Shown: positions 1 through 64,000, counted from the first letter of the stretch. The stretch is 64,000 nt of DNA from Bacteroidales bacterium (GCA_028690215.1 JAQVBQ010000005.1:1-64000), one strand, 5' to 3'. Program-made: numbers and translations. Notes: a model not told the origin generated them from the sequence alone.

Positions 1-114
1 ATATGTGGCATTACTCCTTTTGAGAAAATGCCATTAAATGAACTATTTAGCAAATCTTCACTTTCTGTCCCAATTGATGATTTTCCTAACCTGTTCACTA
101 GTAGTGTTTTTTAA
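1..114 (+). CDS. C-terminal fragment of an ORF (…ICGITPFEKMPLNELFSKSSLSVPIDDFPNLFTSSVF*), possibly an IS transposase tail; truncated by window edge
   Basis: Open frame 1 from base 1 to TAA at 112-114; transposase identity inferred only from its abutment to a truncated gene. Confidence 0.35.
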   Translation: MCGITPFEKMPLNELFSKSSLSVPIDDFPNLFTSSVF

Positions 115-290
115 CGGGACAGTAGTGTGAAGTATTTAATAACAAGCTTTACGCCATCAACCTCCACTATGCGGATATGATTTCTGCCGAGATGCTTGGC
201 ACTTCCCAACTCATCGAATTTCTCCGGAATAGTCTCAATAAAGCTTCTAAGGTTACTGTATCCCGGGTTTATATGAATATCGACTTTCAT
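111..290 (-). pseudogene. Truncated N-terminus of a lipopolysaccharide (Kdo/WaaP-like) kinase family protein
   Basis: Minus-strand translation MKVDIHINPGYSNLRSFIETIPEKFDELGSAKHLGRNHIRIVEVDGVKLVIKYFTLLSR* resembles the N-terminus of Bacteroidales LPS kinase/InaA-like proteins and stops after 59 aa. Confidence 0.55.
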
Positions 291-391
291 AAAGGTCTAT
301 AAGAATTTTTGAAAAGGCTCACAGATGCATATTTTGTACCAAGGACAAAGAGTCAGAGTAAAATTTAGTTTTGTTTACTCTATGTTTTGTT

Positions 392-1213
392 TTAGCTCAC
401 TTTGTTAATGCTGTTAAGGATTCTCTTTGAAACCAGGAAAATGGCAGGTCTTCCTGATAGAGGGTTGGGCTGTGTAAAGACAACTGTCCCATATACCTCT
501 TCAATGTTATTGTATGTCAGAACATGCTCCGGTAATCCCTTTTCCTTAATTCTCCCCTTGTTCATCAGAATAAGCTCGTCACAGTACTCTCCGGCAAGGT
601 TTAGATCGTGGATTATCATCATAACAGTGAGCCCTAATTCTTCATTAAGTTGTTGAACAAGATTGAGTATCTGGATTTGAAGTGCAATATCGAGGTGCGA
701 GGTAGGTTCGTCAAGAAGCAGTAATTCCGGTTCCTGCACGAGGGCTTTGGTAATAGCAACCATCTGCCTCTCTCCGCCGCTGAGTTGAGAAAGAAACTTG
801 TCTCTCATATGAGAGACTCCTGTCAGCTTCATATACTTCTCGGCAATTTCTATGTCTTTCTCATTTTCAAAAAATTGAAAACCTTTATTGTAAGGCAGGC
901 GTCCCATTAATACATAATCCTCAACGGTTATATCGGGACTTTCAATGTCTTGTGTCACAATTGCAAGATTCCGCGCCCTCTCCTTGTGTGAGAAGTGTTT
1001 TAGATTCTTTCCGTTAAGAGATATTTTTCCGCTTTTCAACTTAATATCTCCCGAGATTCCCTTGAAAAACGTTGTCTTTCCTGAGCCGTTTGGGCCGATT
1101 ATACCCACAAAACTTCCTTTTGATATAGAGATGTCAATATCCGATACGAGAAATTTTTTCTCATACCCACATGACATATTTTCTATTTCTAAAAAGTTCA
1201 TTGCCGTTTTCAC
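392..1213 (-). CDS. btuD: ABC transporter ATP-binding protein, FecE/BtuD type
   Basis: Walker A GPNGSGKTT, signature LSGGERQ, Walker B LLLLDEPTSHLD; operon with FecCD permease and a periplasmic binding protein behind a cobalamin riboswitch. Confidence 0.85.
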   Translation of the reverse strand: MKTAMNFLEIENMSCGYEKKFLVSDIDISISKGSFVGIIGPNGSGKTTFFKGISGDIKLKSGKISLNGKNLKHFSHKERARNLAIVTQDIESPDITVEDYVLMGRLPYNKGFQFFENEKDIEIAEKYMKLTGVSHMRDKFLSQLSGGERQMVAITKALVQEPELLLLDEPTSHLDIALQIQILNLVQQLNEELGLTVMMIIHDLNLAGEYCDELILMNKGRIKEKGLPEHVLTYNNIEEVYGTVVFTQPNPLSGRPAIFLVSKRILNSINKVS

Positions 1214-2229
1214 ATTAACCGGGGTTTTCTTCCAAGGTTGATAAGTATAAATATGAATGATATTCCTCCGATAACACCGGTGATAACACCAATCGGGAGC
1301 TCATTGGGTGCGATTATAGTCCTGGCCAGAGTGTCGCAGAATACTATGAAACCTCCACCTGTAAGGAAAGAGCTTATGATAAGTATCCTGAAGTCAGAAC
1401 CTACTACTATTCTTATGAATTGAGGAATAATCAGCCCCACAAATCCTATTACACCGGCTACTGAGACACACATTCCGGTGAGAAGGGAGGCTATGATAAA
1501 AAGCAGCTTTATTGATATGTCTGTGTTTATACCCAAGTGTCTGGCCTTCTCTTCTCCCAGTCTTAGTGCATTCAGTGTATGAATGAAAAGGTATGTAACC
1601 ACCAGACCGCATAGAGAAATGATTGTGGCAATTCTGATAAGGTTTCCGTTTGCCTCATCAAGAGAGCCCATGACCCAGAAGACGATATTGTGAAGATTTT
1701 CGTTGGTGGTTGTGGCCATTATAAACATCATGGCCGAAGAGGCGATGAAGCTGACCATAACACCTATTAACAGCATATTCTGAGTATGAATCTTCCCCTT
1801 TCTTACGCTAAGTATATACACCGAAACCACTGTAGCCAGAGCTCCAATAAAGCCGGCAGCAGGCAACATAATAGAGCCGATTGTATAGCTCAGGCCGGAA
1901 ACTATTGCAAATGCCACACCCAAGGCGGCACCTCCCGAGATTCCAAGAGTGTAGGGCTCAACCAGAGGATTCCTGTATATACCCTGAAGGATGACTCCTG
2001 CAAGACTTAATGCACCGCCGACAGAAAGCCCAAGGATAATTCGTGGGAGACGTATCTCTCTCAGCACGGTGTATTCGATGCTCCCTTCTCCGTCTAAAAG
2101 GATAGCGGCAATTTTTGATAATGGTATATCAATCTCACCTCTCGAAAGAGAGTAAAGTACTGCTGCAATCACGATTAAGAGAAAGAGTACAAGCCAGAGT
2201 CCCCATTTTATATATCTGGAATAGCTCAT
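1210..2229 (-). CDS. btuC: FecCD/BtuC-family ABC transporter permease
   Basis: Multi-TM protein with PRIILGLSVGGALSLAGVILQGIYRNPLVEPYTLGISGGAALG. Confidence 0.9.
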   Translation of the reverse strand: MSYSRYIKWGLWLVLFLLIVIAAVLYSLSRGEIDIPLSKIAAILLDGEGSIEYTVLREIRLPRIILGLSVGGALSLAGVILQGIYRNPLVEPYTLGISGGAALGVAFAIVSGLSYTIGSIMLPAAGFIGALATVVSVYILSVRKGKIHTQNMLLIGVMVSFIASSAMMFIMATTTNENLHNIVFWVMGSLDEANGNLIRIATIISLCGLVVTYLFIHTLNALRLGEEKARHLGINTDISIKLLFIIASLLTGMCVSVAGVIGFVGLIIPQFIRIVVGSDFRILIISSFLTGGGFIVFCDTLARTIIAPNELPIGVITGVIGGISFIFILINLGRKPRLM

Positions 2230-3044
2230 TTGTATAGCTTTGTTATAAGTTCTTCAAGAACATCTATGAAAGTGACCGGATTTGGTCCGCAAGACTTATA
2301 CGGGTCTACTGTAAAAACCTTTCCGTTTTTAGTGGCAGAGAGGCTTTTGTACTTTTCCCATGTTGCCTTCTCCTCATTTCCCACTATGCCCATTGTCACT
2401 ATAACGATTGCATCAGGGTTCTTAAGAAGTACGTTTTCTCGGGTTATTGCTCCGGTTGTAATATCTGTGGATATATTCACACCACCCGCCTGAACTATGA
2501 AGTCATGCATAAATGTGTTCGGAACAGCAGTAAAGAGAGGCTTAGCACCTATTTCAAAAAATACTTTCGGTCTCTTTCCCGGAGGTATTAATGCCTTCAG
2601 GCTGTCCAGCCGCCCCTTCTGTGATTTTACAATATTTCTTGCAAGAGGCTCTCTGCCGGCATATTTGCTTATCAGCATGAATTGTTCGCATATCTCGTTG
2701 TAGGAAGAGGCACTCTTAAATGATATGACTTTGATACCCAGCTTTTTCATTGCGTCTTTGACAGAGGGTTTGGTCAAACTGGTAGCAAATACGACATCCG
2801 GTTTCAGAAGGAGGACCTTTTCCACATTCACCTCTATGGCTGATGCTACGATGCTCTTCTTATCCTTCACCCCCTCAAGGCAATAGTTGGTACATCCGAC
2901 CAGTTTGTCCTGAGCTCCCATCAGATAGATCATATTTGTGACAGATGGGGCGAGAGAGACAATTCTCCGGGCTGTCTGTGAATAACCAATGGTTGTCAAT
3001 GAGAGTAAGACAATCAGAAGGGTATATTTTCTGAAATAATGCAT
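2226..3044 (-). CDS. btuF: Periplasmic cobalamin/corrinoid-binding protein (BtuF-like)
   Basis: Signal peptide, RRIVSLAPSVTNMIYLMGAQDKLVGCTNYC, overlaps permease start; riboswitch upstream. Confidence 0.82.
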   Translation of the reverse strand: MHYFRKYTLLIVLLSLTTIGYSQTARRIVSLAPSVTNMIYLMGAQDKLVGCTNYCLEGVKDKKSIVASAIEVNVEKVLLLKPDVVFATSLTKPSVKDAMKKLGIKVISFKSASSYNEICEQFMLISKYAGREPLARNIVKSQKGRLDSLKALIPPGKRPKVFFEIGAKPLFTAVPNTFMHDFIVQAGGVNISTDITTGAITRENVLLKNPDAIVIVTMGIVGNEEKATWEKYKSLSATKNGKVFTVDPYKSCGPNPVTFIDVLEELITKLYK

Positions 3045-3140
3045 AACACTACCTTTATTTTGTCAACTTTCGGGGGGGGGCTTAACATATAAGGTTCGAA
3101 GACTCTATATATCTTGCCTTTCACCCGAAAGCTACGAATA

Positions 3141-3315
3141 CTATTTGCCGGCAGGTCTTCTGGCTTGTCCTTTCCTGGCTGCCTTCCCGCCCAAAAGGGC
3201 AGTGGCTTCAGAGAGCCAGTCATAAAAGTGGACTTACAGCTACGGGGATAGCTCCTGCATCTCACAGGATTCCCTTTTAATTCCTTTATGTTTCTTGCTA
3301 TGGAAACCGGCAGAA
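3141..3315 (-). promoter_or_regulatory. Cobalamin (AdoCbl) riboswitch
   Basis: Minus strand has GCCGGTTTCC…GGGAATCCTGTGAGATGCAGGAGCTATCCCCGTAGCTGTAAGTCC…GAAGCCACTGCCC…GGGAAGGCAGCCAGGAAAGGACAAGCCAGAAGACCTGCCGGC, i.e. the conserved B12-box and GCCACTG elements with closing P1 pairing. Confidence 0.9.
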
Positions 3316-3337
3316 TTATTGTGACAAAATTAGGTAT

Positions 3338-4357
3338 TTATTTCTTTCTATGCTCCTTTTTATAGTTTTTTACCATCATTCCGAAGGATTTGTCTCTTTT
3401 TCTCTTCTCTAATTCAGACAACTCAAAGAAACTTCTCTCCTTTTCCATTTTCATATAGTTATTATACAACTCCTCATTCAGTTCACCTTTGGAAAGGGCT
3501 TTGAGAACCTTGCACCCAGACTCATTGGTATGTGTGCAGTCAGTGTAACGGCAGCCCCTGGCCAAATGGTAAATTGTATCGAATGTGGTTTCCATTCCTG
3601 CGGAGGCGTTTGCTATTCCAACCTCTCTCATTCCGGGATTATCTATAAGAACAGCCCCGTTTTCAAGATAAAAGAGCTCTCTGTGTGTAGTTGTATGCCG
3701 CCCCTTGTTCGTCTGAGATCCTATCTCCCGGGTCTTCATCAGATCTCTTCCTGTCAGATTGTTTATCAATGTTGATTTGCCGACACCTGAAGAGCCCAGC
3801 AGACAATAGGTTTTCCCGGCTTTTATCAGAGAGAGAAGTTCCGGGTATCCTTTACGTGTTTCGTTACTGATAAAAACAGCAGGAATCCCGCTTATGCGAT
3901 CACATATTCTCTGTCGGATCTCTTCAGCTGAACTATCTGAGATTGTATCCGTCTTTGTAATCACTATAATTGGTGAGACTTTTGACTCATTGCATATTAT
4001 GAGATATCGTTCCAATCTGTTGAGGTTGAAGTCCCTGTCCACAGCCTGTACAAGCAATGCATAATCGATATTTGCCCCGATTATCTGTACATCACTTTGC
4101 TTTCCGGATGACTCCCTTTTAATGCAGGAAGACCTTGGCAATATGCTGTGAATTATTCCAAAAGAGTTATCGTAAATTTTCAAGGTAACCCAGTCACCAA
4201 CGGCAGGGAAATCCTCCCTGCCTTGTGCTGTGAAACGCATGTTACCGGTAACTTCTGACTCAATCTCTCCAAACTCAGTCTTGACTATGTATAGCTCTTT
4301 GTGCTCTGCGATTACCCTGCCTTTTTCGAATCCCTCCGGTATAAAAAACTGTTCCAT
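3338..4357 (-). CDS. rsgA: Ribosome small-subunit-dependent GTPase A
   Basis: Circularly permuted GTPase motifs: TKTD, LLGSSGVGKSTLINNL, DNPGMRE; C-terminal Cys/His cluster (GCRYTDCTHTNESGCKV). Confidence 0.95.
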   Translation of the reverse strand: MEQFFIPEGFEKGRVIAEHKELYIVKTEFGEIESEVTGNMRFTAQGREDFPAVGDWVTLKIYDNSFGIIHSILPRSSCIKRESSGKQSDVQIIGANIDYALLVQAVDRDFNLNRLERYLIICNESKVSPIIVITKTDTISDSSAEEIRQRICDRISGIPAVFISNETRKGYPELLSLIKAGKTYCLLGSSGVGKSTLINNLTGRDLMKTREIGSQTNKGRHTTTHRELFYLENGAVLIDNPGMREVGIANASAGMETTFDTIYHLARGCRYTDCTHTNESGCKVLKALSKGELNEELYNNYMKMEKERSFFELSELEKRKRDKSFGMMVKNYKKEHRKK

Positions 4358-4358
4358 A

Positions 4359-5147
4359 TCAATACTTCCTCCCGATAAAGAATGTGTAACTGTAGTAATC
4401 TTTATACTTTTCGAAGTAAGATATCTCCTCCATCATCTCCTCTACAAATCCTCTTGCAGAGTCGCTTGAATTCTGTTGTTCAAGGAACTTGTCAAAAATA
4501 GGGAGCATGGGTTTGTAGTAGTTTTCCATCCAGCAGTACTCAGGAAGCACAAAGGTTGCGACAGGCTCATAACCGGCCTTCTCCATCTGTTTTACCTTAG
4601 TTGAGGTGAAATCGATTTCCGGATAAGCGTCTGTCCAGTATTTTACAATCTCTTTAGGGGGATTTTCCCTTAACCAGGTAATCTCTGATACAGCCAAAAA
4701 ACCACCGTGCTTGAGATATCTTTTCCATTCATTTATACCTCTTTCGAATCCGATATGATAAATAGAGCCCTCCGCCCAGATTAGGTCAAACTCCTCATCG
4801 CGGAAGGGAAGATTGTCCATTGAGGCAACTATGCCCTCGATTCTTTTACCAAGACTGTTTTCCCAGATTCTCTCCTGCAGCTTTTCAATCATCTGTGGGA
4901 TAAGATCCACGGCTTTAATTGAAGACTTTGTATTTTCCCTGAGTGTTTGGGTCTGGCCTCCTGTTCCGCAACCGATATCGGCTATTTTGGTGTTTTCATC
5001 CATCGGTCCGACGAATTCCAGAGCCTTGATTGTCATTTCGACAGCTCCCGGTCCTTGACGGTCAATCTGCTTGAAAAAATCTGTAATTAGATTGAAATCT
5101 ATAACTGGTGTAAGACACTCGTTTTTATTTGATTTATTAGTTTCCAT
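4359..5147 (-). CDS. SAM-dependent methyltransferase (class I)
   Basis: IADIGCGTGGQTQTLRE motif I and Methyltransf_11-type organisation. Confidence 0.85.
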   Translation of the reverse strand: METNKSNKNECLTPVIDFNLITDFFKQIDRQGPGAVEMTIKALEFVGPMDENTKIADIGCGTGGQTQTLRENTKSSIKAVDLIPQMIEKLQERIWENSLGKRIEGIVASMDNLPFRDEEFDLIWAEGSIYHIGFERGINEWKRYLKHGGFLAVSEITWLRENPPKEIVKYWTDAYPEIDFTSTKVKQMEKAGYEPVATFVLPEYCWMENYYKPMLPIFDKFLEQQNSSDSARGFVEEMMEEISYFEKYKDYYSYTFFIGRKY

Positions 5148-5340
5148 TGTGTTGTGTAAATGTTGTCATCCATCCGGTCTGTCCGGAATGTATAATTATG
5201 TATAATGTAAGATTATTCCTCACCGACTAGTGAGGTTTTATAGGAGCCGTATGAAGGTGCGGCTCTCTTTATGCAATGTCCAACACGGAACTATGTAATG
5301 ATTTAATCATAAATTGATTTATGCGGCAAATGTAATAATA

Positions 5341-7599
5341 TTATTGAATAATTGGCTGAAGAAATCTTCCGGTAAATGATTTTTCACATTTAATAAGATT
5401 TTCAGGTATTCCCTCAAAAATAACCTCCCCGCCGGCTTTACCGCCCTCCGGTCCCATATCGATTACCCAATCGGCGTGCTTTATGATATCCGGATTGTGC
5501 TCAATAATTATAACAGTGTTGTTTTTATCTACCAGAGCACCTACAATCCGTCTGAAATTCTCTATGTCTGACATATGGAGGCCGGTAGTTGGCTCATCCA
5601 TGATATAGATGCTGCTGTCATTTTTAAGCTCTGTGGCTATTTTAAGCCTTTGAGACTCGCCTCCTGAAAGGGTGCTCAGAGACTGGCCAAGTTTGAGATA
5701 ACCAAGTCCGACTTCTCGGAGGAGATCGATCTGTTTCCTGATTTTATCGTTTTTGAAGAATTCCAGTGCCTGATTGACAGTCATGTCGAGGACCTCTGCT
5801 ATGTTCATCGAGTTGTATTTTAAATCCAGCACCTCTTTGTGGTATCTTTTTCCTTCGCACTCATCACACACGGTTTTTACAGAGTCGAGAAAATGGAGTT
5901 CAAAGGTGAGAGTACCCTGACCATTGCATTTCAGACAGGCACCCTTTGAGTTGAAACTGAACAATGAAGCCTCTGTCTGAGTTGCTTTTGCAAACTCTTT
6001 CCTGATGAGGTCAAAGACACCGATATAGGTTGCAACATTTGCCCTCGAGGACTTTCCGATTGCAGATTGGTCTATTACAACAGCTTCAGGATGTTGTTTG
6101 ACAAAACACTCATGTATCAGGCTGCTTTTTCCGCTGCCGGCAACTCCTGTAATGCATGTCGGCACACCCTTTGGTATGCGGGTACTCACACTCTTAAGGT
6201 TGTTGGCTGTGGCATTTTTGATTTCAAAAAATCCGGACGGCTCTTTTCTTTTAAAATGACATTTTTCTTCCGCGGACAAATATTTTCCGGTAATGCTATT
6301 TGTCGAGTATATTCCTGAAGGAGTGCCGTTGTATACAATATTCCCGCCGTTCTTTCCGGCCAAGGGACCTATGTCAATAATCCATTCGGCAGATTTTATT
6401 ATTTCCGGATCGTGCTCCACTACAAAGACGCTGTTTCCCCTCTCTTTCAAACGGGAGAGGACTGTGAGAAGCCTCTCGGTATCCCTCGGATGTAGCCCGA
6501 TTGAAGGTTCGTCCAATACGTAGAGCATGTCTGTAAGATTGCAGTCCAGTTGTCTGGCCATCTTCACTCTCTGGGACTCGCCGCCGGAAAGTGTGCTGAC
6601 AGCACGGTCAAGTGAAAGGTAACCGACTCCGATTTCTATAAGCTGTTCAAGGAGAAAGCGTGCTTTACGCAATATCGGTCTCGAAATCTCATCGTCGATA
6701 TCGGAGAGAAATGAGTGCAGGTCAATCAACTCCATTTCGCACAACCGGTCTATTGAACATCCTTTGATTTTTACCGACTTTGCCCTCTCGTTTATTCTGG
6801 AGCCGCCGCACACACTGCAACTCCGGTAAATGAAATATTTGGTGTAGGCGTTCTTCTCGTTTTCATCTGTCTCATCATCTGCCCTTCCGGTAACTGCTTT
6901 TTCGAGTTTTCGCGCAATACCCTCATAATACTTAGTATATGTTAGACGGCTTTTTCTCTTGTCAATCTCAAAAGGTTCTGAATACAACAATAGATTGAGC
7001 TCTTGGTCGGTAAACTCTTTCAAGGGTTTGTCATTGTCAACGATTCCAATGCTGATAAGCTCTTTCCACAAAAAACCTCCCACCTTGTAATGCGGATGGG
7101 TTATTGCTCCCTCTCTCAGAGACTTTTCCCTGTCGAGGAAAAGATCAAGATCAAGAGTTATCTCTTTACCCAGGCCGTGGCAGTGGGTACACATACCCTC
7201 CGGATGGTTGAACGAAAAATAAAAGGAAGGGCCGATAAAGGGTTTTGCAATCCTCGAGTAGAGCAGCCTGAGGTAAGTGTTTATCTCAGTTGCTGTTCCG
7301 ACGGTGCTTCTCAAGTTGTTGCCCATCTTTTTCTGGTCTATTATTATAGCCGTTGAAAGATTCTGGATCTCATCCACGTCAGGCCTTGAAAGCTTTGGCA
7401 TTCTTGTACGGGCAAAGGTTGAAAATGTCTCTATAAGCTGTCTTTGAGCCTCAGTGTAGATTGTGTCAAATAGGAGGGAGGACTTACCGGAGCCGGAGAC
7501 ACCGGTAAACACTACCAGTTTGTGTTTGGGTATCTCAAGATTTATGTTTCTGAGATTGTTTGTATGAGCGTTCTGGATTATAATGCTGTCTTGTCTCAT
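5341..7599 (-). CDS. UvrA-like ABC ATPase, short (752 aa) UvrA paralog
   Basis: Tandem ABC domains ([31 protein letters not shown] twice), UvrA-type CTHCHGLGK and CLKCNGQGT Cys motifs; shorter than canonical ~940 aa UvrA. Confidence 0.88.
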
Positions 7600-7677
7600 G
7601 GATCAGAGTTTGATTTTGTTGAAGCGACAAAGGTATCAGATCCGAAAATGACAAAATTGTAAAAAAACGACAATCGG

Positions 7678-8484
7678 CTATTCGAAGTAGTCGGCATGAC
7701 ACGGTCCAAGGGCAAGAAACTCCCTCGGAGTGTATCCGGAAAGGCTTTTAAAGTCTTTTATAAAGTGAGCCTGATCAAAATATCCGTTATCGTATGTCAA
7801 TCCGGTAAGATATTTGGGTCCGGCTCCGGAGAGGTTTTGTATAACGCCCTGAAAGCGGACTATGCGGATGAACTGTTTAGGAGTTTTTCCTAAATAACTG
7901 GAAAACTTTCTCTCCAGCGACTTGTTTGTAACTGAAAATTTTCCGGTAAGGTCTGAACTTCTCAATTGCCCTCTTGACTGCGTTATATACTCCACACATT
8001 TCTCAATAAGCAGGACATCGTTGTTCTTAGCCGGCCTGAAACAATCTCTGAGGAATTGCTCAATGATCATGATTCTCTCTGTAATTGACGAGGCCAGACA
8101 GACGCGCTCTTCTATCTCTTTTATCCTGGAGCTGAATATATCTGAAAGGGAGACAGAGGAATCCTCGATCTCTGATAAAGGAAAGTGATGGAAGTGAGAA
8201 GCGCCCCCGGGAAGAAATGTGACTGCTATAACGCCTGATTCACCGCGAGTTGTCACATCAAAATAATTGCAACTAATGCCGCTTGCCAAAGAGCGTGGTT
8301 GTGCAATTTGCTCTCCTGAATTTTTGACGAAAAATGGGTTGCGATAGTGAAACATCCACTCTATATTGCCTGTAGGTATAACCCGTTCACACACCTCCCC
8401 GTCTGAAGCTTCTGCTTCGAGGATCCAGTAATGCCTTATATATTGGGCTAAAAAGCCTGACGGCTTTATATACTGAAAGTGCAT
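7678..8484 (-). CDS. AraC-family transcriptional regulator (start reset from track ORF)
   Basis: C-terminal AraC HTH (LERKFSSYLGKTPKQFIRIVRFQ…YDNGYFDQAHFIKDFKSLSGYTPREF); track ORF extends into the tRNA gene, MHFQYIKPSG at 8484 is the natural start. Confidence 0.85.
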   Translation of the reverse strand: MHFQYIKPSGFLAQYIRHYWILEAEASDGEVCERVIPTGNIEWMFHYRNPFFVKNSGEQIAQPRSLASGISCNYFDVTTRGESGVIAVTFLPGGASHFHHFPLSEIEDSSVSLSDIFSSRIKEIEERVCLASSITERIMIIEQFLRDCFRPAKNNDVLLIEKCVEYITQSRGQLRSSDLTGKFSVTNKSLERKFSSYLGKTPKQFIRIVRFQGVIQNLSGAGPKYLTGLTYDNGYFDQAHFIKDFKSLSGYTPREFLALGPCHADYFE

Positions 8485-8548
8485 ATGATTATTGTTTACA
8501 GATAAAAATATACAAAATTGCAGGAAGTGGAGTAAAGGGGCGGATAAA

Positions 8549-8590
8549 TTAAAAACCTGCAAATCATACGACTTACAGGTTTTTAGTTTT
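8549..8590 (-). terminator. Hairpin terminator downstream of tRNA-Pro
   Basis: AAAAACCTG…CAGGTTTTT inverted repeat flanked by A/T runs. Confidence 0.6.
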
Positions 8591-8605
8591 TTTGAAATCA
8601 ATTTG

Positions 8606-8680
8606 TCGGGGTACTCCGACTCGAACGGAGGACCCCCTGCTCCCAAAGCAGGTGCGCTAGCCAACTGCGCCACACCCCGA
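8606..8680 (-). tRNA. tRNA-Pro (anticodon TGG)
   Basis: Minus strand TCGGGGTGTGGCGCAGTTGGCTAGCGCACCTGCTTTGGGAGCAGGGGGTCCTCCGTTCGAGTCGGAGTACCCCGA folds as a cloverleaf; anticodon loop TTTGGGA. Confidence 0.95.
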
Positions 8681-8866
8681 TTTATAAGAACGATCCCTCT
8701 CTTGAAAGGGAGTGCAAAGATATGGACTAAAAATCAATTTGCAAATTTTTTTTATAAATCCGCTGTTATAATATTCCACTCTAAGCCAATACCTATATAT
8801 TCAAACATATTAAAAGAAAAGCGATTGAAAATCAACCGCTTTGGATTTAATACGTAATGAATCCAT

Positions 8867-9841
8867 TTACAATGGCTTAACCGGTATGCATATATCCAGC
8901 ACAAATTTGCCTTTGGCATCATCTTCACTTGAGTTGTAATATAACTCATACGGATTGCCCTCTCTAGGCTGTTGGCCGCTTTCTGTGAGCCACAAGCACA
9001 TGGTATTCCAAGCCTTTTCAAATCCAGTTACATCAATCTCAAACCGACCGACAGCATATCGTCCTCCCTCAATTTTCATCTTGCCTATCTCGCCCTCTGT
9101 TTTCACATCCTTTTCTACTGTGATACAGGCACTCTGACGAACTTGTTCAATCGCTGTTATGGAAGGATCGTCATGATAAACGGTAATGGTTTTGGTTGCC
9201 GGGAAATTCAGTAAACCCCTCGGGCCGGCCCACTTCATCAACTTCTCGTAAGCCTCTCCGATCTTGTTAAACTGCCCTGTATGTCTGCAATATATGACGT
9301 TTAATGCAGGCATCTCTTTGATTTCGATTTTAGTCTCCATAAAAATTAAATTTGAGTGATTAAATTGATTTATCTCATCACTGCAAAGTTGATCTCTAAA
9401 ATCCGGGTAGTGTTGATTTATCTTGCTCCTGAGTTGACCATTCTTGCTAAAATATAAGCCGTTTTTTGCAAAAACGGCTTTTTCTGTATCTCTGTACTCT
9501 TTGGCAGTCACCCCAAAATATTTTCTGAATGTTCGGCTGAAATGGGCTACGCTGCCAAATCCACAATTATATGCAACCTCACTTATTGCAACATCTTCGT
9601 TTACAAGTAGTCGTGCGGCTTTTTCTATTCTGACCCTTTGAATGAAGGCATTGACAGGCTCATTTGTAATAGCTGTGAATATTCGGTGAAAATGAAAAGG
9701 GGAGAAACAGGCAACCTCGGAAAGTTTGTCAAGAGAGAGCTCATCATTTATATGCTGCTCAATATAATCTGTTACCCTATTAATTCTTGCCGTGTACTCC
9801 TGCCGGCTCCGGTTTTTTGTATTCATTCTTGAAAGATTCAC
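8867..9841 (-). CDS. AraC-family regulator with C-terminal GyrI-like effector-binding domain
   Basis: N-terminal AraC HTH (DELSLDKLSEVACFSPFHFHRIF) then GyrI-like region (EIKEMPALNVIYCRHTG…DICIPVKPL). Confidence 0.9.
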   Translation of the reverse strand: MNLSRMNTKNRSRQEYTARINRVTDYIEQHINDELSLDKLSEVACFSPFHFHRIFTAITNEPVNAFIQRVRIEKAARLLVNEDVAISEVAYNCGFGSVAHFSRTFRKYFGVTAKEYRDTEKAVFAKNGLYFSKNGQLRSKINQHYPDFRDQLCSDEINQFNHSNLIFMETKIEIKEMPALNVIYCRHTGQFNKIGEAYEKLMKWAGPRGLLNFPATKTITVYHDDPSITAIEQVRQSACITVEKDVKTEGEIGKMKIEGGRYAVGRFEIDVTGFEKAWNTMCLWLTESGQQPREGNPYELYYNSSEDDAKGKFVLDICIPVKPL

Positions 9842-9855
9842 TTTTCTGAGATCGA

Positions 9856-10269
9856 TTAAACCTTTTTCATTACTGCATTCCAGGTATTAATCAGAGTATG
9901 ACCATCGTATAACGCCCCATGTGCAAAACATGTATTATCTTCTCTTCTAATAATCTCGAATCCGTTCAGCTCGGTATCCTGAATTGTAAATTTTGAAAAA
10001 ATGAGATTTCTGTCAATGTTGAAAACCCCTTTTAAAATACCGAGTTCAGGATTCATGGATTCAAACTTATATTCGTTATCAGAAGCCAATCCTATCACAT
10101 AATCATTAGTAATCTCTGTCTCACCGAACATAGTCCGGCTGTTGTTTATAACAATTTGCTCTTTCACATCAATATTTGATTCGCCATTGCCTTTTGATAT
10201 GCTACCGTCCGGATACACAAATTCTGTCTCTGTAATCCACCGGGCAGTTTCGGATAATAAATGGTTCAT
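9856..10269 (-). CDS. Hypothetical protein (137 aa)
   Basis: Intact ORF, head-to-tail with neighbour. Confidence 0.6.
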   Translation of the reverse strand: MNHLLSETARWITETEFVYPDGSISKGNGESNIDVKEQIVINNSRTMFGETEITNDYVIGLASDNEYKFESMNPELGILKGVFNIDRNLIFSKFTIQDTELNGFEIIRREDNTCFAHGALYDGHTLINTWNAVMKKV

Positions 10270-10271
10270 AA

Positions 10272-11315
10272 TTATTTATGTTTTTTGACAATTCTAAAAG
10301 AGTTGAAAAAATCTGACATTTTTCGGTTGTTATCTTTATTTGGATATGTTATGACTCCGAGAGAGTATAAATACTCATCGATGTAAAACACACGATAAAC
10401 CATAAGAAATTCACCTTTAGAGAAATAACATTTGTACTCTTTACCCAACCTATTTTTGTAAAACACATCGTTGATTGAAATCAGCTCCCCATTTACTGAT
10501 TGTAATGAATTATCAATGCATTTTTTGTAAAACTTATTTAATTCATAAATTTCATCCTGATTGACAACCTTTGTCGGATATTTAGTCTGAAGTGAAACAT
10601 AGACAATATTGTCGGAATCTTCATTGGTTTCCAGTGTCTGGATATTAATAGTCAATTTGCCGTATTCAGAATCAATGAGTTTATTTTCTATCGCGGGTTT
10701 AGAAGGAAAATCAATTAAATATTTTTGCGCAACCGAATCGCTCGGGACAATAAAATTTCCCTTGGTAGTATTGATTAGGTTAAACGAATCAAAATAATTG
10801 TTTATAGACACATTATGGTTCTGATCTTCTCTTGAAACCACAGATAATTGATATAAAGAGCTATTTACCAGGAATACGCGGAACTCAAGAAACATGTTTG
10901 TATTAGTATTCTTCCACTTGAAGATCTTTCCGGGATAGCCCTCCTTTTCAACTAATGAAGATGACAGAAGCACAAATTCCTTATCGTCAAACAATTCACT
11001 CTGGGAAGAGTTGATAAATCCTTCGACAACAGACAGCAGAGAGTCAGAGCATATATACTCGGAAGGATATTTTGTTAAGCTTAGCCCATAGTATTTGTTT
11101 TCATGTAAAGTATCTTCAACATTGATTTCCCAATTATATGTCACGATAGGAGTGTCCTGCAAAAATGAGGTGTCTGCGGATATACTTGGTTGTTGGAAAA
11201 AATCGATTCTAAAATTTTTATCGGGATAATTGTAGGATTTCCATCCATCCTGACCATAGGAACAGACACAAAGCGCTGAAAGAAAAAGTGTTAAAAAAGC
11301 AGGTAATTTTCTCAT
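10272..11315 (-). CDS. Hypothetical secreted protein with two related internal halves
   Basis: Signal peptide MRKLPAFLTLFLSALCVCSYG; repeated pattern FRIDFFQQP…YP…FFNSF. Confidence 0.65.
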   Translation of the reverse strand: MRKLPAFLTLFLSALCVCSYGQDGWKSYNYPDKNFRIDFFQQPSISADTSFLQDTPIVTYNWEINVEDTLHENKYYGLSLTKYPSEYICSDSLLSVVEGFINSSQSELFDDKEFVLLSSSLVEKEGYPGKIFKWKNTNTNMFLEFRVFLVNSSLYQLSVVSREDQNHNVSINNYFDSFNLINTTKGNFIVPSDSVAQKYLIDFPSKPAIENKLIDSEYGKLTINIQTLETNEDSDNIVYVSLQTKYPTKVVNQDEIYELNKFYKKCIDNSLQSVNGELISINDVFYKNRLGKEYKCYFSKGEFLMVYRVFYIDEYLYSLGVITYPNKDNNRKMSDFFNSFRIVKKHK

Positions 11316-11492
11316 TTTTAATTATTACAAACAATTCATGTTTCAAATATGATTAACTCATATTTCTCCGGGGAAAGATCAATAACATGCGGCAATTATC
11401 TTAACCGCATCTTAGACAATGAAATGTAAAGTTATGACATTTGGAATAAATGTCAATTATAATAGTGTAAAAATTAGAATTGTAAAAAATCG

Positions 11493-12404
11493 CTACAGCA
11501 CCTCGTTAAGCAATGCTGCAAGGCGATACCCGGCTCTTAGAACCATGTCACGACCCAGCGGTCCGAAGACCTGTAGTTGCTCTTTTGTGATTTTGCTGTC
11601 TGGCTCGGGCTCAAAGACGGGGTCAAGGCGGCTTGTAATATCACGGCACCAATCCTCAATGCTGCCTTTCTGTATCTCTTTCTGCCAGCGGACTGCCTCT
11701 TTTTTGCCTAATGATCCGTTAATGCACGGGTCGCAATAATATGCAAAATCTGCAGGTCCCCCAATATAACGATCAACCAGAATATCAGTATCCCAGATAT
11801 TATGGTACCTTATTTCCTTGCCATTATAGATAACGTTGTATTTTAAATCATTGCGGTCACGCTTGTCGGTAAAGTGGACATGTGAAGGACAATGCATGTC
11901 TCCAACCAGGTGAACAACCATTTGAAGGGCGAGTTTAACCTCCTCGGCAGAATGACTCTTTCTGTTTCTGAGAATTTCCGCATATTTTTTTATTGCCCAA
12001 ATACATTCCCCCTTGTCAACATTAAGGTAATTACCGGATGCGTCAGCCATCCACCCATGAGGTATGGTGCTCCATACTCTTCCTTTGTCATCGGTGCTGT
12101 AAAATGCTCCAAAGCTGAATGCTTTACCATCAGGGCCTTTGAGCACAGGAGCCCCATCAACAATTATATACTCACCCTCTTCCAATGGGACACAAATTTT
12201 ATATCTATCTTCATCAGGAAAGGCTGCATGTTCGATAAGACTCTCTTTTTGATATATTTCTTGTACAGCTTTGCGAGCGGCCCTTGAGAGATGTTGCTCT
12301 GCTATATATGCAATTGTTGCATGATTGCGTCGGCCGAATGCGTTTGCATTCACACAATTAAAAAGGCTGATTATTAATATCGATATGATAATAAAACGTT
12401 TCAT
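11493..12404 (-). CDS. Secreted S1/P1-type zinc nuclease
   Basis: Signal peptide then FGRRNHATIAYIAEQHL…MVVHLVGDMHCPSHVHFTDKRDRND…IRYHNIWDTDIL zinc-ligand motifs. Confidence 0.88.
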   Translation of the reverse strand: MKRFIIISILIISLFNCVNANAFGRRNHATIAYIAEQHLSRAARKAVQEIYQKESLIEHAAFPDEDRYKICVPLEEGEYIIVDGAPVLKGPDGKAFSFGAFYSTDDKGRVWSTIPHGWMADASGNYLNVDKGECIWAIKKYAEILRNRKSHSAEEVKLALQMVVHLVGDMHCPSHVHFTDKRDRNDLKYNVIYNGKEIRYHNIWDTDILVDRYIGGPADFAYYCDPCINGSLGKKEAVRWQKEIQKGSIEDWCRDITSRLDPVFEPEPDSKITKEQLQVFGPLGRDMVLRAGYRLAALLNEVL

Positions 12405-12456
12405 GTTTTTGAATTTGCGCCAAATATATAAAAATTCCATGCTATCTTTGCAAAAT

Positions 12457-13485
12457 ATGGTGAAGCGTGTTACGATAAAGGATGTTGCAAAAGAGGCAGG
12501 AGTATCAATCGCTCTTGTTTCTATGGTTTTAAACTCAAATATTGGCCCGGATGGAAAACCGAACTGCCCTGTAAGAAAAGAGACAGCAAAACGAATACTC
12601 AGAGCAGTGGCAAAACTGGGTTACATACCAAACAAGGCTGCAGCATCGATTCGAAGTGGAAGGACATACACTATAGCTGTAATTACATCCGACATCTCCA
12701 GTAGCTTTTTCTCTGAAATATCCAAGTATATAGAGAATCTGGCATATGACCAGGGTTACAATATAATTTTTGCAAGTTCTGACGAAAACCCGGTGAAACT
12801 TTCAAAAGTCGTGGATTCCGCAATTCGTCTTGGCGTTGAAGGAATGATTGTAGTGCCCTCTCCAAACGGAGAAGCTACTTTTAATAAAATTTCAGGACTT
12901 GAAATACCTATTGTATTCCTTGAGAGGGATGTGCCTGATTTCCCTAAAGCAGGAAGGGTTCTTCTGGATAATCCAGAGGCAATCAGATTATCTTTATCAG
13001 AGCTGTACGATTCAGGATATCGTAAAATTGAGCTGCTTGCAAACGATATGAATATCAGTACCATCCAAACCCGTGTAGAAGGTTACCGTAGAGAAATGAT
13101 AAAATGGGGACTAGAAGAGAATATTCATATAAACTATGTAAAGAACGGATCAAAAGCTGAACAGGTTGAAGATTTGCTTCGTAGTGCAAAAGCCCGGGGA
13201 GCAGAGGCATTGTATTTGACTTCCAATACAATTACCATTCTGACTATGATTGCAATAAAGAATCTTAAACTAAAAGTGCCACAAGATATAGCATTTGTCG
13301 GATTCGACTATTCTCCGTTTTATGAAGTCTATGCGACGTCTGTTTCATACATACATGAGTCAGCAGAGCAACTTGCATATGAGTCTTTCAAAATGCTTGT
13401 TGACATGATTGAGAACAATGCAGAAGCCAGTACTGTTGTTTTGACCCCTGAGCTTATAAAAGGGAATTCGTCGAAAAAGTTCTAA
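12457..13485 (+). CDS. LacI-family transcriptional regulator
   Basis: VTIKDVAKEAGVSIALVSMVLN HTH plus periplasmic-binding-like effector domain; ATG at 12457 preferred over track start. Confidence 0.93.
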   Translation: MVKRVTIKDVAKEAGVSIALVSMVLNSNIGPDGKPNCPVRKETAKRILRAVAKLGYIPNKAAASIRSGRTYTIAVITSDISSSFFSEISKYIENLAYDQGYNIIFASSDENPVKLSKVVDSAIRLGVEGMIVVPSPNGEATFNKISGLEIPIVFLERDVPDFPKAGRVLLDNPEAIRLSLSELYDSGYRKIELLANDMNISTIQTRVEGYRREMIKWGLEENIHINYVKNGSKAEQVEDLLRSAKARGAEALYLTSNTITILTMIAIKNLKLKVPQDIAFVGFDYSPFYEVYATSVSYIHESAEQLAYESFKMLVDMIENNAEASTVVLTPELIKGNSSKKF

Positions 13486-13500
13486 AAAATTCAAAAAATC

Positions 13501-13560
13501 ATTAAAACGTTTAAATTTATTTTTATATTTGCATAAAGTATTAATTGAAACGTTTTAATT
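13501..13560 (+). promoter_or_regulatory. Candidate LacI-controlled promoter: Bacteroidetes -7 box TATATTTG (13524-13531) flanked by two operator-like palindromes
   Basis: ATTAAAACGTTTAAAT at 13501 and AATTGAAACGTTTTAATT at 13543-13560, both centred on CG. Confidence 0.6.
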
Positions 13561-13565
13561 GAGTC

Positions 13566-14879
13566 GTGTCTGAAAAAGCTATTACCTTAAATAAAGAGGT
13601 TCCCGTTGTCGGAAAGTATGATGTCGTAGTATGCGGGGGTGGACCTGCAGGATTTATTGCAGCAATTGCATCATCACGAGAAGGTGCAAAAACCGCAATT
13701 GTTGAGCAGTATGGGTTTCTAGGTGGCATGGCAACCGCCGGTCTTGTGAACCCATTGAGCGTATTTACCTATAATAATGAAAAAGTAATCGGAGGGATTC
13801 CCTGGGAGTTTATCGAGCGTTTACAGGGAATGGGAGGTGCTCTTGTCGAGAAACCACTGGGAAACGTAGCGTTTGAGCCGGAGTTGTATAAACTTTGTTG
13901 CCAAAGGATGATGATTGAGGCAGGTGTGGATATGTATATGCACTCATATATCAGTGGATGTGTCTGTAATGGAACATCTGTCAGCCATATAGTCATTGAG
14001 AACAAGAATGGATCTGAGGCTCTTGAAAGTAATATTTTTATCGATTGTACTGGTGATGCAGATTTAGCTGCAATGGCCGGAGTTCCGATGCAACACGATC
14101 AGGACAATCCTCTTCAGCCTCTTTCTACATACTTTGTATTGGGTGGCGTTGATACAGAATCAACAATTATAAAAGAGGCCATGCATCACAATAAACAGGG
14201 TGTTAACTGCCACTGTATGCCGGTTCGGGAAAAATTACTTGCTCTTCGTGAGTCTTTGGGAATTCCCGAGTTCGGTGGCCCTTGGTTCTGTACCACACTT
14301 CAACCGGGGGTTGTTACTGTCAACATGACCCGTACATCTGGGAATGCATGCGATAACCGCGATTTTACACGAGCTGAATCAGAATTGAGAGAAGATGTGT
14401 TTAAAATGGCCCAAATCCTCAAAGAAAACTTTGAAGAGTTTAAGGATAGTTACGTAACCCATGTTGCAGTTCATGCCGGAATCCGTGAAACCCGCCGTAT
14501 AAAAGGTGTTTACACCATTACCGGAGAAGAGTATCTTAATGCGTTTCGCTATCAGGACACTGTTTCGAGAGGTGCTCACCCAATTGATATTCACGTTGCA
14601 AGGGGTGCGACACAAAATGTCACATTCCTTAAGACACCGGCATTTGTGCCTTATAGGGCTTTGATAGCCGAGAATTACCCGAATCTTATTGTTGCAGGCC
14701 GTAGTATAAGTGCAGACAAGACAGCTTTTGCCTCTCTGAGAGTTCAGGCAAGTTGCATGGGTATGGGTCAGGCAGCCGGAGTTGCTGCGGCAATATGCGC
14801 CACTGTAAAGTGTAATGTACAGGGTGTGAATATTGATGTACTGACTGAGAAATTGAGATTGCTTGGAGCAGCTATTTAA
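13566..14879 (+). CDS. FAD-dependent oxidoreductase (FAD_oxidored type), paralog A
   Basis: YDVVVCGGGPAGFIAAIASSREGAKTAIVEQYGFLGG Rossmann motif; GIRETRRIKG; LIVAGRSISADKTAFASLRVQASCMGMGQAAG. Confidence 0.88.
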   Translation: MSEKAITLNKEVPVVGKYDVVVCGGGPAGFIAAIASSREGAKTAIVEQYGFLGGMATAGLVNPLSVFTYNNEKVIGGIPWEFIERLQGMGGALVEKPLGNVAFEPELYKLCCQRMMIEAGVDMYMHSYISGCVCNGTSVSHIVIENKNGSEALESNIFIDCTGDADLAAMAGVPMQHDQDNPLQPLSTYFVLGGVDTESTIIKEAMHHNKQGVNCHCMPVREKLLALRESLGIPEFGGPWFCTTLQPGVVTVNMTRTSGNACDNRDFTRAESELREDVFKMAQILKENFEEFKDSYVTHVAVHAGIRETRRIKGVYTITGEEYLNAFRYQDTVSRGAHPIDIHVARGATQNVTFLKTPAFVPYRALIAENYPNLIVAGRSISADKTAFASLRVQASCMGMGQAAGVAAAICATVKCNVQGVNIDVLTEKLRLLGAAI

Positions 14880-14900
14880 TGATAATTAACTGATAACTAT

Positions 14901-16679
14901 ATGGGAAGCCTGGATTACATCGTAATTTTATTCTATTTCATCGGCTTGATTGCCGTAAGTATGGTCGTGTCACGGAAGATCAAGAGTTCCGAGGATATGT
15001 TTATTGCCGGTCGCAACTCTTCATGGTGGCTGTCCGGTATTTCGTCATATATGACAATCTTCTCTGCAAGCACTTTTGTGGTTTGGGGTGGAGTGGCCTA
15101 TAAATCAGGCATTGTAGCCGTAGTTGTAGCTATCTGTCTGGGATTTGCCTCCTTAATTGTAGGACGGTGGATTTCCGGGAAATGGAGAAAACTACGAATC
15201 AAATCTCCCGGGGAATTCCTTACAGTACGTTTTGGACATGGGACAGTAAGTTTCTATACTATTTCCGGTATTATCGGCCGTGCAATACATACGGCAATCG
15301 CCCTTTACGCCGTTGCCGTTGTTATGTGCGGGTTAATAAAGGTTCCAGACGGGAGTTTCCTGGCCTCTTCAGGGCTCACAGGAGATTCTGCAGCAGGTTA
15401 TCTGAGCATATGGTGGGCATTGTTAATCCTTGGAGCCGTTACCCTTGTCTATACTATCGCAGGTGGTTTTCTAGCCGTGCTGATGACAGATGTTATTCAG
15501 TTTGGTGTTTTGTTAGCCGTTGTCGTGTTTATGATTCCGCTATCATTCAATGCTGTTGGCGGGGTTGGAGAATTTTTAAGCAGAGCATCGGAAATTCCCG
15601 GATTTTTTTCCGGAACGTCAGAGAACTATACGTGGGTATGGCTTTTCTTATGGATATTCCTCAATGTGGCAATGATTGGCGGAGACTGGCCTTTTGTTCA
15701 GCGCTACATCAGTGTGCCGACTGTAAAGGATGCAAAGAAGAGTACATATCTTATAGCATTTTTTTATTTCCTGACACCTCTTATCTGGTACCTTCCAACA
15801 ATGATTTACAGGGTTATGGAGCCGGGGCTGGCTCTTGATGTTGACCCAACTGCCATGACTTTCAACGGAGAACATGCTTATGTCAATATGAGTAAACTGG
15901 TTCTTATGAACGGTGTGGTCGGAATGATGCTTGCAGCTATGCTCTCTGCCACTCTCAGCAATGTATCCGGCACGCTGAACGTTTACGCAAATGTGTTTAC
16001 CTATGAAATCTGGGGACACTCAGAAAAAAATAAAAGAGCGGATGAGAAAAAACGAATTCGTGTAGGACGTACTTTTACGTTTATATTCGGACTGGCGATC
16101 TTGGGAATCTCTCTTCTTGTTCCTTTTGCGGGCGGAGCTGAAAGGGTTGTTGTGACAATTTTGACAATGGTTATCTGCCCTCTGTATATTCCTTCGATAT
16201 GGGGTCTTTTCTCAAAAAGACTCAGTGGCAATCAACTCATTTGGTCAATGGCTGTTACCTGGGTTGTAGGCTTCGCAGCCAAATTCACTATACCGACGAG
16301 CGTTCTCAGTGGAAGCCTTCTAGAGTCTATAAGCGGTATGGTATTGCCGGTGGTAATCCTCCTTTGTATGGAGCTTTGGTCCAAATCCAAAGGTATTACA
16401 AATAAAGGCTATGAAGCAATTGAAAATTATACCGATCCGAATGCCGAGATTGAGCCGGGTGTCGAGATAAAGAAATCGGTGAAGGGATACTCGCACATGG
16501 CAATAAGTGTTTTTTGCATAACCATTGCAGCTATTGCCCTGCTCCTTATTGGCCTGATTGTCGTGGAAGATCCTAAAACACTGGCAGTAAAGAATATTGT
16601 AATGTGGTTTATCGCATCAATACTCATAATGGTGACAGGATACATGGTTTATCGCATTGTTGATAATAAACGAAAATGA
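14901..16679 (+). CDS. Sodium:solute symporter (SSS) family transporter
   Basis: Multi-TM; IAGRNSSWWLSGISSYMTIFSASTFV, GGFLAVLMTDVIQ. Confidence 0.92.
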   Translation: MGSLDYIVILFYFIGLIAVSMVVSRKIKSSEDMFIAGRNSSWWLSGISSYMTIFSASTFVVWGGVAYKSGIVAVVVAICLGFASLIVGRWISGKWRKLRIKSPGEFLTVRFGHGTVSFYTISGIIGRAIHTAIALYAVAVVMCGLIKVPDGSFLASSGLTGDSAAGYLSIWWALLILGAVTLVYTIAGGFLAVLMTDVIQFGVLLAVVVFMIPLSFNAVGGVGEFLSRASEIPGFFSGTSENYTWVWLFLWIFLNVAMIGGDWPFVQRYISVPTVKDAKKSTYLIAFFYFLTPLIWYLPTMIYRVMEPGLALDVDPTAMTFNGEHAYVNMSKLVLMNGVVGMMLAAMLSATLSNVSGTLNVYANVFTYEIWGHSEKNKRADEKKRIRVGRTFTFIFGLAILGISLLVPFAGGAERVVVTILTMVICPLYIPSIWGLFSKRLSGNQLIWSMAVTWVVGFAAKFTIPTSVLSGSLLESISGMVLPVVILLCMELWSKSKGITNKGYEAIENYTDPNAEIEPGVEIKKSVKGYSHMAISVFCITIAAIALLLIGLIVVEDPKTLAVKNIVMWFIASILIMVTGYMVYRIVDNKRK

Positions 16680-18898
16680 AAAAGACGTTAACGTTTCTTC
16701 TCCTCGCACTTTCGATAACGTCTACGGCGCAGGGACAGCTGTTGGTGAAACCGGAGCAGCAGGTTGAGTGTTCTGTTTGGTTCAACAAAGGTGACATACT
16801 CAACTCAGAAGGGAAGAAGATCAGCCAACAAGGTATGGAAATTTGGGGTGACCACATTTTCTCTCTGATGGACAAAGGTTACTGTAATGTTTACAGCTTT
16901 TCAAAACGGGATACCCTTCCAATAGCACAATTCAAACTTGCTTCGTTTGGTTATGACAATCATGCCAACAACGCAAGTTTTGGAACAGAGACAAAACCCG
17001 GTGCAACTTTTCCTCTTCTCTACATAACAAATGGCAAGGTTGGAAGTGATATTGAATGGACCTGTTTTGTTGAAAGTATAACAAAAAAAGGCAAGAGATT
17101 CACTTCAGAAATTGCCCAGACTATTGTCTTAAACGGGAGTGATTGGGCATCCCTGGGTTATACGCCGATTTTCGGTGCACCGTCATGGATGGTGGACCGG
17201 GAAAGAGGTTTTCTCTGGGTATTCTCAGCACGTAAGCGCACGGTTATAAGTGTCACAAAGAATGCGTGGGAGAACCAATATATTGCAACTAAATTCCGAA
17301 TCCCGTTATTGTCTGAGGGTAAAGTTATCCGTCTTTCAGGAGCGGATATTCTCGATCAGGTAGTTTTCCCGTTTGACGTATGGGCTACACAGGCAGGTTG
17401 TGTCCATGACGGCAAAATATATTACTGTTTTGGTTTTGGGAAGAAATATGAGCTTACAACATCACGTATAAGAATATATGATACAGACAGACGTGTTATA
17501 AGCAATCGATATGAACTAGATAACGAAGTGCCTGAAGAGATGGAAGATCTTGTTGTACGAGACGGTTGGATGTATGTCAATACAAACAGCAGACGGGTGT
17601 ACAAAGTCTCTTTGCCGAAGGTTGCCTCTCTTCCGCTTACAGCTCTTGATGAAATACGTCAATGCCCGGAAAAAGCCGGAGGCACATATTTTATTGATAC
17701 TTTTTCTGATCCGGATTCAACCCCTTCTCCGGAGGGATACGAGCCTTTTTATATCAGTGGATATTTCCGTCACGGAGCACGTCAGATAGATGATGACAAA
17801 ACATACAAAATTGTTTATGAATCATTAAAAAGTGCACACGAGACGGGAAATCTGACAGAATTCGGAGCGGCGGTATGGAATCGTCTGGAGCAGTTTTGGC
17901 CAAACCTTCAAAATAGAGAGGGAGATCTTACAATGATAGGATACCGTCAGGTGAAGGCTCTCGGTCAAAGAATGGCAGATAATTACCCTACAGTTTTTAA
18001 CGGGAATCCTTCTCTCAAGACTTTTGCAACAAATATTCTCAGAGTCACAGCGTCAATGGGCGCTTTCAATCAGGGAGTGCAATCCCGTCGCCCGGATTTG
18101 CAGTGGAGTCTGGTTGGTTATTCAAAATCATATCTACCGTTCCTGAATCCTTATACCGGTGAGTGTCCCGGAAATTTGGAAATAGACCAGATTTTAAGAG
18201 ACAAGCGTGGTGAATGGTACGGAAAATACAAGGATTATTGCCTTTCAAAGATTGATACTGATGCATTTTTATCAAGGTTGTTCAAAAATCCAGAGTGTGT
18301 TAAAACCCTCTATGAGCCACTTGATTTGGAGTTCCGTTTCTGGCTTCTGGCATCTCTTACCCAGTGCCTTGACATACAAGTGCCTTTCTGGGATTTATTT
18401 ACACCGGAGGAGACACTGGCTTGGTATACTTGTGAGGCGTACAAAAGCTATATGCAGAAGGGACCGCATCCTGTCAATCAGGGACGTGGCTGGGGTTTAG
18501 GCTCGCGTGTATTTCGCGACATAATCAATACATCAGATAAGGAAATTTCTGCCGGTCGTAATGGTGTAAACCTGCGCTTTGGACACGATGCTGTGATTAT
18601 GTCTCTTTTAACAGTAATGCAGGTGAACGATTGGGATTCGCAAACGAATTCACCGGAAGAGGCAGCTCAGCTTTGGAAAATGTGGAATATCCCAATGGCT
18701 TCCAACATCCAGCTTATCTTTTACAGGAGCGGAAAAAATCCGGAGATTCTCGTAAAAGTAATGCTTAATGAGAAGGTGTGTAAGCTCCCTTTAAATTCTT
18801 CGTTTGGATTCTATTACAAATGGTCTGACATATTTAAGTATTATTCAGATCGTTGTGATTATATCGAAAAAAATTACTTAACCAATTATAAACTATAA
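16676..18898 (+). CDS. Secreted two-domain protein: N-terminal propeller-like region fused to a histidine-acid-phosphatase (MINPP/phytase-like) domain
   Basis: Signal peptide; YFRHGAR catalytic motif and NLRFGHDAVIMSLL (HD motif), MASNIQLIFYRSGKNPEILVKVMLNEK typical of Bacteroides histidine-type phosphatases; ~330 aa N-terminal extension with repeated WMVDRERGFLWVFS/GWMYVNTNSRRVYKV-like blades. Confidence 0.75.
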   Translation: MKKTLTFLLLALSITSTAQGQLLVKPEQQVECSVWFNKGDILNSEGKKISQQGMEIWGDHIFSLMDKGYCNVYSFSKRDTLPIAQFKLASFGYDNHANNASFGTETKPGATFPLLYITNGKVGSDIEWTCFVESITKKGKRFTSEIAQTIVLNGSDWASLGYTPIFGAPSWMVDRERGFLWVFSARKRTVISVTKNAWENQYIATKFRIPLLSEGKVIRLSGADILDQVVFPFDVWATQAGCVHDGKIYYCFGFGKKYELTTSRIRIYDTDRRVISNRYELDNEVPEEMEDLVVRDGWMYVNTNSRRVYKVSLPKVASLPLTALDEIRQCPEKAGGTYFIDTFSDPDSTPSPEGYEPFYISGYFRHGARQIDDDKTYKIVYESLKSAHETGNLTEFGAAVWNRLEQFWPNLQNREGDLTMIGYRQVKALGQRMADNYPTVFNGNPSLKTFATNILRVTASMGAFNQGVQSRRPDLQWSLVGYSKSYLPFLNPYTGECPGNLEIDQILRDKRGEWYGKYKDYCLSKIDTDAFLSRLFKNPECVKTLYEPLDLEFRFWLLASLTQCLDIQVPFWDLFTPEETLAWYTCEAYKSYMQKGPHPVNQGRGWGLGSRVFRDIINTSDKEISAGRNGVNLRFGHDAVIMSLLTVMQVNDWDSQTNSPEEAAQLWKMWNIPMASNIQLIFYRSGKNPEILVKVMLNEKVCKLPLNSSFGFYYKWSDIFKYYSDRCDYIEKNYLTNYKL

Positions 18899-18903
18899 CG
18901 GGA

Positions 18904-20244
18904 ATGAAATTAAGAAAACTCATCCTCGCGGGTCTTGCGCTATTGGCGCTTGGATCCTGCCAGAAGGAGACAGAGCCGTTCATGATGCTTTCTGCTAAGA
19001 AAGTCAGCGTGTCAGCAGATGGAGGTGCTGTTTCTTTCGATCTTTCTGCCAACGTGTATTATCGCGTTTTGGTAGATGACAACTGGATGTCCATTATGGA
19101 CAAGACTGAGGCCGGAGATGTAACGACTTACAATCTCACCATCGCGCCAAACACAGAAACAACACCGAGAGAAGGTACCATTCGTTTTATCGGTGACGGT
19201 GTAACTCCGCTGAAGTTCATTATCTCTCAGGCAGGAGTAGTCCCAAGGGGTGTAAATCCTTCCTCAATCATTGTTAATCCTGAAGTAACAAGTGCCAAAT
19301 TTACTGTTCTCGGGGACAAGCCTTGGACAGCAAGCTGTGCCAATCCTGATTATAAGCTAAGTAGTCAGAGCGGCATAGGTGAAATGGAGGTTAATGTTAC
19401 CTTCCCTGCAAATGAAGAGTATACAGATAAAACAGCTACAATTGAAGTTGTAATTGTAGGAGAGAAATATACTGTCTCGATCACACAGAAAGCGTTGGGT
19501 AAACCACAGGGAATACTTGCAGACTGGGCGTTGGGTCAGATTAAAGAATCATCGACTACTTATTTTGCAGATACAGATCTTCAGACCACTCCCGGAACGG
19601 GGAACAAATATATTCCTGCGAGTACAGGCAACGGAAAGATTGAATATTACGCTTGTGAAAGAACTCCGGATTACACTCTAAAAGCCGGATATAACTGCAA
19701 ACGTCTTGTGGGCAGTAACGGGGATCCATATGTAGAAGGCACTATTGTCGGCGATTATTGGTCGGTAACCGGTGAATATGTAAGAAATATTCCTGCCGGA
19801 ACTGCCATTGATTTCTATTTTGTCACCAAGTTCGGAACATATGTCTCAAACTACTGGCTTGTTGAATATCTGGATGGTTCTACTTGGAAACCGGCCTTGC
19901 AAACAAGTACCATCACTGAGTCTGCTACTATCAGCGGAGCGACAGGGTTGGCACTTGCTTCTCCATATTCAGCCCAGATTACATACAATGTAACCGGTAC
20001 ACTTGACAACACAGGTAACGGTGCATATCATGCAGTTAAGGGAACATTCACCATTTCTGCTCCGATGAAGTCTATCAAACTCAGATTTAAGCCGATGGGA
20101 AGAGTTGGATTTAAAGATGGAAGATATATAGATTATATCAGTCAAAGTTGCCAGTCCCGTTTCTCTGCACAACACGTAAGCAATCCTGACGGAACGCCTG
20201 TAAAAGAATATAACGAGCATGTAACACTCAAATTTGCAGAATAA
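18904..20244 (+). CDS. Lipoprotein with BACON-type repeats and a C-terminal unknown domain
   Basis: Lipobox LALGSCQ; SADGGAVSFDLSANVYYRVLVDDNWMSI…EGTIRFIG…FIISQAG and second FTVLGDKPWTASC…VSITQKA. Confidence 0.8.
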   Translation: MKLRKLILAGLALLALGSCQKETEPFMMLSAKKVSVSADGGAVSFDLSANVYYRVLVDDNWMSIMDKTEAGDVTTYNLTIAPNTETTPREGTIRFIGDGVTPLKFIISQAGVVPRGVNPSSIIVNPEVTSAKFTVLGDKPWTASCANPDYKLSSQSGIGEMEVNVTFPANEEYTDKTATIEVVIVGEKYTVSITQKALGKPQGILADWALGQIKESSTTYFADTDLQTTPGTGNKYIPASTGNGKIEYYACERTPDYTLKAGYNCKRLVGSNGDPYVEGTIVGDYWSVTGEYVRNIPAGTAIDFYFVTKFGTYVSNYWLVEYLDGSTWKPALQTSTITESATISGATGLALASPYSAQITYNVTGTLDNTGNGAYHAVKGTFTISAPMKSIKLRFKPMGRVGFKDGRYIDYISQSCQSRFSAQHVSNPDGTPVKEYNEHVTLKFAE

Positions 20245-23200
20245 TGAAAAAGAGCATAATATTAAGTATTATCCTGATTGTTGCACTGCCTTTTGCAGCA
20301 TTCGCCCAGAACACTCTGAAGGGAACAGTCAAGGATGCGACCGGTCCGGTCATTAGCGCGGTTATTCTTAATCAGAATAATAGCAAGTGGGCAACGACAG
20401 ACCAGAATGGAAACTATACCCTGGATGGGGTTAATAAAGGAGACAAACTCAAAATTTCCTGTCTGGGTTACGCCACCAGAACCATTGAATGGAATGGTGA
20501 GAATCCACTTACCATTATTGTCGAAGAACAAGGTTTTGAACTAAACGAAACTGTAGTCATCGGTTACGGAGCAGTTAAGAAAAAAGACCTCACAGGCTCT
20601 GTTGGTGTTGTAAATAGCAGCATTCTTGAACAACAAAGTAAATCTCAGTTGTCTCAGAGTCTACAGGGTGCAATTCCGGGACTTGTGGTTACCCGCTCAA
20701 GTAGTATGCCGGGAGCGAGTGCCTCTATTCAGGTCAGAGGTGTTACAACCATCTCAGATTCTAGTCCGCTTATACTTGTAGACGGAATGGCTGTAAACAG
20801 TATTGACAATGTTGCCTCAGAAGATGTGGAGCAGATTACAGTGCTTAAAGATGCCGCTTCTGCTTCAATATATGGAGCACGTGCAGCGGCCGGTGTTATC
20901 CTTATTACAACAAAATCTGCCCGTGAAGGTGATGTGCAGATTGGCTACAACGGAGAGGTTTCTGTAGTTAAGGCAACAGAGCTGGCAAGTTATCTGACCG
21001 ATCCATACAACTATATGACCATGTTCAATGAGTACAAGTGGAATGATGCCGGAAATCCTATAGGTGGCGACTACCAGCAATACTCACAGGATTACATTAA
21101 TAATTACAAGACAAACAATGCTCTTGATCCTATCAGCTATCCTGATTTTGACTGGAAGTCCAATATTCTAAAGAAACAGGCATTACGTCACAGTCACAAT
21201 CTGACTCTGACATATGGTAATAAAATAATAAAATCCAGGGCATCAGTCTCGTATGATAAGTCAGACGCACTATATCAGGGTTCTAACCATGAGCGTTTAA
21301 TGGCTCGTGTCCGTAATTCAATAAACTTTGCAAAAAACTGGTCCGGATCATTGGATTTTTCTCTTAAACATGCTGTTAAAAATGATCCTCAAACCGATAG
21401 CCCTATCAAAGCTGCAAATATGTATCCTTCAATTTATGCTGGTTTGTATCCCGATGGCCGTATTGCAGAAGGAAAGACTGGCTCCAATACCCTGGCTGCA
21501 CTCCTTGATGGTGGAAATCAGATAAATGGTAATGACTACATTACAGGAAAAGCATCTATTAGCTGGAAGCCTCTGGCCGGATTTGACTTGACAGCAAGTT
21601 TAACACCAACTTACAGTTTCACCAAACAGAAGGACTTCATCAAGACCATCCCTTATTATGATGCATATGACACAGATGTCCTTCTCGGTTATGTGAGCGG
21701 TTATACTGCAACTGGTCTTACTGAAACAAGATCTGATGCCAAGACAATGGAGACTCAGGTAATTGCAACATATGACAGGACTGTGGCAAATGATCACAGT
21801 ATTAATCTAATGGCCGGTTATGAGGACTATATGTACACTTATGAGACCATGTCTGCAAGCACAAATGACATGGAACTTCGAAATTATCCATATTTAGACC
21901 TTGCAAACACCAATAATCTTGGCGTGAGGGGCGGCTCTTATCAGAATTCATATCGCTCTTTCTTCGGCCGTTTGATGTACAATTATAAAGGCCGCTACTA
22001 TATGCAGCTGAACGCACGCGGAGATGCATCATCCCGTTTCCACAAGGACTACAGATGGGGATTCTTCCCTTCAGCCTCATTAGGTTGGGTTGTTACTAAT
22101 GAAAGCTTTATGCAGGACATAACCCCTGTCAACTACCTAAAAGTCCGCGGATCAATAGGTTCTCTTGGTAATGAAAGAATAGGAAACTACCCATACCAGT
22201 CAAGTATCAGTTTCAACAAAGCAATGATGTATGATGCTAATGGCCAGAGTGTAATGTCTCAGATGACAGGAGCCCAGCTTAATTATGCAGTACGTGACAT
22301 TACCTGGGAAACAACATACAGCTGGGATTTAGGATTGGATGCGGCCCTTTTTAGAAATCGCCTGAATGTAACTGCTGATTACTATTTCAAAGAGACCAGA
22401 GATATGCTTCTTGCTGCGGAGATTCCTACTTTTACCGGATTTGAAGCACCTGATCAGAATGTCGGAACAATGCACACCCGCGGTTGGGAAGTAAGTATTG
22501 GATGGAAAGATAACATCGGGGACTTCAGTTATGCGGTCAGCGCCAATCTGTCAGATTACAGATCTGTAATGGGTGATCTGGGTGGAAAAATGGTTATAAA
22601 CAGTGATGGTACTATAATTAAAGAGGGTGAGGAATATAGAGCATGGTACGGTTATAAATCAGACGGATTGTGGCAGACAAATCCTACAGGAAGTGATGCT
22701 GTAATTATTGCAACTACATCTGCCGGTGATGTTAAATATGTGGACCTTTCCGGTGATGCAGGTACACCTGATGGTAAGATTACAGCAACCTACGACAGGA
22801 CAACCCTTGGCAGCTCTCTTCCACATTATGTGTTTGGCGGTACTATCAGCCTTGGCTGGAAAAACTTCACTCTTTCTGTCCTCTTCAATGGTGTTGGAAA
22901 ACAAACCAGCCTTGTTACACAAGATATGGTACGTCCATTCATGGCACAGTGGCTCTCTGGCCCCGGGGTCCTTCTAAACAGTAACGGAACCAGGGACTAT
23001 TGGAGTACTTACAATACTGAACAGCAGAATATGCACGTTCATTATCCTCGTCTGAGTTACACTTCTGCAGAGAAAAGTAATTATGAGGTATCGGATTATT
23101 GGTTAATGAACGGTGCATATTTCCGCTTTAAGAATATAAACGTATCATATAAAGTTCCGCAGAAGGCTCTCGACAAGATGGGTATAAAGGGACTTCGTGT

Positions 23201-23321
23201 ATATTTCAACGCAGATGATCCGTTCTGTATAGACAACTATCTAAAGGGGTGGGATCCGGAAGCCGGTCCTTCAACCTATATTGCAAAGACATTCACCCTA
23301 GGTGTTGACCTTAATTTCTAA
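20244..23321 (+). CDS. SusC/RagA-family TonB-linked outer membrane protein
   Basis: Carboxypeptidase-like N-domain; VVIGYGAVKKKDLTGSVGVV, IQVRGVTTISDSSPLILVDGMAV, plug and barrel. Confidence 0.97.
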   Translation: MKKSIILSIILIVALPFAAFAQNTLKGTVKDATGPVISAVILNQNNSKWATTDQNGNYTLDGVNKGDKLKISCLGYATRTIEWNGENPLTIIVEEQGFELNETVVIGYGAVKKKDLTGSVGVVNSSILEQQSKSQLSQSLQGAIPGLVVTRSSSMPGASASIQVRGVTTISDSSPLILVDGMAVNSIDNVASEDVEQITVLKDAASASIYGARAAAGVILITTKSAREGDVQIGYNGEVSVVKATELASYLTDPYNYMTMFNEYKWNDAGNPIGGDYQQYSQDYINNYKTNNALDPISYPDFDWKSNILKKQALRHSHNLTLTYGNKIIKSRASVSYDKSDALYQGSNHERLMARVRNSINFAKNWSGSLDFSLKHAVKNDPQTDSPIKAANMYPSIYAGLYPDGRIAEGKTGSNTLAALLDGGNQINGNDYITGKASISWKPLAGFDLTASLTPTYSFTKQKDFIKTIPYYDAYDTDVLLGYVSGYTATGLTETRSDAKTMETQVIATYDRTVANDHSINLMAGYEDYMYTYETMSASTNDMELRNYPYLDLANTNNLGVRGGSYQNSYRSFFGRLMYNYKGRYYMQLNARGDASSRFHKDYRWGFFPSASLGWVVTNESFMQDITPVNYLKVRGSIGSLGNERIGNYPYQSSISFNKAMMYDANGQSVMSQMTGAQLNYAVRDITWETTYSWDLGLDAALFRNRLNVTADYYFKETRDMLLAAEIPTFTGFEAPDQNVGTMHTRGWEVSIGWKDNIGDFSYAVSANLSDYRSVMGDLGGKMVINSDGTIIKEGEEYRAWYGYKSDGLWQTNPTGSDAVIIATTSAGDVKYVDLSGDAGTPDGKITATYDRTTLGSSLPHYVFGGTISLGWKNFTLSVLFNGVGKQTSLVTQDMVRPFMAQWLSGPGVLLNSNGTRDYWSTYNTEQQNMHVHYPRLSYTSAEKSNYEVSDYWLMNGAYFRFKNINVSYKVPQKALDKMGIKGLRVYFNADDPFCIDNYLKGWDPEAGPSTYIAKTFTLGVDLNF

Positions 23322-23326
23322 TTATC

Positions 23327-25036
23327 ATGAAAAAGATATTATACACAATAATTGCAGTGATAACCATTTCATTATGCAATTCCTGCGCAAAGCTCGATCT
23401 CAACCCTCTTTCAGAGGCATCCAGTGAAAACTGGTACTCAGATCCTACAGAATTGGTGATATCACTCAACGACTTTTACCGCGATTACCTTTGGGAGGTT
23501 GAAAGCGGCTATTGGACAGACCGTAGAACAGATGACTGGAGTCAGCGTGATTATATATATGAACTTGCAAACGGCAGTGCTGTAAGTACCTGGAGCTATA
23601 ACTCTTATTGGACAAACACCTACAAAGGCATAAGCCGTGCTAATCGTATTCAGGAATCAATTAAGAAATTAAGAGATAAGTATTCCGAATCAGAACTGAA
23701 TCCACTCCTTGCCGAAGCTTTATTCTTCAGGGCATACTTGTATTCGCGCCTTATCACACTTTATGGAGATGTCCCATTTTATACAGGGTATCTATCAATT
23801 GAGGAGGCATTCAAGATGGGCCGCATCCCTAAAGATACCATTATCAAGCAAATATATGAAGATTTCGACTATGCGGCCGAATATCTCCCTGAAGAGAACA
23901 ACTCTGGAAGTGTAACACGTGTTAATAAGGGTGCCGCCCTGGCTTTAAAAGCGAGATGGGCACTTCAGTTCGGTGATTACGCAACAGCTCTTTCAGCATC
24001 GGATGCTTGTATTAAACTTGAGAAATATTCACTCTATCCCAATTTCGGAGAGTATTTCCGCGACAAGAAAATTAATTGTGAAACCATTTTCACGGTTCCT
24101 CATTCAGCAAGCCTTGAGCTTACCTCTGCCGGTAAACCGGATGTCCAGAGTATAAAAAGCTTTACTTTAAGGATTGCAGGAGGAACAGCAACAGCTCAAC
24201 CATCATGGGAGCTTCTTGCAGCATTTGATTGTACTGATGGTAAGCCGATTGACGAATCTCCTCTGTTTGATCCTCACAACCCATTCAAAAACCGTGATCC
24301 TCGTTGTAACGAAACATTTGTAGAACCTGGCACTGCTGTATACGGATTCATTTTTGACCCTAGTCCCGGTACTATAAATGTTCTGAATGTCACTACCGGA
24401 GTAATGGTAAAGAACAAAGACAACAAGGTAAATGACCAATATGCTGCCTATAACAGTTGTTGCCTGAAGAAGGGTGCTCAGGACGACTGGGTATCCACAT
24501 ACAATGAAAATCCTACGGTAATAATGCGCTATGCAGAGGTTCTCCTTATATATGCCGAGGCTAAGATTGAACTGAATCAGATTGATGCAACAGTAGTTAA
24601 TGCAATCAACGATGTACGTGCCCGTGCTTATGGCGTGCCAAGAGCGCAGGTAAGCAAATATCCTGCTGTAACAGGAAGTGATCAGGCTGAACTTCGTCGT
24701 CAGTTGAGAAAAGAGAGAAGAGTGGAATTTGCATGGGAAGGTCGCCGCTATTTTGATCTTCTTCGCTGGGGCTGGCTTGAAAAGGCCTACAGCCACAACA
24801 TGTACGGCCACTTGAATCAGGAAGGTATCAAGAGTTATTATGCTTCAGGAAAATGGTTCTGGCCTGAGACCCCTGAGATTGACGAGGATGGTTTTGCCAA
24901 CTTTGCGCCAATGTTTGAAAAAGGTTACATTATGCAATACGGCGAACGCAAGTTTGATCCAAAATCTTACCTGTGGCCAATACCAAATACAGACATTCTT
25001 ATAAATAAAAACATAATACAAAACACCGGATATTAG
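23327..25036 (+). CDS. SusD/RagB-family nutrient-binding lipoprotein
   Basis: Lipobox LCNSCAK, TPR-like SusD fold motifs, RRQLRKERRVEFAWEGRRYFDLLRWG. Confidence 0.96.
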   Translation: MKKILYTIIAVITISLCNSCAKLDLNPLSEASSENWYSDPTELVISLNDFYRDYLWEVESGYWTDRRTDDWSQRDYIYELANGSAVSTWSYNSYWTNTYKGISRANRIQESIKKLRDKYSESELNPLLAEALFFRAYLYSRLITLYGDVPFYTGYLSIEEAFKMGRIPKDTIIKQIYEDFDYAAEYLPEENNSGSVTRVNKGAALALKARWALQFGDYATALSASDACIKLEKYSLYPNFGEYFRDKKINCETIFTVPHSASLELTSAGKPDVQSIKSFTLRIAGGTATAQPSWELLAAFDCTDGKPIDESPLFDPHNPFKNRDPRCNETFVEPGTAVYGFIFDPSPGTINVLNVTTGVMVKNKDNKVNDQYAAYNSCCLKKGAQDDWVSTYNENPTVIMRYAEVLLIYAEAKIELNQIDATVVNAINDVRARAYGVPRAQVSKYPAVTGSDQAELRRQLRKERRVEFAWEGRRYFDLLRWGWLEKAYSHNMYGHLNQEGIKSYYASGKWFWPETPEIDEDGFANFAPMFEKGYIMQYGERKFDPKSYLWPIPNTDILINKNIIQNTGY

Positions 25037-25041
25037 AAACT

Positions 25042-25995
25042 ATGAGTGTAGATGAAATTCTGTTGAGGAGCAGGTATACTCCTTTAAAAAATGTTCTTTC
25101 TTATGACATTTTCGATACCGGCTTAAATGGCTGGATGACGTTAATGCCAAATTTTACAGAGTATCCTGACTTCGATGTGCCTAAAACACTGGTCTGCAAA
25201 GACCAGTGGCCTCCCGTGATGCTTAGCTCTGCGACATTCCGTTATCCCGGAACGCATGGTGCAATGTCCGGGACATATTCTCTCAAACTCTCCACAAGAC
25301 CTGTAGCAGCACCATATACAGAGAAGCCTGCTGAAGGATGCCTTGGACATGCTATTAAACGCATGTCTTTTTATCGCCCAGGCAGCAGATTTCTCCAGAT
25401 AGAATGCTGGTTTAGTTACACAGCAGAACAGGATGTTGTAGATGGCGGAGAACGCCCTCAACCAGGACTCCATGAAAGCTCAATAAGAAATTTCGGAATG
25501 GGTTTTGACATTCAGGTTAACGGGAAACGCTCCCATGTTGGTCTCCGTTATTTGAATGCCGTTGATGGCAGGATGGTCAGGAAATGGCAATATGAGCTGT
25601 CAAGCGACGATATTACCGATAAGGACTGGGCATTTGGACTGGAAGGAGACTGGTGTAAAAAAGGCGTTGACCCTTGGTGGTTTGGACGCCGTTTCCCAAA
25701 TGGAGATCATGATGGTTTCAAGGACCTTCCCGACGGGCATCAGCAACTAATATACAATGAGACAGACTGCAAGCTTAACTGGCAGTACATGCGTCTCAAA
25801 GTAGACACTGAACTCCGTGAGTATGTCGATTTCCAGTGTCAGGACAGGATATGGGATATGAGAGGCATAAAATCCGATTTAACAGATGCATATGGTCGTA
25901 TAGACAATCTTATCAATCCTTTGTTTTGGGTGGAAACAGACACCAACAGACGAGTTTTCCTTTATATTGATTCAGTAGTAGTATCCCAGGAGTAA
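25042..25995 (+). CDS. Uncharacterised cytosolic protein (317 aa), possibly DUF6772 family (from memory, needs checking)
   Basis: Intact operonic ORF, no signal peptide; FDTGLNGWMTLMPNF…GAMSGTYSLKLSTRP…LNPLFWVETDTNRRVFLYIDSVVVS. Confidence 0.7.
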   Translation: MSVDEILLRSRYTPLKNVLSYDIFDTGLNGWMTLMPNFTEYPDFDVPKTLVCKDQWPPVMLSSATFRYPGTHGAMSGTYSLKLSTRPVAAPYTEKPAEGCLGHAIKRMSFYRPGSRFLQIECWFSYTAEQDVVDGGERPQPGLHESSIRNFGMGFDIQVNGKRSHVGLRYLNAVDGRMVRKWQYELSSDDITDKDWAFGLEGDWCKKGVDPWWFGRRFPNGDHDGFKDLPDGHQQLIYNETDCKLNWQYMRLKVDTELREYVDFQCQDRIWDMRGIKSDLTDAYGRIDNLINPLFWVETDTNRRVFLYIDSVVVSQE

Positions 25996-25996
25996 T

Positions 25997-26326
25997 ATGA
26001 AAAATTTTAATGACTCTCACCTAGAGGTGAAAAAGTTCTTTTCAGGCACTTTCGAAACTCATCCTTATGAGGTTGGTTGGGCCGATGAGGCAATATTTTT
26101 TGTGATGGTTGAAAAAATTAAAGATGATCCGACCTTCACTGCACAGGTACAATTGTCCCAGGATGGAGTGCATTGGGCATCCGATGGTAGTAATCCTGTA
26201 GCATTAAAAGGATTAGGATTACATGTAATTAAAGTTCAACCTAATTTTGGCAACTATCTTCGACTTGCTGTCAACATAACAGGCGGAGAGATGTTCTTAA
26301 ATTTACATATATCATGCAAAGGATAA
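25997..26326 (+). CDS. Small uncharacterised protein (109 aa), operonic
   Basis: Starts 2 nt after upstream stop and overlaps downstream start. Confidence 0.7.
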   Translation: MKNFNDSHLEVKKFFSGTFETHPYEVGWADEAIFFVMVEKIKDDPTFTAQVQLSQDGVHWASDGSNPVALKGLGLHVIKVQPNFGNYLRLAVNITGGEMFLNLHISCKG

Positions 26327-27678
26327 GGCTGATAATTATCTTAGTGATACTTTCATTACCTGTATGGGGTTGTGGAAAGGACAATCAAAGAACTCCACCG
26401 GAAATTCATCAACCGGGCGGGGGCGGTTCTGAATTGAACAAGCCTGTATCTGTATGGTCGGAAGGTGTGATGGATATTCATTTCATAAACACAACAGACG
26501 GCGAAAGTATATTTGTTATTTTTCCGGACAAAACACAGATGCTTATTGACTGTGGCAGCTCAACGGCTACCACAGGCAAGACGCAGATGGACATGAGGTG
26601 GAATCCTGCAGAACTCGGAAGCACTTTGATTACTTCATACATAAAAAAATGTATGGAATGGACCGGAAACAAAACATTAGATTATGCTATTTTGACCCAT
26701 TTCCACAATGATCATTTTGGCGGTTATGACACAAATTATGGGATGTCTCCACTGGGCGGCGATTACAGACAATACGGCTACGCAGAGATTCTTGACAAAT
26801 TTGATTCCATCGATGGATATAAAATCGGTAAAATGGTTGACAGGGCATATCCTGACTATAATTACCCTTTTGATTTGGTAACAAAGTCAAGTAATTATAA
26901 CGGAGTCAGAAATTATGTCAATGCTGTGAAGTGGCATGTGGATAACAAGGGGATGAAGGCAGAGATATTCAAATCCGGCAGTAACAGTCAATTTTCTCTC
27001 AATTACAAAGCTTCACAGTACCCTGCGGTCAAAGTACAGAACATTGCCGTAAACGGAGAAATATGGACTGGATCAGGTACATCTGTGACCAAGACATTCC
27101 CGGCACTGCAAGATATTCAATGTACATTTGACGCTTACGGACATGAAAATCTTCAAAATACCGATAACTGCCCCGAAGAGAATCATAACTCTGTCGTGAT
27201 GAAAATTTCTTACGGCAAATTTGATTTTTACGCAGGAGCAGACATGCAGTACGACGGAAGATCATACAAGAGCTGGAAAGATATAGAGTTACCTGTGGCC
27301 AGAGTTGTTGGTCAGGTCGAATTGATGAAGGCGAACCATCATGGAGTCACCAACACAAATCAGGAAGATGCAGTAAAGGCTCTTAATCCACAGACTATCG
27401 TGATCTGTAGCTGGCAGGATTTACATCCGAGAACTACGGTTCTGGAGTCTATGGAATCTGCTGCACCAACAGCAGATTTCTTTATCACAAATTTTGTAAC
27501 TTCTCCCAGATCGGACAAAGATATTTCAACGGAAGTGGCAGCCCGTGTAAAGGGTAAAAATGGCCATTTTTTAATTCGTGTATCTAATGGGGGAGAGGAG
27601 TATAAGGTTTATACACTATCAGATTCGGACGGTCAGCTGATTGTCAGGTCAATATCAGGGCCTTATAAATGCAGATAA
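26314..27678 (+). CDS. Metallo-beta-lactamase-fold lipoprotein (ComEC/Rec2 C-terminal-like hydrolase)
   Basis: Signal + lipobox LPVWGCGK; Zn motif LTHFHNDHFGG; VELMKANHHGVTNTN. Confidence 0.85.
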   Translation: MQRIRLIIILVILSLPVWGCGKDNQRTPPEIHQPGGGGSELNKPVSVWSEGVMDIHFINTTDGESIFVIFPDKTQMLIDCGSSTATTGKTQMDMRWNPAELGSTLITSYIKKCMEWTGNKTLDYAILTHFHNDHFGGYDTNYGMSPLGGDYRQYGYAEILDKFDSIDGYKIGKMVDRAYPDYNYPFDLVTKSSNYNGVRNYVNAVKWHVDNKGMKAEIFKSGSNSQFSLNYKASQYPAVKVQNIAVNGEIWTGSGTSVTKTFPALQDIQCTFDAYGHENLQNTDNCPEENHNSVVMKISYGKFDFYAGADMQYDGRSYKSWKDIELPVARVVGQVELMKANHHGVTNTNQEDAVKALNPQTIVICSWQDLHPRTTVLESMESAAPTADFFITNFVTSPRSDKDISTEVAARVKGKNGHFLIRVSNGGEEYKVYTLSDSDGQLIVRSISGPYKCR

Positions 27679-28946
27679 TGAAACAGTATGATGTAATAGT
27701 AGTCGGGGCAGGACCTGCCGGATTATGCGCGGCAGTGGCAGCCTCGCGTCAGGGAGCCAGAGTATCTTTGATCGAGCGTTACGGGATATTGGGAGGGAAT
27801 CTTACATCCGGTTATGTAGGTCCGATACTTGGCAGTGTTGGCAAGGGTACAATGCGTGATGAGGTCTGTGCAATTCTCGGTGTCAAGGAGAATGACTGGA
27901 TAGGAGAGCAGGGAAACGCTCATAATTTTGAACAGGCAAAACTGTCATTGGCAGAGTGGATAGCTTCTGAAAAAAATATAGATATATATCTTCAGACCAG
28001 CATTTTCGACGTCCTAAAAAACGGGAACAGAGTAGAAGGAGTGATGTGTGCCTCAAATGAAGGGCCTTTGTATTTTAAAGCTCCTGTCGTAATTGACTGC
28101 ACCGGAGACGGTATTGTGGCATTCCTTGCAGGGGCAGAGGTTGAAAAAGGGCGGGAAGACGGACTGATGCAGCCCGTTACTCTGGAGTTTACCATAGACG
28201 GAGTGGACGAGAGCAGAGGTCTAATTTGTATAGGAGATGTGGACAACGTCCAACTTAATGGTGTTCGTTTTTTGGATTGGTGCAAAGGTATGGCCGATAA
28301 AGGAAAAATCCCTCAAAAAATTGCAGCATTACGTCTTCATCCATGTGTGGAAAAAGGTCGCCGTCAGGTAAATACAACCCAGGTAAACGGAGTGGACATT
28401 ACGCGTATCGAGCAGATTTTTCCTGCAGATCTGGAACTTCGGCAGCAGATACGCCTTCTGACAGAATTCCTCAGGGAAAATGTGCCCGGATACGAGAACA
28501 TTACCTGCATTGGAAGCGGATGTACCACAGGAGTACGTGAAACCCGCCGTGTGGTAGGAGACTATATAATTGATGCGGACGAACTTGCAAACGGATGCCG
28601 GTTTGCCGATGTTATTGTGCACAAGGCACTTTTTATCGTAGATATACACAATCCCGAAGGAGCAGGCCAGGCAGAAGAGAAGATACAGTATTGTCAGCCT
28701 TATGATCTGCCATACAGGTGTTTCCTGCCTAAAGGGATAGAGGGGCTTATGGTTGCCGGCCGTTGTATATCCGGCACGCACCGTGCTCATGCATCATATC
28801 GTGTAATGTCAATTTGTATGGCAATGGGCGAGGCTGTAGGCATTGCTGCAGCAATGTCAGCACAGCAATCATGTACACCAAGAGAACTGGATGTTACTGC
28901 TCTCCAGAGTCTAATGAGTGGTATAGGTATTGAGTTGTTTGATTAA
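27669..28946 (+). CDS. FAD-dependent oxidoreductase (FAD_oxidored type), paralog B
   Basis: YDVIVVGAGPAGLCAAVAASRQGARVSLIERYGILGGN; GVRETRRVVGDY; LMVAGRCISGTHRAHASYRVMSICMAMGEAVG; start possibly 27678. Confidence 0.88.
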   Translation: MQIMKQYDVIVVGAGPAGLCAAVAASRQGARVSLIERYGILGGNLTSGYVGPILGSVGKGTMRDEVCAILGVKENDWIGEQGNAHNFEQAKLSLAEWIASEKNIDIYLQTSIFDVLKNGNRVEGVMCASNEGPLYFKAPVVIDCTGDGIVAFLAGAEVEKGREDGLMQPVTLEFTIDGVDESRGLICIGDVDNVQLNGVRFLDWCKGMADKGKIPQKIAALRLHPCVEKGRRQVNTTQVNGVDITRIEQIFPADLELRQQIRLLTEFLRENVPGYENITCIGSGCTTGVRETRRVVGDYIIDADELANGCRFADVIVHKALFIVDIHNPEGAGQAEEKIQYCQPYDLPYRCFLPKGIEGLMVAGRCISGTHRAHASYRVMSICMAMGEAVGIAAAMSAQQSCTPRELDVTALQSLMSGIGIELFD

Positions 28947-28959
28947 TAAAAGATATCAA

Positions 28960-29994
28960 ATGAGACAGGTTATATTAACAAAACCAAAGAATCTAGAGTT
29001 CCGCGAGGTGCCATCACCTAGCACCGGTGACCTGAAAGACAACCAGTTGTTGCTAAATATTAAAAGAATAGGCATCTGCGGTTCTGAGATACATTCATAC
29101 CACGGGTTGCATCCTGCAACTTTTTATCCGGTAGTACAAGGGCATGAATATTCTGCACAGGTAGTTGCAGTGGGGAAAAATGTAAAAATCGCTCAACCGG
29201 GTGATTTTGTAACTGCCAGGCCGCAGCTTGTGTGTGGTGAATGTAATCCCTGTAAACGAGGCCAATACAATGTGTGTGAGCATTTGCGCGTACAGGCTTT
29301 TCAGGCCGATGGGGCAGCTCAGGATTATTTTGTTATAGATGAAGACAGGGTGGTTAAATTGCCGGAAGGAATCTCTCTTGACTACGGGGCAATGGTTGAA
29401 CCTGCAGCAGTAGGAGCTCACTCTACTTCACGGGCAGGTGATCTTCAGGGGAAAAACGTAGTTGTTACAGGAGCCGGTGCAATCGGCAATCTTGTGGCAC
29501 AATTTGCTATAGCAAGGGGCGCCAAAAAGGTTCTTATAACTGACATCAGTGATATTCGGCTTGATATTGCCAGGGAATGTGGCATCGAAAATACTCTGAA
29601 CGTTGAAAAAACTCCTCTAAAAGAGGGTGTGAGGGAGATATTCGGAAATGAGGGATTTCAGGTAGGATTTGAAGTTGCCGGTATTGAATCTTCTGTAAGA
29701 TCATTAATGGAATGTATCGAAAAAGGCAGCACTATTGTGATTGTAGCTGTGTTCGCAAAAGATCCGGCATTGAGTATGTTCTATCTTGGTGAGCATGAAT
29801 TGACAATTACAGGCTCGATGATGTACAGACATGAGGATTTTAAAACGGCAGTTGATATGATTTCAAAAGGGAAAATAAACCTTGAACCATTTATTTCTAA
29901 CAGATTTTCTTTTGAGGATTATGACAAGGCATATAAATACATAGATGAAAACCGTGCAACGGCTATGAAGGTCATTATAAATCTTGATAAATAA
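28960..29994 (+). CDS. Zinc-dependent alcohol/polyol dehydrogenase (sorbitol/L-idonate dehydrogenase-like MDR)
   Basis: GICGSEIHSYHG, GHEYSAQVVAVG, CGECNPCKRGQYNVC structural zinc motif, GAGAIGNLVAQFA; ATG at 28960 preferred. Confidence 0.9.
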   Translation: MRQVILTKPKNLEFREVPSPSTGDLKDNQLLLNIKRIGICGSEIHSYHGLHPATFYPVVQGHEYSAQVVAVGKNVKIAQPGDFVTARPQLVCGECNPCKRGQYNVCEHLRVQAFQADGAAQDYFVIDEDRVVKLPEGISLDYGAMVEPAAVGAHSTSRAGDLQGKNVVVTGAGAIGNLVAQFAIARGAKKVLITDISDIRLDIARECGIENTLNVEKTPLKEGVREIFGNEGFQVGFEVAGIESSVRSLMECIEKGSTIVIVAVFAKDPALSMFYLGEHELTITGSMMYRHEDFKTAVDMISKGKINLEPFISNRFSFEDYDKAYKYIDENRATAMKVIINLDK

Positions 29995-30866
29995 TGAAGG
30001 AAAAAAAAATCGTAGGCATAGGAGAAATTGTCTGGGATATGCTTCCGACTGGTAAACAACTGGGAGGAGCTCCCTTGAATTTTGCATACATGGCCAAAGA
30101 ACTCGGGGCCACCAGTTATGCCATAAGTGCTATCGGAAATGATGAACTTGGTGATGAAACATTCGCAAAACTGACAGGACTCGGAGTGAATATCTCCGCT
30201 CTTCAAACAAATAATCTGCCGACGGGGCAAGTGCTTGTAAAAATTGAAGGAGAGGGTATTCCCCATTATGATATTCTCGAAAATGTTGCATGGGATGCAA
30301 TAGAGTGTTCACAAAAGGAGCTTGATATTGTAAGTGAAGCTGATGCAATTTGTTGGGGCTCACTTGCACAACGTTCAGAAGAATCAAAGCTCAGCATTCT
30401 CAGAATGCTTGATGAGGCTTCACCAGGGTGCCTGAAGGTGTTCGACATCAATATTCGTCAACACTATGGAAGAAAAGAAATTATTGACGAGTCTCTGAAA
30501 AGGGCTGATATCCTTAAATTAAACGATGATGAACTGGTGTTGGTCAGTGACATGTACGGAATTCTGGGGAAAGAGTCTAAAGTGATAAAATCTCTTATCG
30601 AAATGTTTAATCTACGTGAGATTATATACACTCAGGGAGCTCTTTGCAGCTCTGTTTATGATGCAAGCGGACTTACATCAAGGATAATGACACCAAAGGT
30701 GTTTGTAGCAGACACTGTTGGAGCCGGTGATTCTTTCACTGCTGCCTATATTGTTTCTCGTCTTAACGGGGAAAATGTTATGAATGCACACGAAGCTGCC
30801 GTACAGATTTCTGCATTTGTATGTACTCAGCATGGTGCTATAAATCCGTTACCAAAAGACAATTAA
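29994..30866 (+). CDS. PfkB-family carbohydrate kinase (fructokinase-like)
   Basis: GEIVWDMLPTGKQLGGAPLNFAYMA; DTVGAGDSFTAAYI. Confidence 0.92.
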   Translation: MKEKKIVGIGEIVWDMLPTGKQLGGAPLNFAYMAKELGATSYAISAIGNDELGDETFAKLTGLGVNISALQTNNLPTGQVLVKIEGEGIPHYDILENVAWDAIECSQKELDIVSEADAICWGSLAQRSEESKLSILRMLDEASPGCLKVFDINIRQHYGRKEIIDESLKRADILKLNDDELVLVSDMYGILGKESKVIKSLIEMFNLREIIYTQGALCSSVYDASGLTSRIMTPKVFVADTVGAGDSFTAAYIVSRLNGENVMNAHEAAVQISAFVCTQHGAINPLPKDN

Positions 30867-30875
30867 AATATAATT

Positions 30876-32186
30876 ATGTACGATCGTAATACAATCTCTG
30901 CCGGAATAGTTCATTTTGGAGTAGGGAACTTTCACAGAGCGCATCTTCAATATTATAACAACCTACTCTTGGAAAACGAAGATCAAAAGAGTTGGGGGAT
31001 TTACGGAGCAATGATAATGCCCGGAGATGGCCCGTTATATTCTGCATTGAAGAGTGAAGAGGGAATATATGACCTTATGATATGCTATCCGTCAGGTGAC
31101 AGGGAAACATACACTGTCAGGTCTCTGATAGGCCTTTGCTGGGGAGAAGAAGATACGGAGCCTATCATCAAACAGATTGCCTCACCTGAGACTAAAATCA
31201 TAACCCTTACAATAACTGAAGGGGGGTACGTGGTAAATCCGGATAGTCCCAAGTCGGTTTTCTGGTATATAGCAGAGGGCCTCAAGAGAAGAATGGCTGC
31301 CGGATTGCCAATCACGATACTGTCATGTGATAATTTGCAACACAATGGCAATACTGCAGCAAAAGCTTTCCTGTCGTATTTTGATGCAAAGTATCCTGAA
31401 ATAGCATCCTGGGCAAGAAAAAGTGTCTCTTTCCCTAATTCAATGGTTGACAGGATTACGCCGGCAACCAAATCAGGGAAAATCACGGATGTTTTTTGCG
31501 AAGATTTTATTCAATGGGTTGTTGAAGACAACTTTATTGCTGGGAGACCTGACTGGGAAAGAGTGGGGGTGCAATTTACTGATGATGTTACACCGTATGA
31601 GAACATGAAGCTCAGTTTGCTGAATGCTTCTCATTCACTTCTTTGCTATCCTGCATATCTTGAAGGGTTCAAAAAGGTGGATACAGTACTGGCAGATATC
31701 CGTTACCTTAAGTTGATAAAGGATTTTATGGATGTGGATGTTACCCCTTATGTGCCGGAACCAAAAGGTGTCGACCTTTCGGAATATAAAGAGACATTGT
31801 TAAGGAGATTCTCCAATGCTGCCATCAGCGACCAGGTTTCCCGCCTTTGTGGGGACGGCATAGCAAAATTTGCAGTATATATTGTACCTACTTTAGCCAA
31901 GATGCTTGCAGATGGAAAAGACTCAAAACGCCTCGCATTTCTTTTGGCAAGCTATTACAAGTATCTTAGGTTCGAATGCACTGAGAAAGGTGAAAAAATA
32001 GACATTTTCGAGCCACACATTTCCATAAAGGATAAAGAAATCCTTAACGGAGATTCTCCGCTGGATTTCTTTGATCTATCTCCTTTTGCCGGTCTTGGTC
32101 TTAAAAACGAACCGGCATTTGTCAATCAATATGAATTCTTTGTTGAACACACAGTTTCAGAAGGATTCAAAACCCTAGGTATCTAA
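30876..32186 (+). CDS. Mannitol dehydrogenase family protein
   Basis: GIVHFGVGNFHRAHLQYY; LSCDNLQHNGN; FPNSMVDRITP. Confidence 0.92.
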   Translation: MYDRNTISAGIVHFGVGNFHRAHLQYYNNLLLENEDQKSWGIYGAMIMPGDGPLYSALKSEEGIYDLMICYPSGDRETYTVRSLIGLCWGEEDTEPIIKQIASPETKIITLTITEGGYVVNPDSPKSVFWYIAEGLKRRMAAGLPITILSCDNLQHNGNTAAKAFLSYFDAKYPEIASWARKSVSFPNSMVDRITPATKSGKITDVFCEDFIQWVVEDNFIAGRPDWERVGVQFTDDVTPYENMKLSLLNASHSLLCYPAYLEGFKKVDTVLADIRYLKLIKDFMDVDVTPYVPEPKGVDLSEYKETLLRRFSNAAISDQVSRLCGDGIAKFAVYIVPTLAKMLADGKDSKRLAFLLASYYKYLRFECTEKGEKIDIFEPHISIKDKEILNGDSPLDFFDLSPFAGLGLKNEPAFVNQYEFFVEHTVSEGFKTLGI

Positions 32187-33286
32187 TAGATGCCGTATTT
32201 TTTCAAGATTTTCATTACAGGCTTTTCTATAGAGCGGCTCCATAATGAATAGCCATAATTGTCCGGATGCGTTCCGTCAACCGATGTTTCGTGGTTGTCG
32301 GACGCATTTGGTGTTATAAGATATACGTCTTTATATCTGGCTTTGTTCTGTCCGTTTTTAATCTCACTGAACATCTCTTCAACAGCGTGCGCTTTGGCAG
32401 CCTCTTTCTTTTCAAGAGCAGTGTCGAAATTCCTTCTTTCACGGTATATGGTTCGTTGGAAAATCAGTGGTTTTCCGGGATGTGCCTTAATAAGTCTGTC
32501 TATGAAAGGGAGTAGCCTTTCCTTTATCATTGCAGAATCAGGATTGGAAAAAGTATCAAAAATAAATGCATCGACATCCATGGATTCGAGAACTGTAGTG
32601 TAATAAGGCTGCATCAGACAGCGTCCGCTTGATCCCATAGATAAAACCTGGAGTCCTGTATGACGCATGAACTGCATTGGCCAACTCATTCCGGAACGGC
32701 TGGTACTTACACCATGAGTGAATGAGGAACCGTAGACAGCAATTTTATGACGGAAAGAAGATTGCAGAGGCTCGATTGAAGCATTTGGGTCAATCCCTAT
32801 TTTGCATGAGTTTACCTCGGAATACATAGGCATATAAAGCATGAAATCGTGCATTTTCCCATCCATATTCTCTATAAGCTTGAATGTGTCTGTCTTGCCT
32901 TTTTCGGTTTCTTTGCCGGCTCCGCTGGCTGCATATTGCCATTCACCATTTGAATTCTTTATATAGAGGTCATATCCTTTGTAAGCGATAGCCATTGTTG
33001 AGACTGAATTATAGATATATCCCCAATCTGTGCTGATAGAAATGTTGCTTGTGTTGCTTCTGAAAAGCACAGCCATTCCTACCGGACACCGTACCTGTTT
33101 GTTCTCGGTTTCATTGAATCCTTTGAAAACCAATGTGTCAACCCGGTGGTATGGATTAGGGGTGTTTGGTAATGGTTTTCCGATAAGGTTGAGAGTGCTG
33201 GCCTCGATATATTTTAAATCCTGTGCACGAAGTGACGATATAGCCACCAATAAAAGTACGAATAAGACAAATTTCTTCATTTTCAA
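32183..33286 (-). CDS. Secreted SGNH/GDSL-like hydrolase
   Basis: Signal peptide; IAVYGSSFTHGVSTSRSGMSWPMQFMRHTGLQVLSMGSSG; DGTHPDNYGY catalytic block. Confidence 0.85.
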   Translation of the reverse strand: MKMKKFVLFVLLLVAISSLRAQDLKYIEASTLNLIGKPLPNTPNPYHRVDTLVFKGFNETENKQVRCPVGMAVLFRSNTSNISISTDWGYIYNSVSTMAIAYKGYDLYIKNSNGEWQYAASGAGKETEKGKTDTFKLIENMDGKMHDFMLYMPMYSEVNSCKIGIDPNASIEPLQSSFRHKIAVYGSSFTHGVSTSRSGMSWPMQFMRHTGLQVLSMGSSGRCLMQPYYTTVLESMDVDAFIFDTFSNPDSAMIKERLLPFIDRLIKAHPGKPLIFQRTIYRERRNFDTALEKKEAAKAHAVEEMFSEIKNGQNKARYKDVYLITPNASDNHETSVDGTHPDNYGYSLWSRSIEKPVMKILKKYGIY

Positions 33287-33381
33287 TAGTTTCCGTTTAG
33301 TTCGAGATTGATAAATAAAGTATAAAAATAGTGAATTATCAGCAGTTATCCCAGCTAAAATGTTGATTAAACCGTTATCAG

Positions 33382-35868
33382 TTATATATTCTGCAAGAAA
33401 ATCACCAAATTGGTATCGCGATCAATACCCAATTTCTGACGTAAACGCTGTCGCGCTTTTTTTAGAGCCTCTTCGGACTGGAAAGTGATGTTGGCAATAT
33501 CTTTACTGCTCATATTGAGCTTAAGGAAAGCACATAGTTTCCGTTCATTGCCGGTAAGATCAGGGAAATTCTCGTTGAGCTTATCATAAAATGATTTGTG
33601 TACTTTTTGGAACAACAGCTCAAATTCATTCCAGTTTGAGTTAACAGAGATTCTTTTAAAGTTTGTAATCAGAGATAATACTATTTTCTTTCCTTCCGGT
33701 GTGACACTTTCCAGAATCTCCTCAAGTCTTCTGACCGTTTCGGCATCCCTCTCCGAATTCTGAATTAGTTTCAACGACGCAGCGGTAAGTGATTTCTGGT
33801 TCTGTTCAAGCTCCTTGTTGATTCGTTCAATCTCCTGCTCTAGAATCCTTTTTTTCTCCTGTTCCAGTTCGCGTTTTGCCTGGTCTGCAAGTTTACGGTC
33901 TGTAATATCGAAACTGCATACAAGAACACCATGTGTATTGTTGTTAAAGTTATATGGCAGACAGGAGTTATATATGTATGTCCTGTTTCCGCCATTGTCA
34001 ATTTGATCCTCAAATTGGACAGTTTCACCCTCTAGGACTTTGGAAAAATAATGGTTTATTGTGCTAATGGAAGCGTTATCAAGTACATTGTCAACGCATT
34101 TGTCAATTATGTCAGTCGTGTTCATACCATATAAGCCGGCATAGCCGTTATTGGCAAAAACATAATTCCGGTTGCTGTCCATGAGTGATATGAATACCGG
34201 GATATTGTCTGTAATCTTCGTTAAAAGCCTTTCACGATCCTGTATTACCTCATTTGCCTTGTGTAGCTGTTCGTTTATCTGGTTTTTAAACCGATATAGA
34301 CGAAGTATGTATAATGCAAGAAGTGATACCAGGAAAAAGGAGACAGAAAGTGTAAGTATAATGGTGTGCTGTTCTTTCCTCTTTGCAGCCTGTATGGCAT
34401 CCTTTCTACTTTGTTCTAATTTTAAGGTCTGCTTCTCTTGTTCAAATTTGTATGTGTACTCCAGTTCGGTTATCTGTCTTACATTACTTTCATTAAATAT
34501 TTTGTCGCTGAACTGCTTGAATTTTTGGCTATGGATATATGCCAGTTTATAGTTATTTGTTTCAGCATAAACTTCAGAGAGAAGTTTGTGCAAATCTTTT
34601 TGAAATACAATAAATTTAAGATTTTCAGCAATTTTGAGACCGCTCTCAGCATAGCTGATTGCAAGGGAAAACTTTTTTGTGATATGATATACTTGGGCGA
34701 TATTAAATCTGGAAACACATATTGTTGATTGTAGACCTTTATTTTCAGATAACTCAAGGGCTTCTGTGAAATTCTCCAATGCCTTATCATATTCTGATTT
34801 GTTATAGTAGAATTGGCCTATGTTTATGAGAATGTTGGCATGAAGTGAAATAATTTTTAAATCTTTACTAATCTCAAGAGCTTTCAGAAAGTAGTCTAGT
34901 GCCTGTTGATTGTTGGTTGTTAGATATATCAATCCAACATTAAGTAAGCTACCTGCTAAGGTGTGTTTATTGCCGGTTTTTTCTGCAATCTTTATGACTT
35001 TTTGGTTGTATTCCAGTGATTTTTCATAATTCTTCTGTGCAAAGTATATACTGCCAATACCAACTATACATTTGGAGATCCCATTCATATCGCTCATCTC
35101 TTCATGAATTTTTAGAGAGTTTTGGTAGTACTCGAGTGCAATAGGATAGTTTCCCCGGCTTGTATAGATGTTTCCCAATGAATTGTAGCAAATAGCTGTA
35201 TTATTTTTATCACCTACAACTTTAAAAGCTTCGAGGGCTTCTGTATATCCCGCAATTGCGAGTTCAACCTTTCCCATGCGGTAGTAAGACTGAGAAAGGT
35301 TATTCAGATATTTGCCCAGCTCCTGCGAGTCATTGGTTTGTCGGGCAATAACAATAGCCTTCCGGTAATGGCTAATAGCTATAGAATCACGCCCTGTGAC
35401 TCTGAAAACCGTACCGATGGCATTAGTGTACTTTCCTATTCCCCGTTTATCGTTGATTTGTTTTACAAGGTTTAATGCATTTTTAAATAGAATAAGTGAC
35501 TTATCAGGGTCTTCATCTACTATGGAAATACCCTGAAGCCATAAACTTTCTGCCTGACCTTTTGTATATCCCAGACTTTTGGCCAGTTCATAGCTTTCGG
35601 TAGCATATTTTATTGTCTTTTCGGCATCGCTTATATATGTGGAATAAGCTATCTGGTTGAGAATATTAACCCTTGTCGTGTCCTTTAGTTTATAACCCCT
35701 CAGCACATTTTCCAGACTGTCAGTACTTGATGTGCGGCCAGTTACAGAGGCGGTGAAAAGTGTCATGAAAAATATCAGGAGAGTGTTGTTGAGTAAGGTT
35801 CTTAATAGCATCAGAAATTTTTTAAATGAAATGGGGACAAGTTTACTAAAAATTTTTTGCTTGTCCAC
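33382..35868 (-). CDS. Membrane-anchored TPR-PAS-coiled-coil-LuxR HTH regulator
   Basis: Multiple TPRs, TM segment HTIILTLSVSFFLVSLLALYILRL, PAS (ITDNIPVFISLMDSNRNYVFANNGYAGLYG), C-terminal LTGNERKLCAFLKLNMSSKDIANITFQSEEALKKARQRLRQKLGI. Confidence 0.88.
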   Translation of the reverse strand: MDKQKIFSKLVPISFKKFLMLLRTLLNNTLLIFFMTLFTASVTGRTSSTDSLENVLRGYKLKDTTRVNILNQIAYSTYISDAEKTIKYATESYELAKSLGYTKGQAESLWLQGISIVDEDPDKSLILFKNALNLVKQINDKRGIGKYTNAIGTVFRVTGRDSIAISHYRKAIVIARQTNDSQELGKYLNNLSQSYYRMGKVELAIAGYTEALEAFKVVGDKNNTAICYNSLGNIYTSRGNYPIALEYYQNSLKIHEEMSDMNGISKCIVGIGSIYFAQKNYEKSLEYNQKVIKIAEKTGNKHTLAGSLLNVGLIYLTTNNQQALDYFLKALEISKDLKIISLHANILINIGQFYYNKSEYDKALENFTEALELSENKGLQSTICVSRFNIAQVYHITKKFSLAISYAESGLKIAENLKFIVFQKDLHKLLSEVYAETNNYKLAYIHSQKFKQFSDKIFNESNVRQITELEYTYKFEQEKQTLKLEQSRKDAIQAAKRKEQHTIILTLSVSFFLVSLLALYILRLYRFKNQINEQLHKANEVIQDRERLLTKITDNIPVFISLMDSNRNYVFANNGYAGLYGMNTTDIIDKCVDNVLDNASISTINHYFSKVLEGETVQFEDQIDNGGNRTYIYNSCLPYNFNNNTHGVLVCSFDITDRKLADQAKRELEQEKKRILEQEIERINKELEQNQKSLTAASLKLIQNSERDAETVRRLEEILESVTPEGKKIVLSLITNFKRISVNSNWNEFELLFQKVHKSFYDKLNENFPDLTGNERKLCAFLKLNMSSKDIANITFQSEEALKKARQRLRQKLGIDRDTNLVIFLQNI

Positions 35869-35950
35869 TTTTTGTCCCCCCTACTTTTTTTAGCATGTTA
35901 TAGCTCTGATATATCTTTGCCACAAGTAAAAATTCAAATAATATATAAAG

Positions 35951-36505
35951 ATGAAAAAACTATCATTAATTCTGGCAGTCCTGGTACTTGTCATTCCTAA
36001 CAATGTGATGGCACAAAACAACCCGTCACTCTTTGGAAACAACAGCAAACACATTCGAGTTGGCGTTGGTGTCAACTCCTATGGTATTCCTATTGAAGCA
36101 TCATATGATCAGGGTTTTAAACAGAATCTTTTTGGTGTAAAGAAGCTGAATCTTGGTCTCGGTGGCTATATTGGATACTACGGTAATAAAGAAAGCATCG
36201 GTGTTTGGACTAATGGTCATGACTATGGATACAAATATTCACATATAATCATCGGTGCCAGAGGACTTTTCCACTATCCGTTTGTTCCCAAAATTGATAC
36301 CTATGCAGGATTGATGCTTGGTTATAACATTGCAAGCTCGAGCTATTATGGTGATGGAACAGATCCAGGAAATGCTTCTGCAGGTGGTTTTGCCTGGGGT
36401 GGTGTTGTAGGCGCACGTTATCAGTTCAATAAGCAGTGGGGTGTATATGCTGAGGCTGGATACTCAATATCCTATTTAAGCATTGGTTTGGTTTACAGTC
36501 TGTAG
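35951..36505 (+). CDS. Small outer-membrane beta-barrel protein
   Basis: Signal peptide MKKLSLILAVLVLVIPNNVMAQ, glycine/aromatic alternating strands. Confidence 0.75.
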   Translation: MKKLSLILAVLVLVIPNNVMAQNNPSLFGNNSKHIRVGVGVNSYGIPIEASYDQGFKQNLFGVKKLNLGLGGYIGYYGNKESIGVWTNGHDYGYKYSHIIIGARGLFHYPFVPKIDTYAGLMLGYNIASSSYYGDGTDPGNASAGGFAWGGVVGARYQFNKQWGVYAEAGYSISYLSIGLVYSL

Positions 36506-36610
36506 TTTAGTTTCTTGGGGTTAGTATTAAACGGCATTCTAAATAACCGGTTTTTAAATCTTTGTTCCTCTTTATTAGGTTGGGGAACGGTTTAAAAGCC
36601 GGTTTAATAT

Positions 36611-36653
36611 TTGGGAGTTGGGTTGAATTTATTCTCCCAACTTTTCTTTTAGT
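36611..36653 (+). terminator. Intrinsic terminator downstream of the 35951 barrel gene
   Basis: TTGGGAG…CTCCCAA followed by CTTTTCTTTT. Confidence 0.55.
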
Positions 36654-36847
36654 TCTTTGATTGTGGCATCCTTATCCCGGGAATCGAGTTGATAATACTT
36701 TAGACTTGCCAGAAGGTAGATTATGACGAAGATATTGGCTGTCTCAGTGATGTCGAAATTTTCAAAATCAACGAATTTGCCAAGTAGCCATAGGACCATA
36801 AAAGCAAAAATGGAGATGATAGAAATGATTTTCAGAGATTTTTTCAT
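36629..36847 (-). CDS. Small membrane protein (72 aa), start reset
   Basis: MKKSLKIISIISIFAFMVLWLLGKFVDFENFDITETANIFVIIYLLASLKYYQ; upstream part of the track ORF looks non-coding. Confidence 0.5.
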   Translation of the reverse strand: MKKSLKIISIISIFAFMVLWLLGKFVDFENFDITETANIFVIIYLLASLKYYQLDSRDKDATIKELKEKLGE

Positions 36848-37026
36848 GATGCAAGGTTTAGGAGTTTTCAAGTCAAATATATGGATTAATATTCTGTTGG
36901 ACAAATAAATAAAAACTCCCAAGCCACGAAATATTCTTCTATACTCGAATATGTTTGTGTAAGTATGAAAAAATTCTTTCATACTCGAAAATATTGTTTG
37001 AGAGCTTCCCTGTTTTCGTGAAAATG

Positions 37027-37083
37027 TAAAGTTATACTTTAGATATTCATGATAAAATAAAGTAGCACTTTAGATATTCATGA
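37027..37083 (+). repeat. Two 26-bp direct repeats, 31-bp period
   Basis: TAAAGTTATACTTTAGATATTCATGA (37027-37052) and TAAAGTAGCACTTTAGATATTCATGA (37058-37083). Confidence 0.85.
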
Positions 37084-37134
37084 AAAATTTATATATTTAC
37101 TCTTGAAATTATACTGATAAAAAAATATTTTGTT

Positions 37135-38274
37135 ATGTTTTCTCGAAAAATTAATCTTCAAGATTCAGAAAATGAGAGCTTTTTTCTGTGGGGAGCCAGA
37201 CAAACCGGGAAAAGCACGTTATTACAACTGACTTTTCCCAATACCCGATATATAGACTTATTAAAATCAGACGAATTTGAACGTTATAATCGTCGTGCAT
37301 CATTATTGCGCGAAGAGTTAAGTTTGCTTCCGGAAAATGAGCTGATTATAATAGATGAAATTCAGAAAATTCCGGAATTACTCGATGAGGTGCAATGGCT
37401 AATGACCAATAAAAATCATCGGTTTATCTTAAGCGGATCAAGTGCACGCAAGCTGAGACGCAGTGGCGTAAACCTGTTAGGCGGCAGAGCTATCCGCAAA
37501 CACTTGTATCCATTTGTAAGTGCAGAGATTCCGGATTTTGATCTGATAAAAGCCTGCAACAATGGTATGATGCCAAGACACTATTTGGTAGATGATGCCA
37601 GCAAGCGTATTCACGCTTATGTTGGTGATTATTTGCAACAAGAAATTAAAGCCGAAGCTCTTACCAGAAATTTGAAAACATTTTCACATTTTATGGAAAT
37701 AGCGGCTTTGAGTAATGGCGAAATTCTTAATTATAGCAATATTGCATCGGAGTGTGGCGTAAGTGCTCCTACGGTAAAAGAGTATTTTTCTATCCTGGAG
37801 GAGACTCTTATAGGCTACACAATTCCGGCTTTTACCAGAAATGTAAAACGCAGAGTTATTCAGTCTCCTAAATTTTACTATTTTGACGTAGGTGTTGCCA
37901 ATTTCCTGCTTAAAAGGAGATCTCTTTTACCGGGCTCTGCAGAGTTTGGTAATGCATTCGAACACTTTATCATACAGGAAATAATTGCTTATATTGGGTA
38001 CTCAGAGTCTCAGCACTCATTGTCATATTGGCGTACAACTTCAGGATACGAAGTAGATGCAGTTATTGGAAATGCCAATGTTGCTATTGAAATTAAATCG
38101 ACTGAAGAGGTGCATTCACATCATACAAGAGGATTGAAGGCATTTTCAGACGAATTTCCCAGCGCTCGTCTGATAATTGTCTCTATGGACAAGAATCCCC
38201 GCAGGATGAATGAAATAGATGTTCTGCCGGCTATGAATTTCTTGACAATGTTGTGGAATGGGGAGGTGTTTTAG
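37135..38274 (+). CDS. AAA ATPase / DUF4143 protein
   Basis: LWGARQTGKSTLLQ Walker A, LIIIDEIQKIPELLDEVQWL, C-terminal nuclease-like DUF4143 region (YWRTTSGYEVDAVIGNANVAIEIKST). Confidence 0.9.
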   Translation: MFSRKINLQDSENESFFLWGARQTGKSTLLQLTFPNTRYIDLLKSDEFERYNRRASLLREELSLLPENELIIIDEIQKIPELLDEVQWLMTNKNHRFILSGSSARKLRRSGVNLLGGRAIRKHLYPFVSAEIPDFDLIKACNNGMMPRHYLVDDASKRIHAYVGDYLQQEIKAEALTRNLKTFSHFMEIAALSNGEILNYSNIASECGVSAPTVKEYFSILEETLIGYTIPAFTRNVKRRVIQSPKFYYFDVGVANFLLKRRSLLPGSAEFGNAFEHFIIQEIIAYIGYSESQHSLSYWRTTSGYEVDAVIGNANVAIEIKSTEEVHSHHTRGLKAFSDEFPSARLIIVSMDKNPRRMNEIDVLPAMNFLTMLWNGEVF

Positions 38275-38296
38275 AATTGACTGAATATTTATTGGA

Positions 38297-39019
38297 TTAA
38301 TCTAGAAAACCAGTGCCAAATGGACTTTCCGCATTGGGAGAGTAGTCCCTATAAAATCCAATTCTTTTGCGTGGATTTTGGGAATTTAATACTCCCGTTC
38401 CAAAACTTCCACTAAAGCCGTCATTGCAAATAACTTCGCAATCGAGATTTACTAATAAGTTGAAAAGATCAAACTCTATCTTTTTATAGTGGATTACAAT
38501 ACCAATTTTCTGCAAGTCATTTTTTATTTTTATAAGACTGTCAAGAGTCAGACTATGAGTAAAGGCAACCTCAACTCTTTTGATTGATTTATTATCATTC
38601 ATCTGAATTGAAAGACTTTTTTTGGTTTTTAATCTTTCAGTCTGATCTTCTGCATTTAGGAAATTAACACATAATAGAGTGATTAGGATAATCGAAGCTG
38701 TTAAAATTGAAATTTTTCTCATTGCTTTAGTTTTAAAATTAAACAAATCTTTCACATACCATAAAATAGTGTGTTTACCTGTGTTTAAACTTTGCTTTTC
38801 AGAGTTAACTTCATCACCGGTATTTGAAGACTCAAAAAACTCAAAACCAATAGTTTCGGAAATTGTTTTAATAGTGTAAGCCCGTGGTTCAACTAAACCA
38901 GATTCAATGCGTTGAATTGTACGCGTGGTAATTCCGCATTTTTCGGCAACCTCTTCTTGAGTTAGCCCTTTGGCTCTTCTAATCTCAAGTAACTTTTTCC
39001 CAAACAATTGTTTTTCCAT
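38297..39019 (-). CDS. XRE-family HTH regulator with a TM segment and extracytoplasmic C-terminal domain
   Basis: LLEIRRAKGLTQEEVAEKCGITTRTIQRIESG; TM ISILTASIILITLLCVNFL. Confidence 0.85.
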   Translation of the reverse strand: MEKQLFGKKLLEIRRAKGLTQEEVAEKCGITTRTIQRIESGLVEPRAYTIKTISETIGFEFFESSNTGDEVNSEKQSLNTGKHTILWYVKDLFNFKTKAMRKISILTASIILITLLCVNFLNAEDQTERLKTKKSLSIQMNDNKSIKRVEVAFTHSLTLDSLIKIKNDLQKIGIVIHYKKIEFDLFNLLVNLDCEVICNDGFSGSFGTGVLNSQNPRKRIGFYRDYSPNAESPFGTGFLD

Positions 39020-39179
39020 TCAAACAAGGATTTAATTCAAAATTATGTTTAACCTAAAGCTCCGCCAATGATTTATATTGTATTTTATATGACATTCTCA
39101 CGACACGACTATGTATTTGATTCATTCATGGGGTCTAAATTATTTTGGATATTATTTGTTACTCATTAAACCTAATGGA

Positions 39180-40013
39180 TTAGTAGTCATTAATGTCTTC
39201 TTTTTTCAATAATGTTCGTTTACTGGAGTCTTGTAAAATCTTCATTTGCTGAATTGCTATTTTATTAAGTTTTATCAAACGTTCCTTTTGTGATAACTTC
39301 TCATTGATAAAAACGGCATTTAAGTTTTCCATGTTTGAAAGGCAAATTAATTCATTTATTGTTGCAAAATCACGGATATTTCCATCTAAATCAGGGTTTG
39401 AATCTCTCCATTGCTTAGCCGTTATCCCAAATAATGCAACATTTAGAACATCTGCTTCATTAGCATATATTATTGATGTTTGAACTGGACATAGTTCTTC
39501 AGGGATGAGATTTCTTTTAATAGCATCTGTATGTATATGGTAATTCAATTTCGCTAGTTCTCGTTTAGCTGTCCAACCTAGTTGTTTTTGTTCTTCTTCT
39601 TTTAGTCGTTGAAATTCATTGATTAAATACAATTTAAAGGTCACGCTGATAGCTGAGCCAAATTCAAATGCGATATCCTTATGAGCGAAAGTCCCTCCAT
39701 ATTTACCTTTTTTTACAATGATTCCAATAGCATTTGTTTTCTCTATCCATTCAGAAACACTTAAAACAAAACTTGGAAGACCAGCCTGTATTTTAAAGTG
39801 GTCAAATTCGACCACTTTAAATTTTGGATTATTGATTTGTTCCCAAGTGCCAAGAAATTCAAGAGTATAGCGACCTCTTAGCCAGTTTTTAATTATATCA
39901 GCGGCTCTACTTTCACTTTCTTTAGCATTTGCCATATCAGTAAGAGATATATAATCTCTATCTTCAACTGTTATGATTGTGATTTCATTTTCTTTGACAT
40001 TGATTTTTGCCAT
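39180..40013 (-). CDS. KilA-N domain protein
   Basis: DYISLTDMANAKESESRAADIIKNWLRGRYTLEFLGTWEQINNPKFKVVEFDHFKIQAG, KilA-N signature. Confidence 0.9.
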   Translation of the reverse strand: MAKINVKENEITIITVEDRDYISLTDMANAKESESRAADIIKNWLRGRYTLEFLGTWEQINNPKFKVVEFDHFKIQAGLPSFVLSVSEWIEKTNAIGIIVKKGKYGGTFAHKDIAFEFGSAISVTFKLYLINEFQRLKEEEQKQLGWTAKRELAKLNYHIHTDAIKRNLIPEELCPVQTSIIYANEADVLNVALFGITAKQWRDSNPDLDGNIRDFATINELICLSNMENLNAVFINEKLSQKERLIKLNKIAIQQMKILQDSSKRTLLKKEDINDY

Positions 40014-40343
40014 AATGCGTAATTATTAATTTGCTTGCCATCTGAATTTTAGCCGGAAGTGTAAATTTATGTTATAGGGTTCTAATTAGCAAATCCTGAA
40101 AGATAAATTGACATACCTCCTTTACTCTTTTTGCAGAGATTTTCGCTTCATTCAGTTGAATGGGATTAGGTATCATATAAATTTTGGGGGATTGCCTCGC
40201 ATAGCAAGGCGTTCCCTAGGTGGGATTACTTAGCTCCGCTCAGTGATACCCAATTAGGGGATTGCCTCACTTTGTTCGGCTTTCCCCAGTGCGGGAGCTT
40301 CAAAACAATAAAAGCAACGGCCTTCGGCCGTATAAAGCAAAAA

Positions 40344-40391
40344 TGAAAAGACCGCCTTCAAGCAAGCTTGGGCGGTCTTATCTTTTTTTTG
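40344..40391 (-). terminator. Hairpin terminator downstream of tRNA-Ser
   Basis: AAGACCGCC…GGCGGTCTT inverted repeat with flanking A/T runs. Confidence 0.65.
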
Positions 40392-40427
40392 CTTTACTCC
40401 TTTGGAGTTTGCTTTAATTGTTTTGGC

Positions 40428-40513
40428 GGTGAGGGGGGGATTCGAACCCCCGGAACCCTTACGAGTTCGGCAGTTTAGCAAACTGCTGGTTTCAGCCACT
40501 CACCCACCTCACC
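40428..40513 (-). tRNA. tRNA-Ser (anticodon GCT)
   Basis: Minus strand GGTGAGGTGGGTGAGTGGCTGAAACCAGCAGTTTGCTAAACTGC…GGGGGTTCGAATCCCCCCCTCACC; long variable arm, anticodon loop TTGCTAA. Confidence 0.95.
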
Positions 40514-40627
40514 AGATCCTTGGGTTTGTTGCTTCTTAACTATCGTTTTCGATGCAAGGACTGCAAAGATATGAATTTCTTTTTATGAACAAAAAATTGT
40601 TCTGAGGTTTTGCGTGCTACTGGGTGT

Positions 40628-41593
40628 TTACTTCTGAGGTTTTGCTATGTTCTCGCGCATTTCTGTATCAGCTTGGATATTGCGGAACTTGTAGTAATCC
40701 ATTATACCCATGTTGCCGTTACGGAAGGCTTCTGCCATTGCTAGTGGAATCTGTGCCTCTGCCTCTATAACTTTTGCGCGGGCCTCCTGAGCCTTTGCCT
40801 TCATCTCTTGTTCAAGTGCTACTGCCATAGCGCGTTTTTCCTCAGCTCTTGCCTGGGCTATGTTCTTGTCAGCATTTGCCTGGTCCATCTGAAGCACTGC
40901 ACCGATGTTCCTTCCGATATCTATATCGGCTATGTCAATAGAGAGTATTTCGAATGCTGTTCCTGCGTCCAGACCTTTGTCAAGAACTACTTTGGAGATT
41001 GAATCAGGATTCTCCATAACGGATTTGTGGGACTCGGCAGAACCAATGCTTGATACAATACCTTCACCAACCCTTGCAAGAACGGTCTCTTCACCTGCGC
41101 CACCTACAAGTTGCTTGATATTTGCCCTGACAGTCACACGAGCTTTTGCGATAAGCTGGATACCATCTTTTGCAACGGCTGTTACAGGAGGGGTGTTGAT
41201 CACCTTTGGATTGACAGACATCTGTACTGCTTCGAAAACGTCTCGTCCTGCGAGATCTATTGCAGCTGCCATCTTGAAATTGAGGGAAATATTTGCTTTG
41301 TCGGCAGATATTAAGGCGTTTACGACATTCGGCACATTGCCTTTGGCGAGATAGTGGGCTTCAAGTTCGTTTGCGTTAAGCTCGAGACCGGCTTTTGTGC
41401 CTGTTACCATTGCCATCACTATGGTTCCTGGAGGAACTTTTCTCCATCTCATCAAAACAAGTTGTAAAAGTGAGATCCTGACACCTGAAATCAGAGCCTG
41501 AAACCAAAGTGTTACAGGGAAAAACCAAAGCAGTATGGTCAGACCTACTATTGAGATACCAATCCATACAAGAAACATTGTCATACTTTCCAT
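40628..41593 (-). CDS. floA: Flotillin-like protein FloA (SPFH)
   Basis: N-terminal TM, SPFH-like [32 protein letters not shown]; matches FloA/UPF0365 family features. Confidence 0.93.
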
Positions 41594-41596
41594 ATC

Positions 41597-42064
41597 TTAT
41601 CTATTAATTTGTTTTACAATTATTTTGGAATCTTCGATCTGAACGATCTCAACCTCTCTGCCATTATCTATCACCCCCTGCAGCGAGCTTACCTCAAAAA
41701 CAGAACCATTGAAACGGGCCTTTCCCATCGGGGATATCCTGCTCAATGTAACACCGGTGTTACCCACCTTTAATCCTCTTGATTCCGGGTGTTCCGAGAC
41801 TTTTGACTTGATGCTCTCTTTCAGTGAAATGTTTTTCCAAGTCTTAGACCTTAAGATTATTACAGTTGTTGCAAGAGTAAGCACTATTACAACCCCTAGA
41901 ACTATCAGCCCGGTAGTCTGACCGAACTGTGTGAAAGCAAGGTAAATAGATCCTAAAATCGAAGCCAGGCCTAGAATTCCTGCAACTCCAAAACCGGGTA
42001 TAATGAGCAATTCAACAATCAAAAGTATGAGCCCTATAAATATTAGAGTAATTATCAGAGACAT
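41597..42064 (-). CDS. NfeD-like membrane protein
   Basis: TM helices plus C-terminal OB-like GNTGVTLSRISPMGKARFNGSVFEVSS; adjacent to floA. Confidence 0.88.
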   Translation of the reverse strand: MSLIITLIFIGLILLIVELLIIPGFGVAGILGLASILGSIYLAFTQFGQTTGLIVLGVVIVLTLATTVIILRSKTWKNISLKESIKSKVSEHPESRGLKVGNTGVTLSRISPMGKARFNGSVFEVSSLQGVIDNGREVEIVQIEDSKIIVKQINR

Positions 42065-42074
42065 ATTATTTGTG

Positions 42075-43931
42075 TTATTTGTTTTCTATCGTTTCAATGG
42101 TTACCCCCTCGGCTGCAAGTTCCCCTAGTGCTGATACAACAGCTTCTGCGTCGGTTTTGTTGGCAAATGGACCAACAAAATAGATGTTCTTGCCTTCAAC
42201 AGGTTTCATGGCTATGTCCTTATCGGTACTCTTTCTGATAATTTCCAGAACCGGCTGTGGGATTCCCTCGGGATAATTTGTCAGCCTAATCTGATAAGTG
42301 TTTGCTGCAGCCACTTTGTCCTCCAACAATCGGGCGCTTTTAACACTTATGCTTTCACCCTCGTTGTATGCAGAAAGGGTAGCATCCCTGAATCCTTTGG
42401 ATTTTATTTTCTGAAAAGCTGCACTAGCTTCACGGTATGAATAGAATCTGCCTGCTGAATAGTTGTATTTACCTGTCTTTGTCTTTCTTTCAAAGATAGG
42501 AGATATTCTTTTAAAATAAGAAGAATCTACCTGATTTTCAACTAAAAAAAGCTGTACTGTATAAAACAGATCTTCCGGAACCTCCTTCTCCTCAACCAAT
42601 GTCATAGGGCCTTCAGTTTTAAAAGTATAATCAGCCATCACTACAGGTTCCAGAACCTCCATAAATGGAAGTTTCCCGTAAAGTGCCAGTTTTACCTTTA
42701 ATGGTCCTGCAATTGTCTCTTCTTCCTGCTTTTCTTCTATAGGTTCCTCCCGCGAGATTATCATACCCCTGCTCAGAAAATCCATCTCTCTCTTCTGTAT
42801 GGCTTGGTTTGAAGCCATAAGTTTCGACTGTTTTTCAAGTAGCGTCATCTCGTCCTCTCCGATTTTTTTTGCAAGAGAGGCCTTTTCCTCTTCATTGCTT
42901 GCGGAGCTCAAGAGTGCCCTGTTTGAATTTATCAATCTGATGCTCTCGTCGATCTCAGACTGCAATTTCCGGAACTCCTTTATCATCTTTGTGTACTCAC
43001 TTGTCTCAGGATTTGCCCTGATGGTATCGGACGGATCAGACTTGTTTTCCTGTTTTTTATAACTGCCACCACGGAGTGAAGAGATCCACACAGCCTCTTC
43101 GTTGGTTGTTACGGAACTCCTGACAGGATTGCTTTCAAACCCAAGTTTGTATAGTTTTATGGAATCACGGGAATGACAATCCCTGTTTGAGGCAAAAACG
43201 GAAAACTCTCCGCTCTCTGTGTCCATAAAGAGATAATCATCGTCAGGTGAAGAGTAGGGGAATCCAAGATTCTGAGGGGTGTCCCAAATCTTCAGCTTCT
43301 CATCCCAATAGCTTACATAGAGGTCAAAACCACCCATGCCGGATAAACCGTTTGATGAGAAATATAGTTTTTTGCCGTCTCTGCTTATATATGGCAGTAT
43401 CTCGTCTTCCTGTGAGTTTACTGTCGTGAGGGGTTCGGGGCTTGACCACTTGGTCTCATCTATTCTCTTAATGTTGAAAATATCCCATTTTCCGTCAGAA
43501 TCCTGTGCTGAAAAAAATATCACATCGCTATCGGTCTTTTTCATCAGCACATTGTTGATCGGGTAATCCTTCTTATTTTTGTTCAGACCGGGAGGTACAA
43601 GTATCCAGGTACTATCAGGAATGTCAGGGTAGTAGAGGAAGAAGTCCTTCAATGGAACAACTGCAGAGCCGTACACCTCTGGCCTTGCTCCGTACTCCAG
43701 CATGCTCAGCCCGTTTTCACAATTGGCAATGCTCGACACCATGGCTTTCTTCATAGAAGCATCCTCGCTTGTCTCAAGGATCTCTTTGTATATTGAAATT
43801 GCTTCCTGGAACCGGTAGTTTCTTCTCAACTCCTCAGCAGAAATGTACTTTGATTTTATATCAGGAGTTTGTCCGAATATAAGACCACCAGCAAGTAGGA
43901 AAAAGGGAAGCAAGCGGATAGACTTATTCAT
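42075..43931 (-). CDS. Secreted PD40/propeller protein with C-terminal SPOR-like repeats
   Basis: Signal peptide; LPYISRDGKKLYFSSNGLSGMGGFDLYVS; C-terminal SPOR-like RFYSYREASAAFQKIKSKGF and YFVGPFANKTDAEAVVSAL. Confidence 0.8.
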   Translation of the reverse strand: MNKSIRLLPFFLLAGGLIFGQTPDIKSKYISAEELRRNYRFQEAISIYKEILETSEDASMKKAMVSSIANCENGLSMLEYGARPEVYGSAVVPLKDFFLYYPDIPDSTWILVPPGLNKNKKDYPINNVLMKKTDSDVIFFSAQDSDGKWDIFNIKRIDETKWSSPEPLTTVNSQEDEILPYISRDGKKLYFSSNGLSGMGGFDLYVSYWDEKLKIWDTPQNLGFPYSSPDDDYLFMDTESGEFSVFASNRDCHSRDSIKLYKLGFESNPVRSSVTTNEEAVWISSLRGGSYKKQENKSDPSDTIRANPETSEYTKMIKEFRKLQSEIDESIRLINSNRALLSSASNEEEKASLAKKIGEDEMTLLEKQSKLMASNQAIQKREMDFLSRGMIISREEPIEEKQEEETIAGPLKVKLALYGKLPFMEVLEPVVMADYTFKTEGPMTLVEEKEVPEDLFYTVQLFLVENQVDSSYFKRISPIFERKTKTGKYNYSAGRFYSYREASAAFQKIKSKGFRDATLSAYNEGESISVKSARLLEDKVAAANTYQIRLTNYPEGIPQPVLEIIRKSTDKDIAMKPVEGKNIYFVGPFANKTDAEAVVSALGELAAEGVTIETIENK

Positions 43932-44045
43932 AGATCAACAAAATATAGTAGCTAACAAAAGTACGAATTTCTTTATATATTGGGAAAAAATACTAATTTT
44001 GTGCCCTAATTTCCTTGAATTATATATAATTTAAATTAAATATTC

Positions 44046-47000
44046 ATGCAAAGTAAAGGTGCCATTCGTATTTTGGCAATTGTGATCGCCCTGGCTTGTT
44101 TATACCAGCTATCATTTACATGGGCAACAAAACATCAGGAGAAAAAAGCTGTTGAGTTTGCAGAAAAGGCAGCTCAGATAGAGCAGACACTCCCGTCTTT
44201 CCAAAGCGTATCAGAGCTTGACAGAGCTTTCTATCTTGACTCTCTGCGTAATCAGAAAGAGAAGTTTTACATAGATTCGGTCTCTGCCGAAAAGGTTTAC
44301 CTCGGCTTTACCTACAAAGAGGTAAAAGAGAAAGAGGTGAGTCTCGGTCTCGACTTGAAGGGCGGTATGAACGTCATGCTTGAGGTTAGTGTCGCTGAGC
44401 TTGTAAACTCTCTTGCTTCAACAAACAATACCACTCCTCAGTTTACAGAGGCGATGAGAATTGCTCGTGAAAACCAGGCTGCATCTAAGTCTGATTTCAT
44501 CACACTCTTTGCTGAAGCATGGGATAAAGTAGCTCCGGGTCAAAGACTCTCTCAGGTATTCGGTACTTATGAACTGAGAGACAAGATTAAACCTGAAACT
44601 ACAAATGACGAAGTTATCTCGGTAATCAGAGATGAGGCTGAGAGTGCAATCTCAAACTCATTCAACGTATTGAGAAACCGTATTGACCGTTTTGGTGTAA
44701 CCCAGCCTAATATCCAGAAGATCGGCAACTCAGGCCGTATTCTTGTAGAGCTTCCGGGTGTTAAAGAACCTGAACGTGTACGTAAACTTCTCCAGGGAAC
44801 AGCATCTCTCGAATTTTGGGAGACATATGAGAATCCGGAAGTTTATCAATACCTCGCCGAGGCAAATAATGTTATCAAGGAATACATTCAATCAGGTCCG
44901 TTGAAAGATACTCTTCCAACAGCACTTGATTCTGCATCGCTTTCAAAAGCTATTGTAGATTCTGCAAAGACACCTGCAGCCGACTCTCTTCTTTCAGAGA
45001 TTCAGGCAAACGATTCACTATCTGTAAATGACAAGACTCTTGCAAAGGAGAATCCACTCTTCTTTGTTTTGAATCCTAGCATCAGTCAGGGTCAGATTCT
45101 AGAAGGTCCTTGCATTGGTCGCGCACACTATAAAGATACTGCAAAGATTGGCGCATGGCTGAGACTTCCTCAGGTACAGGCTATCTTCCCTGCAGATCTC
45201 AAACCTTTATGGACAGTAAAAGCTATTGATGAGGCCGGAACTATATTTGAACTTATAGCAATCAAGGCAAACACACGTGACGGCAAAGCCCCTCTTGACG
45301 GAGGCGTTGTTACAGATGCCAACAGAACTTTTGGAAACACCTCAGCAAATCCAGAAGTAGATATGGGTATGAATGCAGAGGGTGCAAGAACATGGGCAAC
45401 CATGACCTCTAATAATATAGGCAGATGTATAGCAATTGTCCTTGATGGAATGGTATACTCATATCCTAGAGTAAATTCTGAAATCACAGGTGGTAGATCT
45501 GCTATCTCAGGTCACTTTACAGTACAAGAGGCAGAAGACCTTGCAAACGTTCTTAAATCAGGAAAACTTCCTGCTCCTGCTAAGATCGTTCAGGAGGCAG
45601 TTGTTGGACCAACACTGGGTACAGAATCTATCAATGCAGGTATGTTCTCATTCCTGATTGCATTCCTTCTTGTACTTGTGTACATGATACTCTTCTATCA
45701 CGGAGCCGGTGTGGCTGCAGCTTTTGCTCTTATTGCAAACGTGTTATTCCTGCTTGGAACATTGGTTTCATTCGGTGCAGTACTTACGCTCCCTGGTATA
45801 GCCGGTATCGTGCTCACAATGGGTATGGCGGTGGATGCGAACGTAATCATATATGAGCGTATCAAGGAGGAGCTGAGGGCCGGCAAGGGTCTCAGACTTG
45901 CAATCACCGACGGATACAGCAATGCTTACTCTGCAATCATAGATGGTCAGTTGACTACCATTATTACAGGTATCGTGCTCGCAATTTTCGGTACAGGTCC
46001 TGTACAAGGATTTGCTACAACCCTTGTAATAGGTATCATCACTTCAATGGCAACCTCTATCTTTATTACAAGGTTGCTTTTTGAAAGCAGACTCGCAAGA
46101 AATAAATCGATATCATTCTCTAACAAATTCACTCAAAACTTCATGAGCAACACCAAAATTGACTTCATGAAGGTTCGTAAGATTGCATACTCGGTATCAA
46201 TAGCGTTGATTGTTATATCAATAGCATCAGTTGCCTTTAAAGGATTCTCTTATGGTGTTGACTTTACCGGTGGTCGTACATATGTAGTAAGATTTGACAA
46301 GAGTGTGACAACCGAGGAGGTTCGCAACGCTGTGTACGATGTCTTCAAAGAGGGTGTCGAGGTTAAACAGTATGGTGGTGAGAGCCAGATGAAGATCACA
46401 ACCAAATATAAGATTGAAGACAACTCTGCAGAGACAGATGAATTGGTTGACGGTATGCTTTACAGTGCATTGAAAGGATTCTACGCAACACCACTTTCAT
46501 TCGAGGATTTTACTGCGACAACAGTTAATCCAAATGGAATCATCAGTTCTGAGAAAGTTGGTCCTACTATTGCAGACGATATACAGAGAAATGCACTTAT
46601 TGCAGTATTTATTGCATTGTTAGCCATCTTCGTCTACATAGCTATAAGGTTCCGCAACTGGACTTGGGGAACAGGTGGTATAGTTGCCCTTTTCCATGAC
46701 TCTATAATTGTCATAGGATTCTTCTCTCTGTTCTCTGGCATTTTACCTTTCAGCCTTGATATAGACCAGACATTCATTGCGGCAATCCTTACAATCATCG
46801 GTTATTCTATCAACGACACCGTTATTATCTTTGACAGGATCCGTGAATACAGAGGGCTGTATCCTAAGAGAGATCTCTCTATAAACATAAACGAGGCATT
46901 GAATAGTACTCTTGCCAGAACCATTAATACTGCAGGAACCACACTTGTTGTATTGATTGCTATTTCACTGTTTGGAGGTGAGGTAATCAGAGGTTTTGCA

Positions 47001-47135
47001 GTGGCACTTATCCTTGGTGTTACAGTAGGTACATACTCTTCAGTGTTCATCGCGACACCGGTTGTATATGATACCACAAACTGGCTTAAGAAGAGGAATG
47101 AGCGCAAGATGATTTCAAATCCTTCAAAGAAATAA
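44046..47135 (+). CDS. secDF: Fused protein translocase subunit SecDF
   Basis: LGLDLKGGMNVMLEV; GMAVDANVIIYERIKEE; SecF part YGVDFTGGRTYVVRF, GYSINDTVIIFDRIRE. Confidence 0.97.
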   Translation: MQSKGAIRILAIVIALACLYQLSFTWATKHQEKKAVEFAEKAAQIEQTLPSFQSVSELDRAFYLDSLRNQKEKFYIDSVSAEKVYLGFTYKEVKEKEVSLGLDLKGGMNVMLEVSVAELVNSLASTNNTTPQFTEAMRIARENQAASKSDFITLFAEAWDKVAPGQRLSQVFGTYELRDKIKPETTNDEVISVIRDEAESAISNSFNVLRNRIDRFGVTQPNIQKIGNSGRILVELPGVKEPERVRKLLQGTASLEFWETYENPEVYQYLAEANNVIKEYIQSGPLKDTLPTALDSASLSKAIVDSAKTPAADSLLSEIQANDSLSVNDKTLAKENPLFFVLNPSISQGQILEGPCIGRAHYKDTAKIGAWLRLPQVQAIFPADLKPLWTVKAIDEAGTIFELIAIKANTRDGKAPLDGGVVTDANRTFGNTSANPEVDMGMNAEGARTWATMTSNNIGRCIAIVLDGMVYSYPRVNSEITGGRSAISGHFTVQEAEDLANVLKSGKLPAPAKIVQEAVVGPTLGTESINAGMFSFLIAFLLVLVYMILFYHGAGVAAAFALIANVLFLLGTLVSFGAVLTLPGIAGIVLTMGMAVDANVIIYERIKEELRAGKGLRLAITDGYSNAYSAIIDGQLTTIITGIVLAIFGTGPVQGFATTLVIGIITSMATSIFITRLLFESRLARNKSISFSNKFTQNFMSNTKIDFMKVRKIAYSVSIALIVISIASVAFKGFSYGVDFTGGRTYVVRFDKSVTTEEVRNAVYDVFKEGVEVKQYGGESQMKITTKYKIEDNSAETDELVDGMLYSALKGFYATPLSFEDFTATTVNPNGIISSEKVGPTIADDIQRNALIAVFIALLAIFVYIAIRFRNWTWGTGGIVALFHDSIIVIGFFSLFSGILPFSLDIDQTFIAAILTIIGYSINDTVIIFDRIREYRGLYPKRDLSININEALNSTLARTINTAGTTLVVLIAISLFGGEVIRGFAVALILGVTVGTYSSVFIATPVVYDTTNWLKKRNERKMISNPSKK

Positions 47136-47158
47136 CCGGGAAGGGTAATATATAATAT

Positions 47159-47194
47159 AGAGCCTGTCTGAATTTCAGACAGGCTCTTGTTTTT
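47159..47194 (+). terminator. Intrinsic terminator after secDF
   Basis: AGAGCCTGTCTGA-ATT-TCAGACAGGCTCT then TGTTTTT. Confidence 0.9.
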
Positions 47195-47316
47195 ATCAGA
47201 ATTTAAAATCATCGGCTGTTAATATTTTCAAATATTAAATAAATTAGTTAGGATTTTCTTGCATAAAGCTCGGTTTATTGTCAACTTTGTAAGAGAAACA
47301 TATAAATCATAATAAA

Positions 47317-48696
47317 ATGGAACTTCCTTTTGCAGAATCCTACAAAATTAAAATGGTGGAGAGCATCAGAAAAAGCACCCGTGAAGAGAGACTGAAGTGG
47401 ATAAGTGATGCCAAGTACAATCTGTTTAACTTAAAGAGCGACTTTGTCTTCATTGACCTTCTGACTGATTCGGGTACAGGTGCCATGAGCGACAAGCAAT
47501 GGGCTGCTATGATGGAGGGAGATGAGAGCTATGCCGGAGCACGCTCATATTATAACCTAAAAGAGGCAATTTTTGATGTTACCGGTTTTCCTTACTTCCT
47601 GCCAACTCACCAGGGAAGAGCGGCAGAAAACGTAATTTTTTCGTCATTGGTCAAGGCTGATGACATATTACCCGGCAATTCGCATTTTGACACTACAAAA
47701 GGTCATATAGAGTTCAGAAAGGCCCATGCAATCGACTGCACAATAGACGCTGCAGCTGACACAACACTCGAACTGCCTTTCAAGGGGAATATGGATCTGA
47801 ACAAATTGGAAAATGTACTTAAAAAATACCCTGCAGAGAGAATACCTTGTATTGTCTTGACCATTACAAATAACACAGCCGGAGGACAGCCTGTATCAAT
47901 GGAGAATATAAAAGGTGTGTCTGCTTTGGCAAAGAAATATGGTGTTAAGCTGCTTATTGATTCAGCCCGTTTTGCCGAGAATGCATATTTTATCAAGACT
48001 AGAGAGAAGGGTTATGAAAATAAGAGCATAAGGGAAATAACCAGAGAGATATTCAGTCACGCCGATTTTATGACCATGTCCTCTAAGAAGGATGCTATCG
48101 TCAATATGGGTGGATTCATCGGTTTCCGCAACGAGCAGGATTGGCAGAAATGTCAGATGTACAATATAATGTACGAGGGATTTATTACCTACGGCGGTAT
48201 GTCGGGCAGGGATATGAACGCGTTGGCAGTCGGTCTTTTTGAGGGTACCGAATTCGACTATCTTGAGACCAGAATCTCACAGGTTGCATATCTTGGCAAG
48301 AAGCTAGACGAGTATGGAATACCTTACCAAAGGCCTTCAGGCGGTCATGCAATATTCCTCGATGCAAAGAAAATATTGACACATGTCCCTAAAGAACAGC
48401 TTATTGCCCAGACCCTTGGTGTTGAGCTATACCTTGAGGCAGGTATCAGAGGCGTCGAGATAGGTACACTCTTGGCTGACAGGGATCCTGAAACAAGGGA
48501 GAACAGATATCCTGAACTTGAGTTATTGCGCCTTGCAATTCCAAGAAGGGTATACACAAACAACCACATGGATTATATCGCAGCAGCGGTAAGAAATGTA
48601 TATGAAAAGAGGGAAAAGATAACCAAGGGTTATGCAATAACCAAAGAGCTGCCTATAATGAGGCACTTTACAATTGAATTGGAGCCGGTAAAATAG
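47317..48696 (+). CDS. tnaA: Tryptophanase
   Basis: FIDLLTDSGTGAMSDKQWAAMMEGDESYAGARSYY; DSARFAENAYFIKTRE; MSSKKDAIVNMGG; closer to TnaA than tyrosine phenol-lyase. Confidence 0.88.
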   Translation: MELPFAESYKIKMVESIRKSTREERLKWISDAKYNLFNLKSDFVFIDLLTDSGTGAMSDKQWAAMMEGDESYAGARSYYNLKEAIFDVTGFPYFLPTHQGRAAENVIFSSLVKADDILPGNSHFDTTKGHIEFRKAHAIDCTIDAAADTTLELPFKGNMDLNKLENVLKKYPAERIPCIVLTITNNTAGGQPVSMENIKGVSALAKKYGVKLLIDSARFAENAYFIKTREKGYENKSIREITREIFSHADFMTMSSKKDAIVNMGGFIGFRNEQDWQKCQMYNIMYEGFITYGGMSGRDMNALAVGLFEGTEFDYLETRISQVAYLGKKLDEYGIPYQRPSGGHAIFLDAKKILTHVPKEQLIAQTLGVELYLEAGIRGVEIGTLLADRDPETRENRYPELELLRLAIPRRVYTNNHMDYIAAAVRNVYEKREKITKGYAITKELPIMRHFTIELEPVK

Positions 48697-48722
48697 ATAA
48701 AATATCTTTTACGGTAATTTAT

Positions 48723-48759
48723 AAAAAGCCCTATGCCTTTAATGCATCAGGGCTTTTTT
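48723..48759. terminator. Bidirectional terminator between tnaA and the convergent ABC-2 permease gene
   Basis: AAAAAGCCCT…AGGGCTTTTTT; one arm lies inside the 3' codons of the minus-strand CDS. Confidence 0.85.
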
Positions 48760-49954
48760 CTTTCTTTACCACATAGAGCATAGAGAGGCATGCTGTTACC
48801 AGGTAGATCCCAGACTGTATCCACAGCCATATATATTCAAATCGTATTTGCGAAAGCTGTGCTCCGGTTGAGTTTATCTTTAAATATGCCTGTATGCCGT
48901 GTGTTGAAGGGAAGAGATATGAAAAGTACTTCCAGAATTCCGGCATGCTGGCTCTTGGCCATGAAAAACCTCCAAGGAAGAGCAATATAAGCGTACAGAA
49001 AAGAAATGAGATAATACCGGTCTCTCTGTTTTTCACAAATACTGAGACACTCATTGAGAAGAATATTGTAGCTATAAGGAATGGTACAACCATATGGAAA
49101 AGTGTCCATATAGAACCTATATGGGGCAGGTTGAACCATCTCGGGACAAGAACGAGAATATAAGCGCTTATTAAAAAGTAGAGAATAAAGTAACTCAATC
49201 CTTTACCCAGAACTACGCGATATATTCCACGACCGTGAAGATGTTCCGGTATTTGTGAGTGGTTGCTGCTCTCTTCTCGGGCAGTGCCTGCAAGCATTGT
49301 TATTCCTAAGAAAAGTGTCTGGTGAATTATCAGAATCAGGAAAACAGGTACAAGAAAACTTGAAAATCCGCTTCCCGGATTGTAAAGTACCACATCGCTT
49401 GCCGGTATCGCCTGCATTAACTGAGCTTGTTGCTCTCCGGTAATTCCGGCTGCATTGTATCTGTTTATCTGAATACTCTTCATCTCATCGAGCATAGCAT
49501 AGCTGACACCCATTGTCATAGCCTTGTAGTAGAGGAAACTGCTCATATCGTTATATATAGAGACGGTTGCCTGCTCCATGTTACGCAGCTTCAAATGGTA
49601 GTCCGAAGGAAAATATATGATTCCACGGACTTTGTGTCTGAGAAAGAGATCTCTTGCCTGTTCAAGATTCATACAGCTCTCTTTGACTCTCACCTCCTGA
49701 GTTGCATCGATCTTATTTATAAACTCCCTGCTTTCAGCTGACTGAGAGAGATCCACAACAGCAACAGGCAATTCATAGACAGTCTCGTTTTTGTAAAGAC
49801 CGTTGTATAGAAGGGGATAAACAAGCCCTGCGACAAAAAATATCATGATAACACCCCTGTCACCAATGATTCTCTTAAATTCATCAATGCATATATGCAT
49901 CATGTCACTTAAGCCATCTGTAAAGTATTTTATAAAATCTGAACCTTTTTTCAT
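48731..49954 (-). CDS. ABC-2 type transporter permease
   Basis: YhhJ/ABC2_membrane_3-like topology, VAVVDLSQSAESREFINKIDATQEV. Confidence 0.9.
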   Translation of the reverse strand: MKKGSDFIKYFTDGLSDMMHICIDEFKRIIGDRGVIMIFFVAGLVYPLLYNGLYKNETVYELPVAVVDLSQSAESREFINKIDATQEVRVKESCMNLEQARDLFLRHKVRGIIYFPSDYHLKLRNMEQATVSIYNDMSSFLYYKAMTMGVSYAMLDEMKSIQINRYNAAGITGEQQAQLMQAIPASDVVLYNPGSGFSSFLVPVFLILIIHQTLFLGITMLAGTAREESSNHSQIPEHLHGRGIYRVVLGKGLSYFILYFLISAYILVLVPRWFNLPHIGSIWTLFHMVVPFLIATIFFSMSVSVFVKNRETGIISFLFCTLILLFLGGFSWPRASMPEFWKYFSYLFPSTHGIQAYLKINSTGAQLSQIRFEYIWLWIQSGIYLVTACLSMLYVVKKEKSPDALKA

Positions 49955-49960
49955 CGCTTT

Positions 49961-51133
49961 CTATTTAAGAGGGTAGTTCTGGTTGATCAAAGCCTTTTCC
50001 AGGCGTCTGACAATAATGAATGGCAGTATCAGGAACGAAAGCAAAGCTGCATAATACACTATCGAATAGGTAAATGGGGCTCCGTTCAGCACCTCATTTG
50101 TATATATCTGAAAATAGTGTCTCATCGGAAAAAGTATACTTGGTCCCTGGGCAAGAGGTGGCATGGCATCAATCGGGAATGTAAAACCGGCATAGGTGAA
50201 CGAGAGTATAGCGTATAGGGCACCGAAGCTTATGCCATCCCTCAGAACAGGGAACAATCCTATCATGAATATACCTATGGCCTGATGGGCAAGTACAAAT
50301 AAAACTGTAGCCAATGAGAAAAGAACGAACGATCCGTTCATAGGGAATCCTACGAACTTGTAAAGCAGCACATTCCCAGCAATTCCAAGAATTGAAAAGA
50401 GTATCGTGTATGGCAGTAACTTACCGGTAAGGGCAGTTACTATTGAGCCGTTACCGGCTGCAAGCCACTCCCTTGAACTCCCATCCTTCAGTTCAATACC
50501 AATTGAAAAGACTGTCATCAGTATTATCATGAGTTGCAAAACTCCCGGAAGTAAAAGGTTTATCAGGTATACCCCATAGTTTGACCAGGGATTTCCAACC
50601 AGATGAGAATCAATGACTATTGGCTGGATTCTTCCCATAATAGCCTCATCATCGGCCATGCCCTTTTTCCTCAGAATCTCCCTTTGATATGCCGCGGGTG
50701 CCAGGGTTGACATTGTAAGCATATCTCTGTATGCGAGAGTTCCTGCTACCAGGTATGCATTGTTTACATAAAAGGAGATTTCCGGCCTCTTATTACCTAG
50801 CAGATTCTTGTAAAAATCGTTAGGGACAAGTATAAAACCGTAAATATCACCTTTTTGCATAAGATCCCTAGCTTCTGTATAGCTCGAGCATTTGGAAACA
50901 ACTTCAACCGCTTGTGTAGCATTCAACTCCCTGTAGAACCTCCTTGAAATGGAAGAATTGTCAAGATCAACTATCGCAACAGGCAGCTTTTCAGGAAGCC
51001 CCTCCTTCATCATTGTGAGAAAGAAGACATAGCAGAAGCCCATCACAAATACTGTTGCAAAGAGATATATCGGGCGACTGAACATCACTCTCAACTCTCT
51101 GTTCCAGACATTTTTAAATGCGGCGAATTTCAT
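49961..51133 (-). CDS. ABC-2 type transporter permease
   Basis: Paralog of preceding gene, VAIVDLDNSSISRRFYRELNATQAVEVVSKC. Confidence 0.9.
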   Translation of the reverse strand: MKFAAFKNVWNRELRVMFSRPIYLFATVFVMGFCYVFFLTMMKEGLPEKLPVAIVDLDNSSISRRFYRELNATQAVEVVSKCSSYTEARDLMQKGDIYGFILVPNDFYKNLLGNKRPEISFYVNNAYLVAGTLAYRDMLTMSTLAPAAYQREILRKKGMADDEAIMGRIQPIVIDSHLVGNPWSNYGVYLINLLLPGVLQLMIILMTVFSIGIELKDGSSREWLAAGNGSIVTALTGKLLPYTILFSILGIAGNVLLYKFVGFPMNGSFVLFSLATVLFVLAHQAIGIFMIGLFPVLRDGISFGALYAILSFTYAGFTFPIDAMPPLAQGPSILFPMRHYFQIYTNEVLNGAPFTYSIVYYAALLSFLILPFIIVRRLEKALINQNYPLK

Positions 51134-51140
51134 GGGATTG

Positions 51141-52139
51141 TTATTTAACGGATGTTTCTATAATAGCTGTCATGCCTGGGCGGAGATTTGCTATTGCAGA
51201 AGTAGGTTTTGCCTTTACTTCAAATGTTTTTGCATCAAACTGCCCGTTCACCTTTGTTGCTCTCCAGGTTGCGTATGAGGCCATGGCTTTGATAAATGTA
51301 ACTTTTACATCATAAGTGCCATCACCTAAAGCCGGCACCTTAACTTTAAGGTTTGACCCGACAGCCATACCGTTCAGAAGATCTTCCCGTACATTGAAAG
51401 TAAACCATATATCACTCATATCCGTAATACTCATGATAGGGGCACCTGTACCAACAAGTTCGCCTGTTTTAGGAAAGATTTCTGTTACCTCACCATTGAC
51501 CGGTGATATGAAGTATGTCTCACCGAGGTAGGATTTAACCTCATCAACGGCACCCTTTGCCCTGCTTACCAACGCCATAGCTGCAGCCTTATCTTCGGAC
51601 TCGGCACCGTTCATTGCCATATCATATTGTGATTTTGCAGCTTTGGCTGTAGCTACGGCTGCTTTGTACTGAGCCTCGGCTTCGTCTCTTCTTTGTGCCG
51701 GAATCACCTCTTTATCATAAAGTTTCTGTACCCTATCGAAAGATTTTTTGGCGATATCAACACCCACTTCCGCTTTCTGCCACATCTCATATGCACCCAG
51801 GATAAGTTCCTGACGGGCACCCTTGATAGCCTTTCTGTTCTGAGCTTCTGCTGCAGACTGAGCTGCCTTTGCCTGTTCAAGCTTCGCCATAAGTTCGGGG
51901 CTGTCCAGGAGAGCAAGTGTGTCTCCGGCCTTTACCTGTGACCCCTCTTCTACAAGGAATTGATTGATTCTTCCGGGAATTTTTCCGGATATCCTGAATT
52001 CGTTGGCCTCAGCCTCCCCTTGAATTATCAGAGGCTCCGGTCTGGCTGCGTAAAAACCGATTAGTGCTACGAGTATTATTACTCCAAGAAGCCCTACAAG
52101 ACCAAATAACAGACTGTTTTTATTCTTAGATGTTTCCAT
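51141..52139 (-). CDS. HlyD-family membrane fusion protein
   Basis: N-terminal TM, VEEGSQVKAGDTLALLDSPELMAKLEQAKAAQSAAEAQ biotinyl-lipoyl and coiled-coil. Confidence 0.93.
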   Translation of the reverse strand: METSKNKNSLLFGLVGLLGVIILVALIGFYAARPEPLIIQGEAEANEFRISGKIPGRINQFLVEEGSQVKAGDTLALLDSPELMAKLEQAKAAQSAAEAQNRKAIKGARQELILGAYEMWQKAEVGVDIAKKSFDRVQKLYDKEVIPAQRRDEAEAQYKAAVATAKAAKSQYDMAMNGAESEDKAAAMALVSRAKGAVDEVKSYLGETYFISPVNGEVTEIFPKTGELVGTGAPIMSITDMSDIWFTFNVREDLLNGMAVGSNLKVKVPALGDGTYDVKVTFIKAMASYATWRATKVNGQFDAKTFEVKAKPTSAIANLRPGMTAIIETSVK

Positions 52140-52151
52140 ATTTTGATTTTT

Positions 52152-53636
52152 TTATTTTTCCAATGATTTTCCGAGTGCTTTTTTAAGATAAAGCTCACAT
52201 AATTTAACTTCTATTCTCGAATCTATATTTTCCGAACTGGCAGATAACCAAGCAGTCTGAGCAGTCATAAGGTCTGTGCTGCTTACCAGACCGGCCTCAA
52301 ATGCCTCATTGGCAAATTTTAAATTTTCATTCGCCTGCTCTACACTTTTGTCTGTCATTTTTAGTTTTCTTCTGGATTCATCAATTTTAAATTTGGATTG
52401 ATTTATCTGAAGTTCAATTTTTTCTCTTGCCTCTTCAATCTGAAGCCCGGCAATCTTCATTTCGCTTTTTGCAGCTCTAAGGGTGTGTATCCTGTCCCCG
52501 AAATGGAAGATAGGCACATTAAGGACAAGCCCGAATGAGTACATTCCTGAGAATTTGTTGCTGTAGCCGTTATACACGTTCGGATTAGAAATTATATAAT
52601 TGCCTGACAACACGAGATTTGGCATAAAACGCGACTGAGCAATCTTGTATGAGGAACCGGCAATGTTCTTAGCCTCTGTTAAAGCTTTGATTTCAAACCT
52701 GCTATTTATCATTGATTCAATCGATCCGTTAACAGGGACAACTTCTTCGATAGTATCAAGATTACTCTCTGAGAGGATTATATCCTTGTCCAGTTCAAGA
52801 CCACAGATTTGATTCAGAGCCATCTTTGACAGTCTGAGACCATTCTCGGCCTTGACAAGTATCATCTCTGCCTCGTTTTTCTTGACCATGACTCTAAGTA
52901 GATCTGCTTTCGTTGCAACGCCCTCCTCGATCATAACCTTGACATTCTCCTCAAGTTTTGTCATAAGGTTACGGTACTCTTTGGCCAGTTTGTTTTTATT
53001 CTCTATGGATACGACTCTCCAATATGCCTCGTCAACCTCCATAATAAGATCATCGGCAGCCTTTTCCTCTTCGAGTTTGGCAACAGTCTCGGCACTGCGG
53101 GACATTTTGTACAGCTCTCTTATTTTACCACCTAGAAAGATTGGCTGGATGAAACCAACATTTCCGGCGTAGATGTTTTTAGAATCGAACTCCATAGCCT
53201 CTTTTGGAAGCAAGGCGTAGTTTTTCCAGATAATTTTCTCCGGATTTACTTTTGGGTCAAAAGGAACTCCGTTAGCGTCAAGTGGCGCATAAACTCCATC
53301 ACTGACCTTAATCCATTGGTTTGAAATCTGATCCTGTCTGAAACCGAAAGACCCGTCTGTCATCTTTGTTCCAATCGGTAACAGTGCATCCTCACTGAGG
53401 AGCGAGATGTTCTTTTCGTTCCTCAAATAGGTTCCGTTGGCGGAAAAATTAGGTAAAAACTGTGTGAAGACAGATTTTCTTGTCTCCGATGCAATTTTTG
53501 CTTTCTCCTGAGATATCATCAGAGATCTGTTGTGCTCAAGGGCTAGCCTCCGGCACTCTTCGATAGAGAGGATGGACTGTGCCTGCAAAGAACATACAGT
53601 GCAGGCAGCGATAAACATTGTGATAAATCTTCTCAT
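52152..53636 (-). CDS. TolC-family outer membrane efflux protein
   Basis: Signal peptide; LSIEECRRLALEHNRSL; two TolC-like repeats. Confidence 0.93.
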   Translation of the reverse strand: MRRFITMFIAACTVCSLQAQSILSIEECRRLALEHNRSLMISQEKAKIASETRKSVFTQFLPNFSANGTYLRNEKNISLLSEDALLPIGTKMTDGSFGFRQDQISNQWIKVSDGVYAPLDANGVPFDPKVNPEKIIWKNYALLPKEAMEFDSKNIYAGNVGFIQPIFLGGKIRELYKMSRSAETVAKLEEEKAADDLIMEVDEAYWRVVSIENKNKLAKEYRNLMTKLEENVKVMIEEGVATKADLLRVMVKKNEAEMILVKAENGLRLSKMALNQICGLELDKDIILSESNLDTIEEVVPVNGSIESMINSRFEIKALTEAKNIAGSSYKIAQSRFMPNLVLSGNYIISNPNVYNGYSNKFSGMYSFGLVLNVPIFHFGDRIHTLRAAKSEMKIAGLQIEEAREKIELQINQSKFKIDESRRKLKMTDKSVEQANENLKFANEAFEAGLVSSTDLMTAQTAWLSASSENIDSRIEVKLCELYLKKALGKSLEK

Positions 53637-53649
53637 CTATATTACTTTT

Positions 53650-54117
53650 TTAGTTTGCAGTTGGTTCAACAATCAGATTATTAAGTAATCTGCGTACAAT
53701 CTCCCTTGTAAAGAGCAGCTCATTTTCTGAAATACCGGAAGTTGCCTGGTCGAATGTATCTCTGACAATCTCCATTGCTTTTGATTCTAGCTCTTTTCCC
53801 CTTTCTGTGAGGTGAATGAGGTTTATCCTTCTATCTTTAGAGGATGGCCTTCTTTCGATAAGATCGTGTTTTGAAAGAATGTCAAGAAGGCGTGTGATGC
53901 TGGCTTTATCTTTTGCAGTCTCTTCGCTGATTACCTGTTGGGTTACTTTGTCTTTATTCCACAGTGACAGAAGCACAAGCCACTGTTCTGAAGAGATTTC
54001 CAGCCCGGCCTCCCTGAATTTCCTGTTCAGTAGGCGGTTCAATGAAGCAGATAATCTTCCGCTTAACACATCGAGTAGTTCTGTGATTTTTAAAAATTCA
54101 TTTAGTTGCATAGACAA
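53650..54117 (-). CDS. MarR-family transcriptional regulator
   Basis: winged HTH TQQVISEETAKDKASITRLLDILSKHDLIERRPSSKDRRINLIHLTERG. Confidence 0.93.
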   Translation of the reverse strand: MSMQLNEFLKITELLDVLSGRLSASLNRLLNRKFREAGLEISSEQWLVLLSLWNKDKVTQQVISEETAKDKASITRLLDILSKHDLIERRPSSKDRRINLIHLTERGKELESKAMEIVRDTFDQATSGISENELLFTREIVRRLLNNLIVEPTAN

Positions 54118-54195
54118 TAGTTGTTATATCAACGATGCAAAGATATTTACATTTGATTAAATGCAAAAAAATTTCACAGAAATTTAATATTCAAG

Positions 54196-57100
54196 CTATT
54201 TTCCTGACCTAATGATAAACTCTTCACTGTTTCCCCGGAATGCGGGATTGAATATTGACTCAACAATTGAGACAGAGCTGGAAAATGTCCCTTCCTGAGT
54301 TACATAGAACAACTCTTTAAATTTAGATTCACCCTCAGGCAGTAATTCAAAATTATAATATAGAGCTGATTTTCCAATTTCTCTATAATAGTTTTCTCTG
54401 TATCCTGAGCATTCATCACATGGTAACAGACATGCAGCATTATTCGCGGATATCTTAACGTATGACCTGTTTTCTGTGCTATTAATGGTGTATTCGACCA
54501 GAATGCGATCTCCGGGTCTTAGTTTTGTTGAGGACGAATCGTCAGCCATTTTTAACTCGCTGAGAATCTCTTCCCCGTTTATCATGTCAATCTTAAAGAA
54601 TCTGCGCTGAATATCTATACCGTTAGAGAATTTTTTCATTTTCGAATTATCTTCCTTGGTGTTTTTATGGATATAGATAAACTCCTGATATTTATTATTT
54701 TTCTTAACATAAACAGCATCTCTTTTTTTACTTAACTGGTATGTTGTAGGAGTATCTGAAATGCCAGACATTGAGCTCTTTAATGTGTTGTAAACGACAT
54801 CTGTTGTAATATACGGATTTTGCCACAATTGATTCTCCTTCTGTAGCATCAGCCATTTACCAATTCCAGCCACCATCTCTTCATCTCCTGCTGAGGCAAA
54901 TAGATCAAGTAAATCTGCATGAGCAGAGAGTTCACTATTTACAAAACCTCTGTATGGCAAAACTGCATTTGGAAAATATATACCTGTAGTACTGTTTTTT
55001 ACGGCATATTGGCGGATTGATTTTATATATCTGTCCGCTTTCTGCTTTTCTCCGTTCCGCAACAAGGCGGATGCATAATACACATTGTTCAATACCTCAG
55101 GATTTAACGTCATTGTATCCATTTGTGAGATGTAGTAGTCTTTTGCAATCTTGACCTTTTCAGGAAGCGGGTATTCCGGGTATAAAGCACGCGCTCTTAA
55201 ATAGAGAACGTTGAATGTGGCGAACAGGTTGTAGTTATATTTTTGCTTTCTCTCAAGATGTAGTTTGTATTGTGTTACAAAGTGAGAATCCAAACTCTCT
55301 ATAGTTTCTCTCAAAATGGCCTCCTCCTCCGGAGTCGGTTTAATGGAACATATAGAGTAAATCTGTTTCATCTTTTCCAGAAACTCGAAAGAAAGATAAT
55401 ATGTCCCATCCATGCCTGGATACCAAGAGAAAAATGAATTCTTTTTTGTCAAAGAGGCTAAGAAAGGAATTGCTTTTTCCCGGAAAGTATTTAAATCCGG
55501 GCTCTTGAAGTATGCCTTTGCAAAGTAGGCACTCAGGCAATCAAAAAAATTCTGAGACTCTAGATTACTTATCTCCTTGAGACTCTCAATTGCAGAGTTT
55601 AACGGGTTGTTGATCACCACTTTTACATGACCTTCTGACTCTTTATTAGTAGATAGCTCGGAAAAATCAAATTTAAAATTCCCTGACTGATCCAGTGCTA
55701 TCACTTTTGTCCGGATTATGTCGGTTTGCTTTGGTATGACTGGTATTAAGTGTTCCTCTGCATCAAAATGTGCTTTATCTTTGACTGACAGAGTAATTCC
55801 AAGAGAGTCTATTTTTGAAGGGACCGATACTCTCCACTTAACAGGTATCTGATTTTTTGAAGCCAGATTTACTTGCTGGCTTTTCTGAGGTAGTAACCGC
55901 CGGTGTTCATTGTCTATCGAGCCGAAAAGGTTGAGACCCGCAGAAAGGTGGAGATTTTCGTCGTAATTATTAATTAAAGTACTTATGATAGATATTGTAT
56001 CTCCTTCCCTCAAGAATTTTGGAATATTTGTCTGGACCATAACATCTTTCTGCAAAACAAAAAGAGTGTCGGCACTGTTTAAAAGGAGATCTTTTGTGTT
56101 GGCAAATGCAAGAACCCGAAATGTCGAGAGCAGATCTGATGCAATAAATGGCACATTAACTTCACCATTGCTGTCTGTTTTCAGGTTGGGCAGAAAAGCG
56201 ATTGTTTCCCGGAAGCTCTTTCTCACTCTTTGCTCACCACTCTTTATCTCATACGACCTATCATAATCAACAACAGCATATGGTATCCACTCTTCTTCAG
56301 ACTCTTCATAAACATCAATAGGAGTGTGGTAATTTTTCAGAACAACATCAAGATTTGCAGAATTCATATTATTCCCATGTATATTATGATAATAGTTGCC
56401 ATAACTCATTAATTGTGGGTTATAATTATTTTTTTCAAATCTGTCAGTCGTTTCATCAAAAATAGAAACGAGAACTTCAGCCCCCTCTAACGGTGCCCCT
56501 TGCTTGTCTTTCACTACAATCTTAAATGTTTCTGATGCTCCCGGTTCGTATTTCTCAGCTATATCAAGGAATTCAATATTGATTCCTTTTGTAACGGAAG
56601 GCCTTTTATATTGGATTAGCTTAGTATATAGAATATTGTTCTGTACTAATGTGATGTTTAATGATATCTTTTCAGGATAATCTGATTTATAATCAATGGA
56701 GTATCTCTTAATGCCATTGTCGTGTTTAATGAAGTAATTACATAATATTGAGTCTTTACCGACTAATGAAACATATGCATTTAATTTAAGAGAGTCGGAA
56801 CCTAGAATGAAATCAATCAAATTGCCTGGTTTTATGATCTCTTCTTTAGATGGATAGAAGAGGAAACTTATATTATCCTGCAGTTTCTCGTCCTTTATGC
56901 TAAATAATGTAAACTTACTTGAGTCTCTGATAAAGAAGCCATTTCTTTCTGTTAAACGATACTTAATTTGGAAATTGCCGGATTTAAGTTTTTCCCAGTC
57001 AGGCCTGAATGGAATATTGCTTGTAAAAGAACCTTCGATGCAAAGTTTATCATCAGAGAACACTTGATAAATTCCGGGAAGATTAGTTTTCTCTTTTTCG

Positions 57101-59421
57101 ATGAAACCACGTTCTGCAGAAACAATTATATCTGGGTTGTCCTCTTTGCATATAAGGCTATAAATATTATCTGATATGTTTGTATAGATCACACCTTGAA
57201 GTAGTTCCAGCTTACGATTGTGTGTCTCCCCATTTAAGTCGGTTACCCATATATTAGTTGACAGGAGTATTCCACATAATTTATTAGTTAAACTGTCATC
57301 CTGATTGACAGAGGGGAACTGAATATTGAAACACCCCGCAGAGTCCGTCTGGATAATTCCATAATATAAAAGATCCCGTGATCTATTAATCGAAACTTCA
57401 CCATACAGCTCTCGGTTAGTTTCAATTTTCACACTGGCATTTTTTAGCGGGAAACCAGCGTATGAAACAACCTGACCTCTTATTCTGACTGTATCACCCA
57501 CCTCTCTGTCGCTTTCGGAATCCGAACAAATAATTTTAAAATTAGGCCTCTTATACTCCTCGACCCTTATCAAATTTGAATATGCGAAAGCTGAAGGGAA
57601 ATAGTAATATCCCTTTTTGGAATTCTCCGGCAATATGAAATATCCGTCAGCAGTTCCGAATTCATTCGTTTTTAGTTTTTTACTGAATGAAGTATTCTCG
57701 TGATTTTTCAAAATAATCTCTATTTCCTGTTCGCTGTTGATTTTCCAACTATCATCGATCAATTTATAGGAGAAAGCTTTGAAGTGAATTGTATCCTTTG
57801 GACTATAAAGCTTCCGGTCTGTAAAAATCTTATTGTAAACATCAGATCTCGATACAGATCTCTCATAATACCTATTGAGCGGGCCGTATCGTCCTATAGT
57901 ATAATAAAATTCTGTGCCAATATCTTTAACTAAGGGTAGTGTAGTAAATCCATTGAATTCCATCACTTCAGAAGTGACAAGCTGGTATCTGGGCCCTTTT
58001 GTGCCGATTCCGGCAACCTCTTTGTAAAAAAAGATAGAATCCCGCTCAATAGGTTCACCTGTCTTAAAGTCGGTAACATATAGTTTATCTCTTGTCAGAG
58101 TTTGCTGATTATTAAATGACATAATGACTGCCGAATTTTTACAAACCGATATTTTTACAGAGTTATTTAAAGAGTCATTGAGAGAAGACGCTGTAACATA
58201 GTATAACCCCTCCTGTGGAATGTTAATTTTGTAACTTGTATACTGATAAACTCCGAACCGTTTATTAACGATGTCAATTGTGTCAGTTTTAATTAAGACA
58301 GTGTCACCCGAAGAGTAACCTAAGTCTTTATATTCGGGCAGCCTGAATATTTTAACAGAAATTGAAGGGATGTTCTTATGTTGGATAGATAGCCGGTGTT
58401 CTATCCCCGGATAAATCTGTCTTGATGAGTGATTTATATAGATACTTTTACTCTCAATATCACCCTTTATATTCGTAAATGTAGACAGATAGCTGTTTTT
58501 AGGTTCTTTATCAATCCAAAGCCTGCAGAATTCATATAGTTCCATTTTTTTAACCAACAGGTTTTTCCCCTTATGTCTATAAAGGTCTCTTTGTAAAGTG
58601 AGAGCTTTATTATGTGCAGCAATAATTGTATTTCTATTGTAAGGTAATTCTAAAAGCTCATTGTATTTCAAGATCTTGACACTGTCGTTGTCTGTCATGT
58701 TATCTATCTGGTCACAAACATAAATAATGTAATCAGCAGGATTTTCACTGTGTTTTTCAATGAGTATTTTGTATAGCGAATCTATCTTATTTTGGTGTTG
58801 AGTTATTTTTTTTCTGTCAGAGTATCTGAAATAGAAATTAGAACTTTTAATGCAATTTAAGGCATGAATTACTTTAAGGAGACAGTATTCATATATATCT
58901 AATCTTGAGTATCCTGTTTTCTGAAGTTCTCTGTCAATCAATTTTGAATAGAGACTGAAATCGAGAGATTTTAGATTAGAGGTGTTGGCAAGAATGTCAT
59001 CAATAAATTCTTCGATTGTGACTCTATTGTCAATTCCAGTCATCGAATGTCCAAGGTACTCCAACATAGAGGCTTTATAAATGGCTCTCGCTGTAGAATC
59101 TTTTATGCTATATACCTTTTCAGTGAATTCTTTTATAGCAGCTGTCTTGGTTTTCCAGTTTTGAGACGCACGAAATTTGATTATATCATCCTTTGCAAGT
59201 ATAGCTTCTTGATAATCATCTATTTTTAAGGCGATAGAGAATATTTCTTCAGCAGAAGAGATAGATGATTGTATGTACCCCTTTTTTTCTGCAGAGACAA
59301 TATTACTCCGAAGTGAATCAATTCGCTGCTTGACATCGGCTATATCATACGCCTTGTGCTCCTGGGAAGAGAGTCGTAATGCAACAATTAAAAAGATAAT
59401 TGTTAAGAAAAAATGTTTCAT
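54196..59421 (-). CDS. Large alpha-2-macroglobulin-family (MG2 domain) secreted protein
   Basis: Signal peptide; DRKLYSPKDTIHFKAFSYK MG2 motif; EVNVPFIASDLLSTFRVLAFANTKDLLLNSADTLFVLQKDVMVQTNIPKFLREGDTISI A2M motif. Confidence 0.9.
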   Translation of the reverse strand: MKHFFLTIIFLIVALRLSSQEHKAYDIADVKQRIDSLRSNIVSAEKKGYIQSSISSAEEIFSIALKIDDYQEAILAKDDIIKFRASQNWKTKTAAIKEFTEKVYSIKDSTARAIYKASMLEYLGHSMTGIDNRVTIEEFIDDILANTSNLKSLDFSLYSKLIDRELQKTGYSRLDIYEYCLLKVIHALNCIKSSNFYFRYSDRKKITQHQNKIDSLYKILIEKHSENPADYIIYVCDQIDNMTDNDSVKILKYNELLELPYNRNTIIAAHNKALTLQRDLYRHKGKNLLVKKMELYEFCRLWIDKEPKNSYLSTFTNIKGDIESKSIYINHSSRQIYPGIEHRLSIQHKNIPSISVKIFRLPEYKDLGYSSGDTVLIKTDTIDIVNKRFGVYQYTSYKINIPQEGLYYVTASSLNDSLNNSVKISVCKNSAVIMSFNNQQTLTRDKLYVTDFKTGEPIERDSIFFYKEVAGIGTKGPRYQLVTSEVMEFNGFTTLPLVKDIGTEFYYTIGRYGPLNRYYERSVSRSDVYNKIFTDRKLYSPKDTIHFKAFSYKLIDDSWKINSEQEIEIILKNHENTSFSKKLKTNEFGTADGYFILPENSKKGYYYFPSAFAYSNLIRVEEYKRPNFKIICSDSESDREVGDTVRIRGQVVSYAGFPLKNASVKIETNRELYGEVSINRSRDLLYYGIIQTDSAGCFNIQFPSVNQDDSLTNKLCGILLSTNIWVTDLNGETHNRKLELLQGVIYTNISDNIYSLICKEDNPDIIVSAERGFIEKEKTNLPGIYQVFSDDKLCIEGSFTSNIPFRPDWEKLKSGNFQIKYRLTERNGFFIRDSSKFTLFSIKDEKLQDNISFLFYPSKEEIIKPGNLIDFILGSDSLKLNAYVSLVGKDSILCNYFIKHDNGIKRYSIDYKSDYPEKISLNITLVQNNILYTKLIQYKRPSVTKGINIEFLDIAEKYEPGASETFKIVVKDKQGAPLEGAEVLVSIFDETTDRFEKNNYNPQLMSYGNYYHNIHGNNMNSANLDVVLKNYHTPIDVYEESEEEWIPYAVVDYDRSYEIKSGEQRVRKSFRETIAFLPNLKTDSNGEVNVPFIASDLLSTFRVLAFANTKDLLLNSADTLFVLQKDVMVQTNIPKFLREGDTISIISTLINNYDENLHLSAGLNLFGSIDNEHRRLLPQKSQQVNLASKNQIPVKWRVSVPSKIDSLGITLSVKDKAHFDAEEHLIPVIPKQTDIIRTKVIALDQSGNFKFDFSELSTNKESEGHVKVVINNPLNSAIESLKEISNLESQNFFDCLSAYFAKAYFKSPDLNTFREKAIPFLASLTKKNSFFSWYPGMDGTYYLSFEFLEKMKQIYSICSIKPTPEEEAILRETIESLDSHFVTQYKLHLERKQKYNYNLFATFNVLYLRARALYPEYPLPEKVKIAKDYYISQMDTMTLNPEVLNNVYYASALLRNGEKQKADRYIKSIRQYAVKNSTTGIYFPNAVLPYRGFVNSELSAHADLLDLFASAGDEEMVAGIGKWLMLQKENQLWQNPYITTDVVYNTLKSSMSGISDTPTTYQLSKKRDAVYVKKNNKYQEFIYIHKNTKEDNSKMKKFSNGIDIQRRFFKIDMINGEEILSELKMADDSSSTKLRPGDRILVEYTINSTENRSYVKISANNAACLLPCDECSGYRENYYREIGKSALYYNFELLPEGESKFKELFYVTQEGTFSSSVSIVESIFNPAFRGNSEEFIIRSGK

Positions 59422-59497
59422 AAATATATTTGCCTGATTAACAAATATATGAAAAAACGATTATAATATGAATAGTAAAGAGAAAATTTCAGTGAAA

Positions 59498-60061
59498 TCA
59501 GAGAATTTCATCAAAAAACCTCTTGTAAACCACGGCTTTTTCTTCGAGAGGTTTTGGATAAGCTCTTGAAGTTGAGGGTAAACGATAAAGTTTCATCTCT
59601 CTTCCGATATATTTAAATTCGGTAAAATTGCCAATTTCAGGTTTTTCAATTTTCAAGAGTTCAGAAACTGTGTCAAAAGCCTTTTGTCCGGTGACAGCCA
59701 ATGTTTTACAATTGGGGGTATTCATTAGGAGCTCAGAAAGATTTACTTTATCCACTACTTCAAGAAAATTGTCTGATGCATTGTTATTCAGTCTCCTAAC
59801 GGCTGTTGCTGAATCATATAGTGCAATGCCCTTATTTTCACAAAAATCCATTATTTTGGCAGAATCGAACTTTCCATTTGTTATGAAATGCTCTTTTTTC
59901 CCGAAAAATATGATACCGAAAATCCTCCACATATCGTTCTGTAGATTGGGATAGAAGAAATCCATCGACCATCTTTTTCGTGGAGGCGGAAAGCTTCCCA
60001 AAATGAGGATTTTAGCTCTTTTTGGAAGAAAAGGCTTTAGTGGGTGGACTTCGATATCCAT
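59498..60061 (-). CDS. Uracil-DNA glycosylase-family protein (start reset)
   Basis: KILILGSFPPPRKRWSMDFFYPN…LAVTGQKAFDTV…LPSTSRAYPKPLEEK; track N-terminus (MSLFLNP…) is an out-of-frame read of the rnr 3' end. Confidence 0.82.
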   Translation of the reverse strand: MDIEVHPLKPFLPKRAKILILGSFPPPRKRWSMDFFYPNLQNDMWRIFGIIFFGKKEHFITNGKFDSAKIMDFCENKGIALYDSATAVRRLNNNASDNFLEVVDKVNLSELLMNTPNCKTLAVTGQKAFDTVSELLKIEKPEIGNFTEFKYIGREMKLYRLPSTSRAYPKPLEEKAVVYKRFFDEIL

Positions 60062-60077
60062 AAATTGAGGTTTGAAA

Positions 60078-62231
60078 TTATGATTTCTTATTTCCCTTCC
60101 TCTCCCTGCGGCTTGGCTTCTTGCTCTCTTTCTCTTTGGTGCTCTTTTTGGATGTGCTGCTTGTCTTTTTTGACTGGACGCTTGATTTACGCGGATATCT
60201 GCCGGTTGGTTTCTTTGAGCTATTGGATTCAGAAACAGGCTCACTCTCTTCGGTCTTATCCCAGATTAATATAAAATCAAGTTGTTTCTGCTCAAGATTG
60301 GCGCGGTCTACCTTAACTCTGACCTTATCTCCCAGAGTAAACCTCTTACCACTTCTTTTGCCGGTAAGCGACATAGAATCTTCGTTATATTCGAGATAGT
60401 CCTCTTTAATGTCCCTGAGTGCAACCAGACCCTCGATCTTAGTTTCGGCAAGCTCTACAAACATTCCCCATTCAGTGACACCGGAAACATTCCCTTCGAA
60501 CTCCATCCCAACCTTGTCCTGCATGAATTCAACCATCTTGTATTTGATACTTGCTCTTTCCGCTTCCGTGGCAAGCTGTTCTCTTTCGCTTGAGTATTTG
60601 CAACGCTCCTCGTAGTACTTTTTATCCTGCGATTTTGCCTTGTCGAGGTACATGGCCAGAAGGCGATGAACCATCATATCCGGATATCTTCTAATCGGAG
60701 AGGTAAAATGGGTGTAATAATCAAATGCAAGCCCGTAATGGCCCAAATTTTCTGTAGAGTATCTCGCGCGAGCCATCGAGCGGAGAGCCATAATCTCTAT
60801 TGCTCCCTCTTCAGGCCTTCCTTTTGCTGTCTCAAGCAGCTTGTTGATTTCTGAAGAGATCTCACGGGCATTCTTTGTGGGCTTCATCTCATAACCGAAG
60901 TGTTTGATAAAGGTCCTGAATGCTATGATTTTATCTATGTTCGGCTCTTCATGTATACGATAGACAAATGTCTTAGAGTCCTTCCCTTTGCCTCCTATAA
61001 AATAGGCTACCTCACGGTTTGCCAGCAGCATGAACTCTTCAATCAGCCAGTTGGACTCCTTTGTTATTTTTGAATAGACTCCTAAAGGTTTTCCGTTTTC
61101 GTCTACCTCAACCTTCATTTCAGGACGTTCAAAGCTGATTGCTCCGCTGCGGAATCGCTCATTTCTAAGTATTGTAGCAAGTTCGTGGAGTTTGAGAATC
61201 TCTTTTTTCATTGGCCCGTTCCCACCTTCAATTATCTCCTGCGCCTGATCGTAGTTGAATCTCATGTCGGAGTTGATAACGGTACGGCCGAACCACTTAT
61301 TTATAAGCTTTCCTTTGTCATTCATCTCAAATACTGCGGAGAAACATAGCTTCTCCTCGTTCGGCCTTAATGAACAGAGTTTGTTAGACAATTTTTCGGG
61401 AAGCATCGGAACAGTCCTGTCCACAAGATAAACCGAAGTTGCCCTGTCCAGAGCCTCTTTCTCAATCAATGAACCGGGTCTGACATAATGTGTCACATCG
61501 GCTATATGTACCCCGATTTCCCAATTTCCGTTCTCAAGTTTTTGCAATGAGAGTGCGTCGTCAAAATCTTTTGCATCCGCAGGGTCGATAGTAAGGGTCG
61601 GAACGTTCCTGAAATCTCTTCTTGATTTAATCTCGTCTAAAGAAATGATTTCTGATATTTTATCTGCTTCCTTCTCAACATTTGCTTCAAACTTGTATGG
61701 AAGACCGAATTCTGCAAGTATGGCGTGCATTTCGGTGTTGTTGTCACCGGGAGCACCCAGAATGTCAATTACGTGACCTAGAGGTTCATCAGACCTCCTG
61801 GGCCAGTCATCCACAAGAGCGGCTACCTTAAGTCCATTCTCCTTGATGTCAATGCTTTCCATGGGTATCCTTATGTCGTAAGGCATATTCTTACTTTCAG
61901 TAATCACCCATGCCTGAGAGCCTGCAATTTGTAAAATGCCGATTATCGGCTTTTTAGATCTCTCAACTATGTCAATTACCTCTCCCTCGATTCTTTTTGT
62001 GTTGGTCTTTTTGCTTGTCATAACCACTTTGACGGTGTCACCGTGCAAAGCGTGTCTCATCTTTCTGGCACTAACGAAAATGTCATCCTCAAACCCCTCC
62101 CGGATAATAAATCCGTACCCCTCTCTAGTCATGCTTACGCGTCCGATAGTCTCCTCTTTCGGAGTCTTTGAGACACTTTTACCCCTTTTGTTAAACTTTC
62201 CGGAGTTTTTTTCGTTTCTTTTATTATGCAT
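60078..62231 (-). CDS. rnr: Ribonuclease R
   Basis: RNB motif TLTIDPADAKDFDDALSLQKLENGNWEIGVHIADVTHYV, C-terminal S1 domain and basic Lys/Arg-rich tail. Confidence 0.96.
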   Translation of the reverse strand: MHNKRNEKNSGKFNKRGKSVSKTPKEETIGRVSMTREGYGFIIREGFEDDIFVSARKMRHALHGDTVKVVMTSKKTNTKRIEGEVIDIVERSKKPIIGILQIAGSQAWVITESKNMPYDIRIPMESIDIKENGLKVAALVDDWPRRSDEPLGHVIDILGAPGDNNTEMHAILAEFGLPYKFEANVEKEADKISEIISLDEIKSRRDFRNVPTLTIDPADAKDFDDALSLQKLENGNWEIGVHIADVTHYVRPGSLIEKEALDRATSVYLVDRTVPMLPEKLSNKLCSLRPNEEKLCFSAVFEMNDKGKLINKWFGRTVINSDMRFNYDQAQEIIEGGNGPMKKEILKLHELATILRNERFRSGAISFERPEMKVEVDENGKPLGVYSKITKESNWLIEEFMLLANREVAYFIGGKGKDSKTFVYRIHEEPNIDKIIAFRTFIKHFGYEMKPTKNAREISSEINKLLETAKGRPEEGAIEIMALRSMARARYSTENLGHYGLAFDYYTHFTSPIRRYPDMMVHRLLAMYLDKAKSQDKKYYEERCKYSSEREQLATEAERASIKYKMVEFMQDKVGMEFEGNVSGVTEWGMFVELAETKIEGLVALRDIKEDYLEYNEDSMSLTGKRSGKRFTLGDKVRVKVDRANLEQKQLDFILIWDKTEESEPVSESNSSKKPTGRYPRKSSVQSKKTSSTSKKSTKEKESKKPSRRERKGNKKS

Positions 62232-62279
62232 TTTTTCTCTATTTTTGTCTGATTTATGGCAACAAAATTAATTAATTAT

Positions 62280-63797
62280 ATGGATAAAAAGGTACTTTTA
62301 ATGATCCTCGATGGTTGGGGGGAAGGAAGACAGGACAAATCAAATGTTATTTATACCCAGGGAGAACCGAATATTGATGCTATAAGAGCAAAGTATCCGG
62401 TGTCAAAACTCTCTGCATGTGGAGAGGACGTAGGACTTCCTGAAGGACAAATGGGAAATTCTGAGGTTGGTCACCTGAATATCGGTGCGGGAAGGGTTGT
62501 ATATCAGGATCTTGTTAAGATCAACAAAGCATGCCGCGAAAAGAAGCTTATGGAGAATCCCGAGATTAAAGCAGCATACGAATATGTAAAGAAATCAGGG
62601 AAGGCTTTACACTTCTTTGGTCTTATGAGTGACGGAGGTGTACATAGTTCTATGGAGCATCTTTTCGGATTTCTGGATGTTGCAAAGGAGTGGGGACTTG
62701 AAAAGGTATATGTACACGCCTTTATGGACGGAAGGGATACAGATCCAAAGAGCGGTAAGGGCTACATCGATACCCTCCAGAAATACATTTCAGGCTCTAA
62801 GGCAAAGCTTGCCTCGATAATAGGACGTTACTATGCAATGGACCGCGATAAAAGGTGGGAGAGGGTAAAACTTGCTTACGACCTCCTGACTGAGGGCAAG
62901 GGAGAGCCATTCACATGTGGGGTTGATGCAATGCAGAAGAGTTACGACAATGGTGTGACCGATGAGTTTATCAAACCGATGGTGGCTGTTGGTGACGATG
63001 GTAAGCCTGTTGGGCCTCTCAAAGAGGGTGACGCCGTTATATTCTTCAACTTCCGTAACGACCGTGCGAGGGAGATTACAAGCGTGCTTACTCAGACAGA
63101 TATGCCGGAGCAGGGTATGAAGACCATGCCTCTTTACTACTGCACACTGACTCCTTACGACGATAAATTCAAAGGGATGCATATCCTCTATGACAAGGAG
63201 AACGTACAGAACACTCTCGGTGAGGTTGTTTCTGCCGCCGGCAAGAAGCAACTCAGAATAGCAGAAACAGAAAAGTATGCGCACGTCACATTCTTCTTCT
63301 CGGGTGGAAGAGAGGCAACTTTTGAAAACGAGAGCAGGATTCTGATAAATTCACCAAAGGTTGCAACCTATGACCTTCAACCGGAGATGAGTGCACCTGA
63401 GATCAAGGAAGCCCTTGTTGCAGAGCTTGCTAAACAAGATAAAGACCTTATTATACTCAACTTTGCAAACGGAGACATGGTAGGTCACACAGGTGTTTAC
63501 GAAGCAATTCGCAAGGCTGTCAAGACAGTAGATGAATGTGCCTCAGAGGTTGTAAAGGTTGCAAGGGAGAATGGTTACTCTGTCATTATCACTGCAGATC
63601 ACGGTAATGCGGACTATGCCGTTAACGCTGACGGGACGCCAAACACGGCACACTCACTTAATCCTGTTCCTTTCATAGTTGTAGATGATGATGTGAAATC
63701 CGTGAAAGACGGGATACTTGCAGATATCGCCCCGACAATACTCAAGCTTATGGGTATCCCTGCTCCGAAAGATATGACAGGACAACCGTTGATCTAA
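62280..63797 (+). CDS. gpmI: 2,3-bisphosphoglycerate-independent phosphoglycerate mutase
   Basis: [50 protein letters not shown]. Confidence 0.97.
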
Positions 63798-63824
63798 AAA
63801 GAGAGAATAAAAATAAATTTCTTG

Positions 63825-63856
63825 TTTAGGCTGTCCTTCGGGTCAGCCTAAATTTT
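63825..63856 (+). terminator. Intrinsic terminator after gpmI
   Basis: TTTAGGCTG TCCTTCGGGT CAGCCTAAA TTTTG. Confidence 0.75.
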
Positions 63857-63890
63857 GTACCTTTATCCGACTTGAAAAACACATTTTCTA

Positions 63891-64000
63891 ATGCCTTTTG
63901 TTCACCTTCACGTTCACACTCAATACTCTGTTCTTGACGGAGCAGCTAACATAAAGAACCTTTTTAAAAAAGCATCCGAAGATAAACAGGTTGCACTTGC
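63891..64000 (+). CDS. dnaE: DNA polymerase III alpha subunit, N-terminal fragment (runs off window)
   Basis: MPFVHLHVHTQYSVLDGAANIKNLFKKASEDKQVAL, PHP-domain start. Confidence 0.9.
   Translation, partial: MPFVHLHVHTQYSVLDGAANIKNLFKKASEDKQVAL

Follow-up and report, generated by a model that had tools for sequence, protein, structure and literature searches.

Here we describe an exported protein of a gut-type Bacteroidales bacterium in which a five-bladed β-propeller is joined to a histidine phosphatase of the MINPP type, encoded in a 64,000-nucleotide stretch of DNA (GCA_028690215.1, JAQVBQ010000005.1:1-64000; hereafter the window). The propeller recurs alone and in fusion with many other hydrolases, which points to an unnamed, lineage-restricted module family that serves as a shared building block of nutrient-scavenging enzymes, not to a one-off. 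On balance, we think it probable that the fusion protein is a two-domain phosphomonoesterase, which would dephosphorylate a phosphorylated polyol or oligomer while the propeller holds the substrate or product and the polyol passes to a symporter.

An earlier note had placed a 740-residue secreted protein at 16676–18898, and the open reading frame lies exactly there (+ strand, ATG start; Table 1). Its signal peptide is of the SPI type, ends in TAQG/Q and contains no lipobox cysteine. Cleavage would follow the Q-rule, by which Bacteroidetes signal peptides are cut before Gln (PMC5837995), and Q21 is near-invariant in the alignment of the propeller family. The protein is exported and is probably periplasmic or vesicle-borne. 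Its full-length AlphaFold model has a pLDDT of 85.6 and a pTM of 0.78.

Table 1 Features of the fusion gene and of the surrounding cluster in the window
Feature	Position	Strand	Basis or remark
LacI-family regulator	12325..13485	+	family scan
FAD_oxidored (FADox1), PF12831	13566..14879	+	68–71% identical to FADox1 beside stand-alone propellers
SSS (sodium:solute symporter)	14901..16679	+	overlaps fusion gene by ATGA
Propeller–MINPP fusion protein	16676..18898	+	740 aa; sequence, Pfam, AlphaFold, Foldseek
Signal peptide, residues 1–20	16676..16735	+	SPI; predicted Q-rule cleavage before Q21 or Q19
Five-bladed β-propeller (predicted), residues 32–312	16769..17611	+	AlphaFold, Foldseek, family alignments
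Linker, residues 313–354, contains DEIRQCPEKAGG	17612..17737	+	family comparison, full-length model
MINPP-type branch-2 histidine phosphatase domain, residues 355–737	17738..18886	+	Pfam, fold
RHGAR motif, residues 365–369, nucleophile His366 (17771–17773)	17768..17782	+	sequence
RFGHD motif, residues 634–638, His637 and Asp638	18575..18589	+	sequence
BACON-domain putative lipoprotein	18904..20244	+	Pfam
SusC-type TonB-dependent transporter	20244..23321	+	assigned from sequence and position, not family model
SusD-type lipoprotein	23327..25036	+	assigned from sequence and position, not family model
DUF6772 protein, no signal peptide seen	25042..25995	+	79–91% identical across related clusters
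109-aa companion of DUF6772 protein	25997..26326	+	72–95% identical across related clusters
Exported metallo-β-lactamase-fold protein	26314..27678	+	family scan
Second FAD-dependent oxidoreductase (FADox2)	27669..28946	+	sequence
Zinc-type polyol/threonine dehydrogenase-like protein	28930..29994	+	sequence similarity
PfkB kinase	29994..30866	+	best solved relative fructokinase 2qhp, 252 bits
Long-chain mannitol dehydrogenase	30876..32186	+	best solved relative mannitol 2-dehydrogenase 1lj8, 323 bits
GxDLY/SGNH hydrolase	32183..33286	-	family scan

The C-terminal part carries the histidine phosphatase motifs that the earlier note had read in it, together with a third active-site arginine, Arg456, in mid-domain. 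Its proposal of a MINPP/phytase-like enzyme is borne out by Pfam His_Phos_2 (PF00328; 51.9 bits against a cut-off of 23.6, E 1e-13) over residues 364–698 and by Foldseek, in which the C-terminal half of the model matches solved MINPPs with a TM of 0.9 (E about 1e-30) and the Prevotella CAG:617 MINPP (7r5y) with an r.m.s.d. of 2.3 Å. The RHGxR motif, the HD proton-donor motif, the active-site arginine, the curated family model and the fold all place the domain in the MINPP/HAP group of branch 2. In its proton-donor motif, HD, the domain agrees with phytases and with 7r5y; the HAE tripeptide of MINPP in the narrow sense, present in BtMinpp (PMC3969271), does not occur in the fused phosphatase. 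The proline of RHGxRxP is missing (RHGARQID), as the earlier note had pointed out, but this is not distinctive: the proline is also missing in 10 of the 11 aligned non-fused Bacteroidales relatives (L010 alone has it) and in the crystallized 7r5y, which reads RHGSRYLTD. Its absence is thus commonplace in this clade, and a reading of it as a sign of unusual specificity was discarded.

The N-terminal part, described beforehand as propeller-like, was modelled with AlphaFold on 27 family members as a separate, all-β domain (pLDDT 89.7, pTM 0.86), and the best Foldseek matches listed for it are propellers. Its 20-odd predicted strands group into five blades, a count read from the predicted strands and the closest topologies, with the N-terminal strand (residues 32–37) closing the last blade. 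The highest target TM among the matches listed (0.64) belongs to the five-bladed glutaminyl cyclase 3nok. No Pfam or NCBIfam model matches the propeller half above cut-off, and a PDB sequence search with propeller profiles returned only chance-level or single-blade matches. Kelch_2 scores below threshold in one blade (residues 239–275; 16.1 bits against 21.3), and the domain was assigned to an unnamed five-bladed family instead of to Kelch. The glutaminyl cyclase model Glu_cyclase_2 (PF05096) finds no match in the window protein at E up to 10, nor in family members at E up to 1. In hhalign, this model and the propeller family align with a probability of 96.2% over 73 of about 320 columns, with Gln239 and Glu290 paired with invariant TQGL and EGI residues of the cyclases. 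Such a possible remote kinship with an enzyme family leaves room for catalysis.

An alignment of 31 diverse propellers, with a mean column identity of 33%, contains nine invariant residues (His96, Tyr116, Gln148, Asp174, Phe207, Pro210, Gln239, Gly253 and Glu288), which are common to copies with many unrelated partners; Gln52, Asn98 and Glu290 are near-invariant. In the predicted strand order, Gln52, His96, Asp174, Gln239 and Glu288/290 fall, blade after blade, in or beside the first strand, an arrangement that suggests a channel site lined by conserved polar residues. The propeller might itself be an enzyme, either a relative of glutaminyl cyclases or a mutarotase- or lactonase-like catalyst of a step before transport, and the fusion would then be bifunctional. 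The invariant His96, Gln148, Gln239, Asp174 and Glu288, the TM of 3nok, highest among the matches listed, and the paired Gln239 and Glu290 speak for an enzyme, as does the occurrence of the family, at the loci examined in the window's family, mostly as stand-alone exported proteins of about 290–320 residues. Sialate mutarotase genes are found next to transporters, and the direct overlap with SSS genes recalls them. However, the cyclase similarity spans about a quarter of the domain, the gene neighbourhood suggests no reaction, and to be fused to many chemically unrelated hydrolases is more characteristic of a binding module, so that we regard a catalytic propeller as unlikely. Less likely still is its broader form, in which a new catalytic family derived from glutaminyl-cyclase-like propellers has been joined to unrelated phosphatases, sulfatases and glycosidases, giving bifunctional enzymes that complete the processing of a common class of substrate ahead of the symporter. 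A propeller that binds rather than catalyses is the reading we carry forward.

The fusion was sought in other genomes, as the earlier note had suggested. Scanning 84,980 species genomes for the propeller gave 23 loci, among which propeller and phosphatase occur in the same order as in the window in four other distinct genomes (L024–L027; L057 and L103 are the same as L024, and L067, L056 and L104 the same as L026, each being counted once). These proteins are 54–55% identical overall to the window protein and largely keep the RHGAR and HD motifs; their clusters contain SusC, SusD and DUF6772 genes, with BACON or metallo-β-lactamase-fold neighbours where the locus extends far enough. The SSS gene of L024 has no stop codon, so that symporter, propeller and phosphatase form one frame of 1,330 residues. 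The forward-fused L025 reads RHEAR and a fusion of reversed order (L079) reads RHGAS; therefore, not every copy need be active. A further candidate (L028) was rejected as an independent fusion: it is a chimeric contig that joins FolD to the propeller, and its sequence is essentially identical to L025. Such a contig shows that a fusion could arise by misassembly, and chance read-through would be a similar origin. For the window protein, independent genomes refute an artefact of this kind: they have the same order at that identity and keep the PE.AGG linker. A deletion derivative of the fusion also speaks against it.

This derivative (L023) comes from the same genus and has a propeller 78% identical, and neighbours 77–95% identical, to those of the window. 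Its gene ends soon after the propeller, and the bases behind the stop, aligned in register with the next gene, agree with the final 31 bases of the window phosphatase gene at 26 places; none of 2,000 shuffles did as well. The comparison indicates that L023, the closest relative of the window cluster, most likely lost the phosphatase by deletion and retained the propeller. Because of this 3′ remnant, the stand-alone propeller of L023 was ruled out as the ancestral state. The SusC/SusD pair (20244–25036 in the window) is kept in L023 as in L024–L027.

When 399 genomes of the bacterial family to which the window belongs were searched with a propeller profile, 80 had the module, at up to five places per genome. 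Outside this family, one Bacteroidaceae genome (G042, locus L045) has three copies. Weak profile matches elsewhere in the phylum were not counted as members: those tested with Pfam are glutaminyl cyclases and SdiA-regulated proteins, and the others fetched resemble cyclases. Fusions join the propeller to PAP2 (13 loci, chiefly from a single genus), sulfatases (4), MGH1/GH63-like domains (3), a phosphatase in reversed order (3; L079–L081) and GH92 (2), and at one locus each to EEP, DUF6259 and a LamG-like domain, the loci being a non-random sample whose counts show presence, not frequency. Sulfatase, GH92, EEP and calcineurin-like phosphoesterase (MPE) genes also lie as separate genes 2–40 bp from stand-alone propellers.

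In a tree of 46 phosphatase domains, the forward fusions stand beside phosphatases fused to calcineurin-like enzymes (L105–L109; support 93/85), and the reversed fusions group elsewhere, in a different subclade. In AU tests, a single clade of forward and reversed fusions is rejected with p 0.00014 when the propellers are compared and, marginally, with p 0.037 when the phosphatases are. Judged by these sequence comparisons, phosphatase and propeller have been joined at least twice independently. Two further loci (L127 and L128) carry a phosphatase with a different, SdiA-regulated/phytase-like, propeller-type domain; thus, MINPP-type domains and propellers have been joined repeatedly. A smaller tree had placed all propeller-linked phosphatases in one clade, a result withdrawn when stand-alone enzymes interleaved in wider sampling.

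These distributions bear on the earlier proposal that the N-terminal module recognises a specific phosphorylated substrate. An accessory-like module is supported; its dedication to the phosphatase or to one phosphorylated substrate is not. This reading is too narrow because the propeller is mostly stand-alone, is fused to PAP2, EEP, sulfatases and GH92 and has an SSS partner, and because L023 kept the propeller while deleting the phosphatase. Most propellers of the family occur without a phosphatase, so that the two need not be paired. Promiscuous fusion to many hydrolases is also known for BACON and DUF1735 (PMC11216935), and the propeller might, like them, be an inert spacer, anchor or oligomerization scaffold. 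We find this improbable, since the propeller sits at either end of its partner and is mostly alone, the window protein has no lipobox and, unlike in a spacer, polar residues are invariant despite the low column identity.

The most regular gene partner of the propeller is the SSS symporter. Among 15 loci with stand-alone propellers (L029–L043), the SSS gene lies directly upstream in 11, and at each of the six loci checked for it (the window, L023, L025, L031, L035 and L039), with or without a fusion, the two genes share an ATGA overlap. A phosphoesterase gene is present in 12 of the 15; in 11 it is a MetallophosN/C MPE (10 of these are at least 69% identical to that of L035), and in L033 and L036 a histidine phosphatase gene is separate but adjacent to or near the propeller. 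Between phosphatase-type and MPE-type clusters, FADox1 proteins are 68–71% and SSS proteins 56–72% identical. The window genome has no close relative of the propeller-associated MPE (best 34%); therefore, the fused phosphatase may take its place.

In the two-domain mechanism that we favour, the SusC/SusD pair would bring in a phosphorylated polyol or oligomer, and the MINPP-type domain would remove phosphate through a phospho-His366 intermediate. The propeller, with its conserved polar residues predicted to line the central channel, would hold the substrate or the dephosphorylated product near the catalytic domain and the SSS symporter. The symporter, encoded by the overlapping upstream gene, would import the freed polyol, to be oxidized by one or more polyol dehydrogenases, and the fructokinase-like kinase would phosphorylate the product. 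The SusC/SusD pair is as expected of a polysaccharide utilization locus (PUL), but no glycoside hydrolase or lyase, the other mark of such a locus, was found among the window-cluster proteins scanned with Pfam, and a SusC/SusD pair without a glycosidase, together with mannitol 2-dehydrogenase-like and fructokinase-like enzymes, fits dephosphorylation of a polyol phosphate before symporter uptake. The enzymes of the cluster weakly favour hexitols over inositol as the substrate. Literature searches yielded no helpful account of DUF6772, of PULs that combine a mannitol dehydrogenase with phosphatases or of phytase in Cryptobacteroides.

The same mechanism is compatible with a phytase, by which the cluster would scavenge inositol phosphates; we hold this possible but doubtful. 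All of the closest solved relatives are MINPPs, 7r5y being a complex with an InsP6-type ligand, and MINPP-like genes are strongly multiplied in the window's family (202 of 398 genomes). Yet the best matches among the metabolic enzymes of the cluster are to mannitol 2-dehydrogenase and fructokinase rather than to a myo-inositol route, although an inosose dehydrogenase model also gives the zinc dehydrogenase a sub-threshold score. The genome, moreover, has another, stand-alone MINPP on contig C27.

Four phosphoesterase folds that are unrelated to one another accompany the propeller: MINPP, PAP2 and EEP in fusions, and the calcineurin-like fold in the product of a neighbouring gene. The association of the propeller with phosphoesterases, sulfatases and glycosidases offers a tractable handle on scavenging by Bacteroidales of gut and rumen that are uncultured. 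Provided that the propeller binds a common moiety, a single binding experiment could reveal the substrate class of many unannotated clusters. In animal guts, where the release of feed phosphate matters, MINPP phytase-like enzymes have been both multiplied and rebuilt, as the fusions also show.

The fused phosphatase shares its fold, RHGxR motif, mid-domain arginine and export with the MINPPs of known structure (BtMinpp, 4fdt/9qz0; Prevotella, 7r5y). It differs from BtMinpp in having HD in place of HAE and, as in 7r5y, in the missing proline; it differs from MINPPs in carrying a propeller and lying in a SusC/SusD cluster with polyol enzymes. Like the glutaminyl cyclases (3nok/3nol), the propeller is predicted to be five-bladed, and the 73-column match with its aligned Gln and Glu is a possible further likeness; the remaining blades cannot be aligned, nor do the cyclases' further invariant residues have counterparts. 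Kelch/sialate-mutarotase propellers likewise pair an exported propeller gene with a neighbouring SSS transporter gene, but here five blades are predicted and Kelch similarity is sub-threshold and limited to one of them. Closest in usage are the BACON and DUF1735 modules, which are also lineage-restricted and fused to many hydrolases of nutrient-scavenging clusters. These modules have an Ig-like fold and are found mainly at the N terminus and mainly in lipoproteins (PMC11216935), whereas the module described here is a propeller that occurs at either end of its partner or alone and carries invariant polar residues.

At L023, the closest relative of the window cluster and from the same genus, a 31-base relic of the phosphatase 3′ end follows the propeller stop codon. 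Judged from the sequence, the phosphatase domain has most likely been precisely removed there, with the propeller retained.

Unusual copies of the fusion were also observed. L024, from a single MAG, appears to encode the SSS symporter, propeller and phosphatase in one 1330-aa frame, because the symporter stop codon is absent. In L025 and L028, the catalytic RHGAR motif reads RHEAR (Gly to Glu), a change that may impair activity. The L028 sequence, from a bin labelled Firmicutes, was rejected as a chimeric contig, in which a FolD-like coding sequence and the propeller are joined at a common SPEKDVD stretch.

MINPP-type genes are greatly multiplied in the window family (202 of 398 genomes, up to seven matches per genome). 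Other fusions of MINPP-type phosphatases involve a different, SdiA-regulated/phytase-like propeller-type domain (L127 and L128) or a calcineurin-like metallophosphoesterase (MetallophosN/C; L105–L109, with Pfam applied to three of these loci), the latter with a second MINPP-type gene immediately upstream.

The best-conserved pair of the window cluster comprises a DUF6772 protein and its 109-aa neighbour (72–95% identity), both probably cytosolic.

Coordinates of the features described
Locus	Position	Feature
L023	2132-2211 (G018:C104)	probable phosphatase loss, with relic
L024	1131-5123	apparent triple fusion
L028	4223-5887	chimera
Window	25042-26326	DUF6772 pair
L127	1345-3276	propeller-type fusion
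L128	1324-3282	propeller-type fusion
L045	7935-9853; 11322-12206	propeller copies
L209	G027:C2:24650-33492	stand-alone propeller

A Bacteroidaceae genome (L045) carries three clustered propeller copies with no phosphatase among them. At L209, in another genus, SusC, SusD, mannitol-dehydrogenase and FAD-oxidoreductase homologues accompany a stand-alone propeller, as they do the fused one in the window, but no phosphatase was seen there.
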